In this document: piece after piece, positions 1-64,000 of the stretch | Layout: every line of letters starts with the position of its first letter | Numbering within the stretch: the stretch's first letter is position 1 | Source: Hysterium pulicare CBS 123377 | Taxonomy: Eukaryota > Ascomycota > Dothideomycetes > Hysteriales > Hysteriaceae | Assembly (NCBI GenBank): GCA_000467715.1 | Contig: AJFK01000316.1 | Span: 1 to 64,000, forward strand | Length of the DNA stretch: 64,000 nt | Direction: 5' to 3' | Program-made: the position numbers and the translations under genes | The notes under the pieces: model-generated | Told to the model about the DNA's origin: nothing | Database searches by the model: none | The model's input: only the letters and a program-made list of their open reading frames with translations

Positions 1-253
1 GTTTGTTGTGGTCTGGGTTTGAGGGAAAATGTGTTTACGTACCTGATGGTGGTGGGTGGGCTTGCATGGATGAAGGTTGGGTAAGAGGACATTACAAACA
101 CTTCGTCAAGCACACGTTCACTGGCTAAGTGACATGGGATGAATCACAAACCGAAAATCTTACTACCAAAACCTTATGCCTCCATCTTGGAGCAATCGGT
201 CCATAGGGCTCAATGACAGGCCCCTCCCTTTCCATAAAGGAGCGGGAGGAGGC
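1..253. other. Window edge, no gene seen
   Basis: I see no convincing coding region here. The stretch lies downstream of the minus-strand F-box-like gene and probably holds its 3' flank. Confidence 0.4.
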
Positions 254-517
254 TCAGAGATTCTGATGCTCTTTACACTCGTTCGAGCTCCGCAAACTCC
301 GTATCCTCCCGATATCCCGCTCCTCTGCCACCTTTCGCTCCTTCGCCCAGTTCTCCGCCCATTTCTTCTCACTTTCCCACATCAATCTCCAAGTGTTTTC
401 TAAACTCCTCACAACAAATCTCAATCTCTCGAAACCCTTCGACCTCGCCTCCATCACCCTCTTCACCAAGCAGACCCTTCCGAATCCAACTCTCAATAAG
501 GCTACCGGACAGTGTCT
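254..517 (-). other. Open frame continuing after the F-box-like gene's stop
   Basis: The TGA that ends the 239-residue F-box-like gene is followed in the same frame by about 87 further open codons, ending near position 254. The encoded stretch is rich in Arg, Lys, Glu and Trp and could form a helix, as does the C-terminal tail of the related gene at 35283-36266. It may be 3' untranslated sequence, a tail cut off by a nonsense change, or part of a gene with a short intron around the stop; a 47-bp GT-AG segment there would shift into another open frame of about 40 codons. Confidence 0.3.
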
Positions 518-1237
518 TCACAACAACATTCTCCGCCTTAACCCGGACGCCTTTTCTCTAATCAGCGCACCAAGCCACATCAAGTAAGACTCCTGTCCTC
601 TAAGCCGTTCCAAATGAGGCCAGCCCTCTTTCTGACCATAATAGATGTAACGAAGCCGCCGTTCAGGCCGGGCCTCTTCCTGGACAAAAACAATGCGAAG
701 ATGGATCAAGTGCTCAAACCCAGCTTTGGAAAACTTATTCAAACGTTCAGCGCTCCACTCACTATGGTAAGAGCTGAGGTTCAGCTCAATGCGTCGGATG
801 AGCGGTCGAATAGCCATCTGTGCCTCCAAGCCACGGCCGCCTGAAAAGCTCGAGAATTGAGAGAGCACGAGCCCAGTGGGTTCGATCGGATACGGCACCT
901 GGTGCGCCACGAGGAACTCGACATTGGTGTAGAACAAGTCCAAGGCGAGTGCGGTCAGATGTTTGCAGATTGTGAGGAGCGGGTCCAGATACATTTTCCT
1001 GATAATAAAGAAGGTTTTAGGCGTTACTTTTGTAGCCTTGTTCATGCGGAAAGAGAGGATACGGAGCTGGAGCTCTGTGGGTAGAGACAGGAGGCGGCTA
1101 TTCGATTGAGGATATGCTGCTGAGAGGACTTGGCGCGTAACGCTGGACTGGTAAGGGACGACAGGCCCAGTGGTTCCTTCATTGGCTGAAGTGGAGGAAG
1201 AGGCATGATTGACTGGACTAAGCTCAGTGCCAGACAT
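518..1237 (-). CDS. F-box-like domain protein, hypothetical
   Basis: A single-exon 239-residue protein. Residues about 50-65 read LLSLPTELQLRILSF, the usual start of an F-box or F-box-like helix pair that in other proteins binds Skp1 and links a substrate to an SCF ubiquitin ligase. The first 45 residues are Ser/Thr-rich and probably disordered. The rest has no domain I recognise, but its order (F-box, a 'LDLFYTN' stretch, 'IRPLIRRIELNL', then a basic helix) matches the gene at 35283-36266, where the same places read 'LDTFYGRN' and 'IRPAIRKLEVQL', so the two look like distant paralogs. The ATG at 1237 precedes the motif and fits well. The C-terminus is doubtful because the frame stays open after the TGA. 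The substrate is unknown. Confidence 0.6.
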   Translation of the reverse strand: MSGTELSPVNHASSSTSANEGTTGPVVPYQSSVTRQVLSAAYPQSNSRLLSLPTELQLRILSFRMNKATKVTPKTFFIIRKMYLDPLLTICKHLTALALDLFYTNVEFLVAHQVPYPIEPTGLVLSQFSSFSGGRGLEAQMAIRPLIRRIELNLSSYHSEWSAERLNKFSKAGFEHLIHLRIVFVQEEARPERRLRYIYYGQKEGWPHLERLRGQESYLMWLGALIREKASGLRRRMLL

Positions 1238-2054
1238 TGTTGGATATCAGCCGGATGAAGCAGCGATGTGGATGTCCCTTGGGAGTGAAAATGAAAAGAC
1301 GAGGGCGGAGGGAATCTATATGAAGTTTCGGATTCCACTCGTTTTCGTCGCATTCAATGCGGTTCGTCCGATGCGTGCTGGATAACAGCGGTGAATCATT
1401 GCTCTTGTTAATATACCTATAAGGAGGGATGCGGGTGAATATTTGATCCTCATTGGCCATTCAAAACGCCATACATCGTCCTTCATAAACACAATAACGA
1501 TATGTCAGGTTACACCAACAGTGGTGAGTCAGAATCATGCGTGATGTTGAAATAGCCATTATTGAGAAAATGAAAAACGGAGACAAGACTCAGTGGATAT
1601 CATATCATTATTAAACCTCCTCTCTTTTCATCTAACAAGAAGAAGGGAGGAAATGCTTACTCCGATAAACTATGCAAACAACAAAAAATGTCTCCCCTCT
1701 AACGAGTACGAGGCGACGATTTTTCTTGCCAAAAACGATAGCGCCATTTCGCGATATCGAAATATGCCAATCCCCCCCATCACACGCTCATGGGGGTCTT
1801 AAAATATGCATGCATGCAACCAGTTGCCAGTGCGCCGATAAACCGTTCCTTTCCCTAGTATGGATACACGAAGGAATGAAAACCCGCCGTCTTGAAACTT
1901 CGCCAAGATGCCGCCGCTTATCCCCATCTCCAAACGGAACGCCCTAAGTCATGCAAAAAACAATCCGTGGATTGGAACTAATAAAGTTTTTTGTCTTCGT
2001 GAAAAAAATTCTTCGCAAGGGTTGGGGGGGGGGTATCTCATGAATTTTTCATCC
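1238..2054. other. Intergenic, no gene seen
   Basis: This lies between two minus-strand genes: the promoter of the F-box-like gene and the 3' flank of the glycosyltransferase gene. Near 1774-1797 a 7-bp inverted repeat (CCCCCAT / ATGGGGG) could form a small hairpin. Short open frames on both strands have no recognisable content. Confidence 0.5.
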
Positions 2055-3389
2055 CTAGAATCCTTCATCTTTCTGATTATGATTATCCGCTTCCTCAATA
2101 GCTGCCACTTCTTTCTCCTCGGGCGTCATTTCGACAACTTCGGCCCCCACCAGTTTGAAACCCTTGGCATTGACCATATGCTCCGACTTCTCGTCGTGGT
2201 ACAGTTGGTGTAATCGCGGCACGAAGTACTGCATGACGGAATCCGCCAAGTTCTTCATGGGGAGTTGCTTGTCGACCCAGAAGTGTCGCACGAAAACGCC
2301 TTTGCAACCGCCTCGATTCACGGCTTCGGGGGCTCCATTTGCCTCGACACAGGGGAGCACTTTGATGTCGTTGGGGCGGTCGAAGTCGTAGCGGATGTAG
2401 TTGCCGAAGGCGGCTTGTTCGTGAGCCCAGTCGAGCTTCCATTTCGAGCAGTTGGCGTAGCGGGTTTCTAAGGGACAGTCGCCCCATGCTTTGTACATCT
2501 CCTGTGTACGTTTGCTTTGTTGCGCGATGACGAAGCCGGTGTTGAGGTAGCGATTGCCTTTCATGTCGTAGTTTTGTGGTTCATCTGGATCGATGGACAT
2601 TGCGGCGAGAGTGTCGGTGGTGATATTCCAGTAGTTCATGAGCCATTCTAAGGGTAGGTGGGGGTAGTGGAACATGACATCGGAATCCATAAAGACAATA
2701 AAGTCGTGGGTTTTGAGTGCTTCCTTCATCATTGGGACTTTGACCCATGTGCCCCAGCGATCTGGGTAGTCCGGCGCGTGAATGAACTTGTAATCGTATC
2801 CGTGGATCATAGCTGCAGATGATTAGCACGCAGGTCTATGGCCATGTCCTGAAAATATTTCCAGTTTTATAGGATGCATACCAAACATGTAATGGCTGAG
2901 CATTCCAGCCGATAGGGGCCTCATATGATGCCATTCTAGTTTTTCCTCGTTCATGACTTGTCCATGTCCCTTCAGCGTCCTGCTGTCAATGTCTAGAACA
3001 AGCACCCTATTGCCAAGCGGTTTTGTAAATCGAGGGGACCCTCCTAGTGTGTACGTGTCGCCGTCTTCATCGGTGAAATTGTGCGCAGTTATGGGGTGGA
3101 GGATAGGTTTGTAGAGCGCTCGTATTACTTGTCGCATTGACAGCTCCTCTTCGTGTGATGAGTTCCCTTGCCGCCCATGTGAGTATCTACAGCGTGTTAG
3201 ATATGTCTTACTCTCGATTCCAAGCAATGGGTCTTACTGCAGCGGTGAAAAGCTATTGGAGAAGAAGGCGGTCTCGTAAGCATAATAGGTGAAGGCGCAA
3301 AACATGGGCACCATGGCAAACAGCAGTATTCGTCGCCATCGCCCTTGAGGGCTCAGTTGGTGTAGGGAGGTGAAATTTATGGCCGACAT
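2055..3389 (-). CDS. GT34-like (GMA12/MNN10-type) glycosyltransferase
   Basis: Three exons, 3389-3238, 3186-2882 and 2812-2055, join into 404 residues across introns of 51 and 69 bp. The protein is a type II membrane protein: a short cytosolic N-terminus with basic residues (RWRR), one membrane segment at about residues 22-40, then a lumenal domain. The core holds IVFMDSDVMF with a DxD-type motif for metal and nucleotide-sugar binding, followed by RYLNTGF and HEQAAFG, as in the galactosyl/mannosyltransferase group. Such enzymes extend N- or O-glycans or galactomannan in the Golgi, which I infer here. Donor and acceptor cannot be read from the sequence. The ATG at 3389 is the first that includes the membrane anchor. 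The gene stands alone and looks intact. Confidence 0.75.
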
Positions 3390-4125
3390 AATGTCGAAGA
3401 ATAATCGAGGAAGTCAGACTTCCTCTCTGTACGCAGCCTTGGATATAGCGGGTCCGGAGGTCTCGGAAGACGTGGCCTTGACCAGGCTGCTGGAGCTGAT
3501 GGTCGGCGCCGGGGAAGACCCCCGCGAAACAACGGCGGAGTCGATTGTGTGAAGGTTAACAAAGGAAAAAAGGTTGGAGCTGTTGGAGGACAGAGGGGAG
3601 GCGGAGGGCAAAATTGTTGTATTCCAGGGGGAGGGAGAGGAAAATAGGAATTGTCAGTTCAGGTGCCAATGGAGCAGCTAACAGATTGATGGCGTTGAGG
3701 CGCAAGGCTTATTGCAATCCACTCGGACTCGGCGGGTGGGCGCACTTGGCGATCTAGCCCTTGCTTTACGAGGTTGAGCCCCCAAAAGGATTGCGAGGGG
3801 TCCTGTACTCCTATAAGAGACACGAACCCCCGCAGTGTACGAGAAAGACGGAGTGCGACTCGTAAAGCACCCTTCGCTGCCGGGGGATGCGTGAATCCCT
3901 TCTCGGAGTGGCGTGGAATCCTTCACGCAGGTTCACTTGACGACTTCACGACTTCACCGCAGCATTCCACGAAGCAGACCCGATCTTAGTCAGCTGCCGG
4001 GCGCCTCGGGACAAGTTTCTCCTTGCCCAGGTGAGATTTTTAATACACCAATGACATTTGGTGGCTGTTCGCCCCTGGCACTAGTGCTGCTTCTAATGCA
4101 GCTTTTCATCGTATACTTTCCCAAT
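3390..4125. other. Promoter of the glycosyltransferase gene and intergenic DNA
   Basis: No gene is supported. The stretch upstream of 3389 should hold the glycosyltransferase promoter. Short overlapping frames on both strands encode no recognisable motif. Confidence 0.4.
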
Positions 4126-4500
4126 CTAAACTGATCTGTTACCACTTTTAGCTGTAGTGGGCTGCTTGACTATGCCTTTTTTGCCAGTGTCGAGATACAT
4201 GGTGGTGCTTTGAAACATGTTGGCATCGTAAAACTTCGTATCTCGTACGCGCGCTTGGAATGCGAAATTCCGCTGTACAATGTGGCAGGTGCATGTCTTA
4301 TACGAAAGAGCTCCAATCCCGTCATACCCCGTAGCCAGTAAGGCCCCCAGTGTCGTATTCCACAGTTTCAAAGCAAAACTCAACCAATCATGAAGACAAT
4401 GATAATCGAAGACGAAAAGACGAAATTCCGGCAGGTGACGCAACATATCGCGCCAACAACGCATGTCCAAACTCTTCCGGCGGACAGTCCATCCGTGCAT
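4126..4500 (-). CDS. Doubtful small open frame, 124 residues
   Basis: An ATG-started frame encodes 124 residues with several Cys, Trp and His but no motif, signal peptide or membrane segment I recognise. It sits between the glycosyltransferase gene and a Zn2Cys6 regulator gene. It may be a lineage-specific gene or chance. Transcript evidence would decide. Confidence 0.2.
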   Translation of the reverse strand: MHGWTVRRKSLDMRCWRDMLRHLPEFRLFVFDYHCLHDWLSFALKLWNTTLGALLATGYDGIGALSYKTCTCHIVQRNFAFQARVRDTKFYDANMFQSTTMYLDTGKKGIVKQPTTAKSGNRSV

Positions 4501-4761
4501 TTCAGCCAAGTTGGCCTCTAGGTTTTATATAAATCTTTAACTTTTTTCTCCGCATTAACGTAGATTGACTTGCATGCCAAATCGCCCTTCAGCCAATAGG
4601 AACCGTGACTGGGTACTCTATCTTCGCCCAACCCCACGGATGAACATCATTCACACCCGTGTTATCGATAACTTTATCCATACGTCGGTTGAAGAACTAT
4701 ATCTTAGCGGGAAAAGAACTCGCATGGACGTAAATAGTATTGCGTCGAAGAAATGCCGACC

Positions 4762-7085
4762 TCAAAGCAGCCTCAGCAACTCCGCATCCTTCGCGATGGC
4801 TGGACTGTAGTTACTGCAATCTTCCATGAATTTCGTCATGTAGAGCGTCCACTCTCTCCAACCCGCAGGCAGCGTTTCTTGAAGTTTGGGATCTCGTGAA
4901 CGTGCAACCGCGTGGAAAAGGACCACCTGCCCAAAAAATTGACAGCACCAGCCGAACTTTATCGGCAGAGAACTCCTCATCTGACTGCAGAGACCTAGGG
5001 TTGCTGGCCAATTCATGCCGCTTTTTAACCCATCGTGAACAGCGCGAAAATCATCGTCAGTGGCAAGCGAGGGAGCGTGGAGCACCTTGTAAATAAAAGG
5101 CCGGCCAATGTGGAATCTTGCCACAAAGTAGCGGCTCTTCAGAAAGGCACGTGCAATAACGTGCGCTGGGCTACCAGACACATCTTCTATCCCAAGATCG
5201 TCAGAGAACTGGAGTGAAGGAGGTAGGTTGATTCGCCATTGTTCAAGCTGATGACGCAGTTCCGAGTGAATGGCTGGCGATGGAACATTGTCTTTCTCTG
5301 AAAAGAAGTAGAGACTGTGGCGTATCCGTGTCAGAATGATTCTGTGAGCAACTTGGGCAAGAAAGTGAAAGTTGAAGAAGGAGTCGTCTTCATCGAATGC
5401 CGTGTGGCCAACCCGTTGTGAACGTAGGCAAAGGGTAAACTTTGGCAGCGGGACTTCGGCCTCATAAAGTCCCAGTCCGCTTAAAGGAAGATTCAGTTCT
5501 TGTATGAGAATGGTTTCGTGCATCAATATATTCCAGAAAACCCTGGACTGCATGTCACCTTCCCAACTCTCGTAATTGATGGAGTCATTTCGTTTCAGCA
5601 AAGTCAAGCAGCACAGAGCTGCTCGGTTGATCATAGTCCAGGAATCGATAGGTCGAAGTATTTGAGCGTAGTAAACCGCGGAGAGCATATAAAATTGAGA
5701 TATCTGCAGATCATTTTGACTGATGAGAAATCCAATCCGCTTCCGAGCTTCGTTAAAAAATCTTAGTCCGGCAGGCTCGTCGGTAATGACCTCATACCAT
5801 TCCGGTTGCTGGAACGAATGATTGGGACCGTCTGCATCCATGTTTTGACTCGTTGATTTCAGCGGCAAGTAGAAGTCGCCTTCTTCATATGCCTTTACAG
5901 CCAGGCATCCGAGGGCGAGGACGTTGAGTACAAGGCAAGTTTCAATGTCGTACCCAAACTCATTTTCCATGGCGGACCCGAGGGTTGAAGAATAAAAATG
6001 GGCTTTATCAAGAACGGGATTGATGCGGTTGAAGACGGTGAAATAAGCGTCAGCAAGCCCCTTGATGACCGAAAGAGGTAGTCCTGTGAGCCAATGCTCT
6101 CCATGACCATGCATGTATGGGCTAATAATCATCAAAAGAGGTGGCCTGCGTATTTCGAAATCCACAACGTAGTCTTTGTGCAAGCTCTCGCACGCTGCAA
6201 CGAAATCATTGGGAAGTATTCGTTTGATCGCTGGCCACCGTGGGACTCGATGCTGGCTGAAAGAAAGCGATATCTGGCTGGCTAATCCAGAGATTTGGGG
6301 GCTTTTAATATCGTAGAGAGTGGTTGGGTGAGACGTGTACTCGACGTCATTGACAGTCTCATGAACATCTTGGATAGGTAAACTGCTTGTCTCAAGAGGC
6401 GTAGATTGCGAAGAGTGCAATAACGTCGACGGGGGTAGATGCTGTTCGCCTGCTTGAAGTGGAAGACTACAACTCGTATTAATGGCGACAGTCAAGTCCT
6501 CCACCTTTGCTTCTAGACGTCTGATTGCGTTAATAGCAACAGTCATAGACTGGTCTTTTTTGGTCGACCGTGGCTCGGGATAATGACATGGAGCATTGAT
6601 TACTTTGCAGAATCCGCATCGAGGTCGGTCTTCGTCACACCGAGTCTTTCTTGTTCGGCAATTGTCACAAGCCTAGTCGTACGTGTCAGGTAACTGTTGG
6701 GGAGTGCTTCATACCAAATCGAAACCGGAAACTACTGGCCTGATTATAGCATTCTACACAATTCAGAACCTGATAATTTGAGTCCAAGGGAGCTGTTTGA
6801 ACACAAGACAAGTTTACAGGGACTTTGAAAAGAGTACAAACCGTGCTTAAAGCAAGGACGATGATGTAATGAAAACTTCCGTAGCTATCTCTCTCTACTC
6901 ACCATGGTTGCCATGTAGGTTCTCAGTCGCTTGAGATCAGAACTGCCCGTAGGTTCTCCATCACTCCCTGCTTCATTTCCGTCATGTTGAGATGCAAAAG
7001 CATCGGTACCTTGTTGGGAGAGGCTCTTGCGTTTCCTACCAGATCGTGATGATTTAGCGACGATATCAGCCGAATGCTTAGTCAT
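4762..7085 (-). CDS. Zn2Cys6 fungal transcription factor
   Basis: The last exon runs from 6672 to 4762 and encodes 636 residues. It opens with the zinc cluster ACDNCRTRKTRCDEDRPRC followed by C-x6-C, with all six Cys in the CX2CX6CX6CX2CX6C pattern of a Gal4-type DNA-binding domain. A short heptad-like helix (IRRLEAKVEDL) follows and then a long helical region typical of the fungal-specific regulator domain. A first exon from the ATG at 7085 to about 6903 encodes a Ser/Lys-rich leader. The join between 6902 and 6673 is uncertain: the 3' site just before the zinc cluster is clear, but a small exon may lie in between. The neighbouring dehydrogenase, AhpD-like protein and transporter may be its targets. 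A 21-bp tandem repeat lies just upstream of the start. Confidence 0.85.
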
Positions 7086-7116
7086 AGCATCTTATGGTAT
7101 GCATTGATGAGGGCTT

Positions 7117-7158
7117 GGATGAGTGTTCATAGATGGTGGATGAGTGTTCATAGATGCA
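7117..7158. repeat. Two copies of a 21-bp tandem repeat
   Basis: The 19-mer GGATGAGTGTTCATAGATG occurs at 7117-7135 and again at 7138-7156, a 21-bp unit repeated twice. It lies 30-75 bp upstream of the regulator's ATG at 7085, so it falls in that gene's leader or core promoter. Confidence 0.8.
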
Positions 7159-7339
7159 GACGAAGTGTGAGTGGATAGAACTTTTCACACGCCACCTAGT
7201 GGCTCGTGCGTCTGTTGATACAACCACAACATGCATCCATCCATCCGTCTCTCATCGCAGTTCCTCATCCTTCTCACCAAAAAGTAATTGGCTCTGGGCC
7301 TAAAATTTAGATATACCACGTCTAATTTTTGAACTATCA

Positions 7340-8342
7340 TCATCCCACTCGCGGTTTTGGCAATGGATAACCTCCGAGTTCATCAAAGAACTTCCCTCCC
7401 TCCGCCATCAGTTGCGTCATGTCCTCGCCCAGCCATTGTGGGATCATTGCCGTTCTTGCCAACTCAATTTCCTTAACTTTCTTTCCCGCAGCCTGCAAGA
7501 CTGTTCGTTAGCTATTTGCGTAACCAGTAGACTTTGGAGAAATATCTTACCATTATACTTTGGCCCCTGAGCTCGGGATTAACGGACGTCCTCATAATCA
7601 CTTCCGCAACATCTTCCACTGTATTGGCTGGCAGACCCCTTTCCTTCCACCTTTCTGAATAACTTCCAGTGATATGTGTTGGAGTGAAAAAGGGTGCGAC
7701 GACGTTTATTCGGATGCCGAACTGGTTTGCGACAATCTGCGAGGCTCGAGATAATCCTACCACGCCATGTTTGGAGGCAATGTAGGACACTACTCCAGTT
7801 CCACCGAAGTATCCTGATGTCGACGCAATAAGAACAATAGATCCACGCGCACCGTCGGCATCACAAGCCTGTGAACGCATGTGATGTATTGCTAATCGGA
7901 GCGCTAATCATTCTTCAGTGCTGAATATTTACTTTGTTCTATGTAACGAAGACTTACTATTCATAGTTCCTTTGAGATTCACATCAATCACTCTGTATGC
8001 CTCGACGGGCTCCTTCAAATCACCATTGTCATCCGTCTCAAGATCGAAAAAGTCTTTGCTCTCCATCATTCCGGCATTGGCAATGACAATATCAACTCGA
8101 CCGAACTTCTCAATAGTCTTCCTGTACAGAGACTTCATGTCGTTCCAGTCGAGGATATTTGTTGGCACATAGAGAGTGCGACCTCTATCCGGGAACGATG
8201 CGATAAGACTTTCGGCTGCGGAACGCACCGCAGGTAGGTCCGCGAGGACTACTTTACAGCCATCCTCATAGAACGTACGAACAGTTTGAGCACCAATGCC
8301 ATTGGCACCTCCTGTTACAATAACAGTTTTGGGAAATCCCAT
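7340..8342 (-). CDS. Short-chain dehydrogenase/reductase (SDR)
   Basis: Exons 8342-7958, 7903-7551 and 7492-7340 join into about 296 residues across introns of 54 and 58 bp. The protein is a classical SDR: the Rossmann motif TGGANGIG lies at about residues 11-18, an NAG motif follows near residue 90, and the catalytic Ser (STSGY) and Tyr-x3-Lys (SYIASK) are all present. The acidic residue after the second strand (VVLADLP) suggests NAD(H) rather than NADP(H). The family oxidises or reduces secondary alcohols and ketones in the cytosol, and this member resembles 15-hydroxyprostaglandin-dehydrogenase-like proteins of fungi. Its substrate cannot be read. It lies divergent to the AhpD-like gene and next to a Zn2Cys6 regulator, which suggests a shared accessory pathway. 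Confidence 0.85.
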
Positions 8343-8843
8343 AGCAACTCCCTACCACACCACGTAGAACACAGAATAAATCGACATGGTCGAAAATGAA
8401 CAGCTTAGAGGTGGAATCAAACAAAGCTCTGTGTTTCTCTCAACAATCGGTTCCCAACATACCATACAAGTCCCCCAAGGAGAATTGCATTTATGCTTCC
8501 AAAGGGACTTTTAACGGCTGCTCGGATTTTGGATATGGTTGCTAAGTTTCTAGTGCTAGCTAGAGCAATCCAAATCGACCTCTTCTGCTTGCTACGGGGA
8601 GGCTTTGCTTTCTCCGAGATTCCATGGCGGGGGTTTGGGTTTACCCCACCTCCCGTCGACGCTTCGGTCGTTGTCCGGAATCTCATTCCACGACGCCAAT
8701 GACGAACGGTTGCATCCTTTAAAAGTAGTATTGTATAACCTGACTGGTGGGAGTAGTGCTCTTCCTACATACGCCGGCGCGTTCAATGAGTACTCGAAGG
8801 CCGCGTCTTGAGCTCTCCAATCCTTGTTTACACTTGATACACC
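8343..8843. promoter_or_regulatory. Divergent promoter between the SDR and AhpD-like genes
   Basis: About 500 bp separate the SDR ATG (minus strand) from the AhpD-like ATG (plus strand), so the two probably share control elements. A CGG-N7-CCG pair lies at 8665-8677, a possible zinc-cluster site, though a match this loose can arise by chance. Confidence 0.4.
8417..8686 (-). CDS. Doubtful small membrane-type open frame
   Basis: An ATG-started frame of 89 residues has a basic Ser/Lys-rich N-terminus and one possible membrane helix near the C-terminus (AILLGGLVWYVG). It lies inside the intergenic stretch between two divergent genes. No family is recognised and it may be chance. Confidence 0.2.
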   Translation of the reverse strand: MRFRTTTEASTGGGVNPNPRHGISEKAKPPRSKQKRSIWIALASTRNLATISKIRAAVKSPFGSINAILLGGLVWYVGNRLLRETQSFV

Positions 8844-9787
8844 ATGAGATCAACCTCTGAGCCGTCGAAAGAGGATGCCATATCGCTCTTTAGGACAATT
8901 GAGCAAAAGTTTCCTTCAAAAACTCTCGGCGAGGACAAGTGGTATCTTGTTCTGGTAAGGCACATCTCATACTCTTCGCTTTGGTAACTAATTCCACCAG
9001 CTCGCTGCCATTTGCGGCGGAGGCATGCCCGAATATGCTCCCACGCTCTATACGTATCTGACCGAGAAGCCAAAGTACGCCACATCAGAATCGAGACAAG
9101 CTCTGATGCGCAGGCTGAGAGAAGCCTTGGTCAAATGCGTCCCAATCATAGGCGTTTGCCGGCCTCTGGAAGCCATCTTCGACATCGACGCCATCACAAA
9201 GCCTGAAGACAAAGACTACTCGTTCTCGAGGTCCGCTTATACACGATTACTGACCGATTAACATTGGCGCTGTTGACTGACTTGCGTAGGGAAGGATGGC
9301 AATGCGACGAGGAAAATCTGAAGCGAGGACACGCATGGCAGGACCGAATATACAAGCACAACCAGGGCAAGATTGATGATGTGCTGTCTTCTCAGAGAGA
9401 CTTTGGTGAGTACCGCACCTAGCTCCCTGCATCAAAAGAAAAAAGTTCGAGCTGAGGAGGACCTCAGATTGGCTTAGCAAGCATATCACCTACGGCCTAT
9501 ATCTTTCCGACCACACAATCTTGAATGATGTAGATACGGAACTGGTTGTTCTATCCGGTATCATGATCCAAAATCTCCCGCGAGAAACGCACTGGCATCT
9601 TCGTGGTACACGGCGAATCGGTGTTAGCTCAGAAGATGTAGAGATAATACAGCAATGTGTAGGACTTGCCCATACTTTAGATAGCTTTCTTTGCTAATAA
9701 TGTTCTCAGATCGAAACAGTCGCTAGCTTTTGTGGGTTACGGTTGCATAAAGTCCCCCGAGTTGCGGATATCGAGCATGAAGTATAA
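8844..9787 (+). CDS. AhpD-like / carboxymuconolactone-decarboxylase-like protein
   Basis: Five exons, 8844-8954, 9001-9230, 9290-9405, 9468-9658 and 9710-9787, join into 241 residues, all at clean GT-AG sites. The protein is helical and matches my memory of fungal AhpD-like proteins (LAAICGGGMPEYAPTLYTYL, later LYLSDHTILNDVDTELVVLSGIM). The CxxC redox pair of true AhpD is absent; only single Cys are seen, so peroxidase-type activity is unlikely. A decarboxylase-like or binding role in a catabolic pathway is possible but not shown. It starts divergently from the SDR gene and is followed by a Dal5-type transporter gene, which supports a joint accessory function. Confidence 0.6.
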
Positions 9788-10434
9788 TGGAGTGGATTAG
9801 GTTTATCGGCGAAAGGCATTCCACACAGGCACGATAGATATAGACTATAGAATTATAGACGCAAAGGATCTGACTAAGTACCATGACTGAATCAAACTCG
9901 ATTCCCTCAGACAGTCTCTCTATTGTCCTGTGCAAAAAGACTGTTATCTTAAAGAACGAAAGCGATATCCGGTGAAAGCAAAGTTTTGCACTTCCCAAGG
10001 TCAGTCTACTATTTCCCAGTCTCCAAATCCTACGAATCCAAAATTTCTAGCCAAATTCCTCAATAATGGTTCAGTGGAGTTGGCGGCACTTGACCTATTC
10101 GGGGACGCCAGCACGTCTCCGACGCCCTTCCTTAACGCCTTCCCCTCATCAATCGATGATCATCACTCAGCGCCCGCTCGCACTGCGGGAAAGCATGGCC
10201 CGGAAAAACAAGCGATATGGCGGGGAAATAGCTTCGATGCTACATTTAATTGTGCAGGTTGTTCCCCATGGGGAACCCGTTTTGAACCGGAACAATGCCG
10301 GTGGTGTGTTTGGGGCGGCAGTACGACCACTCGAAATCGTACAGAAATAGTGGTAATAAGCCATTTCTGTCTCCTTCATCCCTCTTGGCTTCTGGCTTTC
10401 TCGGATCGGCTTTCCTATCTTCAGGAAAAACGAC
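9788..10434. other. Promoter region of the transporter gene, no gene seen
   Basis: About 650 bp between two plus-strand genes. It must hold the 3' end of the AhpD-like transcript and the promoter of the transporter. Overlapping frames on both strands have no recognisable content. Confidence 0.4.
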
Positions 10435-12220
10435 ATGGCAGCAAGCAGCGAAGAACCGAAAGGTTGGGTCGAAACCGTTGACAATCTGGCCACCATGGAT
10501 CCAAGGCGCGATGTGGATGAAGCAGTATTCGTCGAGAAGACAGAAGAGGAAAAGACTTTGCTGAGGAAAACCGATCTCTTTTTGATGCCAACTATCTGGA
10601 TTCTGTACTTGTTTTCTTATATGGTGAGTTACGTTCCATATCAAAGCACTCCTAATACTACTTGAGGAGCCGGTAACAGAATGCTAATATAAGACTGCAG
10701 GACCGTACGAACATCGGAAATGCAAAGGTTGCCGGAATGAATACACAAATCGGATTATCCGACACGCAATACTTCTTAGCGGTAGTAGTGTTTCAAATCG
10801 GCTACGTAATTGCTGAAGTCCCATCAAAGTGACTACCATTAGCACCAACTCAGGATTCCTAGAGCTAAGATTATGTTCTAGCATGATACTCTCTCGAACG
10901 AGACCGTCACTTTACGTGCCATATCTGATGCTACTCTGGGGTACGGTTGCTGCCGCCATGTCAGCAGTGAAAACGCCAGCGCAGCTGCTTGGTGTTCGGT
11001 TTCTTTTGGGTGTTATGGAAGCTGGATTTAGTGTGAGATGTGGTCTCTAAAACTGTAATGTTCGGATACTGATCGAAGCAGCCTGCCATTCTTTTCATCA
11101 TTTCTACCTGGTACCGGAGACATGAACAGTAAGTTCTTGATGTCCTCCGATAGGGAAACATTTGCTTATTTCATCAACTAGATCGAAGCGTTTCATGATC
11201 TTCCTCAGTGCCGGAATATTATCCGGAGCATTTGGTGGTATTGTCGCAGGGGCCATCGCTGACTCTATGGATGGTAGATACGGTATTGCAGGTTGGAGAT
11301 GGTCTGTCTCTTATGAACCTTCGTTTCTAGCAATGTCGCTAACTTGCCGATAGGCTCTTCATCGTCGAAGGTGTCACAACTATCGGCGCTGCATTGATCG
11401 CGCCATTCTTTCTCTTCGATTATCCAGCCACTACAAAACGCCTGACAACCCGTCAGCGGGAGCTAGCCGTAGCACGGCTTCAAGCGGATGGCATCACAAG
11501 TCAAGGCGAGCACGGCGAACGAGCAGAACTGACACATTGGCGACCATTTGTTCATGCAGTCAGTAATTGGAGACTTTGGTTACTGTGCGCGGGATATATG
11601 ACTATCATTGGTTGCTACTCGTTGTCATACTTTAATCCTACGCTGGTTAAGGGACTTGGATGTACAAGCGCCGAAGGCCGGTAAGCATGTCTTTCGATTT
11701 TCAGGAAACCTGACCCTTGAAAACATTATCAAAATAATGGTGGCTGACACACTCTAGATACATGACCGTTCCTCTCTACGTTGTTGCTTTCGCCAACGCA
11801 ATCCAAACTTGCATCCTCGTCGACCGACTCCCCGAGTATCGCCCTATTACGGCGGGCATAGTCCTTACGCTCGGTGCATTGTTCTGCTCCCTCTCCGCCG
11901 GAATTTATGCCTACGTTCCCCGCTACGTCTTTCTGTGCTTCATTAATTCAGCAATATGGACTGCAAACCCACTTGCTCTGTCTTATGCCTCCGTCAGCAT
12001 GGGCTCGCTGCAACCAGAAACTAGAGCAATTAGTTTAGCCTTGATCAACGGATTTGGAAATCTGGCGCAGATTTATGGAAGTTATCTCTTTCCAAGTAGT
12101 GATGCGCCGAAGTATCTGAAGGGATTTGGGACATACGCCGGACTGTTGTTTTTCGGTGCGGGAGTTTATACTAGCGCGTTTATTTTGTTTAGGAAATTTC
12201 CTTTCAAAGCTAGGACATAG
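10435..12220 (+). CDS. MFS transporter, Dal5/allantoate-permease (ACS) type
   Basis: Seven exons, 10435-10623, 10701-10828, 10882-11032, 11082-11128, 11182-11301, 11354-11680 and 11758-12220, give 474 residues. The signature DRTNIGNAK follows the first membrane helix (PTIWILYLFSYM), as in the anion:cation symporter group of the major facilitator superfamily, which takes up allantoate, nicotinate, pantothenate, biotin and other organic anions. About twelve hydrophobic helices can be traced, with a charged cytosolic loop (residues about 240-275) in the middle. It acts at the plasma membrane. The neighbouring regulator, dehydrogenase and AhpD-like gene suggest uptake of a substrate used by them. 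The gene appears intact. Confidence 0.88.
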
Positions 12221-12523
12221 CTCGCATGGCCAGAACTCTCACTAGTAATTTATACATAGTGGCATTAATTAACAAGCTTTGTGGTCGTCGATTCACCAGT
12301 TTGTTTCGTAGTTGAATTTAGAAATAGTCTTCCTGATTGGGGAACTAACTGTTCCGAATAAACTCCGGACCAAGTTCGTCTTCGGAGCATCCCAAAACCT
12401 CAAGACCAAACGCATAGAATACAACTGCACCTTGTCGTTCCATCACCGCAGATATACACCATCTTTACCTAAATATTCTACTTTATTACGCCATACCTAA
12501 AACCCGCTCCCCCACCCACAACA
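12221..12523. other. Intergenic, no gene seen
   Basis: A 303-bp gap between the transporter and the TMEM234-like gene. It presumably holds a terminator and a promoter; I see no distinct motif. Confidence 0.4.
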
Positions 12524-13108
12524 ATGGACCCCGACGCACCGCACACCATCCCCGCGCAATCCTCCCCCTCCCTCATCCGCTGGGTCCTAGGTTTCCTTCT
12601 CGTCGGCGCCTGCTGGGGCCTTACTACACCCTTCATGAGACGCGCCGCACTCAATTACACGCCTACCGTCCGACCGTCCGTGACCGACCCGAGTAATAGC
12701 TGGCTGAAGAGGAAGATACTGGGCGTGTGGTGGGCGGTTGTGGACTTGTTGCGTCGACCGGCTTATGCGGTGCCATTGTTGGTGAATGTGACGGGAAGTG
12801 TGTGGTTTTTTGTGTTGATTGGGAAGGCTGGTGAGTTTGTTCTATCTACCGCTGATGTTGAGATCAATTCGCAATGCTATAAGAGGAGAGAAAGGGGGCC
12901 GCAGAGGCTAGATTTAGAGGCTGATTTGATTTTCATGTGGATAGAACTCAGTCTTACGGTCCCGATTACGAATTCGCTCGCTTTCTTGTTCACGGTTCTG
13001 GGAGAGTGGTGGGCTGAGGGGAAGGTCATAAATAGGGATACTTGGATAGGAATGGGGTTTGTGCTTGGGGGAATAGCACTTTGTGTGCAGAGTAAAGGAG
13101 GATCATAG
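12524..13108 (+). CDS. TMEM234-like small membrane protein
   Basis: The frame is open for 194 codons, but a likely 114-bp intron (12831-12944, GTGAGT...ATAG) lies inside it without a stop; removing it gives 156 residues. The spliced protein has about four membrane segments (WVLGFLLVGACWGLTTPFM near the start, then two central ones and a C-terminal WIGMGFVLGGIALCV). The GACWGLTTPFMRRA and TNSLAFLFTVLGEWW stretches fit the TMEM234 (UPF0546, DUF2368) family, which is related to the drug/metabolite-transporter fold. Its function in fungi is unknown. The unspliced form would insert a charged 38-residue loop in place of helix continuity, which argues that the intron is real. Confidence 0.75.
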   Translation: MDPDAPHTIPAQSSPSLIRWVLGFLLVGACWGLTTPFMRRAALNYTPTVRPSVTDPSNSWLKRKILGVWWAVVDLLRRPAYAVPLLVNVTGSVWFFVLIGKAGEFVLSTADVEINSQCYKRRERGPQRLDLEADLIFMWIELSLTVPITNSLAFLFTVLGEWWAEGKVINRDTWIGMGFVLGGIALCVQSKGGS

Positions 13109-13389
13109 TTTGTAATGTTGAGTCATATAGACTTTGGTTTAGAGGCATATAGACTTGCGTAGCATCGGACTCTATATAGAGCATGATGTTCTTCTACTTC
13201 CCTGGCTTCAAGCTCCTCCCAGCTTCTGAATTTCTCTGTGTAGAGCATTCTTCAGGATATGCGAGCTTTATGTCGCTAGGCGCCATGCAATGTAATAATT
13301 GCAACGGGCCAAAATGCCGTAGGTATATCCAAAATCCAACCGCGCTCCAACGTTATCTGGTTATAATAGCCAACTCTTTTCCAAGTACC

Positions 13390-14418
13390 TCAATCCGCCC
13401 AGCCCTTTTCTGGCCAGCCATTACTTCCAGGTCCTTCCTCCGGCCAACCCTGTGGTATTGTAGCATACTGAGGGAGTCTATACCTCTTTTCACAGCCAGA
13501 TTCGGTGCATTGTAAATTGCATAATCCGAAGGCTTCGCAAAAGCACTCGCCGGCATTTTGGCAATCTACAGCGGGCATACCCATAATAACTGCAAAAAAC
13601 TCAATCAGATGGAGTTCAGTGGTTTCGAGAACTGATTAGAGATTTAACTTACTATGCCACATGTACTCGATAACCCTCCCACTAATCTGATCACTCAACT
13701 CCGTATCAATAAGCCACTGCCTAATCCTCTCGTACTCGCTTTTCGGCTTTTGGCGTACCCGTTCTCTACTCACAGCGAACTGACTCGAACAATGTGCGCC
13801 CACAGTTTCCGGCACAGTCTCATTCGGGAAGAAATATCTAAACACCTCTGCGTATGCGGCTTCATTTTGTGATCGGTCGTCGGTGTTCTGGGAGGGGTTC
13901 AAGGGGTGCAATTCGGAGGGGCAACCCATGAGCCAGGTACAGCGCAAGGCGACGAAGCCGCGCTTTCTGACATTCTGCAAGCGGAATTTCTGGAGGACAG
14001 GGACTCCGTCGTACATGGGGTCTTCGTTATGCCATTGATATCTTAGACTGTGTATGAAGATCGAGACATCGGGCAGAGCGTCATAGCGGTCGATAAGGTA
14101 GGTTAAGTATACCATAGCTTCTCTCCCTTTATTTATAGGTACTGTCAGTGTCGCATTTGGGTCGTTGACTACGTAGACATTCTTTTTCCAATCTGTGAAG
14201 TATTCGTATAGCCAGTTTATATCATCTCCTTTCATACAAGCTACAACTAGTTCTTTCTCGGCAGGTTTTGTGGAGGGGAAGGTTGATTCATCATCGCTGG
14301 CATCTGAGCCTAGGTAGAAGCGATCGAGGGAGCCATTGGAGAAGTGGAGGAATGTGTAGAATAATGTTGCTAGGCCGGTGAAGAGGAGGATGTATCGATA
14401 TACGCGGTGGAGTGCCAT
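13390..14418 (-). CDS. DUF3431 family protein
   Basis: Exons 14418-13653 and 13589-13390 join into 321 residues across a 63-bp intron. A signal anchor lies at about residues 8-26. The globular part has KELVVACMKGDDINWLYEY, then DVSIFIHSLRYQWH, FVALRCTWLMGCPSELHP and the EYMWH end that precedes a Cys-rich C-terminal segment. These match DUF3431, a family common in ascomycetes with a glycosyltransferase-like look but no proven activity. The protein is probably Golgi or secretory. The final exon (Cys-x5-Cys-x-Cys-x5-Cys pattern) is needed to match the family's usual end, which supports the splice. The start ATG sits directly before the anchor. Confidence 0.8.
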
Positions 14419-15561
14419 TTTTATGGGAAGGCCTATAGCCTGAGAATAGTCGTGTGCGATAGTCGACTCATGGAGAGCAGATTTTCCTCGGAATTAGAAA
14501 TCTATGGCGATGTGGAGGAAATATTCAGATGGTGCTGAGTAGAAGGCTGAGTCGATAAGGCTGCAGTGAGACAACGGGGGTCAGGATCTCGACCCATGGG
14601 TGGCGCGCTTGCACGTGCAGATGCGTCTTGGAAGCCTACTCGACAAACTTCAATTAACCTACCACAACTCCAACATTATTCAAAGTATATTGTTCAAGCT
14701 ATTCGTAGTACTAAGCGGCTTGCGTCTCCTAAGAAATCTCCATGCTTTACACTCAAGTTTAAACCATCCTCTAAAAAGAGCACACACGGCTTTCCTTAGG
14801 CCCCCGAACCACAAACATTTCCAGCGTCTATAGAACGTTTCATGTTACCAATCATTGGTAGAACTATCCAGGGATTCATCTTGCCAAATGTTGACGCTAG
14901 CAGCTCTCAGGATAGCATTAAGAAGAGCATGGGAGTTGAAGGGAGGCGAGTAGAATGGTAGAATTTTCCAAACAGTCCGCTATGAAAATGGTTGATTGTA
15001 CAGCTCTGTAAGTTGATATTCCCTGAAAACAACCCGATTTTCATATTGCAGAGCTCTTGGGGTTAACATTTCGGCCTTTAACCAATTATCAGTTACCTAA
15101 CTTGGCCTCTCTAACACGCTATATTTAGTGGCGGCAACATGTCGATAATTCGCATGTCCGAGAAATCGAGTTGTCAATGTCCCGTCAGCAGAGACACAAC
15201 CCCCAATATATACTATTCTGTTCTATTGACACTCGTTCTCATTTACAATTTGGGAAAATGTCTTGCCAGCTGTGCAACCTCCGACTACCATCCCTAGTTC
15301 GAAATCTTCAGGTCTCTTGAGGCCCCTTAGCCTCAAGATCGACATAACTGAACTTTGCCCCCGCTAAACAAGATCCAGCATCAAACTGTCTCAAGTGTGC
15401 TACTTATCCTTCTCGTGGGAATTCTTACCAACGAGGTCTTCCTCCACCTTCCTTTCTGCTTCTGTCATCAAGCGCCCCCCGTCCTCATTTCGAAGACTCT
15501 TCAACTACGATCGCCTAGTTGAACAACAGCAAAGCGACTAGTTCGCAACCTTGAGATCAAC
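14419..15561. other. Long divergent intergenic region
   Basis: About 1.1 kb separates the DUF3431 gene (minus) from the Cys-rich surface-protein gene (plus), so two promoters lie back to back here. A pyrimidine-rich stretch just upstream of 15562 (about 15380-15530) fits a fungal leader. Small frames at 14566-14833 show no recognisable product. Confidence 0.4.
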
Positions 15562-16626
15562 ATGTTTTTGTGGCGCTCGATTACAATCCTCGCGGCAGCC
15601 ACACTTTGTTTGTTCGTCTTCTTCACATCGGATCTCACCCGTCGGCACAGATTATTTGAATCAATATCGAAACGAAACGATCCGGGCGTGTCTCGGAAGG
15701 AACTGAGGCTCAAATCACCATTCAACAATGAAGTAAACGATGTGCAGTACGACAGTGGCCTGTACAAGCGCGCGGACATCTGCAATGAAACTTTTCCAGG
15801 AAGGTACTCGCAAACTTGTGACCCTTCAAACACACTTTGCTGTAAGGAATAGAAGAGGATTTGGGACAACTGCAGCAAATTCTGAGATCTTTTGTAGGCA
15901 TAATTCCCGGCGCGTCTCGACCAGCTTGTGTAACAATTTTGGGTTATGGCTTCTGTTGCACAGAGTACATTGACCCACCCCTTTCTGCTTCCTGAGCATG
16001 GGCTTATTTTCTGTAGACATACAGACTGCTTCGTAGACACAGACAGCGCTTGCGGAACGACTGGTGCATCAACTTGCGCCACGGACAGATGCTGCCCACA
16101 ATATACTAATTGTGTACAAAGTGGATACAACTACACGTCTGCCAAGTTGGTTCGTTGCAACGTCGATCGTAGTCTAATTCCTGGCTACTCCTCCACTGCT
16201 TCCGCGGCCTCTACCAAAAGTACACGATCGAAGTCTCCAGCCTCGACAGCTGCCAGCCAAACTGCCGCTTCCACAACTACCTCTTCTTCCACCCCAACTC
16301 AAATAAGCGATAAAGATTCTGGTATTGGTGGTGGTGCAGTTGCTGGGATAGTTGTTGGTGTACTAGCTGTGATTGGATTTGGAGCTTTAGCGAATTGGAT
16401 CGTATACCGGCGCATGCAAAGAAAGAATGCTACTCCTGGGAGTAATTCGGCAGCATATGAGCCATATCAGCAACTGGTAGGAGGGCCGCAGCAAGAATAT
16501 GGACAAAACTCACAACCGGAATACTATGATCAGCCGAAGGAACACTATGGGCATCCTCTCAGTGAGCTGCCAGCAGAGCATCGCAACGAGCTGCCGGCGG
16601 AATATCAGAGGATAGAATTGCCATAA
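15562..16626 (+). CDS. Cys-rich single-pass surface protein, hypothetical
   Basis: Exons 15562-15841, 15898-15964 and 16017-16626 give 318 residues; the two short introns (56 and 52 bp) are needed to keep the Cys pattern in frame. In order: a signal peptide or signal anchor (residues about 6-25), a compact ectodomain with about a dozen Cys including two CC pairs (ETFPGRYSQTCDPSNTLCC, later GFCCTEHTDC and TDRCC), a Ser/Thr/Ala-rich stalk likely to be O-glycosylated, one membrane helix (AVAGIVVGVLAVIGFGAL), and a Gln/Tyr/Glu-rich cytosolic tail. The tail ends in imperfect ELPAE repeats. The architecture resembles wall-stress sensors (WSC/Mid2 type), but the Cys domain is not the canonical WSC. 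I infer a cell-surface sensor or adhesin; no family is named. Confidence 0.65.
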
Positions 16627-16682
16627 CATTCTTGTCTTAAAGCGTAGTGTATAGAGAGTTTCTATTTAATTGACCACGCTAG

Positions 16683-17000
16683 ACCAGCTCAAATAACTCC
16701 ATTCCTTTTCCGATCGTGTCAAAGACGCGAACTGGATTTGATACATGGTACAGAGGCCGATTTGAATCGGTATAGCTACGTGATCGTAATATAAAGGAGC
16801 GTGTAGGCCTTCATTAATTCCCTTTTCTACCCTAATTTCAACTATAAGCAGTATTTTCTTTTACCTCACTATAGAAAACCAGCTTTACACATTGTGTCCC
16901 TTTTCCAATTGACTCACAGATGGGAACTGGACTTGAAGCCTGGCGCAAAGGCCAAACGAGTGTGTTATAGCGACCCTACCGTGGTATAATGGGGCGTGGC
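16683..17000. repeat. Diverged direct repeat, about 125 bp per copy
   Basis: Copy one at about 16683-16808 and copy two at about 16876-17000 share, in order, CCAGCT, CCTTTTCC, GAACTGGA-TTGA, AGGCC, TATAGC and a final TATAA-GG-GCGTG. By eye roughly 60 percent of positions agree. Neither copy is coding. The copies lie between the surface-protein gene and an F-box-like gene, upstream of the latter, so they may be a duplicated promoter or leader segment, or an old insertion remnant. Confidence 0.6.
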
Positions 17001-17181
17001 TACCTTCGGCCTCTCACAGAATCACGTGCCAGATATCGCACTCCAAAACAACCTCACCGAAGCTTCACTCCCAATTCCTCACCACACACCTTCCTCAGAA
17101 AAGAGTAAGTAATCCAAACTTCTCCCCCCTCCTCTATCTCTGTTCTTTACCTTAACAAGCCTACACAGCACCGCCGCAACA

Positions 17182-17883
17182 ATGAACCCGCTGCGCTCTG
17201 GAAAGAGACGAAAAATCAATATGGATCACGTCGCAAAGTTCTTTTCGACCGTGCGTGCGCCCGCATTACCGCACGAAGTCATTCTGAAGATCCTGAACTT
17301 CGCTCTTCCTTGGGACCAGCCTCTCAGCGCCAGTGACTTCGAGCCTGAGTCAGAAAGCCTCGGTGTCTACTTCGTTCTCCTCTACTTCGATAGGTTCAAT
17401 GTCAAGAAGACAATGCGCGCCCTCTACAGACAGAACACAACCCTGGTGCTCAAGCCGGAGCCAGGCAAACAGACATTCAAAATTCCGCATCGATGGTACT
17501 GGCGCTACGTCACAGAGGTGGTATTCGACTACACTGGCCGAGACATCGGACACATTCTCGAAAAAGGGAAAGGCAGAATGCGAAAAGCCCATCCGATCAT
17601 CAATTTCGTCTACGATCATAATTGGAAGGGCATTAAGATCTTCAAGTTGGTGTTGTGTGAGACTGTTGGCTATCCGCAACTGAATTTATGGCTCATGCTC
17701 TTCATTCAGGCGGGACTGAAGCGCCTGGCGGACAAACCATTCATCGTTTGTGATGAGATTGCGGATACGGAGACTTCGGCGGCTGAGTGGAAGAAAGATA
17801 TTGCGGCTGAGATTTGGATGTCGAAGTTGGCGGGTTCGAGAAGTACGAGATATGGTTGTGGAGTTGGTGTTTACGAGGAGTGA
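17182..17883 (+). CDS. F-box-like domain protein, hypothetical
   Basis: A single-exon 233-residue protein with a basic N-terminus (SGKRRKINM) and LPHEVILKILNFAL at about residues 28-41, the usual F-box start. The rest, with HRWYWRYVTEVVFDYTG and WLMLFIQAGLKRLADKPF, has no named domain but follows the plan of the other two F-box-like genes in this window (518-1237 and 35283-36266): a short F-box, a line of mixed helices and strands, and a 'ylw.ll' helix. An SCF adaptor role is an inference. The ATG at 17182 is preceded by a CAACA context and lies just before the motif. Confidence 0.6.
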   Translation: MNPLRSGKRRKINMDHVAKFFSTVRAPALPHEVILKILNFALPWDQPLSASDFEPESESLGVYFVLLYFDRFNVKKTMRALYRQNTTLVLKPEPGKQTFKIPHRWYWRYVTEVVFDYTGRDIGHILEKGKGRMRKAHPIINFVYDHNWKGIKIFKLVLCETVGYPQLNLWLMLFIQAGLKRLADKPFIVCDEIADTETSAAEWKKDIAAEIWMSKLAGSRSTRYGCGVGVYEE

Positions 17884-18171
17884 ATGCGGCCTCATCAGGT
17901 AGACTGGAGCTTTTATGACTTCTCTTTCAAGAGAGCTTGTGTGATTGGCGCTCTGTCTTGTCACAAGCAAGGAACCACAGCGACGGATGAGACATTAGCA
18001 AACCTGAAAGAACGCATTATCGAATGCTAGAGCAAATAACAAAACATTACCATACAAAAAAACTTCGCCCATAACAAATGAAAGCTTTGATAGACATGCA
18101 GTGTCATTCCATTTTCCCATCGATACAGTCAATCCCTTCATCAAATCCCCATTAATCCTGTAACCATCTTT

Positions 18172-21100
18172 CTAATAAACCCTCTCCACATTCCCATTTC
18201 CATTAGCATGCGACCCCTTCATCCACCCCGCACTCCTCCTCCTAACCATCTCCTCTCTCCTCTTCCGCAAGACCTCAGTCTCCTCTCCCTCAATCCCAAA
18301 TCCAAACCTCTTTGGCGCCTTCCAGACCCCCATCTCATCTGGCGTCGCCGTGCCAGGATTCCACTTATCGATCGCTCTCGGCGCTTTCTCCTGCCAACTC
18401 TTCTCGCCTTGGAACCTCTGATCCAGGTTCGAGAAAAGCTCAACATATCCTTGTGGACCTTTATCGAATTTGCCGCGTCTCTGAACAGCGCGCTTGAGGA
18501 GCTCGGCATGCTGGGTCGCGATGGCGGTGATTTCGGCTCGAGAAAGTCCTTCGTGGCTTCCGTGGCCCTCGGAGATCAGGGCCAGGACTTCTTCGTGCAG
18601 TTCGGCTGCTTTGCGGAACTCTTTCGTCTCCGTGTAGAGTTGTGACAGTAAGACTGTAAATTCTAGAGCCGTCTTGTCGAGTTCGCCGCGCACGTGGTTC
18701 AAGTTGTAGCGGATGTCTTTAGCAAGGTGGATAGCGGCGCTGAATTTGCCAAGACAGGCGTGAGTTTCGATGAGGCAGCGGCCGATCCAGAGAACGATGG
18801 GGCTTGGGAGAGAGGTATGAATTTGGCGGGATGCCCAAAGGAGGTGCAAGATACGCTGGGATAAGGTTAGCATGGAGTGAAGGTTAAAGTTGAGGAGGTG
18901 GAAGTGGAGATGGCAGTCACTTACCTCGAGGTCTTGGTATTTCTTTTGCTCGCTCAGAAGGCTCACGAGGTCGGTCAGAAGATCTGAGAGCTCGATCAAT
19001 GGCATGTCCACTCTATCCAATCCTTCAAGCGCTTCCTGAAGGATAGCACGTGAGAGATCGAGCATGGTGTGGTAGAACTTCTCGTCACTGCAGCGTTTCG
19101 TTCCAATGCCGGCGAGGTACTTGGCGAGGTCGAAACCGGTGCGTATGTCCTGTTCGGTACGGAATCCGCCTTGAATATGAATGAATCGGTCAATGAGTGT
19201 GGCAAGATCATAAGCTTCGTGGAAGCGCGAATGCTGGGTATGTTCGAAAACCTTTTTGGTGGCGCGATCAATGACAATGCGCTCATAGTTGCTCTTCATG
19301 ATTTCTTCCAAAGAGATTCGGAAGAAAGATTGCATGACGGATTGATTGACACTGTGCTTGAGGTTCAGATACTTGGAGAAGTACTCCACGAGATCTTTCT
19401 CAACCCGAGTAAACTCGGAAGAGCGCTGTGATTTCTCGAGGTAAAAATACAAACGGTACCCGGATTTGATGACAGATAGGGAGTCTTTCTGTGTCTTCGT
19501 GGCTTTGTAGTAGGACTCGTACATCAAGATCTCGCTTCGGATTTCGGCCATGACGGACGAGAAGGATCTGGTTTGGCTTATGCTTGATTGGAACGAGGCC
19601 AAGAAGATGTAGGACTTTTGGGACGTTGAGACAGATTTAGTGGTCTTCATCTTAACTTCTTCAATAACCTTCGTGTACATCTCTTGGATCAGCGTGGATG
19701 CTTGATCTTGGAAACCGCACTCGGTGTAAGTCTCGGCGATGCTCTGTGCCGATTCTATGAGTTTTTCGGAACGTGTTTCATGGCTGAATATGTCTAATAC
19801 ACTGGTCCGGAGAGTCTGCGTTGCCGTGGTGATCGACTCGGTGGTATTCTGCTTCTTGTACGTGGTCACTAGACTTCTCAACGAAGTCAAAGTTTCTGTG
19901 GAGCAGCGTTCAGTACGCTTATACTCCTCAAATCGTTCGCGATGCAGCTCTACAGCCTTGGAGAGTGTAGACGTGCTCGAGCTGTATATCGTAGCAAGCT
20001 TCTTGTTTACAGTCTGCTGAATGGTTTGAGTAAACGATGTGGTAGTCTTGGTCTCTTTGCTGGATTTGATGACCTCGTTGTAAAGTGAGATTGATTCTTC
20101 ACGAAACTCCTCTCGCTTTTCGCTGATTTCGGCGAGGTGTAAAGTGGCTTTGATGGTCAGCTCATGATGGACTCCGTAAATGCGCTTGCATGTCTCGCGA
20201 TAATCGATTGCCACCTGGCGGATATAGGTGTACTCGGTCGTCTTCTTGTGCTCCATTACGAACATGTAGCGAGAGTAGATCTTCTCGACGATCTTGACTT
20301 CGAGTTTGTATGATTCGCCATAGCTCAAGAATGTACGCCAGAGGTAGCCATAAACCTCAAAGCACTCTTCCCAGCGCTCCTCAATCTCGTAGATCTCGCA
20401 CAGCAACAGCGCAGCTCTAACTCCTTCAATGTGGAGGCATTTATGCCCGATGCGGAAAGCTGAGTAGATGTAGTAATAAGCTGTTGCAGCTTCTTGGTAC
20501 AGTCTCATACGGAAAGCGATGAGCCCAAACGCGTACAGAATCTCGATCGTAGCGGCGTGCGACTTTCCGAAGCAAATTGGCATGAATACGAAAAGTTCCC
20601 GATAGATCTCGATAACTTTTTCGTACCTGTAGATCTTTTCGAAGAATGCAATAATCAGCTTGACGGTTTTGAGAATGAAGTGATGCTCGTGATGGCCACT
20701 GCAAATCAAGCTGCGGAAAATGTTCCAATAGATTGTAGAAGCGACTTCAACCTGCAGCATCTCAAATCGACAATATGCGAGGCTCATGGCTAGTTCGATG
20801 ATCTCCGAAGAGAATTCCTCCGTATATTCGATGGTAGTCTCACGAACTTCGATTGATGCCCAAACACTACTAATGACCCGAATGTACAGTTCACACGCCT
20901 CTTCATATCGCTCTTCTTTGATGTAGCTTGAGCATAGGGCAATGCAAATCTTGATGGTTGTTGATGAGATCTGCGTTGTTGTGGACGTCATTGTGGACTC
21001 GAAAACCTCGAGTAGCGTTTGTGTCTCCTCCTTCGTCAAGATCGTGGTTGTTGAGGTAGTTGAGCTTGAGGAAATGGACATTGTGACAGTCTCGGCCATG

Positions 21101-24100
21101 TAAGTAGCAATCGTGATAGCCTCAGAAGAAGTACGTTGCTCGGTCCTCTCATAGTAGTTGTAGAGCGACGTGTAGATGGAACGGGCGATGGTGTATATTT
21201 CCAGTTTGGAGAAGTATTTCGCGATTGTCTCAGTGCGTTTGATCATGCTGCTCTCGAAACGGATTTCCTCACTGTACGTGCTGATTTCGGTCCAGATACC
21301 GCGAAGGATCACTTCCGACTCTTCTTTGCGCTCGTATCGGATAAGAAACTCGGAGTACTTGAGTGCAAAATCAACCTTAAGTTCAGTGATTCGCGTTGTC
21401 CTAGACTCGGTGCTGACTTGCTTCCAGAACCTGACAAGAATTTCTTCGGCTCGAGTGATTTCATTCCGCTCTTCATAGATCTGGATGATGGCCAGCGTAG
21501 ACTTGATGCGGCGTTCGTCGGTAATCGATAGCGTTCGCTCCATATATTCGTGATACTCCAAGGTGAGCTCCATGATCGTCTCATATCGTGATAGAGTCTT
21601 AAGATGGGAGATCAGGATCTCATAGATCTCCATCGTGTCGGAGTGCAGATAACCACAAGTCTTGGTACGAATAGAATAAAGTTCGCGATAAAGCACAACG
21701 GCCTTCTCGATCTCTTCAATCGAGACGTAGATCTCCGCCAACATCTGCATGTACGAAATGACAAAAGTCTCACCGTGCTCATGCTTGAGTGTCTCGACGA
21801 TGTATCGAAGGACCTGCTCCTTCCTCGAAACGAGTTCGCGTGAAGTTGTCGTGACTGTAAGAGTAGATTCGATGAAGGCCTTGGCGAGCTCAATCACCAC
21901 TGAGGCATGACAAATGTGACGACTAATTTTCCAGGCTTCGAAAGAGTATTCAGTAACATGACGGCTCTGAAGCTTCTGGTATATTAAAACCAGGAAGATG
22001 AGGCTCTGCAAAACAGCAGCAGAATGCTCCCCGAAGAGTGACTTTCGGATGTTATAGGAGAGAGACTGAAGTTTCTCTGCCTCAAATGCAATGAACTGGC
22101 GTGAAATGCAACTTCCTTCGATCAGTGCGAGGAGCGTGCTGCTTGAAAAGCAAGCTTTGAAGGACGAAGAAAGGTTGTGCTTGCCATTAGTGTCGTGAAG
22201 GGTAGAAGATCGGAAATGGCTCAACCAATATCTTGCAGAATATTCGAAGAGATCGTATTTGGAGAATGTTTCCGACATTTCCCTTGCACTTAATTTCTCC
22301 CATTGTGGCTCCACGTCACCGCGGAATTGTATCTTGATAAAGGCCATGCATCGAAGAGTGAGCTCACGATGCGCGTCTTTGAGGTCAATGATCACCTTGG
22401 CAGACTTGTTGGAAGTCGTCGATATAAGGCGCTCGCGGATACTTGGATGTCGTAAGAATACGAGGCCATCCTGAATGGTGACTAGAGATCCACACGATCG
22501 GCGAATGATATCGTCGACTTGAGTGAATAGCGGGTGGTACGCGCATCTCTCGAGGTCAATTTCCAACAATGCTTTCGCTTCTTTCAGAGTCAAAGGTCGC
22601 TCTGAAGCCAAAACCCATGAAAGGATCTGTTTTGTTTCTGGGAGGGAAGCATCTAGGCCAACAATGAGCTGATCAATGGCTTCATCAACAGACTTGGGGG
22701 CTTTTTCAAGGGTTTTAAGAATTGACGATGCTTCTCGCTCATGCTTGATCTGTTGGAGAGTCAAGTCGGCTAAGAGAAATGAGCCTTGAGAGCCCTCAAA
22801 AACCTTCTGGGCAATAGCATTTCTCTCCGTATCCTTCAACGAGTGCAAATGGTGTCGAGAATGGATAAAGCTCTCGACGAATAGGCGGATGTCAGCCGTA
22901 TTGTCTTCCTGTTCGATTGAGAGGTGCTGCTGGCAATGTTTCATCGCCGAATCGCCGACTGGCCTTCCGAGTAAGATTGCTTTGACATGGTTCGTATTCT
23001 TCGTAATCCGGTCAAGAGTCGCAAGAACAGGAGGATTTCCGGGGCGTGCTCCGGCAATCTGATCGAGGCCGTCAATAAGGATGAGGGTCCTCTCCTTGTC
23101 CAGAGCGGCTTCTAATGCTGACCAGAGGGCCGATTCAACCTCCGAAGCCGAAGAACCCGTTTCTGCCATCTGTATGGCTTCCTGAATCTTGGAGAGTAGC
23201 TGTTTATGGCCGATCTTTTTATCAAGAACCTGGAGCAACAGGCTCTTGACGAGGCTGAGTGGACTTGTGGTGTATCGTACGTTTGTATCTTGAACATGGT
23301 CAGTAAGCTTGCCCATGATAATGGCTTGTTTAACTTCAACCTACCCACGAAGTATGATATCACATCATATGGATCATCATCAATCGATGCCTGTAATTTC
23401 TCGAGTATCCAGCGGGATAGGACAGTCTTGCCACTGCAAGCGGCACCAGTAACCAAGAACACTCTCTTTCCATTGTTCTTGGCCCTTGCGAATTTCTTCA
23501 AATGACTTCCGAACCATTCGCAGGTAAATTCGGCACGCGGCAAATCAGAATACAGCTGATTAGACATGAGAGTCTGAACGACGCTGTCTTGGGGAGTTAA
23601 GAAATCTCGGATTGCAAGAACGTCAATTTGGGAGCTTGAAATTTGCGTTGCCCACATTGAAGTTGAGATCAACTCCAGATGACGGTAAAACACGGCAACA
23701 TTGTTGCCAAAACGTTTTTCAAAATCCGAGGCATCGAACATACCATTCTCTTTGCTCATGTTAGTCGATATTGGTAAATCGAAATGCAATCTCTTCTCAC
23801 CTTGGCTCTTGCTGGTGTAATGCTGGTCGACCGCAAATGTCAAGTGCGCGAAGACCGAATAGGCATGGGCGAGCTCACGACGAACCTCTGATGTCGTTTT
23901 CAGGAGGCGATGTTGGCGCAAAAAGACAAACATGGCCAGAACCATCTTGTGAAAAACACTAAATACTTTGAGGTTGACCTTGACGTGTTTGGATCCCATC
24001 TATATTCCGTTAGATCTAGCTAACAAGTAGAAACATCAAGAACATCTCACCTGTATTAGCGAGAGACAGCTGTCACAGATAACGCGAGTAGCGTCCTCGC

Positions 24101-24500
24101 TGTTGAGCATGAACTCATGCAGAGTATCGTGAGATTGAAGGACAATCCCGCCGATGTTTTCAGCCCACTTCAAGACCTTGTCCCAATTGGAACCGTCGTG
24201 GGGCATATAGCGGAATCGCTCATTCCTCAATGTTTTCAAGAAATCATTGACTGATCGGTGACCGTCGAATGCGATTCCAGATGAAAACCCAAACTTCGTC
24301 CGCATGATGCTGGACGTCTTGGCCACGGAATCACGAAAGCCATTTCGTTTGGAAACCTGGAGGCCGTTGCCAAATGACTCCATGGTTGGTGATGCTTGAG
24401 AGGATGTCTCACTGTAACTGTAACTCCTATTGGTGCCATTCGACTTCTCAATGGCGCTCATTGCTGGGGCCGGAGCCGGGGGCGATGTGGGATTCGCCAT
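18172..24500 (-). CDS. Giant NACHT/STAND NTPase with TPR-like repeats
   Basis: Exons 24500-24051, 23999-23345, 23288-18925 and 18855-18172 join into 2,050 residues; the last intron (18856-18924, 69 bp) contains no stop and is easy to miss. In order: a Ser/Pro-rich leader (1-60), a helical region of about 250 residues without a name I can give (WDKVLKWAENIGGIV, then ATRVICDSCLSLIQMGSKHV), a P-loop near residue 335 (GAACSGKT), a Walker B near residue 436 (TLILIDGLDQI), the arm that follows it (AILLGRPV), a winged-helix-like part (WVLASERPLTLKEAKALL), and about 1,300 residues of helical repeats with TPR-like spacing (ALLLCEIYEIEERWEECFEVY). This is the plan of fungal NOD-like receptors and other STAND ATPases, which sense non-self or cell state; the trigger and output here are unknown. 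The middle repeats are unusually rich in Ser, Thr and Glu. Confidence 0.85.
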
Positions 24501-26494
24501 TGTAGTACTAGAAAGTGTGTCAGATAGTAGGGAAACTATTTGATGTCAGAACAGAGGATGAGAAGAGAGAAGATGACGAGTAAGAGTGTACGTACATCTT
24601 GCGGTTCGAAGACCAAGCATGCGGAGGGCTTGAGGGGAAGCAACAACGGAGGGACTCGAATATTATAGCTGAGAAGATGACGCTGAAGCCCATGTAATGC
24701 TCCGAACCTAGGAACTGCTGAGAGCTCGGATCAGTACAAATGCGCGCTGATCATGGCCCTTGTTCAAGAAATATGCGCCTGAACACCGGGTGACTTGCAA
24801 CTATTTCTATGAGTGCATTAATATGAAGCGTGAACTATTTGACGCCAGGTTAGCCAAAGAAGAGATTGGCACGTCTAAGTTGGGCCGATTGAGACATCAA
24901 ATCCAAAAAGACGTAGTTCTTGCCGAGATGCAATTGGAGGGAGAGGATCTAGAAGTTCATAGGTCGGTCGCGCCGACGACCTCAGCTTCCACACATCATT
25001 GCACAGTCAGCCACCAAAGAGTATGCATATGAGGGCTCTGCATAGTGGAAATCATTTTCGTGCGAAGTAGTTAATAATGCCAATAGAATGAGTTCCAGCA
25101 ATTCCGTGGTTTCGAAAAAGGGTCCACAGGGGTACGCCACGTCGGTGCGCATTCCTGCGGAGAGTCAATCATCTAGACTTCTTGAAGAACTATTTGAACT
25201 CTTCCAGAAAATGTCGTGGGTCTCATTATCCTACGGCGACAGTTCCTCGACTAGTCCCGCGAATGAAAGGTGAAGCCCACATGCCTTAGGTCAACTTTGA
25301 TGATCAGGACTTATTGATCTGCTTCCAAAGGACGATTGTCATGTCTGCCGCATGGTGATCTGTTCATGCAGTTAGCAGTAGCATGCACAGGCAGAACAAG
25401 CTCCACTTGTGCGGAGATCCCGCAGAACTGATGGCGGCTGGAATTGAGCATTGACAAGGAGGGGCGGTCCGCGAGGCTGGCCAAGCCACACACAAACCGC
25501 ACGCTGAGGGACGCCAGAGATGGACCGGATTATTTTGAATCTGCGGGAATAGGGGCAGACTCTCGTACGATGGCCAGGGAAGCATCGTGAGAAAGGGTTG
25601 AAGGGTCTCGGGAAGGACGCGTAGAGAGCGTTGATCATGGAGGTTCATAGCCACTGCACGGGATGAAAATGGCTTCGCTTCGCGAGACCTTTTCCGGGCT
25701 CCACTGCGTTCTTTGGATGCTCTCGATGACCATGGCTGGCTGAGTGGTCTCGATGGGGACGAAGTGTAAAAGGAGGAGGGCCCGATGTGTGCAAGGTTCA
25801 GCTCGTTCATTACGCTAAAGTGTGGGTTAAGCGGGTCGGGACGCATCCCACCAGTCAGGATTCCAGGGTTTGTTGCTCGGTGCATGTGCATGCAGAAGTA
25901 CCACCAAAGCACCAGCACTTCCAAAATGCTCTGCGAGTCCGTCCAGAAGCGGACTTTGACCAAGTTCATCTGCCCGTCGTCGCCTGTCCGTGCAATGCTC
26001 TGCGTGCTGCTTTCGTGAAATCGTCGATTTCGGAGACTACCGCCCATGATTCGTCTTCCAGACATGGCCGGTATGACGTCCGAATGGTGCATTTGCATCT
26101 TGAAGATTCTGCAACTAGTAATGAGTGCGATTCTGCGGAGTGCCCTTATCAGCAGATCGATCTGCTCTCTGCGTTGGTCTTCTCACAATCGGGCAAGCGG
26201 AAGCGTGATTGATTCGTTTCTTCAGACCCCGATCGATGAGGGTCAAGTTGGTTGAGAAGAAGAGATCGCAACAAGAAAATTATCGCCAAGCATTCCTACG
26301 TATTTGATATCTACTTTGGTTACTTTGCTTCAAGATCGTCAAAGATTTGCAATGATGCTCGAGCGAATTGATCGAATTTATCGATATGGTCTCTGATTGG
26401 CCAGTGATGCTCGGTCAATCTTCGGAATATCAATATTCCACCAAAAAAAATCATCTTGATTCTCTCTCGCGGCATACAGGCAAGCCCTACAACC
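24501..26494. other. Long intergenic region upstream of the NACHT gene and UTP15
   Basis: Almost 2 kb between the NACHT gene (minus) and UTP15 (plus). The parts near 24501 and 26494 should hold their promoters. The middle has overlapping frames on both strands, of which only the one at 25364-26098 is long enough to list, with low confidence. Confidence 0.4.
25364..26098 (-). CDS. Orphan open frame of 244 residues, doubtful
   Basis: An uninterrupted frame from an ATG encodes 244 residues with many Ser, Arg, Pro and Trp and a short hydrophobic piece (LEVLVLWWYFCMHM). Frames on the opposite strand over the same place are also open, so this may be chance in GC-rich DNA. I recognise no family. 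It could be a lineage-specific gene or the remnant of an older one. Confidence 0.25.
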   Translation of the reverse strand: MQMHHSDVIPAMSGRRIMGGSLRNRRFHESSTQSIARTGDDGQMNLVKVRFWTDSQSILEVLVLWWYFCMHMHRATNPGILTGGMRPDPLNPHFSVMNELNLAHIGPSSFYTSSPSRPLSQPWSSRASKERSGARKRSREAKPFSSRAVAMNLHDQRSLRVLPETLQPFLTMLPWPSYESLPLFPQIQNNPVHLWRPSACGLCVAWPASRTAPPCQCSIPAAISSAGSPHKWSLFCLCMLLLTA

Positions 26495-28172
26495 ATGGCC
26501 GCAGAAGTCCAACCACTGCAGCCAGTCAAGCTACCCAAGGGTCCCTCGACGCTGACACGAGAGCAAAAATACTGGCTGTCCTTCTCGAACCAATTGCTCC
26601 TCGACCCATCTCAGCACTCGAGTCCCATAACCCACATATCCTTCCCACCACCCGCAACAGCGACCCTCACCACTACAAATGCCCCCGAAACCTTTGCGAT
26701 CACTTCTGGCGCCCGTGTCCAAATATTCTCCTCCAAAACTCGCAAGGTGGTGAAGACGATATCCCGATTCAACGTCGACGATATCGCACACTGTGGAAAT
26801 ATCCGACGAGATGGACGAATATTGGTGGCGGGGGGAGAAAGTGGCGCTATCCAAGCCTTTGATATAAACTCTCGCGCCATATTGAAGACTTGGAGAGAAC
26901 ACAAGCAGCCTGTCTGGGTTACAAATTGGCACCCGTCTGAATTGACGTCGCTCATGAGCTGTAGCGATGACAGGACGGTGCGATTATGGGATCTACCGTC
27001 TGATACAAGCACGACAATTCTCACCGGACATCAAGACTATGTGCGCAGTGGAGCATTCATGCCGGGTCAAGCCGGGGTGGTCGTAAGTGGGAGTTACGAT
27101 CAGACGGTACGGCTGTGGGATTCAAGAGCTGGAGGTAACGCGGTTATGATATTCAAACACTCAGCCGCGGTCGAGACAGTACTTCCAACGCCTTCAGGCA
27201 CCACTCTGTTAGCGGCGAGTGATAACCAGATATCGGTCTTGGATGTCGTGGCTGCAAAACCCATGCAGTTACTGAAGAACCACCAGAAGACTGTCACAAG
27301 TTTGGCAATGGCAAGCCAAGGGACAAGAGTATTGAGTGGAGCATTAGATGGACATGTCAAAGTATTTGAAACGAGTGCATGGAATGTCGTCGCAGGCATG
27401 AAATACTCCTCACCGATACTTTCACTCAACGTTGTCAGCTCTGGCGCACAGAGAGACGACAAGCACCTTGTTGTCGGAATGCAGTCCGGAACATTATCTA
27501 TCAAGACCCGACTCTCTGGAGAACAGAAAGTGCAAGCAAGGAAAAGGGAGAAAGAGATGCAGGCGTTGATTGAAGGAAAAATCGAAGAATACGATAAGGG
27601 GCAGAAGCGGAAGAGAGGATGGCAGAAGAGGATTCGAGGAAAAGACTTTACCGGAGAGGGCGCGGATATTATCATTGATGGTAATACTAGAGGAAGAATC
27701 AAAGATAACACCCCTTGGGGTCGTGCTCTGAGATATGGCGACTACGAGAAAGCTCTAGATTTGGTCCTTGCATTCACGGTATGTAACTCTTTTGACATCT
27801 CATTAGCCATTCTTGGTGGCAAGTCTAAGTTTAAAGTAGGATGTAAATCACCGCGAACATCAAATCACAATCCTCACAGCCCTTAAGCACCGTTCAGCCC
27901 TCCGCACCGCCCTCAAAGGTCGCGACGAACTAAGTCTCAAACCCGTGCTCAGATGGCTTATAAAAAATATTTCCGATCCTCGCATCATAAGACTGACCAC
28001 CGACGTCGCTTTATTGGTTCTTGATCTCTACGCCGGACAGCTTGGTCGTTCGCCAGATATCGATATGCTGTTTGAACACCTGCGACAGCGGGTTAATGTT
28101 AATATGGAAGCCTCGCATGTTGCATGGTCTGTACAGGGAATGGTGGAAATGTTGATGGCCAGTGCAGCATAG
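26495..28172 (+). CDS. UTP15: U3 snoRNP (SSU processome) protein UTP15
   Basis: Exons 26495-27778 and 27840-28172 give 538 residues. The N-terminal half is a WD40 propeller (GHQDYVRSGAF, SGSYDQTVRLWDSR, LSGALDGHVKVFET). The C-terminal part is the UTP15 domain, ending in HREHQITILTALKHRSALR and RWLIKNISDP. The basic KRKRGWQKRIRGKDF piece before it is typical. UTP15 belongs to the t-UTP/UTP-A subcomplex of the small-subunit processome in the nucleolus and is needed for early 18S rRNA processing and for rDNA transcription in yeast. The start at 26495 is the first ATG and gives the family's usual length of about 510-540. Confidence 0.93.
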
Positions 28173-28430
28173 TTTTCTGGGCTGCGTTTTCTTCTCTGAA
28201 TATGTTATGTTTGAATATATTTTGCATAGCGATGGCGCTTGGTAGGACTAGGTAAAAGCTGTTGGTATCCAGTATGGGATTTCACGCCTGTTCCAAGCTT
28301 GGAGATTGTATGCATTACGACACGCTAGTGGTGTCGATCATGAATCCTATACTACACAAGGCCTCCAGATGGCCCAGTTCTATCTTATCCGATGCTGAAC
28401 AAAGTACATTTTACAAGTCGACGACTGTGA

Positions 28431-29585
28431 TTACCACAGACAATACTGTCTCTGAGCCGTGACAGGACGATCCGGTAGTTGAACCCACAACTTCCTGTTG
28501 TCCCTCTTCTGCTTTCGTTCCTCAGACAATCGCACTCTGGTCGCCTCTTCCTTGAGCAAAACCGAGAAGCCTAGAATATCAGTCTTCTATCATAGCCCAA
28601 ATCAATAGTATGAACACTTACTCGTTGAAGGATGCCTCAAAAGATTCATCTGGCCTCTAGCCCGAAACTCCGGCTCCTTCACATATGTTCCTCTCCCGAT
28701 CCAAGCCTGATCAACATAAATTCCAGTCCTGTCTTCCACAACCCTCCTACTACCATCCTTGTCCTCAATTTCCACCGGCTTGTCCTTCCTGCCTTCCGTC
28801 TTCCCCAATCCCATTCCTTTCTTAAGAACAGCCTCGTCCCACGCGTGTTTCAATCCCACCATCATGTCCCGCGCAGCTTTCTTCTTCGAAAACCGTAGCT
28901 GAACGAAAGCTTCCTCGATCGGTTTTCCAGCGATTTGGTTCGCGAGTTTAGTGAGTTTTTTCATCGAAGTGGCGAGAAAAGGGCTCTTATATAACATGTG
29001 CCTCTCCGTCCTCAGAAGCATCTCCTCTTTCGTCAATTTGCCCCGCCGTCTGATACTCCGCATAATCATCTTCCTCTCCCATGCTCTTCGCGCCTCGGGA
29101 TGAGGATCTAATTTCGCGGCCATCAGTTCTTTGTCTTTCTGTCTATCTGCGTCGACTCCGGGGCGCGAGCCGGAGCCTTTGGTGCGCTTCTTTTGAAGGT
29201 CTTTGGCAGGCTGCCAGTCAATACCATCCCCGAAAATCGTGGTCGTGGGGAGGGTGCCGGGTTCGATTTGGGGACGGGAGACGCCTTCTGCTTTGCGGGC
29301 TTGGACGTTGGCAAGGTGGGCATCTAGGATGGGGTTGTCGTTGGTCCCAGAGTCTTCGTCTGTGGATTTCCTTCCGAATCCTACGTTGAATCTCCGCTCT
29401 TTCGAAAGGGATGGAGTGGATGCAAGTGTTCGGTGGGGGCGATAGGGAAGGATGAGAGTTGAGGAGGGTTTAGTGAGCGTGGTTAGGGGGGCACCTAGAT
29501 TGGTCAACTCTGTCCATCTATCCATTGTATTCAATCCAATCGTACCTGGCCGAGCCATTCTCCTGGCTGGTATCCGGGCACTCAT
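28431..29585 (-). CDS. MRPL22: Mitochondrial large-subunit ribosomal protein uL22m
   Basis: Exons 29585-28622 and 28570-28431 join into 367 residues. The N-terminus (MSARIPARRMARPG) is basic with no acidic residues, as expected for a mitochondrial presequence. The L22 core lies around residues 215-320 (KSPFLATSMKKLTKLANQIAGKPIEEAF is its start), followed by KKKAARDM and the long beta-hairpin region. The last exon (SFSVLLKEEATRVRLSEERK) is basic and helical. The protein lines the exit tunnel of the mitoribosome. I start at the ATG at 29585 because no ATG lies further upstream in frame. The stop is the TAA at 28431-28433. Confidence 0.9.
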
Positions 29586-30169
29586 GGTGGTGTTGACACC
29601 ATGCGATGGTGATGCAGTGTTGCTGAAGTTGAATAAAATCTTACGAAATCTCGTGTATGTATGGAAGTAGCCGCGAACTAAGATCTGTAGCACGTGTGGC
29701 GCCTCATCACTCTTCGAATCATTCGACAACGAGTAAGCACTTTAATATAAGAAAATCAGTATGGAAACACTCAGACCGGGCATTGCTATCCTAGAGGCTG
29801 TTCAAAGCTGTTCTCTTTGCAGTGTCTTCGGCATCGTGTCCCAATCATGTTCTGCTACTTCGCAGGGCTGCATGCACAAGGCAAGCCTAGACCGTAACTG
29901 CACTGGCGCCAGGCTTCTATTATGGATGATGCAAGCCTCGATTTTGGTGCGAGCTTGACGTTGAACTGCATTCACCCACCCTCCATCCCACCAGCGCTCC
30001 CTCAGGAGGACTGTCCCCGAGATATCGCTTTTACTCCTGCTGTTGTGTCTCCTTGGCCTGCTCCAGGATCCATGCGTCCGCCCAGTGCCCGCTTCTTCGT
30101 CTTGCCCTCCTCATCGCGCAAAACACCTCTCCATAGCTGTGCGACCGTCCATAGCTGACCCCAGTCACC
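29586..30169. promoter_or_regulatory. Divergent promoter between MRPL22 and PRP24
   Basis: About 580 bp separate two head-to-head housekeeping genes. The last 100 bp before the PRP24 ATG are pyrimidine-rich, as in many fungal leaders. No specific factor site stands out. Confidence 0.4.
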
Positions 30170-33100
30170 ATGGACATCAATTCGCTGTTGTCACCTCAGG
30201 ACTCACCTGCAAATGAGACGCCTCCGCCTATTCAAAACGCACCACTGCCCTCGCCAGGCAAGAGATCAATGCGGCAACCTCCACCAAGACGAACTTCATC
30301 AAACCTCAGCCAGCAAGTCACGTCGTCGCCGCAGTACCGTCCAGAGCAGTTGCCGAGCCCAGCATTCACTCACAATCCCTACCATGCTCAATTAGCGACA
30401 GGGACGCCGCTACACTCGCCCGGAATAACTAGCGGTCCGAATGGCCGTCATATTCACAGCGCAACCAGCACACCACCAATCGACCCACGATCTCCTCTTC
30501 CTCCTATGCAGGAGTCGCTTATGACTACCCATCACCCGCCCATGCACCGCAATACATCCACTCCTCAGATGGATACTCTCGCAGGTAAGTAATCAAGATA
30601 CACTGGGATCTGCCAGTCACTGACTAGATGTTTTGAAACAGATCTAGCTGCAATGCAACACCAACAGCAGGCAGCGAGAGATAGCGCGGGTGGTCTACGC
30701 GACCCTCAAATCTATCATACTCAGAGACCTTCCATTAGGTTAGCCCATCTCTATATATATAACTCTAAACTTATGGTTCCAATCCCTGACTTGTCTCATG
30801 GCAGCCTACACAATCTTCCCCGTAGCCTCTCTGGAAACTCGGTTCTCTCTACAGGATCAGTGAATGACATTGCTATGGCTGAAGCTTCTCCGAAACCTCG
30901 TGTCTTCGCAGCGAGTTCTCTTGGCCGGGAAGACTGCGAGGCTCTGACCGAGCTCGCCCAAACCCTATCACAGAACTCATATGAGTATGAGTCTCATGTG
31001 CGCTTCATCAACATCCTTCACAAAGGCTTTTCGGATCACATGCAGGCCGAGAAGGATCCTCACGCTTATGAGCTATTGTCTGAGCTCCGCCAGGCCTATC
31101 GTGCTATGGACAATATCTATCCTGTAGGAGAACAGCTGTGGGTACTGTGGATCGAGGATGAGAAAGCATTATCCCGAAGTATCGAAGACAAGCTATCTAT
31201 CATCGAGCTTCTGAGTAAGGCGACACAAGATGAACCCTACAGCTCGACCTTGTGGCGCATGTACGGTGACTACATGTACTCAGGCTTCGCATGTGTCTAT
31301 GACATCGATGCTCCGGAAATCTGGACGGATGATGAGAAGCTTATTGGTAAAGAGATCTTCAACTGGGATCAGCTGATGCCCGTGTGGAACCGTGCTGTAC
31401 AAAATACTCAACATCGTATGAACGATAGCAATGTCGTATGGGATCGCTACATGGAGATTTTGATGGAAGATCTACGACGCAGCCCCCACCCGGAGAAAGT
31501 ACGAAATATCGAGAACCTCTTCAATGATAGACTATTGCGACCTCACGCAACCTGGGACCAGACTTTCTCAGCCTTCTCGTCGTTTATCTCGGCTGGCAAC
31601 AATGCGGCTTACGAGGCTATTATGGAATCGGTGACTCAACGCGCATCTAATGCCAAACAGCAGTACAGTCTTCGTGAAGATTTCGAATTCAAACTCATGA
31701 AAGCTGTTCAGAACGATGACAAGGCTTCTGAGTGGTATGCTTTCACGGAGTATCTGGAGTGGGAAAAATTCACACAAGGCATATTCAGTTTCCATCTCAT
31801 CAATGCTCTCTTCGAGCGTGCCACGCTTCGTTTCCCAACGGTCGATTCTCTTTGGGAGGACCATGCAGAATTCTTGATCAAAAATTCGGATCCGTCGGTC
31901 CCTCTTCTACCCTTCCTAGAGCGAGCAACACGTCATTGTCCTTGGTCTGGAACCCTATGGTCTCATCGCATTCTCACCCTTGAGGCCGAGAAAAAAGATT
32001 TCAAAGAGATCGAAAGTGTGAAACATAGTGCGACTGAGTCTGGCATCCTGGAATACAAGGGTATGGAAGACCTTCTCAAAGTCTATATTGCTTGGTGTGG
32101 ATATCTACGACGCCGGGCTTTCGATACCTACTCGTCAGAAGACGACATGGATATTGCCGAGGTTGGTATTCGCTCCGCTCTTGAGCACGTTAAGGAGATT
32201 GGTATGAAGAAATACGGCGACAAATTTCAAGGTGACCCTCAATATCGCCTCGAACGAATACATATCAAGTTTATCACCCAGAGCGGTAACGCAGAGGAAG
32301 CTCGCAATATCTGGAATAGTCTTATTCCCCAACAGCAGGACAGCTATGACTTCTGGTATCGCTACTACATCTGGGAAATGGTGATATGGTCAAACAATGC
32401 AGTTGTAATTCGAGATCCGAGCAATACGGGCACCAAGTCGCTGTCTCCGCAACGAGCTACTGCAACTTTGCGCAATGGATTGAAGAACTGGCAAACTCTA
32501 GACTACCCCGAACAACTGATACAGATGTACTTGAGTCACTGCGAGCAGCATGAAACGGTGCAAGAACTCCGAAACGCCCTCATTGAGGTGAGGGAAAAGA
32601 CGGCCAAAGTGGAGAAGAGGAGAGAGAAGGAGGCTGCTGCAGCGGCTGCGCTCTATCAGCAGCAAGCACCACCTGTCGATACGGTCATGGATGATGCCCC
32701 TACTGATGCCAAGCGAAAGCGGGAGGTCTCGCCGGAAGCTGCAGATGCTACTACGAAGAAGACCAAAACAGATGTAGCTCCTTCGATTGAGGAGCCTGTT
32801 CAGTTGACAGAGTCTGCGCCGTCTAAACCTTCCAAGCCGCAGCGGGACCGTGAACATACGACTATCATCGTCAAGAAGCTACCACTTGATACAACTCAGA
32901 CCAAGCTTCGGCGCTTCTTCACAGAGGTAAGTTTGAAACCTTTTCCTGAATCAGGATCTGTTCTAATTTCAGCAGTGCGGCAAAGTGCAGGGTATCCTCA
33001 CGAAGAAGGAAACAGACAGCGTCACTGCTCACGTTGAGTTCGACACTTCTGAGGCAGCCCAATTTGCCCACGACAGGGACAAGCCATTCGAGGGCACCTC

Positions 33101-34459
33101 CATCGAAATCACCATGGGCACCAACTCAACTTTATTTGTTTCGAATTACCCACCTGAAGCTGATGAAGCCTATATTCGCAAACTTTTCAAAGATGTAGGT
33201 TTTTCGTTGTCTTCATAGCTGCGTAGTATCCAGACTAATATCATAAACAGTTCGGCGAAATCATCGATGTTCGTTTGCCTTCATTGAAGTTTGACACTCA
33301 TCGACGCTTCTGCTATGTTCAGTTCTCCAAGCCAGATGAAGCTGAAGCTGCTACGAGCCTTCATGGCACCAAAGTCAAAGGACTTTCTCTAACAGCCTTG
33401 ATATCAAACCCAAACATGAAGAAAGGTCGTGATGGGGCTATCAATGAAGGCAGAGAAATTCATGTCAGACATCTGGATTTCGGAGCGACGGAGCATGATC
33501 TCAAATCTCTTTTCTCGCAGTTCGGAGAGGTCGAGAGAGTGCGGATACCGAAATACCCAAACGGACGAAGCAAAGGTTTCGGTTTTGTGGTGTTCGAAGC
33601 AAAGGATGCCGTCGCCGCTGCTGTTGCTGAAATGGATGGCCACAAGTACATGGGCCATGAAATCAAGGTTGATGTATCCGTTGAAAAGATTACCAAGGTT
33701 AAGTCAGCCATGAACATCACCTCCGCCTCACCCGAGGCCTCCGTCAATGGCAGTGTAAACGAAACAGATGAGCATCAGCACGGCTCTGTTCGCCAACGCT
33801 CAATAGCTCTCATGGGTATTCCCGATACGGTCAACGATGCTCGCATCCGTCTTCTAGTCGAGCCTTTCGGTAAGATCAAGAAGATCGTTCTCATGCCACA
33901 GCACCAGGGCGCCATCATCGAGTTCGTCGACATCGCCAATTCTGCAAAAGCAAGCTTGGCGCTAAATGGCCATGAGATCACCGATGGACACATCATCACG
34001 GTGGGCACGCCTGCCGAGTTGAAGAGGATGAAGGAAGAGCGTAAAGAAACTGATCAATTCGCCACTACGAAGAAGAAGAAGGACACGGCCACTTCGACAA
34101 TCATGCAGGCCGCGCCTATTGCCAGGCCTTCTCACCCCTCTGCGCCCCGTGGTCGTGGTAGAGGTGGGCTGGGATTCAAGCGTGGTGCATCTGCTAGTGG
34201 AATTGGCAGGGGACCAAGGGGTTTAGGCCACATGAGCCTTGAAGCAAGCGAATCAGCTGCCAAATCGAACGATGATTTCAAGGATATGTTTTTGAAGAGT
34301 AAGGAAAATACCGAGAAAGCTGCTAAAGAGAAAGCTACGAAAGAAGAGGAGACGGCAAAGGCAAAGGCTGCGGAAGAGGAGGAGAAGCGCCAAGCGAAAG
34401 CCGCTGCGGATGCTGCGGCTCATGAGGCCATCTCCCGGGGCTTCGAGTCTCCTCTCTAA
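30170..34459 (+). CDS. PRP24: U4/U6 snRNA-annealing factor PRP24 (SART3-like)
   Basis: Exons 30170-30584, 30642-30738, 30805-32926, 32976-33194 and 33251-34459 give 1,353 residues. The intron at 30739-30804 has no stop and is frame-neutral, so it may be overlooked. In order: a Pro/Ser/Gln-rich leader (about 1-190), a block of HAT half-repeats (LWVLWIEDEKAL, DSLWEDHAEFLIK, SGTLWSHRILTLE), an acidic/basic linker, then four RRMs (TTIIVKKLPLD; STLFVSNYPPE; REIHVRHLDFG; RSIALMGIPDT). Near the end is the LSm2-8 interaction motif SNDDFKDMFLK, followed by a Lys/Glu/Ala-rich helix. The protein recycles U4 and U6 snRNPs in the nucleus. Yeast Prp24 lacks the HAT part; this form is closer to human SART3. 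The 3' site before exon 4 could also lie three bases earlier, adding one Gln. Confidence 0.9.
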
Positions 34460-35282
34460 AGGTAAGACTGGCGTATCTGGCTCTGGACTTTATGCATCTG
34501 AAAAGGGCGTTTTATATCTCGTTGCATTGTCTGGAGTGTTCTGCTGGCACTATGCCGGAAATGTGGGATCAATCAGACCATAAGTAGGGCTCATTAGTGG
34601 ATAATTAGCTTAAACTATAAGAATTCAATGCCAAAGTGGCAATGTTCAATCATGTTTCTTTGAGAGTTTGTCTAGGTCGATATTGTTCGTTGCCAGTGGT
34701 CCCCGTAGATGGTATGGGCTCTGAGAAAGGGGTAAACGCTGGTTGCCGTCGTGATGGTGAGGTGAGAAATAGTATTTTATCTATCTCTAGTACTCTTGAG
34801 TAAAGAAAATAACTTAAATTAAAATTATAGAATTTTAGTAAAAAATAAAAGCTATAGAATTTTAGTATAGGTAAATCTAGGAAGGGGGACGGGAGAGAAG
34901 GACTAATCAAAACCCATTAATCTCAACGCCTTCAAAGGTGTATGAGTCAGCCTAGGAGATGCTAATTGCCCATGGGTTTACTGCACTAAGTAGTTCAGTC
35001 TTGATGTCATGTATCATAGGGCTCAATTCTAGCTTCAAAGTCGAGTAATAGACCATGCTGTAGTCCTTGGTTTTGACCAGATTACTATAATTCAGCATAT
35101 TGCGCTGCTAGTGGGACCTCTTTTGCATTCACCGCTATCATAGGATAATGTGGGTCCGGTACAAACAGTCCCCGGCTACCTGCAGGTGACTTTCATTGCG
35201 ATCACGTGTATGTATATCACACACTTTGACTTCATTTCCTACACCAGAACAACGTCCACTCCACCTAGCCAGACTCACAGCC
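34460..35282. other. Intergenic with an AT-rich patch
   Basis: About 820 bp between two plus-strand genes. The first part is the 3' flank of PRP24. An AT-rich patch at about 34790-34870 contains the 15-mer TATAGAATTTTAGTA twice. The last 150 bp should hold the promoter of the F-box-like gene. Confidence 0.5.
34826..34867. repeat. 15-bp direct repeat in AT-rich DNA
   Basis: TATAGAATTTTAGTA occurs at 34826-34840 and 34853-34867, a 27-bp period, within a patch poor in G and C. It could be a worn remnant of a repeat hit by RIP-type mutation, or simple AT-rich drift. Confidence 0.6.
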
Positions 35283-36266
35283 ATGTCATTCAACGACAAC
35301 GTGTCACCATGCCAGGGTCCCACCCTCCTCGACCTCCCAGCAGAAGTCCTCCTCCGCATCTTCCACTACCTGATTCCCATCGCTCCCACCAGCATCATCA
35401 CAGCGAAGATGTTTCACATTTACAAGTTAATGTACCGTCTTCCCACTCTGCTAGTCATCCACCCACAGCTCATACCGATCGTCCTCGACACTTTCTACGG
35501 ACGCAATAAGGTTGTCATCAACCTGCACCAAACCCGAGCTGTCATCAAGACTTTCACTCCGGGATTCGAGCTCGGCGATATAGAAGCTACCGCGACGATG
35601 CTCCCTGGAAGCGGGAACTTTGCGGTCCAGAATATTCGACCGGCTATTCGGAAGCTAGAGGTACAGCTCCATGCCGTCCGCGGGGGAGTCTACATAGAAA
35701 AGGAAGCGTGTGCTTTGGGAAAGTTGGGCGAACAGGGGTTCAGCCATGTGAACGAGGTTACCATTGTGCTTGGACGCTGCGACAAGTACAGGGGCAGATA
35801 CTACGTAGAGAGCGATCTCTATTGGCTTTTACTCCAGATCCGCGTTCGGCGTGTTCGTATCAAGGCCACCAAGATCACTGTGGCGGTTGCTAGGGAGGAG
35901 TCAACTGCACCACGACCTATTAACGGTTCATTCTACACACCCCTGGATACCGAAGACTGGGACAGTCTTAATCAACAAGCAGAGTACAGGAGAAAAAGGA
36001 ACGAGGAGATTGACGCCTACGAGCGGTATATTGAGGATGAGCTTACGGGACGGGCTAGAGAGATCACAGAGGAGGCGAGATTGAAGTTGGTAGGAAAGTT
36101 GGAGGAGGCCGAAAAGCAGAGGATTACAAGAGAGAAAGGGGAAGAAGCGGGCAAGCAGAGGGATAGAGATCTGTCTAAGAGGAAGCGGGAGCAAGAGGAA
36201 ACGAGGGTGAAGAGACTGAAGACTCTTAGAGGCTGGGAAGGGGTTAAGAAGCATGTGAGCCTGTGA
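35283..36266 (+). CDS. F-box-like protein with a charged coiled-coil tail
   Basis: A single-exon 327-residue protein. TLLDLPAEVLLRIFHYLIP at about residues 14-32 is the F-box start. The middle (IRPAIRKLEVQLHAV, EVTIVLGRC) parallels the gene at 518-1237. The last 100 residues are almost all Glu, Arg, Lys and Ala (YRRKRNEEIDAYERYIEDEL onward) and should form a long helix or coiled coil. The likely role is an SCF adaptor, by family inference only. The ATG at 35283 is the first in frame and stands just before the motif. The gene appears whole and gives a model for what the C-terminus of the 518-1237 gene may once have looked like. Confidence 0.65.
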   Translation: MSFNDNVSPCQGPTLLDLPAEVLLRIFHYLIPIAPTSIITAKMFHIYKLMYRLPTLLVIHPQLIPIVLDTFYGRNKVVINLHQTRAVIKTFTPGFELGDIEATATMLPGSGNFAVQNIRPAIRKLEVQLHAVRGGVYIEKEACALGKLGEQGFSHVNEVTIVLGRCDKYRGRYYVESDLYWLLLQIRVRRVRIKATKITVAVAREESTAPRPINGSFYTPLDTEDWDSLNQQAEYRRKRNEEIDAYERYIEDELTGRAREITEEARLKLVGKLEEAEKQRITREKGEEAGKQRDRDLSKRKREQEETRVKRLKTLRGWEGVKKHVSL

Positions 36267-36908
36267 GACTTAGACAGGTGAAGCAGTATGTACCGTCTCT
36301 GGAGTTAGCTTGGTGAGAAAAAGGAAGTGTAGAGAGAAAAAATAATGATAACTAAGCACCCTCAGGCCCACAGAATGGATGTTGTTTTATGCTGGAGTTT
36401 GAGCTCCGCATCGATGTCGTGATGACTCTTTCTGCTGTCCGCCTACGTCGTTTGACTATGGTACAGTGATTCTAGAGGTCTATCTGGCCCTCAACAAACG
36501 TCGAAGATATAATTATCCAGCCTTCTGTTATTAAGTGCACAGGAAAAGTGAAGCTTGAATCTAATTAATAACAGTACCATTTTCGGTTTCATTTTCTGAG
36601 ACTCCTTAAGCCAGCCTTAAGCACTCCGCATCTTGATTAATTTCGAGCATGCTTTGACAAGAAATCTCATATATTGTTCGTAAAAGCATAAACCGACTGG
36701 TAGTGTTGACAACTTGAACCCAATAGAAGAACACAAAGGGCTAAATGAAATAGCGGAATACGAGGCTTCAAAAGAATGTCGAAATGAAAAAAGAAAGAAA
36801 ATTCAATCAACTTATCCAAAGTATCTTCGTATACCGTAAGCATAAATCGTAAAAAACGTATAAATGAAAGCAAGACCACATCGAAATCCTTCAACCACTA
36901 CTCCTCCT
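36267..36908. other. Convergent intergenic region
   Basis: About 640 bp between the 3' ends of two convergent genes. It is AT-rich and should hold both terminators. I see no gene. Confidence 0.45.
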
Positions 36909-39737
36909 TCAATCATCACTAAGAACACTCACACTATCATTATCATCATCTTCCTCCTCAATCCCTCGGACCAATTTAATAGCCTCCCAAGGCAACCACT
37001 GCTTATCACACAGACTGAGACCTCCATAATTCTCAAAACACTCCTCCGCATACAGCTGTACATTCCACTTCTCATCCCCGCTCAGCTTCCACCACTTGGT
37101 CACCATCTCAACTTCATCCTCGACCCCCTTAGTTGGCTCAATATTATCCTTGGGCTCCCTTAATAAATCGGTATAAGGATCATAGAGGAGTGGAATCTTA
37201 ATTGCCGGTACCGGGGCGAGGTTCGACTGGCCTGTCTCACGGTATTTGATGAACTCCTCGAAAGACATGAATGTGGTTGTATCCGGCTTGCCATCTTTGG
37301 AGGGGAAGGCGGCGGCGACTTTTTCGGCGTCTGGGTAGAGTGCTTCGAGTTTTCGGGTGCGGGCTGTGGTGTCCAAAGACTCGAATTTCTCTTTGCATTT
37401 CTCGTACGCGGTTCGCTCCTCCTTCAGATACGTCGTCATAATCTCAGAGGGGTCTTTAGAGATGGAGTGCGCGATGTTGAGTGCGATATAAGGGTTTTGA
37501 ACGCCGAGACCGCCGAAGGAGGTGGGGAGGTAGAGGATCGACTCGATGTTATAAGGAGGATCGGGGAGAGAGGTTTTGAGGTGGGTTTCGATCATGGTTT
37601 TGAGGTGAGCAGTCAGATTGCTGTTGGGAAATAAGGCAGCGTGGATGCGATTGTAAACTGCGGTGACGTTGTCTAAATGATCTTTCCCAAGACAGTTGGC
37701 TGGTGGACCGAAGAGATAAGAGGCGTAGGTGCCCATAGTGGCATTCCAGGTCTGGATCCAGGAGAGCACGGTTGTGCAGCTGCCAAATTTCTTTTTGACG
37801 GAACGGATGTAGGACTCTACCTTCTTATCGTCGATACAAATTTTCGTAGTTGTCATACGTAAGAACCCAATGCTGACAGGCCCCACGGAGCAGTTTGCTG
37901 AAACTGGTGCAGTGTTTGGACTTCTCACGTACCTCTGATTTCGTTGATTAATTTCGAAACCAAATATCCTTGAGAAGTCTTCAATGACCTTAAAGCCAGC
38001 ATCCACTTTCTCAGCTTTGCCGACTAGAAATTTTTCATCCCGAATGCGGTAGAGAAAACTGCCGGTTTCTTGATGGACTGCAAAATCCAAGAAGAACAGA
38101 ATTACTTCGCCAAATAATCGTTCAAATTCGTGACCTAAAGGCACTCCTCGCTTGCGTGTACGGACTTGATCTGCCGTTCCTCTAATCACTGGTCCCATAT
38201 TCAAAGGTGCTTCGAGAAACTTGTTGAAGAAGTCCATCCAACCTTCTGGAACGCCGATGAATTTGAGAACGGCAAGTATAGTACTGTGAGGAAGGCGGGT
38301 GGCGAAAGATCCGAAGTCAGACTTGAGTAAAATGACTCCTCCATCTAAGGCTTGACGAATTCTCATTTCAGTCGCCAGATGCTTGATGAGATTCTCTTGC
38401 ACTTCCTTCGGTGAGACAAGAGTCATGGCACCGTCCCAAGGTCGACCATCTTTTCCGGGCAGGCGCGTCAAAAAGAAGTTCCTTAGATAGTCGTTATGTC
38501 TCTCCTCATCCAGCCTCTGTGTGTCGATTATGATCACGTCATCTTTTTGCTTCTTTCGTTTGACCCATTTCGGAGGCGGTGGTGGGCAGCCTGGGGGAGG
38601 TGGTGGTGGTGGAGCGCCACAATACGGCATTGGCGGAGGCGGAGGAGGTGGGTGGCACATGGTGCAGTACGTTGGTCTTGGAACTAATTTTCTTCTCTGA
38701 GGGGCCAGGTAGTAGTCGCGCTTGTCGTACTCTTCGAGACTTGGTCTGTCGCTCCGTTTCCAGACTCGATGGTTATTGGCAAGGGCTTTGAATTGCCTCT
38801 TGATTTGAGCACACCACATCATCGCTATTCCATGGAGAAATATCATCTCGATGATATCCTCTTCCACAACCATACAGAACTTTCCTTCTTCGTTTTGACG
38901 AGCTTCAACAGGAAGTCCCTTATCAGGATTGCGCCAGTTCCATTTACGTATGCTGCTAGCCTTCATATTCAGGATGCTCTGAATCTCACGAAGTACAGCT
39001 GGAGACTGAAGGTAACCTTGAAGAGTTTTCTTTTTTTCGTCGCCCAAAAGCTCGTTAGAGAGGAGTCGCTTTATGCACCAGTCAAGTGTCTCATCGTCGA
39101 AGATTGACGTGTCCTCGAGACCATCATCTCCAAAGTCTTTGATATCCTCACGAAGGCTCTCCAATGCCCTTTGCCCTTCGTCTCCTTTGAAGAGGCCGGA
39201 CAGGAACTCATTAATCTCCTCACTATTTGTGTCCAGCGGATTGAAGACAATCGATTCGAACTTCTCGCGGGTTTGTTGAAGTTCATTTTCATCTTCCTCG
39301 ACTAGTTCAAAATCGTCATCCAATGCAGCCTTCTGAAGCTTTGCGGTAACTGACTCCGCATTGGCATTCCCATCGGTACACTCTTTCAGAAGGTCGGCAT
39401 GCAAGAGCGCGATGTCCAATCTGTTGGATTCGTGAGTGAGCTTTTTGGAGAGAATCTTTTCGAAGGATCTTAGTTTGGCATCAGAGATGGTCCGATCGTT
39501 GGAGGCCTGTTCGAGGAAACGGCTAATCGTTGTCACGTCATCATCGTACTGGAGAGACGAGTCGAATTTCTTGATGTGTTCCAGGCGAGACAGGATCTTC
39601 GTACGCAGATCGCTGCCATTAGTTGTTGTTGAAGGAACATTCAACTGGTCCCAATTTGAAGCTTTGAGTCGTCTCAACTCTTCAATCTTGAGCTCAGAAG
39701 CATATTTCAGTTCCGGAGCAAGCTGTAGGCCTGCCAT
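36909..39737 (-). CDS. rvt: rvt-type cellular reverse-transcriptase-related protein
   Basis: The frame is open for 942 codons; a likely 60-bp stopless intron (37873-37932) inside it brings the protein to 922 residues and restores the expected QSIGFLRM segment. The N-terminal third is helical and acidic. A Pro/Cys insert (three runs of 5-7 Pro, residues about 359-389) and a basic KKWVKRKKQKDD-like patch precede the catalytic part. RT motif A has Asp474 (LLKSDFGSF), motif B is TRKRGVPLGHEF, and motif C reads YRIRDEKFLVG (Asp567, Glu568). Then come SWIQTWNATMGTYAS and GPPANCLGKDH, which I recall from the fungal rvt family: single-copy host genes that are not mobile. Family members can polymerise nucleotides in vitro, but the cellular role is unknown. 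No terminal repeats, integrase or capsid parts flank it. The motif C pair differs from the usual Asp-Asp. Confidence 0.75.
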   Translation of the reverse strand: MAGLQLAPELKYASELKIEELRRLKASNWDQLNVPSTTTNGSDLRTKILSRLEHIKKFDSSLQYDDDVTTISRFLEQASNDRTISDAKLRSFEKILSKKLTHESNRLDIALLHADLLKECTDGNANAESVTAKLQKAALDDDFELVEEDENELQQTREKFESIVFNPLDTNSEEINEFLSGLFKGDEGQRALESLREDIKDFGDDGLEDTSIFDDETLDWCIKRLLSNELLGDEKKKTLQGYLQSPAVLREIQSILNMKASSIRKWNWRNPDKGLPVEARQNEEGKFCMVVEEDIIEMIFLHGIAMMWCAQIKRQFKALANNHRVWKRSDRPSLEEYDKRDYYLAPQRRKLVPRPTYCTMCHPPPPPPPMPYCGAPPPPPPPGCPPPPPKWVKRKKQKDDVIIIDTQRLDEERHNDYLRNFFLTRLPGKDGRPWDGAMTLVSPKEVQENLIKHLATEMRIRQALDGGVILLKSDFGSFATRLPHSTILAVLKFIGVPEGWMDFFNKFLEAPLNMGPVIRGTADQVRTRKRGVPLGHEFERLFGEVILFFLDFAVHQETGSFLYRIRDEKFLVGKAEKVDAGFKVIEDFSRIFGFEINQRNQRYVRSPNTAPVSANCSVGPVSIGFLRMTTTKICIDDKKVESYIRSVKKKFGSCTTVLSWIQTWNATMGTYASYLFGPPANCLGKDHLDNVTAVYNRIHAALFPNSNLTAHLKTMIETHLKTSLPDPPYNIESILYLPTSFGGLGVQNPYIALNIAHSISKDPSEIMTTYLKEERTAYEKCKEKFESLDTTARTRKLEALYPDAEKVAAAFPSKDGKPDTTTFMSFEEFIKYRETGQSNLAPVPAIKIPLLYDPYTDLLREPKDNIEPTKGVEDEVEMVTKWWKLSGDEKWNVQLYAEECFENYGGLSLCDKQWLPWEAIKLVRGIEEEDDDNDSVSVLSDD

Positions 39738-40502
39738 TGAAGCGATAGTAGAGAAACGCTCGGTTTTCAGGAGGGGAACTACGGGCGGGGGATTTATACT
39801 GATTGTGCTGAGGCGGAGTAGTCTTCGTTATCTCGCCTTGTCCCTGTACGTAGGGTAGGCAGATACCAATGACTTTGACAGCTGAAAGTTGGGGGCCAAA
39901 TCATGCATGGTTGCCTACTGCCTTGTTATATTGCATGATAGATGCAGAATGCGATAATACGATGACCAACCGTCTAGAGGGAGGCAGCCAATCAACAAGC
40001 GCCCAGATTCGCCAATGCACCATAGAGTTGCGAGCTGAGATCCCCACCCTCACCGGAATACCCACGTTGAAGTTTCGGTCGATTCTCGTGAAACGACCCG
40101 ATTATGTGAGACTAAACGAATGAACAGGTTTGATGAGCGATGGAGTAACAAGTTCTGACCGGAGACGTACGTTCTGGGTTCGGTTGTGAACGTCGTTAGG
40201 CAGCATGCTGGGCCATACAGGCATAGCATTGGCATCAGAAAAGCAGTGTAGCAAGTTTACCTACATGCTAGACAGTGGCTGATTCATTGGAATAGACGTT
40301 GGCTAACAGAGGGATGGAGACTGCGTGGTGATTGAGAGGTGAGACGTCTGGAAGGTGGCCAAAGCTCTCGCGTGCTTCCGAAACTGGGTACCTAGGTTAA
40401 TATATCTTTGTCTTGATCGCACGACAACGCATTCTCATGGTTCGAATATACGGAAATAAAGTATCCATATCTTACTTGCTAATTCTCCCAGTCGATCTCT
40501 TT
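39738..40502. other. Intergenic: rvt promoter and 3' flank of the OYE gene
   Basis: About 765 bp. Both neighbours are on the minus strand, so this is the promoter of the rvt gene and the terminator side of the OYE gene, where housekeeping DNA gives way to the accessory cluster. Small frames here are not supported. Confidence 0.4.
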
Positions 40503-41997
40503 CTACGAAGCACTCACAGCGAGTTCCACCTGTTCCGCAGGCTTCATCTCGCCATTCAGTTTCTTCTCCGCAGCTCCCGTCCCAACATCCAACTCCACTC
40601 CCTCAACAATCTCCAATCCCTCATCCTTACTCTTCTTATGCAGTTCATCCCAAGTCAAATAATCTGTATATCCCACTTCCCTCTCATCCGTCGGCCCATA
40701 AAACGTATCGCGATTATATTTATTCAATGCCCTTCCCAGCTTCAGCCGCTCAGGCAAATCAGGCGTAGAAATGAAATACCGGCCGTAGACGAGCGCGTCG
40801 TATTTTCCTGATTCTACGACACCCCAGGAGTTCTTGTCGTTCCATCCACCGGCGGAGAAGAATGGAGTGTCGCCCATGATCTTGCGTAGGAAGTCGAGGT
40901 TGATGGCTTGGGGTGAGAGACCCCAAGAGCTGATGACTGAGTCTTTTTCGTCAACGTCTATGAGTTGTTCGAAACGCTGGTAAGGAGTACGTATCAGTAG
41001 TATTCCTATTATTCGACTATTTGGGCGCAAGAGCCAAGTGGAGAATGCTTACCGGTTCTATAAGAGAGATGTACGACATGTTCGGGACTTTTTCCTTTAT
41101 TTGCTCACATAAATAGCTCCAAGTCTCTATTCTTTGCTCTCCTCTCGCCATATTGAACAGCCCAAATGGGCTTAATCGAAGCGCACAATTTTCGCCACCG
41201 ATCGCTTCCGCTAGGCCCTCCATAAGCTCTATAACGAATCGACATCGCTTTTGCGGGGTCCCGCCATATTCATCCGTACGCTTATTCACATTTGACGACA
41301 GAAATTGCTCGGGCAAATACCCATTTGCTCCATGGACCTCGATGCCGTCGAAGCCTGCTTCCATCGCCATCTTTGCCGCTGCGCAGAAGTCTGATATCGT
41401 ACGTTTTATGTGGTCTTTGCTAAGCTCGATGGGCGGATAGTCTACGTATTTGACGGGTTCCGTGTGGCCTGGTGGTATTCTTCTGAAGGGCTCGTCCGGA
41501 TCATCCCATGGCGTAGCGGAAGGGGCAACAGTAGGGAAGCCAGTCATTAATGAAATTGTGGACCTGCCAGCATGCCATAACTGCGCGTAGATGTAGCCAC
41601 CTTTCGCATGGACGGCTTCGGTCACTTTTCGCCAGCCGGCTAGTTGTGAGGAGTGGAACAGGCCAGGAACAGCAGGGGAGCCACATCCCTATAAACAGTA
41701 TTAGCCCATTCTTCTCTGTTGAGGAAAAAGTAAAATGGTATTTACCTCAAGGCTGGGCGGAATTCCTTCCGTTATTAGCAGTCCACCATCACTTGCCCGC
41801 TGAGCGTAGTGTTCCGCAACCAACTCGTCTGGATAACAGATTTGATTTGGCTTCTTGTCGAAGCTGGTCTTGGTGAGTGAGAGGCCTCGGTTTCTAGTTA
41901 AGGGCGCGAGAATGACGCGGTGCTTGAGTTCTATTTTGCCATTACCAATCGTTAGTGGTTGGAAGAGTTTCGACGCAGCGCCTTTAGGTGCTGCCAT
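40503..41997 (-). CDS. Old Yellow Enzyme family NADH:flavin oxidoreductase
   Basis: Exons 41997-41746, 41688-41053 and 40976-40503 join into 453 residues. The FMN TIM barrel shows APLTRNRG near the start, QLWHAGR, then EVHGANGYLPEQFL with the His/Asn pair that binds the substrate carbonyl, NKRTDEYGG with the expected Tyr region, and VYGRYFISTPDLPERL near the end. Such enzymes reduce activated C=C bonds of enones, maleimides or nitro compounds with NAD(P)H in the cytosol. A tail of about 50 residues after the barrel is longer than usual. It is the first gene of the accessory cluster and lies next to a Zn2Cys6 regulator. An OYE-like gene (hxnT) also belongs to the Aspergillus nicotinate cluster, a useful parallel though not evidence of the same substrate. 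Confidence 0.9.
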
Positions 41998-42585
41998 GCC
42001 TAGCAGTATTCTCAAAGCCCAAAAGTTTTAGAGCAGGTTTGTATGAAGCGGTGGAAGAAAATCGATGAGTTTTGGAGCAGAAATTCGCATTCCACTTAAG
42101 TTCCGGAGGACTTTCTACAATTAATAGTGTGATCGGAGGTCCGCACGAATGGCAGTAAAGTCGGCTAAAATGCGACGAAGGGTCGAATTACATTTGTGGA
42201 TCAACTGAATAGATTCCTCTATGTCGCAAAAGTAAATGAAGTGCTCCATGACGCTGTTTGTCAGCACCTCCCGTCGACACCCTCTCCGAAATCGCCTTCG
42301 GGACGCCAGCAACTGCATTTTGGTGACGTCCGCGGCCTGGAGGCTACTTTTCTTATCAGGAGTCCGACTCTCCATGCCATGCCTATCAGCACTCACTAGC
42401 GCGTCTTCCTAGATTTAGTGTTGCGGGTCTTCACGTGGTGTTGATTAGGTATCGGCATTTATTAATTCTCCGTCAATCATCGGCAGCTTTCAGCCGACAC
42501 CGTAACCGTAAGGCAGACCAATCAGATACGAGTCACGTTTCGAGAGCAGCGCTTTGATGTGAGAACGACAGAGGACTCAAATCAT
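41998..42585. promoter_or_regulatory. OYE promoter and 3' flank of the regulator gene
   Basis: About 590 bp. A CGG-N4-CCG pair lies near 42134-42143, roughly 140 bp upstream of the OYE start. It does not share the N8 or N10 spacing of the other sites in the cluster. Confidence 0.3.
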
Positions 42586-45029
42586 TCATTCAATCTGGAA
42601 CTGGCCATTGCTGGCATCGAAAGTCTCCATGTCGAACCCAGATACATCAAGTCCACTACTGTCCATTCCACCCTGAAGCATCCAATTACTCCCGAAACTA
42701 TCTGGAGTCAACCCGCTTCTTGCGCCATCGTAGAAATTTATTGATGTCGTATCCGGGGGCATGACGAACTGAAATGGCTCATGAGGGAGCACAAATCCAG
42801 CATTGGCTATAGCAGGAGGAGTGTCATCAAAATCTGAGCTTGGCAATAACGCTTCGCCAGCCATGTCTGCTACCATCGCTGAGAATTCCTGCTGGCCCTC
42901 TTCGCCCTTGTCCATGGCTTGAAGCGTCGTCTTAAGACTCGGGCGGAGTTTCTTGATTGCACGTCGTGGTTGATATTTGCTCTCTTCGATCGCGTCCAAG
43001 ACCGTCTGCTTGACATTTTCGTAGACATCTCGGTACTTTTTCGCGCCCGGCCATCGTTCTGTAATTATGTATAATACTATACTGCAAGCGTTCATGTCGT
43101 TGCTGGCACTGATGCTGAATACTTCGCGGGGCGATATCCAGGTGCAGTATATGAGAGTCAACCCAGCCAGAAACACGGAATGCAGCGCCATCAGAGAAAA
43201 CCCGACTGAAACGTTCTGGTGCAATCTCTTGTAAGTCTGGCAGACTCCGCCGCATGCTTCCACGCATTTGCGAAGGAACCGTTCATTCGTTTGCTGAGCG
43301 GACAGATGAGGATGAAGTAGGAATCGCATACATTTGTAAAAGTAGACCATCTGGGATTCGCAAACGTCATTATGGACGTTTCGGCAACACAACGGATATG
43401 GACGTACATAATAGTCGTACCCATCGATGGTCGTAGATTCCAAGTCAATGCTTGTAAGCGTCTCTTTACATCGAGGGTGTCGAGGCATCATGGCTCGCCA
43501 GTGCTCAAGCTGTTGCACAAAGCGTTCAACCTCGGCTTCAGATGCACCAGCGGGGTCATCGACACGGTATATGCTTTGTTGAATATTGGATTCAATAATC
43601 CGTAATCGACAGAGATGAATAAAGCAGCTCATCGACGATGGATGTGTCGACGGTTTATCGTCATTGTGCTTGGATGCCTCAAGAGCTTGTGCAAGAATGG
43701 CGGGGTCTTCAACGTCTTCATTAACATCGAGAGGTAACTGTTTATTCGTGAGTAGATGCCTTTGTGTAGTTGTTGACTTGACCAACCTCTGCATCAATGT
43801 CCCGATCGGATATTGCGAATGGTCGTCCGAGAATAATTGACACTTGTCGATCAAGGCAGTAGCACGTCCAGAATACTCTTTTCCTCATCTCGATTTCCTT
43901 GAGAGACCGGTTCCTCAACGGCGACTTCCGATGAAAGCCGAGATCGATGCAAAGTCGCATCGCCAGCCCTACATACGTCCACGCTCCGGGCCCTCTGGGA
44001 GCTCGAAGACTGTGTATGGAAAGCAGCAAGAGTACTTCAATTGACCTTAAGTCGTGCAATTGCAGTATTGTATCTAGATGGGTTAACGCAGCAGTGTGGT
44101 GCTCCTCAGGAAAGAAATTGCCCGTCTGACCAGTTGTTTCTAGGAACCGGCCTCCAATAGCGTATATAAGATGCAGAACGCTCTTTCGATATGGATCCGA
44201 GATACTTTCGCGTTCTGCATGCAGGTTTCGAATGAAAGAAGTACGGAGAATTGGCCACCGGAGAGATATATGTTTTAGGTATCCCAATAGCAGTCGATCG
44301 CAACTCTCTGCGGACATGAGATGTACTTCATGGCTACCAGGTGGGCTGGTCGGTTGATATAGTGACTTCGGACTCATATGCCCTTCGATTCCCACACCAT
44401 TTGCCGATAAGGTGTTCTCCTTTGCTTTAACTAAAGATCCAATCATCCTTCCCATTGTAATATTTGAAGATGCTCCAATATAGCCGCCGCTCGCTTCGAT
44501 AGAAAGGTCTCGTAGAATATTGGTGACCGAATTAACGCTACTGGTTTCAGCCAATTCAACGTCATTGGGGGCGAGAGCCATCGTTTCCACTTTGGGAGAT
44601 GTGCTTGATCCTTTTGAGTGCCGTTGCGTTGCCTCTGTCTCGTTCGCATAAGAGTCCTCCTCAATATGTTGCCAGCTCGACTTTCCAGCATCTCTGATCC
44701 CTTCCCTTGCAAGTGTGGACTCTAGCTCGGAGATGCGTTCTTCCAGAGCTCTGAAGTATTGTTCCCGGTTTGCGTTGCTTTTCGTGGGCATAACGTACAC
44801 GCAATCGGCGTTAAAGTTGAGGCAGTTGGAGCAAGACGGATGTTGACCGTCGCACTAAACATGATAAATCAGCATCGACTGTCAACTCAAAATTAGACAA
44901 AGTCTTTACCTTCTGCTTCCTATTCTTGCATCTTTGGCAGGCGACCGCAACGCGAGCTCTCTTTACAGGCCTTGGCCTATCAGATGCCGTGCTGCTGCTC
45001 GCGCTCTCTTGCTGTCTGATTGAGTTCAT
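42586..45029 (-). CDS. Zn2Cys6 transcription factor, likely cluster regulator
   Basis: Exons 45029-44910, 44854-43787 and 43737-42586 give 779 residues. The zinc cluster is split by the first intron: ACQRCKNRKQK on exon 1 joins CDGQHPSCSNC plus the last Cys on exon 2, completing CX2CX6CX5CX2CX6-8C. A coiled-coil start (RALEERISELESTLA) follows, and then the fungal-specific regulator domain with LHLIYAIGGRFLETTG, GPGAWTYVGLAMRLCIDLGF and KRVFWTCYCLDRQVSIILGRP. The C-terminus is acidic and Gly/Ser/Phe-rich, as in activation domains. It sits inside the OYE-to-cupin cluster and is the natural candidate to bind the CGG/CCG palindromes described at 47881, 51078, 53773 and 56994. The binding is an inference. 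Confidence 0.9.
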
Positions 45030-45615
45030 AAGGAAGTTCTTGAAAGTATCGTTGACCTGTCAGCATCGAAAAGGCAACGTATAATGTATAAGTTCGCATA
45101 GGACTAATGCTATCCAAGATATCCCAGAGCTCTCAACGGGGAAGGGAGCTAGAAGTATGGTGAACCATCCTGGTGGTGTCTGGATCGGGCCCTGCTGCGT
45201 CAGGGTCTTCGGGGGCCGGCATTTGCTGCTGGAAACAAGGTAAGGGTAAGTGAATTGACATGATTTGCCTGCTGGAGGATCCGAGTGGAGTGGTGTTGTA
45301 GTCTTTGCTGGAAGTGTGTTGGTGTTGCGGATAGCTATCGCGTCCGAGAAGCGGCCATGAGCGGAGATCAACGTCTTCCCAAAACGGAAAGGGTCTACTA
45401 TTAATTGACATAGCAAAGGATGGTAACGGCCGATAAGAATTTGATAGGCAAACCGAAACAATATTCTAGAACATGTCGTTTGCATTTAGACCTCGTTTTC
45501 AATTTGCTTTCTGAGCTGTTGTAGAGCAGTTTCATAAAAATCTTTACAAATACTACTAAAGGTTGACCGAGTACGGCAAGAAATATACAATCTTCTTGAT
45601 CAATATCCAATATAC
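45030..45615. promoter_or_regulatory. Promoter of the cluster regulator gene
   Basis: About 590 bp between two minus-strand genes: upstream of the regulator ATG at 45029 and downstream of the DUF1446 gene. I see no CGG palindrome with the N8 or N10 spacing found elsewhere in the cluster, so self-control is not evident. Confidence 0.35.
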
Positions 45616-47607
45616 CTAGATCCTTCCCCTTTCTAAGAACTTATTCGGTATATCGACCACTCTAGCCCTGACGAACTCAGCCAAGAACTTCCCCAGCACG
45701 TCATAAGTTGCATTTGCAGTGACTCCTCGATCCAAATGATCATGTACCAAGAAGTGTACAGCCCATATGTTTGGGAACTCCATTCGATCAATCTTCTGTC
45801 CAATGTACTCCTCGTTCATAAGCTCAATGAACTTCTCAGTGCTCAGAAGTGACCGTAGCCAGTCCCACTCATCAGCATGTCGAACAAATAGACCGACGTT
45901 GCAGTTCGATCCTACGCGTGAAATATCAATGTGAATCCTTATGGTATAGGGGTAGTATACCCTTACCTTTATCGCCAGCTCGACCAAGGACGACATAGCC
46001 CAGAGGAGCTGATGTAGTAGGCCCGAATGAATCCGTTGCAACCGGGGAAGTCGGGGGGTAGGAAGGTTGTTGAAATGGGTGCTCTATAGTGGTAGTCGGA
46101 GGTGGCACTGTCAAAGATACCATAGATACGTCGGAGAAATGCACAGTTTGCGTAGGTTGAGGGATGAGCGTTGGAAAATATTCTTGAAACTAAGACAATA
46201 AGTCACACCTTCAAAACGAGTACTGAAATGCCCCTGCACTTACTGGCTTCGGGCTCGCTAGCCTCTTATCAGGATGAGCAGTTGCGGCTGGCCAGGACTG
46301 CATAATGATTTCAAGAGGCGGTCTGGCAAAATTTTCCCAAGAGAGTGATTCTTGATCCTTTGCCTGTACGATGAGTCTCAAGTCGATCGTTGCGGCATTC
46401 TGATTCTTGGGATTTGAAGGGACTGAGCCGTAGGCTGTAAGGCTAAAGTTGGTGAACTTTGATAACCGTTCCTGTCCATAACGGTACCGCATTTGAATTT
46501 CGGCCATCTTCATCTTCTCTTCGATATCAAGTCCCACCAGAGTCCAATGGAGCTCAGCTGTGTATCCACCGAATGCAGTCAATCCGACTTTCGTTGTTCT
46601 TGGTGGAGGCTTCCCAGTGACCCCTGAAAGCTGTACTCGATCCTTGCCGAGTTGTTTGAATTGTATCTTGTCGATGACCGCCGTCACATCGCTATTAAGG
46701 TAATACATGCCTTGAATCTCATAGAGCAATTGTTCTTTGCACGTCTCGGTGGACACTATTCCACCCGTCCCCTCTGGTTTTGTAATGACAACGTCTCCGT
46801 CAAAAGCTATCTCAGCAATTGGATACCCGAGACTTCCTATATTCAACCAGTCCAGACTCTTAAATCTGAAGATATTGGGTCAGTCAGTCAAATTTTTGGT
46901 TCGTACAAGCTACCAACGTACCCAGTAAAATTGCCTCCTGTCACATAGGTTGAGCATTCAATCAAGTGGCCAGCAATAAGAGATTGAGCCAGTTGATCGT
47001 AATCAGTCGGAAACCAGCTATGCCACCAAGTCGCTGCAGCAACTATAGGTGATGCATCTGCCACTCGCCCACACACTACAATGTCCGCTCCAGCTGCAAA
47101 TGCTTTCGCTATGGCAGCACTTCCAAGATAGCATTGAGCGAAGATGGGCTCATATGGCCAATCTTTCAATGCCGTTCCAGTGCAGATGTGCTTCAGATCC
47201 TCAGAGCTATTCTTGGCTAGTGCTTTCACTTGGTCAAGCACAACATCTCCTTCCACCCATGCTACCGTCATATCCAGTCCTTTCTCTTTTATCATATTCA
47301 CAACGAGATCGAACAAGGCCTTGGTTGCGACTGTGCCAGCATTAGCTGCCAACTTCTGTTTTTTCCGTGCAAGGTGCTCCAGCGCTGGCTCCAGGGCTTC
47401 TAGGAAGGTTGGCTCGTATCCTATTCCCAGAAGGTTGACTACATTGTACGCTTTCGCAGGCATATTCAGCTCCGACATCCAGTCTCCAACAAATACGTCA
47501 ATAGGTTCATCAGACGCTGCGGCAACTGCAAGGGCTTCTCGGCGGTCAACAGGAGACCCGGATATATTCATCACGCGGACTGGCCGCGTAGTTTGGAGAG
47601 AGCCCAT
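45616..47607 (-). CDS. DUF1446/AtuA-like acyclic-terpene-utilisation family protein
   Basis: Exons 47607-46922, 46865-46244, 46189-45967 and 45911-45616 give 608 residues. The N-terminal 400 residues are DUF1446: VRVMNISGSPVDRREAL, VFVGDWMSELNM, GADIVVCGRVADASP and IGSLGYPIAEIAFDGDVVITKPEGTGG in part. The last two exons carry a separate alpha/beta domain (LGYVVLGRAGDKGSNCNVGLF), as in AtuA-like proteins. A Pro/Thr/Ser-rich linker of about 50 residues joins them. AtuA is linked to acyclic terpene and leucine-type catabolism in Pseudomonas, but its reaction is not settled. The gene is divergent to the MDR gene and shares a promoter with it that holds a GTCGG-N8-CCGAC palindrome. It is probably a step in the cluster's catabolic route. 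Confidence 0.85.
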
Positions 47608-48248
47608 TCTGTACTGATGTTTCGCTTCTCGAACTTTTGCACCAGAAAATGAGAAAGTAAGAAAGATGGAGTACACGGAGAGAGGAAAGGCAAATCGACA
47701 TTATCAATCAGTATTCATCACGAAAGTGTAAATCGCATCTAGTTAGCTTGAAATTCAACGGAAAAACTTAATGGCTCGATGATTGATCAGAATCCCTACA
47801 TATTTTGCGGAATATCACTTCAGAATCGCGACGCATATTCTTCCTACAAGTTCTGGTCTTGTGGATGGTGGAGTTGGGGCGTCGGAAGTGCTCCCGACCC
47901 GGAACGGATTTCTCTTCCGCAACCGATAACTCACGTGCAATCACCCGTCCGACTAAGGTAAGTTCCTCTGAGCACTAACTGGCGTAGGGTAATGGTGACT
48001 TACGGGTTCTTTAATCTTTCCGACTTATGACGGGATCGAGCTGATCTACGTGAGGCCCAAGCAATGTCATCTCTGTTACGAGATTGAGGAACTTTTAATG
48101 ATCGAAGTATCCACGAGGAATAGACCTTGTCGAGCTGCTTTAAAACAATTCTCCTACATGAGACTTTGAACTTGTGTCTTGTAAAATCTACACCCTCTAT
48201 CTTATCGCCGCAGAAGCCGTCGTATCCCTCGAGTCCGGCTCAGTCAGA
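47608..48248. promoter_or_regulatory. Divergent promoter of the DUF1446 and MDR genes
   Basis: About 640 bp between head-to-head genes. It contains the GTCGG-N8-CCGAC palindrome at 47881-47898, a CGG-N9-CCG pair a few bases further on, a GATAAC at about 47924 and a CTTATC (inverted GATAAG) near 48201, fitting zinc-cluster and GATA-factor control. Confidence 0.45.
47881..47898. promoter_or_regulatory. CGG-N8-CCG palindrome, possible Zn2Cys6 site
   Basis: GTCGG and CCGAC are perfect inverted arms with 8 bp between them. Inverted CGG triplets with a fixed spacer are the usual target of dimeric zinc-cluster regulators. The same N8 spacing is found at 56994-57011 in the same gene cluster. Confidence 0.45.
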
Positions 48249-49569
48249 ATGCAGGTCACCACAATGGAAACATCCCACAATCTTCGAGGTATTTTGAAGC
48301 ACTTCCGGACGCGGCGTACCATTATCAAGAAGACAAAGATAGTTTTTGAAAAGAGTCAGGAGAAATGCGATTCCGCAATTCAAATATCAGAGACAGCACT
48401 GGAGATAACCGCTGTGACGGAAAAGAACCCAAGCGAACCTCCTCTGACGCAGAAAGCGCTCGTGGTTGCGGGGAAAAGAAAATATGAGCTCAGGGAAACC
48501 CATCCACTCCCCGAGCTATTGCATGACGAAGAAGTCATGATCAAGGGTCATTGTGTGGGGTTAAATCCAATCGATTGGAAGGTATGGACCGTCCTTGCAT
48601 AGTGTCGCATGAGGAACGACTAACGTCGATAAAGTCGGTCGAATACAATTTCTGCCTTCCTGATTTTCCTTGGGTAAGTCAACTCAACCCATGGTCTTTG
48701 TTTACAATATTGATATATTTAAGATAACGGGGCGTGAGCTCTCAGGCACTGTGGTGAAGGTCGGTAAATCTGTGAAACACGTCAAGCCAGGAGACAGAGT
48801 ATGGACCAGCACATATTACCGTGACGTACGAGCTGGATGCTTCCAAGAATACGTCGTCGTGCCGGAGCACACGGTTGTGCACATCCCTGGCGCGCTCGAC
48901 TTTGAATCTGCATCGTGTCTAGGGGTGGCTGCTCTGACAGCTGGGATGACATTGTGGAAGTGGTTGGGAGTACCATGCCCTATGATTGATGAGAAAACCC
49001 TTAAGAATGACAAAGAGGACCCGGATTGGCTGCTGATATGGGGAGGTTCGACTGTAACTGGGCAATTCGCAACTCAGTTGGCGGTATTGAGTGGCTTGAG
49101 GGTTATTACGGTAAATTCTTCGAGAACGGAGTCCTTGTCGGAATCCTTGGGAGCAACTCATGTTGTAACAAGAGACGACAAGACCGAGCAAGAAGTCATC
49201 GACGAGATCCGGAATGTTACCCATGGCCGGGTTACTTTCGCAGTAGACCTGGTCGGGCCAACAACGGCAGCGTTAGCCTTACAAGCTGTTTCAACAGACC
49301 TACCAGTTGCATTCGCTCCATTAGCAATGATGTCTCCTAGCCAAACGGTGCCAGAGAACATCATGGCACACACTGTGGAGATGAAGCAGTTCGTCCTCGA
49401 CCGAAACTGCGCGACATACGCGACGAAGCTCAATGAGCTCATCGAAGGAGGAAAGTTGAGATTCCCAGACATACATGTCTTGCCTGGAGGACTTCATGAT
49501 GTTTTGCCTGGACTAGACCTACTCAAAAGAGGTGATATGCGTGGTAAAAAGCTTGTAGTCCGTTATTGA
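48249..49569 (+). CDS. MDR-type enoyl-reductase-like oxidoreductase
   Basis: Exons 48249-48581, 48635-48673 and 48724-49569 give 405 residues; the 39-bp middle exon is small but keeps frame and motif. GHCVGLNPIDWK is the mark of the ToxD/trans-enoyl-reductase group of medium-chain reductases. It is followed by GRELSGTVVKVG, PGDRVWTSTYY and the nucleotide-binding LLIWGGSTVTGQFA. No zinc-ligand Cys cluster is seen, so it should be a zinc-free NADPH-dependent C=C or carbonyl reductase. An N-terminal extension of about 70 residues, basic at first, precedes the core and is unusual; translation could also start at the second ATG (48264). It shares a promoter with the DUF1446 gene. Confidence 0.85.
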
Positions 49570-49881
49570 TGGGGTGGAGAAGTTCTCATTGACATAGCAT
49601 GGGAATGGCGTTTAGAGCATGCTGTTCAGTAGGAAGAACAAAAGTTCATCAGAAAATAGAGAAAGGAGGTGTTGCATACATATAATAATCTCTCTCACTG
49701 GAGGTTAGCCCATGTTGTTATTGTACAGTAAGATGATCGACTCAGAGCTGTGAAGGAGTTTGCATACGCACGTCACTTGGTGTGATCCGTGCCTTTGCGG
49801 CAAACTTGTTCTGTCATATCGCCATGTCTTCAGACGGACAATCAAGTACCAACTTCTCTGTTATATTCCGCTGGGCACTAT
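49570..49881. other. Convergent intergenic gap
   Basis: A 312-bp gap between the 3' ends of the MDR and flavin-reductase genes. It should hold both terminators; no gene is seen. Confidence 0.45.
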
Positions 49882-50819
49882 CTATAATCTATCTAAGATC
49901 TGAGCAACGTCTTTCTCTTCTTTGACCTTCCTAAACGTAGCAGGACGAGGTAGTTCAAACCCATCAAAGCACGTTCCATAAGTGATCCCACCCGCTCTCC
50001 ATACCGGCCTTAGCTTCTTCAGATCGGCAGTTGCTTTAGCTGGATCATTCTCGATAATATCCTCTCGAATATGAAACATCACAGCTTCCACGAGAACCAA
50101 CGTCGCTGTACGTTTACCTTCGGCATTGAGAATCTTCTGCTTCGAATGAAGTTTACATTCGATACTAAAGGCCGATTCCGCCACATAGGGGGCTCTCACC
50201 ACTTCCGAAGAACCAAAATGAAGCCCGCACAATGGCCATTCCGATTGGTGTGGTGGTGTGTTTATTGAGCTGAAGTTTGCGGCTTCGATGAACCAGTCGC
50301 TTATGATACTAATAGATAGCTCCTTGGTGTCTAGGATGTTACGAAGCGTATCGTTTGGCTCTTCTCCCACGAGTGACAGAGAATAAAGAGGAGGCTACGG
50401 AATTTTAGCACGAAAAGTAACAGATCTCTTCTTTGAACACTACTTACATCTGCAGATACATTTTGAAAATACGAGATTGGAGCCAGGTTTCTTACACCTT
50501 CTTTGCTTGTCGTGCTTACAAGAGCAATCGGTCGCGGTACTGTTGTCGAGATCATGAGTTTGTAGTTCTGTACACTCGTTCGACCTTCCTCGTGTGGATC
50601 TAAGCTTATGCAACGATGATTCTTCCATTCGTCTTTTAAGGCTCCCTCACCGGGCTTCCAGTTAGGATTCGGCGTCTTTGATGGTGTCCATTCATTTTTA
50701 TGATTGAAATCGGGCCTCAACGCTTGAACTTCCTCCCAGTTGCCGTGAGGATTGCGTTTGACGAGAGCTTCCTTATCTGGTGCCTCAATTGGAAGACCAG
50801 TTGCTGCTGCTGATGACAT
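49882..50819 (-). CDS. NtaB/DIM6-type flavin reductase-like protein
   Basis: Exons 50819-50448 and 50394-49882 join into 294 residues. The flavin-reductase-like split barrel covers about residues 85-250: MISTTVPRPIALVSTTSKEGVRNLAPISYFQNVSADPP is its typical opening, read in parts, and FSIECKL and GITYGTCFDGFELPRP lie towards the end. Such proteins bind FMN and reduce it with NAD(P)H for a partner monooxygenase; NtaB does this for NtaA. An NtaA-type monooxygenase gene lies only 4 kb away, so the two are probably partners. The first 80 residues are a Pro/Lys/Trp-rich extension common in fungal members. The gene is divergent to the NCS1 permease gene and shares its promoter. Confidence 0.85.
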
Positions 50820-51474
50820 TGATTTGGAGATAATATAGAGTTCAAGCGGTATTGTGATCCTTCTGGGGAGTGTTGGGCTGATAGAAGTTCAAAATACTAA
50901 ACAAGACAAGTCCAGCGCAAATTTGCTACCCTCCTGGTTGCACCTATAGCTCTAATCGCCCGCAGAGTCCGGATTCGGAAGAGAACTAAGCTCCCTATAT
51001 CCTCTCCTCTGCAGCGTTTCCTTTTCAGACATTATTCTCTGGATTTCCTACCTAGCAGATGGTGAGGCATGGGAAATCGGCACGACCTTTCCGATTCCGA
51101 CTTCGCCTAATTGGCACTTGGCGATAAGTAACCGCTTATCTCGACTCACTGCTCCCTAACTCAAAACATTCTCCTCTGTGCTCGTTCTGGATCCAAACCT
51201 ATCCGCTCCTATCAAGATGGCATTCACCTTGCGAAATTTCGGGATGCTTTCCGTCGAGAGTATCCTGTCAAGCACAGAGTCCTTGTGGCCTCTTTCTGCG
51301 CCCCTAATCACGTTGCTGGCCACATCAATTTTAGGGACATACCGTTATATGTGGACAAGCTAGGCCTTATACGATTTGCTGTCTAGTCTATCCCGGACTC
51401 TGGAGGTATATCTTTGTGTTGGTTCCTCGAGAAACCTCTTCCACGGTCTGAAAACAACCTCCACCTCAGCAATC
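50820..51474. promoter_or_regulatory. Divergent promoter of the flavin reductase and permease genes
   Basis: About 655 bp between head-to-head genes. Near its centre lie, within 65 bp, an AATCGG-N10-CCGATT inverted repeat and an inverted GATAAG pair. A short open frame at 51217-51360 is probably leader sequence. Confidence 0.55.
51076..51140. promoter_or_regulatory. Zinc-cluster palindrome plus paired GATA sites
   Basis: AATCGG (51075-51080) and CCGATT (51091-51096) are perfect inverted arms separated by 10 bp, a possible zinc-cluster regulator site. GATAAG at 51123-51128 and CTTATC at 51135-51140 form an inverted pair 6 bp apart; paired GATA sites are favoured by AreA/NIT2-type nitrogen regulators. 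The element lies about 260-350 bp from both start codons. Binding is inferred. Confidence 0.5.
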
Positions 51475-53531
51475 ATGGTTTCATTTCCAAAGCCGCGTCT
51501 TCCTCGTACGTTTAACTCCGTGGTGGTCAATCACGACAGTCACAATACCCGTTGGGCCAATCATGATATTTTGCCGGTCCTAATAGAAGAGAGGAAGTAT
51601 ACTTCCAAAGCCTTCTTCGGATACTGGTATGTATATGACAAAACATAAAACTATCAGGTTACTTACGGGATGCACACAGGATTGCTGCGGGAGTGAACTC
51701 TACAGCTTGGGCTTTGGGATCCAGCCATCTCGCAGCTGGCCTCGATGCAGGTGGAGCGATTGGCGGCGTCCTCGTCGGAGGCGTTATTGCGGGGATTGTT
51801 GCTTTCCTCTGCGGTGAACCCGGAGTAAGTAATCAACCGTCTGGTCGACTGTGCGAAGCAATCAAACTAATTATCTTATAGGTCAAGTACCATCTAGGAT
51901 TTCCTATGATGAGCCGAGCAACCTTTGGCATGTACGGTTCTTATTTCGTGCTCACGTTAAAGTTGTTTGTGAACTTTATCTTGTGAGTGCTCTGATCATG
52001 TTCTGTAGCACCAATATTGACAATCTCAGTTGTGGCATTCAATCGTACTGGGGTGGCCTTGCCGCCAAAGTCGTGATCGCATCCATCTTTCCAAGCTTCC
52101 AACACATGACGAATACCCTTCCAGAGTCAGCAGCTATCACAACCTCTCAACTTATTGGTTTCGTATGCTACATGATCATCTTTACGCCTTTGATGTTTGT
52201 ACACCCGTCCAAACTGCAGCCACTTCTCTACGCTGCCTTCTACGCTGTTACGGCGGCTATCGCTGGGCTCTTCATCTGGGCTCTTGCCGCGAATGGAGGT
52301 GCATCTGCACTGGCACCTTCGAAAACCATATCAAGCAGGTTCGTTAGATGATTCAATACAGCCGCCTGCAGCTTATAGACTGACCTTTTCAGTGAGCGAT
52401 CGTTCCGGATTTTGCTTGCTATAAGCTCTGTGGCCGGAGCTTGGACTGGTAGCAGCATTCGGTAGGTTTCTGAGATGCATGACTTGCTTGTCATCGCTGA
52501 CTGCAGATAGCCAATCTGACTGGACGCGATATGCCAAGACGAAACGTGCGCCTATTTTCAACCAATTCATCGGAGCACCCGTAACGCTCGTAGTAACTGC
52601 GACATTGGGCGTGTTCGCAACAAGCGCCATCAAAGAGATGTATGGCAAGGCAATTTGGAACCCGATCTCTGTTCTTGAATTTCTCCTGAGCGAGCACTAT
52701 ACTCCAGGCACTCGCGCTGGATGTTTCTTCGCAGGACTTGGATTCTTCGCCAGTCAAGTATCTGTATGTTCACGGATCTCTTTTAGATGCCAATAAAACA
52801 CTAATCAGGTTCTAGGTCAACCTTGTTCAGAACTCAATGTCATGCGGTATGGACTTGGCTTCCCTCTGGCCTAAGTATATCGACGTTGCTCGGGGTGGTG
52901 TCATCATGTGCATAATTGGCTATCTGGTCAATCCTTGGAGGTTCGTTAATGCTCCGGGCACATTCATCACTGTTTTGAACTCTTTCGGCATGTTCGTTGC
53001 TCCGTTAGCTGGAGTAAATGTTGTCGATTTGTAAGTGAATGGAAGAACCGTAATCTGTCTCCACCTAACAATTAATTTAGCTGGCTTATTCGCAAGCTCC
53101 ACTGGAGAATTCCCGATCTATACGTTGGCAATTCTTCCTCAATCTACTGGTACACTGGAGGCTTTAACTGGAGAGCGCTAGCTACATGGGCATTGGTTAT
53201 TTGGCCATCTTTCCGTAAGAACATCTCAATTACTAAAACAGTTGTTGCAATGCTGACGACAACGATCACAGCTGGTTTCGTTAGTGGAACTTCCGGACGA
53301 AAGGTTGCACTCGGCTGGACCAGAACTTTCCAAGTATCTTGGGTTGTTGGATTCTTAGGCGGAGGACTGCTATACTACATCATCTGCTTAATATCCCCAC
53401 CTCCTGGAAAACCATATGTCACCGAGTACCTTGAGGACTCTGAGATCATTCATGGAGTGGACTCTGAAAAGGACACTGCGGTATCATCAGCTGTCGCTGT
53501 TGATGAAGAGAGTGGCTTGGAAAAGCACTAG
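51475..53531 (+). CDS. NCS1 nucleobase/allantoin-type permease
   Basis: Nine exons, 51475-51626, 51680-51824, 51882-51982, 52030-52338, 52393-52461, 52511-52763, 52816-53030, 53081-53214 and 53272-53531, give 545 residues. The intron at 53215-53271 is 57 bp, has no stop, and its removal restores the WPSFPGFV motif of the family. About twelve membrane segments are present, with RWANHDILPV before the first, GYPMMSRATFG-like FPMMSRATFGMYGSYF, GIQSYWGG, RQSDWTRYAK and NPWRFVN. These are landmarks of the nucleobase-cation-symport-1 family, which takes up uracil, allantoin, uridine, hydantoins, pyridoxine or thiamine with H+ or Na+ at the plasma membrane. Which one cannot be told. It is likely the uptake step of the cluster. 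Confidence 0.9.
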
Positions 53532-53834
53532 AAGGATATGCCCCAACTTTCAGCTTTTCGTACTTTGGATACCGTCTCTCTCTTTTAATCGAGATCTGAG
53601 TTCCCAATTTGCACCAGAAACTGTCCATCACGTGATTTTCAAAAGTGAAAGGCCTATCGTGTCAAAACAAGCTCGCAGAGTTCACAAGCTTTTTTCACAT
53701 ATCGTGCATTTCTCTTTTTGGTCTTTCGTCTGAAATCGCAACAAACACAATCTTCGCCCACCATTTCGGAAACGGCTGCAAAGTTCCGAAGTGGCCCATC
53801 GCGGCCCACTTCAGTTCCGAATAAATGGTCAAAG
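53532..53834. promoter_or_regulatory. Promoter of the hydrolase gene
   Basis: About 300 bp between two plus-strand genes. It carries a CGG-N10-CCG pair at 53773-53788 and a second TTCCGAA half-site just after it, close to the hydrolase start codon. Confidence 0.4.
53773..53788. promoter_or_regulatory. CGG-N10-CCG pair upstream of the hydrolase gene
   Basis: An inverted CGG/CCG pair with the same N10 spacing as the site at 51078-51093 lies about 47 bp upstream of the hydrolase ATG. Flanking bases are not palindromic, so this is weaker than the other sites. Confidence 0.3.
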
Positions 53835-54914
53835 ATGGCGCCGGTGTGCAAGTTCTACTTATACCCTCGTAAGGGAGGCCATACACGAAGTCGCGTTCTC
53901 AACGCGACATTATCTGGCCTGAACAACAACAATCGTCTCCTTTTCAACCTGTCAACCCAGGCCAATCTTCCACTTCCTGGACTATCAGTTCGACCAGCTC
54001 CAATCGAAATGTCGAATCAGATCCGAAAAGCGTATGCCGATACAAACTACGGCCAACTGCACTACCGCTACATCACCCCGTCTCAAAATGTCAAAAAAGC
54101 ACAACCGCTAATCTTCCTCCACAAATCCGCGTCTTCATCCGCCAGCATGGAAAAACTGATGACGCACTACTCATCCCAAGGTTACAACTGCTACGCCCCC
54201 GACATGCCCGGTTTCGGCTCCTCCTTCGATCCCTCGGACTCGACAATCCGGCTCATTGAGTCCCAGGGCACGACCTTCTACTGCAACCTCTACATCGACT
54301 TTTTCAAATCGCTCGGGATCTGGAAGGAAGATATAGGCGTGCATATCCTAAGCCACCATTCAGGCGCCAGCCTAGCACCCCAACTCGCATGCCTCTCACC
54401 CGGCGTCGTACGATCGGTGTGTCTGGTAGGCGCTAGTATTATGAGCGAGAAAGAGCGCGCGGAGATGAAGGTGAAGTTTATGGTTCCGTTTAATAAACCT
54501 GTTGTTGATGGAAGCCATCTTTTGAAGACTTGGGAGTATCTGGGGAGAATGGGCGTCACGGCCAAGGGGGCTAGCAATACGTCTCCACCGCACGCTTGCA
54601 GTGACGAGGATCTGGCGTTGTGGCAGAGAGAGGCGGTTGATCATGTGAGGGCTTGGAAGGGGAGGATGCAGATTTATGGCGCGGTGTGGAGTCGGGATTC
54701 GGAGGGCATCTTTCTGAGTGTCAAGTGTCCTATTATGGTGCTTTGTGCGCCGGATGATGTGCTGTATTCGCATCTGGGGAATGCGAAGAGGTTGAGGCCG
54801 AATGATGAGAGCTTGGTCGTCGGGGAAGTTGGGGGTGCGAATTTCACGGTTGATAGGGATGTGGAAGGGTTGGTTGGGGTGTGGACTCCCTTTATCGACA
54901 AAGCAAGTGCGTGA
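53835..54914 (+). CDS. Alpha/beta hydrolase fold protein
   Basis: A single exon encodes 359 residues from the ATG at 53835; an ATG at 54009 would give 301 and starts right before the conserved part (MSNQIRKAYADTNYGQLHYR). The longer form has a basic Ser/Leu-rich leader that could be a mitochondrial presequence. The fold is clear: PLIFLHKSASSSASM holds the oxyanion-loop region, YAPDMPGFGSS follows, then VHILSHHSGASLA at the nucleophile elbow, and CPIMVLCAPDDVL carries the likely acid. At the elbow the residue in the nucleophile position of Sm-x-Nu-x-Sm is His (S-H-H-S-G), not Ser or Asp. It may work by a different mechanism, or be a lyase or binding protein. In the cluster it is the natural candidate for a hydrolysis step after ring oxidation. 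Confidence 0.8.
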   Translation: MAPVCKFYLYPRKGGHTRSRVLNATLSGLNNNNRLLFNLSTQANLPLPGLSVRPAPIEMSNQIRKAYADTNYGQLHYRYITPSQNVKKAQPLIFLHKSASSSASMEKLMTHYSSQGYNCYAPDMPGFGSSFDPSDSTIRLIESQGTTFYCNLYIDFFKSLGIWKEDIGVHILSHHSGASLAPQLACLSPGVVRSVCLVGASIMSEKERAEMKVKFMVPFNKPVVDGSHLLKTWEYLGRMGVTAKGASNTSPPHACSDEDLALWQREAVDHVRAWKGRMQIYGAVWSRDSEGIFLSVKCPIMVLCAPDDVLYSHLGNAKRLRPNDESLVVGEVGGANFTVDRDVEGLVGVWTPFIDKASA

Positions 54915-55064
54915 TTGACGCCGAGGAGGAAGTGCAATGAATGTGTCATTATTAAAACTTTGACTCGGTATTATCGCTGAGAGAGAAGTGGCAGCGAGTG
55001 AACGCTAAGGAAAAGTTGACTCGGAATGCAATAGGATAATTCCAGTGGCAACTAATGGCGCTAC

Positions 55065-56687
55065 CTACGCTTTCGTCGCCTCCACCGGCTTCGAAGGTAC
55101 CATATGACCATTCTGCCCTGTACCATTGATAATTGGCACCTCGCCGTTGCTTTTACTTTCTGCTTCAGCTGCCTTCTTCTCCGCCTTTTCCTTCTCCCAT
55201 GCAATCAGACTATCGCCCTCGAACCCGCTGCCGAATTTGAATCTATGACCATAATGATCCTCCCTTAACCCTTTCATTCCTTTTGTGCTGTAAAAGTTCT
55301 CCCTCAAAGTGCCGCCCGGGACTTCATAGTCATTCCACATCAGTCCTCTCTTTTGAAGCTCTGGCACAAGTAGATCTACGACATCTTCATGACTGCCCGG
55401 CGTCGTGATGTAAGCAATGTTAAATCCATCGACATCCGCGTCATTGATCCACTGCTCAAAGACATCGGCAATCATCTCGGGTGTTCCGACAGGCGCAGGA
55501 TGGAAACCGCCAAGTGCCATTACTTCGCCCAGTTTGCGAGGTGTCCAGGGTCCGATGTCACCGATTACTTTGTTGAAGTTATCAAGGAAGGAATGGACGG
55601 CCGTATCGCTAGGCGTGTCCTTAAGCTCGAAGACTTCATCGAGCGAGTAGCGAGATAAGTCAATGCCAGTGTAACCAGAAAATTGCGCTAGGCCACCGAC
55701 GGGGTCTGAGTTTTCGACTGCGCGCTTGTACTTTGCTTGAGCCTCTTCGAGGGTTCGGCCAATTATAGGTGAGATACCGACGAAAAATTTGAGGGAAGCA
55801 GGGTCACGACCAAGAGATGCGGCTTCTGCCCTAATAGCAGAAACACTGCCAGCAGTCTGGGCAGGTACAAGCCCACCAATGTAAATAGCTTCTGCATGCT
55901 TTGATGCAAACGATCGGCCTGCCTTCGACGTGCCTGCTTGAAACAGAGTAGGTGTCCGCTGAGGAGATGGATGCATTTGACCAATAGCAGAAGCCTTATG
56001 GTATTTGCCTTGATGCTCGATCTTTTTGATCCTGGACGGTTCAAAAGCCACCCTCCTCTCTTTATCCCATACAACAGCATCATCAGCCCACGAACTCTCC
56101 CAGAATTTGTAGACGAGATCCATGTACTCGTCCGCCATGGCATATCGCTCATCATGAGGTATGACGCTGTCATGGCCAAGCGCCTTCGCTGCACTCTCAC
56201 TGTGACTGGTTACGATATTCCAGGCAACGCGACCTTTGGTAAGGTGATCGAGTGTTGAGAATGTTCGAGCAAGAATATAAGGTGTGAGATAAGTCGTCGA
56301 GCCCGTGACACCAAAACCGAGGGTCTTGGTCACTGCAGCCATAGCCGGGATGATGACCATGGGGTCGTGGGTTGCAAATTGGGAGCCGCATCGAAGCATG
56401 GCATCTGAGTTACCGCCATACACCTCGTGTGTAGTGTAGCCATCTGCGAAGAATATGAAGCTGATTTTGCCTCGCTCGGCGAGTTTCGCAAGGTTGATCC
56501 AATAGTCTAGAGTATCCTTCGTTGTGCCTTTATCATTTGGATCACTGGGTGGTATTAGGTTCATATTTCTTTTCTAACGTAGGACGATTGATACTAACCG
56601 CCACTGTCCAGGGGACATATGACTTCCGGTGCAGCCATGCTCGAAAAAGTTGAGATAAATGCGTTTCTTAGGCGATGCTGACGGCAT
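55065..56687 (-). CDS. NtaA/SnaA/DszA-type FMN-dependent monooxygenase
   Basis: Exons 56687-56599 and 56544-55065 join into 522 residues; the first exon supplies the family's start (KKRIYLNFFEHGCTGSHMSP), and the splice restores GQWRDPNDKGTTKDTLDYW. The bacterial-luciferase-like barrel shows FFADGYTTHEVYGG, ARTFSTLDHLTKGRVAWNIV, then YHKASAIGQMHPSPQRTPTLFQAG and AEAIYIGG. Members use reduced FMN supplied by a separate flavin reductase to oxygenate nitrilotriacetate, EDTA, dibenzothiophene sulfone or pristinamycin; RutA of pyrimidine breakdown is a more distant luciferase-like relative. A Lys/Glu/Ala-rich tail of about 60 residues follows the barrel. The likely reductase partner is encoded at 49882-50819. 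Confidence 0.9.
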
Positions 56688-57851
56688 GTTGTAGCAGATT
56701 GGAATGAGTTGGACGCAATTGAGGAAGGGAGTAAATGAGGCTCAAGGACTTATTGAAGAATGTAGAAATTAGATCCAGTGAGAGGAGCCCCAGGCCTAGA
56801 GCCGGATATCCAATGTGTCTCGCCATGGCACGAGTAGGTGATGGTCCATTACCCATCGGGAAATCCTCCGCGCGGATATTGTTCTAGAAATACCGTCGGA
56901 GCCATAGCAATATAGACACTCGTTGATAAGCTAATCGATCGAATGTACGGCGCGATGGTGGGATGTTACTTTCTGGTGGAGAAGAAGCGAAGCATCGGAA
57001 GGTCTTCCGATCAAGTGCTCAACGCTAGTCCCAAAACGGTAGACTATAAAATAGATAAATTGTTTATGGTTTCCATTCGTTTTCCCAGTCTTTGCGCTAC
57101 TGGAGTTATATCCTTATGCCAACTGCAGCTTTGCATTGGGTAATGTGTAGTGTCCGCGTGCTGTATAGAAGTATTCAGAGAATTGCAACGTTGCTATTGG
57201 GACATTTGATTCGTTGATATTTATCCATGAAGTGATCGATCCGGAGGGCTAAAAGATGTGCATTTTACCCTTTTATGAACCGAACTAAGAGGATGATCAT
57301 CCAAAACATGAAGTACTGGGCTCCGCTTTAATGGTGAGTTGGTATGCAGAGTTTGATTTGGGCGAGGGGACTGTTGGAAAATGTTCTTCAGTACGGTATC
57401 TTTGAGATCGAGGAAGAGTAAGGAGACTGGCTTTCGAGCAGTGGCTATGCGAGAGAACTATTGAGACTTGGAGGGTTAGAAGTGGATACTTCTTCTTTGG
57501 GTGACTATTTTGTATCGTACAGCCAATCAGATTGCGAGGCTGGTGGCGGAAAGATTCCGCATATCAAAGTCCGCTTGCTTACATCCACATCCAAGTGTGC
57601 AGGATGGATTCCCAAAACCTCAATTATTAACAAATCTGCTTACTGCTTCTGCGTAAGTAAGGAAGCAAAGATATAAATACAGGTACTTAGCTAGACACGC
57701 ACCTTATCGTCCGCAGAGTGCATCACGGAGCGTGCAGGACAGTACAACAATACGAAGACATTACCGTATCCCATAATCTCCCACTTCGATATAAAAACTC
57801 CATTTCTTCTTTTCTATATTTTAATCATTCGAATCGCACTTTTCTTTCAGT
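56688..57851. promoter_or_regulatory. Divergent region between the monooxygenase and cupin genes
   Basis: About 1.16 kb between head-to-head genes. Within 325 bp of the monooxygenase start lie a GATAAG (56927-56932) and an ATCGGAAG-GT-CTTCCGAT palindrome (56994-57011). The part nearer the cupin gene has no site I can name; small frames there are not supported. Confidence 0.45.
56994..57011. promoter_or_regulatory. Near-perfect palindrome with CGG-N8-CCG
   Basis: The arms ATCGGAAG and CTTCCGAT are exact reverse complements separated by GT, so CGG and CCG stand 8 bp apart as at 47881-47898. The 8-bp arms make chance less likely than for the other sites. It lies about 310 bp upstream of the monooxygenase ATG. 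Confidence 0.5.
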
Positions 57852-58607
57852 ATGGGCCCAACAACCCGCTCAATATCTCGCCCAAACAGTGTAACCTACC
57901 ACATCCCCCTCACTCCATCCACAACAAAGACCACAATCCATTTGCCCAGTGGGAGCACCTGGACTTCCGGTCTACACTGGCACGAAACCCACACCGAATA
58001 CCTCCGCCTAGTCCAAGGTTCCGTATTTGTACGTTTAGACAATACCACTCGCATCCATCGCGTCAATCCAGGAGAAGAACCCGTCATCGTGCATGTCAAT
58101 AAATTTGTGCGGCATGAATGGGGACGAGCTGCTGTTTACTCACCACGTCAAAATGCTAGTGATCTGAATCAGTTTGGAGATCATGAGGAAGAGGAAGAAG
58201 TTATAGTAGAAGAATGGACCGATCCTAGCGATGGGGATAAGGCTCTGTTCTTCTGGAATCTGAACGGTGTTATTATGTATGCTTTCCCCGGGAATCCAAA
58301 GTCGAAAGAGGTACCGCCGAGCTTGTTAGACAAGGTATGGATGGAATTGTGGGTGACGGCGCAGCTATTCGTCATCTTTCGCGATTTGGATAATTGGCCT
58401 GTTTTGTTTGATTTAGGAGGTTGGTTGGCGAAGTGGTCGAGTTTAAGCTTGGTGGCCCGCGGTGTGGAGTGGATTGTTACGCATTCGATAATGCTTGTTG
58501 TCGGTATAGCTGGGAGACTCTGTGGTTTTAGAGCTGTGACACAGGAGAGAACACCTGCAAGGCTTTTCGAGCATTGGTTAGGCAGGAAGGAAAAGAAATG
58601 GAGATGA
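57852..58607 (+). CDS. Cupin-domain protein with C-terminal hydrophobic segment
   Basis: A single exon encodes 251 residues. Residues about 35-95 form a small cupin: the WHETHTEYLRLVQGSVFV stretch carries the HxH...E metal-ligand pattern, and VNKFVRHEWGR supplies a further His. A Glu-rich loop (residues 117-126) follows. The C-terminal half has long hydrophobic helices (VWMELWVTAQLFVIF, THSIMLVVGIAGRLCGF), so the protein may be membrane-associated. Similar cupins occur scattered in fungi, and many lie next to metabolic clusters, but no reaction is established. It is the last gene before housekeeping DNA resumes with ILV5, and whether it belongs to the cluster is uncertain. Confidence 0.65.
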   Translation: MGPTTRSISRPNSVTYHIPLTPSTTKTTIHLPSGSTWTSGLHWHETHTEYLRLVQGSVFVRLDNTTRIHRVNPGEEPVIVHVNKFVRHEWGRAAVYSPRQNASDLNQFGDHEEEEEVIVEEWTDPSDGDKALFFWNLNGVIMYAFPGNPKSKEVPPSLLDKVWMELWVTAQLFVIFRDLDNWPVLFDLGGWLAKWSSLSLVARGVEWIVTHSIMLVVGIAGRLCGFRAVTQERTPARLFEHWLGRKEKKWR

Positions 58608-58850
58608 GACTAAGTATAGAAGTAGCGTGCCAAGACCAGATGGAACGTGATAAAGGTATCAATTGAAAGAGAAGTTTTTAGAACTCAAAAACCCTCCGCT
58701 AGATACAAAAGTGCTAGCCCTGAGAACGGAAACGCCAGTTGTCCGGTAGAACAAGATAATCTACAGTTCCACAGTTCCACTGTCCTGAAATGTTATCTCA
58801 TCAGATCGCCCTTTCAGCTGTCCTTCATTTTTGATTTTGCGTGTTGTTTT

Positions 58851-60237
58851 TTATTTCTGGTTTTCAGGTCGAAGGGATCGTACAGCCTTTCCAGCGCGCC
58901 AGATCTCCAAATCAGCAATCTCCTCCATCTCCTTCTTGTAAAGATCACGGTAATCAGGTCGGCTGTTGTACTCTAGGGACCTCTTAGTCTCCGAGCCATC
59001 TGCAACTGAAGTGTAGAGGTCATCGAAAACAGGCTTCAAGGCGTCCTTGAAGCGCTTGCTCCAGTCAATAGCACCACGGCGGGCAGTAGTCGAGCAGGCC
59101 GCATACATGTAGTCCATGCCATTGGCACCAATCAAGGGGTACAAACTTTGGGTAGCCTCTTCAACCGTCTCGTTGAAAGCCTCACTAGGGCTGTGACCTC
59201 TCTCACGGAGAACCTCATACTGAGCGAGGAACATGCCGTGAATACCACCCATCAAGCAACCACGCTCGCCATAAAGATCGGAGTACACCTCCTTCTCAAA
59301 GGTGGTCTTGTATAAGTATCCGGAACCGACAGCGACACCGAGAGCAATGGCTTTCTCCTCGGCCTTGCCAGTTACATCTTGGTAGACAGCAATGGAAGAG
59401 TTGATACCACGGCCCTCTCGGAATAGAGTTCGGACGGTACGGCCAGAACCCTTAGGAGCGACGAGGATGACATCAATGTCCTTGGGGACATCGACTTTTG
59501 TGAGGTCCTTGAAGACGGGGGAGAAACCGTGGGAGAAGTAGAGGGTCTGATATACATTAACTGAAACTCCTCGAGGCTTAGATACAACATACCTTTCCCT
59601 TGGTCAATTGAGGCTTAATAGCAGGCCAAGTCTCGCTCTGTGCAGCATCGGAAAGTAAATTCATAACAATAGTGGCCTTGCCAATAGCCTCATCAATATC
59701 GAACAAGTTTTTGCCTGGAACCCAACCGTCTTGTTCTGCCTCTTTCCATGATGCGCCGCCCTTCCGTACACCAATGATGACGTTGAGGCCGTTGTCACGG
59801 AGGTTGAGACCTTGACCGTGGCCTTGGGAACCGTACCCGATGAGGGCAAGAGTGTCGTCTTTGAAGTAATCCTGATCTCAGTTATCAATATACAAGTTAT
59901 TAGAAAACTTCAGTAGAGCATGAGTCCAGATTATTACTCACCAAGAGCTTCTCCCTCGGCCAGTCCTCACGCTCTGTTTACGTCTATCAGCATTCCTGCT
60001 ACTTCAGTCAGCTCGATTGCACTAACCAAAAACATCTTCCTTAACACCAGCAAAGTCAATGGTTTTCACACCACGCGTTTGCTGGAATGGAGTAGTAACA
60101 GCAGCCTTTGGAGCAGCTGCAATACCAGCTCTCGCAGCGCTCAAAGCAGAGACGAAAGTACGCTTTTGAACAACTGGTGCAGCAGTCAATTGCTTGACAG
60201 ACTGACGCAGAGCTCTGCTAGCAGGTCGGGAAGCCAT
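58851..60237 (-). CDS. ILV5: Ketol-acid reductoisomerase, mitochondrial
   Basis: Exons 60237-60027, 59973-59942, 59871-59593 and 59546-58851 join into 405 residues; the second exon is only 32 bp (the EREDWPREKLL segment) and fits exactly. The first 60 residues (MASRPASRALRQSV...) are a mitochondrial presequence. The Rossmann motif GYGSQGHGQGLNLRDNGL, the VAPKGSGRTVRTLF loop and the C-terminal helical knot (SDLYGERGCLMGGIHG) are all present. The enzyme performs the second common step of valine, isoleucine and leucine synthesis, isomerising and reducing acetolactate or acetohydroxybutyrate with NADPH and Mg2+ in the matrix. In yeast it also binds mtDNA nucleoids. A Gcn4/CpcA-like half-site lies 165 bp upstream. 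Confidence 0.97.
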
Positions 60238-60691
60238 TGTGAGTGTTTCTGGGGGGATAAGATGAATGTGGAGTGGGAATTGGAGGGAAGCGGGAGTTAT
60301 AAGCAACAACTCTGGGGTTCGAGATTTTGCACAAATGTCCAAGCTTTTTCTTCGGTTGCTGCTATTTTAGCCTCCGCCCGAAGTCGGCGGTGAGATACGA
60401 GTCACGTGTCGGGGAGAAATTCACATCTCCGATAGATCAATAATATCCTCATTTATGACTTAGAACCCTGTATTAGACTTCTATACGGGATAGCATCCTC
60501 CCAAATCATAACCGCAGCTTCGAACATCCAACCAAGAGATCCACCCTGCCGTGCTCTATCATGAATCATATTCAGAGCAGCGTTCGAAACATTCCTTGTA
60601 TAACCGACGCCTCGCTCCGTAAAACGCCAAATCGTAAATGCTCGCTCAGACGGTATGAAACTTATATATGTTGAAATCATCTAGGTCCTCT
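60238..60691. promoter_or_regulatory. ILV5 promoter and UBC12 3' flank
   Basis: About 450 bp. It holds the ILV5 promoter with the GAGTCACGTG element at 60399-60408. A 75-codon frame at 60453-60680 on the minus strand is open from an ATG but has no recognisable content. Confidence 0.45.
60399..60408. promoter_or_regulatory. Possible Gcn4/CpcA half-site overlapping an E-box
   Basis: GAGTCA (TGACTC on the gene strand) overlaps CACGTG about 165 bp upstream of the ILV5 ATG. Gcn4/CpcA-type bZIP proteins bind TGASTCA and activate amino-acid synthesis genes, so control by general amino-acid starvation is plausible. The match is partial. Confidence 0.35.
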
Positions 60692-61469
60692 TTATTTCAG
60701 GACCCGCTCGTATGTCTGGCCCTTGACTGTGCCCCCACCCATGGATGACCGAACGTTGCGCTTGAAGCCTTCTCTGTTTGCCTTGAGATCTTCTGCTGCC
60801 TCTTTGTTTAACGGGTCTGATGCGTTGGGTTCGAGGAAGAGGAACTATTATGTTGTTAGCAATCCTGGCTGCTCGAGTAGTCATTCCGATCCTGCATACC
60901 TGGAGACCAACAATAACTGCGTTCAGGTTCAGTACTGGCTTCCAGTCCTCCCTCAAAATATTCAAGCAAACGTTCCCTTCCAGATCAATATTCGGATGGT
61001 AGATCTTTTGCGTGCACTTGACTTTTGGTGGGTCGTGTGGGAAGTTCTGGTTGATTGCGAAGCTGAAGTTGAAGCGGCCACCCTTATACATTCCCTCATC
61101 CGGCTCGATTGTGAGTGTGAAATTAAGGATATCGTCAGGGTTTGGGAAGTTCGTCTTCATGGTCGAGCCAAGAGAGAGCTCAGAAAGATCTGAAGATTCG
61201 TAATGTTAGCCTTGACCATTTGAAGATTAATCTAGAATTCGGTGACTGAGAATATGAGGGGAGTAAGAGGAACGTACCTTTTTGTACACGTAGCTGAGCA
61301 GCTGTGACTTTCTTCTTCTTGGTGCCTGCCTGCGCAGCATCGTCCTGCTGCTGCTTCTGTTTCTATGATGGAAGTCAGTACAAGAAGTAAGACGCATTCA
61401 CGAGGGTAGCCAGTAGCAATAACAATGCGATAAAAATGCAGGGCTCACCATCGACCATATCTTCAACAT
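60692..61469 (-). CDS. UBC12: NEDD8-conjugating enzyme UBC12
   Basis: Exons 61469-61449, 61362-61278, 61189-60900 and 60844-60692 join into 182 residues. The first exon is only 21 bp (MLKIWSM), which matches the UBC12 N-terminus that docks on the NEDD8 E1. The Lys-rich leader ([20 protein letters not shown]) and the E2 fold follow: [15 protein letters not shown], then [19 protein letters not shown] with the catalytic Cys, and [17 protein letters not shown]. The protein carries NEDD8/Rub1 to cullins and so activates SCF ubiquitin ligases. The window also encodes three F-box-like proteins, though there is no reason to link them physically. Stop is TAA at 60692-60694. Confidence 0.95.
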
Positions 61470-61887
61470 TTTGACTCAGTTATCGAGGAGGCGACTGCAG
61501 GGCAGTTTGATGTCACAGACTTGAACTGGGGGGTCGGAAACGCGGAGTTGACGGGCGCGAAAAAAGGGTCCGATGGGGAGAGGATGTCAGGAAATAGGCA
61601 GAAGGTATAGGTTGTAAAACAACGCCCTGCAAAGATATACAGAAATGGTAGAGGTGAAAACGGCAGGCTGCGACATGAGTGAGTTGTTGAAGGCGATCGC
61701 TAAGACCGAGGAACTACCGGCACCACTGCGCCACTCCTTGATTGAATCCTGAAATCACCAGCCACATTCCGAGAAATATCATGAGCAGTGCATGTAAAAT
61801 GACTATTTAACTCCTGAAATGGGCCAGAAGGATATATAAGGATGTTAGAGTGTCTAGGCCTATATTTGAGAGTTTGAGCTGTCTTTC
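61470..61887. other. UBC12 promoter and RIB7 3' flank
   Basis: A 418-bp gap between two minus-strand genes. TGACTCA lies a few bases upstream of the UBC12 ATG, probably by chance given its position in the leader. No gene is seen. Confidence 0.4.
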
Positions 61888-62712
61888 CTATTCCACCTCC
61901 TTCCGCTTCCCACAAAGGACCACATCCTCGTCCAAGGGATACCACTTGACATCCTTCAATCTTGCCGTTGGTAATCTGACTCCATTCTCATTCACCCTCT
62001 TGTCTGGACTCACAAGTACTCCTCCATTCCCGAGCCAGGTGGGAGCAATGGTGATTATAACGGAGTCAACGACCACAAAGTTTGTCGGATGTAGCAGATC
62101 GTTGATGACAACCCCTCCACCCTCAATCATAATACTACGTAGTCCTTCTCCTTTCAGGGCTTCAACAATGGGTAGCCAATGCGGGACTGTCTTTGAGTCG
62201 ATACTGCTCAATGTGATGTATTTGCCTCCAAGTGATTCCAATAACTCTTTCTTGGCTGGCGGAGGATCCGAGAACGTTAAAATGAACGGCGCCTTTCCTC
62301 TGCCATCTTTCGCAAGTGCAAACACCTTCGAGGTAGCCGTGAAGTTCCATCGTGAATTTGGATCCAAAATGAGTGGTCGTGGTTGGCCTTCGAGTCCTTC
62401 ACCCCCATATCCACCTACGCCCTCGAGACGACAATTCAAACTTGGGTTGTCGGCGATTGCTGTACCAACCCCGATTAGAATAGCATCATAATTTGAGCGT
62501 AGATAGTGTGTCATTGCTTTTGAGGCTGGTCCAGATAGGGCTGTTTGAACCCCGGGCGATATGGCTATTGACGAGTCGAGGGACTGCGCGAACGTTAATG
62601 TTATGAACGGCGAGAATTTGGGATTGCTGGTATCTTGATTCGGAAGATATGGTCTCAAAGCTTCCCTGTCAGTTTCTGGGAAGTTGAGTGCATCTCTGGT
62701 TGAATTTTCCAT
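61888..62712 (-). CDS. RIB7: Riboflavin biosynthesis reductase RIB7
   Basis: A single exon encodes 274 residues. The RibD-C (dihydrofolate-reductase-like) domain fills it: FITLTFAQSLDSSIAI stands for the usual SLDG-IA start, then LRSNYDAILIGVGTAIADNPSLN, PRPLILDPNSRW and IMIEGGGVVINDLL, which bind NADPH and the ribitylamino substrate. RIB7 reduces 2,5-diamino-6-ribosylamino-4(3H)-pyrimidinone 5'-phosphate to the ribitylamino form, the second step of fungal riboflavin synthesis, in the cytosol. The ATG at 62712 opens the frame and gives about the family's usual length. The flavin-dependent cluster enzymes lie 4 kb or more away, but this gene is general metabolism. Confidence 0.93.
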   Translation of the reverse strand: MENSTRDALNFPETDREALRPYLPNQDTSNPKFSPFITLTFAQSLDSSIAISPGVQTALSGPASKAMTHYLRSNYDAILIGVGTAIADNPSLNCRLEGVGGYGGEGLEGQPRPLILDPNSRWNFTATSKVFALAKDGRGKAPFILTFSDPPPAKKELLESLGGKYITLSSIDSKTVPHWLPIVEALKGEGLRSIMIEGGGVVINDLLHPTNFVVVDSVIITIAPTWLGNGGVLVSPDKRVNENGVRLPTARLKDVKWYPLDEDVVLCGKRKEVE

Positions 62713-63004
62713 TGTGGGTTGTGAAAGTTATGAGGTTGAGGTTCAATGGTCTGAATTCGGTAGTAACCATTTGGCAAATTGAAGGACATAACATTTGAGC
62801 TTTGCGAACACCCTGGAACACTCATTCTAGTGTGTCTAGGGTGCATATTCTGTTGATACATATTGGTAGACACGATATCCGTAGTGCTTTCCCTGAAGCT
62901 TCGTTTCCATGCTCAGAAGACAGTTTCCTTTTGAGAGATGTATGTGTGAAACAGATTACAATCATTTCCTCCTGTCTGCTTCATCCCAAAGTGCCATCTC
63001 ATGT

Positions 63005-63913
63005 TTACCTTCGTACACCAATCCACAATTGATCCTCCTTGACAAGTTTGACACCACCATCAGACCCAGTATCCACAAAGTCATCCTCCCATTCATCACC
63101 ACCATCGTAGCCATGATCTTCTTCCTCATAGATATCTTCGACAGATAGCACCTTGGCGCCTGACTCATGAGCTTTCCGCAGTTCAGATTGAGGAGGTTTA
63201 GACCAAACTGTATCAACAATACCGAGCTGAAGCAACATGGCCCAAACATCCATCGCGAAATCGTCCTGTCTCTTGATCAAGTCCTGCAAGCTCCTTGACA
63301 TCCCTAGTACTTGGGTGGCGTTTGAAAATGATTGCGAATCTGATCTCTGATTCATCGTAGTAACTCTGAAATGTGCCGCAATACGTTGTGCAATATTGTC
63401 CACTAGAAGCTCTCTCATCTCGCATGGCCCGTCCGTGTGCTTGTAGATAAACTCGATCGCGAATGCTGATGCAGTGCAGGCTTTATCCACGTAGTACTTC
63501 TGCACTTGGGATAGGACGGTATTGGCAAGCTCAGGAAATGTATGCTGACTGAGGACATAGAGCGACAGGTGGTGAGCCAACGAGTGGAGGGAAACAGGCT
63601 GCTCAGGAATAGGCAATTTAGCATTGTTACGAAGAATGACCTGGATCAATTTGCTGTGAGAGTAGGAATTGAAGAAGTTGTTTGCGAAGCGATCATTCTG
63701 CGGAGTGAGGGCTTCCAAGTTCATTTCATCCCGTTGATCCGGAGGTGAACTGGATTTGTTCAGGTTCGCACAGTCCAATTGAGCTTCTCCAAACGATGCC
63801 ATTGGTAAATGTGATGGGGTGTAGACACTGCAGTGAGATAAAGTTCGGGGCATGGTATGGTGTAGGGTATGCTGAATGATTGTGGTGAGGTTGGAATTAT
63901 AGCCTATAACCAT
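63005..63913 (-). CDS. Hypothetical protein, unrecognised family
   Basis: A single-exon frame of 302 residues from the ATG at 63913. The middle (residues about 90-190, for example LSLYVLSQHTFPELANTVLSQ and ELLVDNIAQRIAAHFR) is helical and could be a BTB-BACK-like or other helical adaptor piece, though I cannot name it. The C-terminus is acidic (EDIYEEEDHGYDGGDEWEDDF). There is no signal peptide or membrane segment. The region upstream of 63913 is cut by the window edge soon after, and an upstream exon is possible. Confidence 0.5.
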   Translation of the reverse strand: MVIGYNSNLTTIIQHTLHHTMPRTLSHCSVYTPSHLPMASFGEAQLDCANLNKSSSPPDQRDEMNLEALTPQNDRFANNFFNSYSHSKLIQVILRNNAKLPIPEQPVSLHSLAHHLSLYVLSQHTFPELANTVLSQVQKYYVDKACTASAFAIEFIYKHTDGPCEMRELLVDNIAQRIAAHFRVTTMNQRSDSQSFSNATQVLGMSRSLQDLIKRQDDFAMDVWAMLLQLGIVDTVWSKPPQSELRKAHESGAKVLSVEDIYEEEDHGYDGGDEWEDDFVDTGSDGGVKLVKEDQLWIGVRR

Positions 63914-64000
63914 TTGTCGAAAGTTATGGCGCCCCTCACAGAGACAACAGGAAAATATGAGACAGGTTTCAATTGAATAGAAAAGAATTAAGGGATTTTG

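Follow-up and report, generated by a model that had tools for sequence, protein, structure and literature searches.

The bacterial Rut pathway combines a two-component FMN monooxygenase and flavin reductase with a nucleobase-type permease (RutG, of the NCS2 family) and an alpha/beta hydrolase (RutD) without a serine nucleophile. Fungi have a pathway of uracil catabolism that is defined by the URC genes. A further fungal route for an N-heterocycle is the hxn nicotinate cluster of Aspergillus nidulans, in which the Old Yellow Enzyme (OYE) HxnT saturates the ring (PMC9304392) and which employs HxnS, X, V, W, M and N together with a Cys2/His2 regulator (PMC5746545); passages of one account of hxn mention neither an LLM monooxygenase nor an NCS1 permease, and 'flavin reductase' has 0 occurrences in its text (PMC9304392). 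It has been reported that mutating residues T105, N134 and V136 of the monooxygenase RutA abolished activity, T105S excepted, and that N5-oxide cleavage chemistry is common to RutA, DszA and HcbA1 (PMC7662398). The fungal locus described here resembles Rut in its predicted functions, which correspond to those listed above, and in the retention of the T/N/V oxygen-pocket residues, the hxn cluster in possessing an OYE, and the URC pathway as a fungal catabolic system. We read it as a scavenging cluster, probably under shared regulation, in which a heterocycle would be imported and cleaved by means of flavin chemistry to obtain nitrogen or sulfur.

The nine genes named in a preliminary description of the locus are all present (Table 1), flanked on the left by a 972-codon ORF and on the right by ILV5, and eight of them have an above-cut-off Pfam match, that of the hydrolase being only just above. 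The label 'cupin' found no backing in Pfam, which gave no cupin match even at E 10: the resemblance consists of a cupin-motif-1-like string (HWHETHTEYLRLVQG), seen by eye only, and the protein has no plasmid-encoded relative at E 0.01. The name 'rvt' for the left neighbour is unverified, because a Pfam search gave no match for that protein. Splice sites were picked by consensus score and reading frame, without transcripts; a later ATG at 54009 is a possible alternative start for the hydrolase, and the start codon of the MDR gene is uncertain. Among the domains that Pfam recognises in the nine genes there is neither an HxnS-type molybdenum nicotinate hydroxylase nor an HxnR-type Cys2/His2 regulator. 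Among the matches listed from open-licence PMC papers (titles and abstract starts), the gene set is not described as a characterised cluster. In 20 GTDB loci with a relative of the monooxygenase, the remaining eight proteins lacked convincing relatives; the strongest match was that of the NCS1 permease to locus L018 (E 4.6e-4, 62 residues).

Table 1. Genes and putative regulatory sites of the locus, in order of position within the window (the whole stretch of 64,000 nucleotides analysed)
Feature	Position	Strand	Exons	Domains or location
OYE-family ene-reductase, 453 aa	40503..41997	-	3: 41997-41746, 41688-41053, 40976-40503	PF00724
Composite site CGG-N3-CGG-N10-CCG	42481..42502	-		between regulator stop and OYE start
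Zn2Cys6 transcription factor, 779 aa	42586..45029	-	3: 45029-44910, 44854-43787, 43737-42586	PF00172, PF04082
AtuA/DUF1446-like protein, 608 aa	45616..47607	-	4: 47607-46922, 46865-46244, 46189-45967, 45911-45616	PF07287, PF23544
TCGGAAG-N2-CTTCCGA-like palindrome, 1 mismatch	47882..47897	+		divergent AtuA/MDR intergenic region
MDR (LovC-like) reductase, 405 aa	48249..49569	+	3: 48249-48581, 48635-48673, 48724-49569	PF08240, PF00107
NtaB-type flavin reductase, 294 aa	49882..50819	-	2: 50819-50448, 50394-49882	PF01613
Composite site CGG-N3-CGG-N10-CCG	51078..51099	-		divergent flavin reductase/NCS1 intergenic region
NCS1 permease, 564 aa	51475..53531	+	8: 51475-51626, 51680-51824, 51882-51982, 52030-52338, 52393-52461, 52511-52763, 52816-53030, 53081-53531	PF02133, TIGR00800
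Composite site CGG-N3-CGG-N10-CCG	53767..53788	+		46 bases before hydrolase ATG
Alpha/beta-hydrolase-fold protein, 359 aa	53835..54914	+	1	PF12697/PF00561
NtaA/DmoA-family FMN-dependent monooxygenase, 522 aa	55065..56687	-	2: 56687-56599, 56544-55065	TIGR03860, PF00296
TCGGAAG-N2-CTTCCGA perfect palindrome	56995..57010	+		divergent NtaA/cupin-like intergenic region
Cupin-like protein, 251 aa	57852..58607	+	1	motif-1-like string by eye

Direct comparison of the nine proteins with the seven Rut proteins of E. coli led us to reject a copy of the Rut pathway. RutB, RutC and RutE had no blastp match to any of the nine better than E 0.25, and the best match of the permease to RutG had an E value of 2.6. 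The flavin reductase has the domain PF01613 (Flavin_Reduct, 80.5 bits) but gave no blastp match to RutF at E 10, and may or may not be of the RutF type. The earlier statement that the families differ from those of Rut was right: the monooxygenase is of the NtaA/DmoA subfamily and an NCS1 protein takes the place of RutG, while the fungal cluster adds the MDR, OYE and AtuA proteins and a fungal regulator. The proposal that the cluster may work like Rut without being a copy of it gains support from the residues compared below.

By profile, the permease belongs to the NCS1 family: PF02133 is above cut-off on three of its exon ORFs, TIGR00800 scores 288 bits (under its cut-off of 353) and the next profile matches are bacterial allantoin permease models, below cut-off. 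Its overall similarity to Mhp1, a transporter of the same family, is low (61 bits), but the two have the cyclic-amide-binding Gln/Asn pair in common. Q137 and N349 align with Gln121 and Asn318 of Mhp1, which are described as hydrogen-bonding the hydantoin ring, and F133 replaces Trp117, a Trp117-to-Phe change being reported to lower Mhp1 uptake only moderately (PMC4195764). The kept pair would be compatible with import of a cyclic amide.

The hydrolase-fold protein departs from the canonical G-x-Ser-x-G nucleophile elbow: its elbow reads S-H-H175-S-G, with histidine in the nucleophile position. The same slot holds histidine in 11 of the 12 bacterial places compared, a comparison that took in six of the 12 plasmid records (H21-H25 and H28; H26, H27 and H29-H32 were left out) and other genome loci. 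E. coli RutD likewise has no serine in its elbow (G-H-A-L-G), and a paper on RutD is said to place histidine at the nucleophile's position; the histidine of the fungal protein lies one residue later than that of RutD, so the two sites are not claimed to be the same. Similarity to RutD by blastp extends over 15 residues only (E 0.002), and the RutD model TIGR03611 is absent from the matches listed for the fungal protein at E values up to 10. With histidine instead of serine the protein is unusual, but this does not demonstrate RutD activity. Searches of genomes reached via the bacterial loci found it in 1 of 4 at E 1e-3 and, at 1e-10, in 1 of 398 and in 2 of 296; a Novosphingobium relative used as query found 3 of 296 genomes at 1e-20. 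Viral contigs had no match to either the hydrolase or the permease. Structure prediction of the hydrolase without an alignment gave a mean pLDDT of 35.

The monooxygenase is a member of the family modelled by TIGR03860 (468.3 bits; cut-off 279.7), also matches PF00296 (NtaA-type LLM) and falls far below the cut-off of the RutA model TIGR03612 (50.6 bits against 498.3). As in bacterial systems built on NtaA, DmoA, LadA, DszA, RcaE or HcbA1 with NtaB-type reductases, there is a separate flavin reductase gene, here two genes away and with NtaB (3bpk) as the best solved relative of its product; unlike in those systems, the monooxygenase gene is eukaryotic and its neighbours differ from those in the bacterial regions viewed. 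Residues T110, N139 and V141 align with the RutA oxygen-pocket residues T105, N134 and V136. The pocket is also kept in all four bacterial relatives aligned, relatives from sulfur operons among them; it is therefore not specific to Rut and does not point to a ring amide.

Several of these relatives bear on a rival explanation, organosulfur scavenging, in which the monooxygenase would act when sulfur is limiting, splitting a sulfide, sulfone or S-heterocycle at a C-S bond, and the permease would import a sulfur-containing ring. The top solved relative of the monooxygenase is the dimethyl-sulfide monooxygenase DmoA (379 bits), followed by the alkane monooxygenase LadA; HcbA1 and DszA are also among the solved relatives. 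However, the scores of DmoA, LadA and RcaE lie within 80 bits, and at 45% identity another substrate would be possible. Sulfur genes (SfnB, SsuD, methionine or sulfonate transport genes; in one case MetQ only) adjoin 43-46% identical monooxygenase relatives in seven of the nine plasmid regions viewed, the other two having no sulfur-named neighbour; as the three Pantoea regions appear to represent one locus and the two Rhizobium regions another, the link holds in approximately four of six distinct arrangements. CACGTG, which forms the core of the Cbf1 site at sulfur genes in yeast, is present in three of the six upstream regions, with 3 seen against 0.5 expected (p 0.007 in one of the 69 pattern rows tested), but ATGRYRYCAT, the CYS3/MetR-type site, was not found. 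The GATA-factor site HGATAR was not enriched (18 seen, 13.4 expected, p 0.14), which counts against a Rut-like reading, and neither it nor ATGRYRYCAT decided between the nitrogen and sulfur readings. Thiamine, for its part, contains a sulfur ring. Its transport by some fungal NCS1 proteins has been described (PMC10788122) and would fit a sulfur-containing substrate. We regard organosulfur scavenging as unlikely.

The composite site CGG-N3-CGG-N10-CCG has three matches in the 64 kb of the window against 0.17 expected, a number reached in 0 of 100 shuffles, and all three lie upstream of cluster genes, covering three of the six upstream regions; that of the OYE gene is approximately 480 bases before the ATG, near the 3' end of the regulator gene. 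The site was spotted after pair motifs had been looked at. Any half-site triple was shared by three regions in 0 of 1000 shuffles and in 3 of 3000 sets drawn without overlap from the real sequence of the window, rising to 33 of 3000 sets when overlapping segments were allowed. The shared site supports putative co-regulation of part of the gene set. The palindromes at two other divergent promoters are only suggestive as a shared regulatory sign; the hexamer TCGGAA occurs in four of the six upstream regions (10 seen, 2.8 expected) and, being one of 1670 hexamers, is not significant after correction.

The distribution of these motifs is also relevant to a second rival, according to which the genes would not form one cluster: common accessory families, numerous in filamentous fungi, would have become neighbours by chance, perhaps in two or three small units independent of one another, such as AtuA and MDR in one, the flavin reductase, NCS1, hydrolase and monooxygenase genes in a second, and the cupin-like gene by itself. 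The composite site is found at the OYE, flavin reductase/NCS1 and hydrolase genes and the palindrome at AtuA/MDR and monooxygenase/cupin-like; this division of the set speaks for the second rival, as does the result with overlapping segments. The statistics of the composite site, the occurrence of TCGGAA in four regions and the presence of a reductase near a member of an FMNH2-requiring monooxygenase family argue against it, and we consider it an improbable account of the locus. The motifs would place AtuA, MDR and the cupin-like gene only weakly in one regulon with the core.

The remaining genes could act downstream. PF00724 was found on all three exon ORFs of the OYE gene (one below cut-off alone); the best solved relatives are plant 12-oxophytodienoate reductases, and the string HGANGY was recognised by eye. 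The best solved relative of the MDR protein is the enoyl reductase LovC. PF07287 is present on two exon ORFs of the AtuA-like gene and PF23544 on the last; its best relative is encoded by the Rhodococcus plasmid pRZP2 within an acyl-CoA operon, close to a gene of the flavin reductase family (the one AtuA region viewed). That operon, and LadA as second solved relative of the monooxygenase, would suit a third rival in which AtuA, OYE, MDR and a LadA-like monooxygenase form the core of a route that uses a terpenoid or a branched acyl compound as carbon source. This is very unlikely: none of the nine genes encodes the domain of an acyl-CoA ligase, a dehydrogenase, a hydratase or a biotin carboxylase, and an NCS1 permease does not fit.

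The logic first proposed for the locus, namely import, two-part flavin cleavage and hydrolase action, survives, and the permease Gln/Asn pair, the monooxygenase pocket and the serine-less hydrolase are all compatible with it; the assertion that the ring must contain nitrogen is unsupported, the monooxygenase being nearest to DmoA and LadA among solved enzymes and its bacterial relatives lying mostly beside sulfur-acquisition genes. The reading that we prefer, tentatively and with somewhat less than even confidence, is a substrate-inducible cluster that scavenges a cyclic amide or ureide-like heterocycle through Rut-like flavin chemistry. In this scheme the NCS1 permease would bring in a small heterocycle of this kind and the flavin reductase would provide FMNH2 for the monooxygenase, which would activate oxygen at the flavin N5 in its RutA-like pocket and break a ring carbon-heteroatom bond, most likely C-N and possibly C-S. 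The His-for-Ser protein would then hydrate or hydrolyse the unstable product, as is thought for RutD, and OYE and MDR, perhaps with the AtuA and cupin-like proteins, would process the leftover unsaturated carbon. The Zn2Cys6 protein is the candidate regulator and may turn the set on through the CGG/CCG sites. The sequence itself shows the families, the gene models, the kept residues and the shared sites; the substrate, the order of the reactions, the protein that binds the sites and the membership of AtuA, MDR and the cupin-like gene are inferred. A bolder form of this proposal, which we think doubtful, is that the locus is an independently assembled eukaryotic counterpart of Rut, pairing the oxidative opening of an imported cyclic amide, by a DmoA-branch monooxygenase that works through a flavin-N5-peroxide, with a new His-for-Ser (G-x-H-T/S-G) class of the alpha/beta fold.

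Fungal NtaA-type monooxygenases are common, mostly without an assigned function. If the preferred reading is true, they would gain one, as would a hydrolase-fold family with histidine in place of the serine nucleophile; the flavin-N5 route of heterocycle opening, described from bacteria, would exist in fungi, with the equivalent jobs done by a set of proteins other than the bacterial one. The reading narrows the matter to four genes, one proposed site and two candidate elements.

All nine genes that the preliminary description had placed in the cluster could be modelled, between 40.5 and 58.6 kb of the window, and that observation is sound. Eight of the nine family assignments are backed by Pfam; the exception is the cupin-like protein, which has no family match in Pfam and no relative among plasmid-encoded proteins. 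The OYE and regulator genes make up the left part of the cluster, and the hydrolase gene lies downstream of the NCS1 gene with a gap of 303 bases. The name rvt, given earlier to the left neighbour, is not borne out, this long ORF being without a Pfam match even at E 10. Introns, Zn2Cys6 regulators and ILV5 in the window indicate a filamentous fungus.

Features in and around the cluster, and plasmid loci (L037, L039) carrying relatives of its hydrolase
Feature	Position	Description
Second Zn2Cys6 regulator	window 4765-6672	Fungal_trans domain; distant from the cluster
1722-codon ORF	window 18175-23340	TPR, winged-helix (GPIID_WHD) and NPHP3-type matches; presumably resembles fungal NLR-like proteins
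972-codon ORF	window 36909-39827	Left neighbour of the cluster
AtuA/MDR	window 47608-48248	Common intergenic region of divergent pair
Flavin reductase/NCS1	window 50820-51474	Common intergenic region of divergent pair
Monooxygenase/cupin-like	window 56688-57851	Common intergenic region of divergent pair
ILV5 (KARI domains), ubiquitin-conjugating enzyme, RibD_C reductase		Right flank
Distant hydrolase relative with its neighbour, Streptomyces plasmid	L039:8004-9829	Relative directly before LLM-class oxidoreductase
Distant hydrolase relative with its neighbour, Comamonas plasmid	L037:7980-9549	Relative directly before isochorismatase-family gene

The monooxygenase clearly belongs to the NtaA/DmoA family, and profile models show only a distant relationship to RutA. 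The view that the cluster is Rut itself is refuted. Among solved structures it scored best with DmoA (379 bits), LadA (358), riboflavin lyase RcaE (304) and HcbA1 (288), followed by DszA (252), YtnJ (236), NtaA (195), EmoA (140) and RutA (about 34). Residues T110, N139 and V141 align with RutA T105 and N134, which lie at the far end of the RutA oxygen pocket, and with V136. According to the passages cited from a review (PMC7662398), mutation of these three RutA positions abolished activity (T105S excepted), and flavin-N5-oxide cleavage chemistry is common to RutA, DszA and HcbA1. As these pocket residues are kept and this chemistry is shared, the predicted reaction is likely carbon-heteroatom cleavage, the heteroatom being nitrogen or sulfur. 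The residues do not settle which, since all five comparison proteins in the alignment (four bacterial relatives and RutA) retain them.

Sulfur scavenging is a serious rival as the role of the cluster. A GTDB scan with the monooxygenase returned 20 loci (three at 45-46% identity, the others at 33-36%), and a plasmid search returned 1259 records, every one below 60% identity. Nine annotated plasmid regions of 20 listed matches were inspected, with flanks of 12 kb in two and 7 kb in seven. Sulfur-named genes adjoin the monooxygenase relative in seven: SfnB in three, SsuD with methionine and sulfonate transport in two, SsuD with methionine transport in one, and MetQ with a flavin reductase in one; the other two have no sulfur-named neighbour. 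With repeated loci counted once, such neighbours occur in about four arrangements out of six. Of all the results, these neighbourhoods speak most strongly against the proposal that a nitrogen-containing ring is opened.

The permease residues favour a cyclic amide as cargo. The protein matches NCS1 profile models, with allantoin permease models ranking next, and the hydantoin transporter Mhp1 is among its matches to solved structures. Its Q137, N349 and F133 align with Mhp1 Gln121, Asn318 and Trp117; Gly219 and Trp220 fall in an alignment gap and so outside the comparison. In the portions cited of the Mhp1 study, Asn318 and Gln121 orient the hydantoin ring, on which Trp117 stacks, and changing Trp117 to Phe lowered uptake only moderately; one passage says that conservation of Gln121 does not extend to the NCS1 family at large, and another calls it a conserved residue (PMC4195764).

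The hydrolase has only weak matches in Pfam and to a single solved protein (E 3e-4). In alignments with bacterial relatives, to which it is 22-32% identical, the nucleophile elbow is S-H-H-S-G in the fungal protein and G-x-H-T-G or G-H-H-F-G in the relatives; in a profile alignment the fungal elbow His falls on the elbow Ser of a solved esterase. With duplicate loci counted once, the comparison took in 12 distinct places; 11 retain this His, and the exception is a second, weaker place in bacterial locus L022. The usual C-terminal His was not seen in the alignment of the hydrolase and its best relative, both reading GGANF. The elbow of E. coli RutD likewise has no Ser. Bacterial loci L021, L022, L032-L039 and L045 join the fungal protein in an alpha/beta-hydrolase-fold family with His at the usual Ser nucleophile position, mostly as G-x-H-T-G, possibly a new enzyme class. 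The top-scoring model for the L039 oxidoreductase is of F420 type, and the L037 isochorismatase-family gene is weakly similar to RutB (tblastn E 2e-8); both neighbours are Rut-like in kind. Acyl-CoA genes adjoin hydrolase relatives in Variovorax and Comamonas regions, one further region has no telling neighbours, and two Novosphingobium regions carried no annotation.

The nearest solved relatives of the flavin reductase, OYE and MDR are NtaB, plant 12-oxophytodienoate reductases and LovC, respectively. AtuA shares 33-37% identity with its twelve top-listed relatives, and an acyl-CoA operon surrounds the relative in the one region inspected.

Six upstream regions (3,922 bases) were scored for 69 pattern rows against 300 shuffles. 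In these regions HGATAR was not enriched (18 seen, 13.4 expected, p 0.14) and ATGRYRYCAT was absent; CACGTG, one of the 69 rows, occurred three times (0.5 expected, p 0.007), CGG-N3-CGG six times (0.8 expected) and CGG-N8-CCG four times (0.4 expected). Inspection of pair-motif matches suggested, post hoc, a composite CGG-N3-CGG-N10-CCG upstream of OYE, flavin reductase/NCS1 and the hydrolase; in the whole window it occurs three times and no more, against an expected 0.17. When all half-site triples were considered, none of 1000 shuffles had one triple common to three regions and 46 had one common to two; the best half-site pair alone was not unusual (77/1000 shuffles reach four regions). With real window segments as control, three regions were reached by 33/3000 sets with overlap and 3/3000 without. 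The two remaining divergent regions hold one perfect and one one-mismatch copy of TCGGAAG-N2-CTTCCGA, a second motif that is only suggestive because the four copies seen when up to three mismatches are allowed equal the chance expectation (3.4). Site searches do not identify the binding protein.

No characterised cluster with this gene set was found in open-licence PMC literature (titles and abstract starts). Among the fungal systems found, the A. nidulans hxn nicotinate cluster comes closest in purpose; it also uses an OYE but otherwise different enzymes, as far as the cited part of its description goes (PMC9304392). The proposal of the preliminary description that the cluster works like Rut is plausible and has gained support since it was made.
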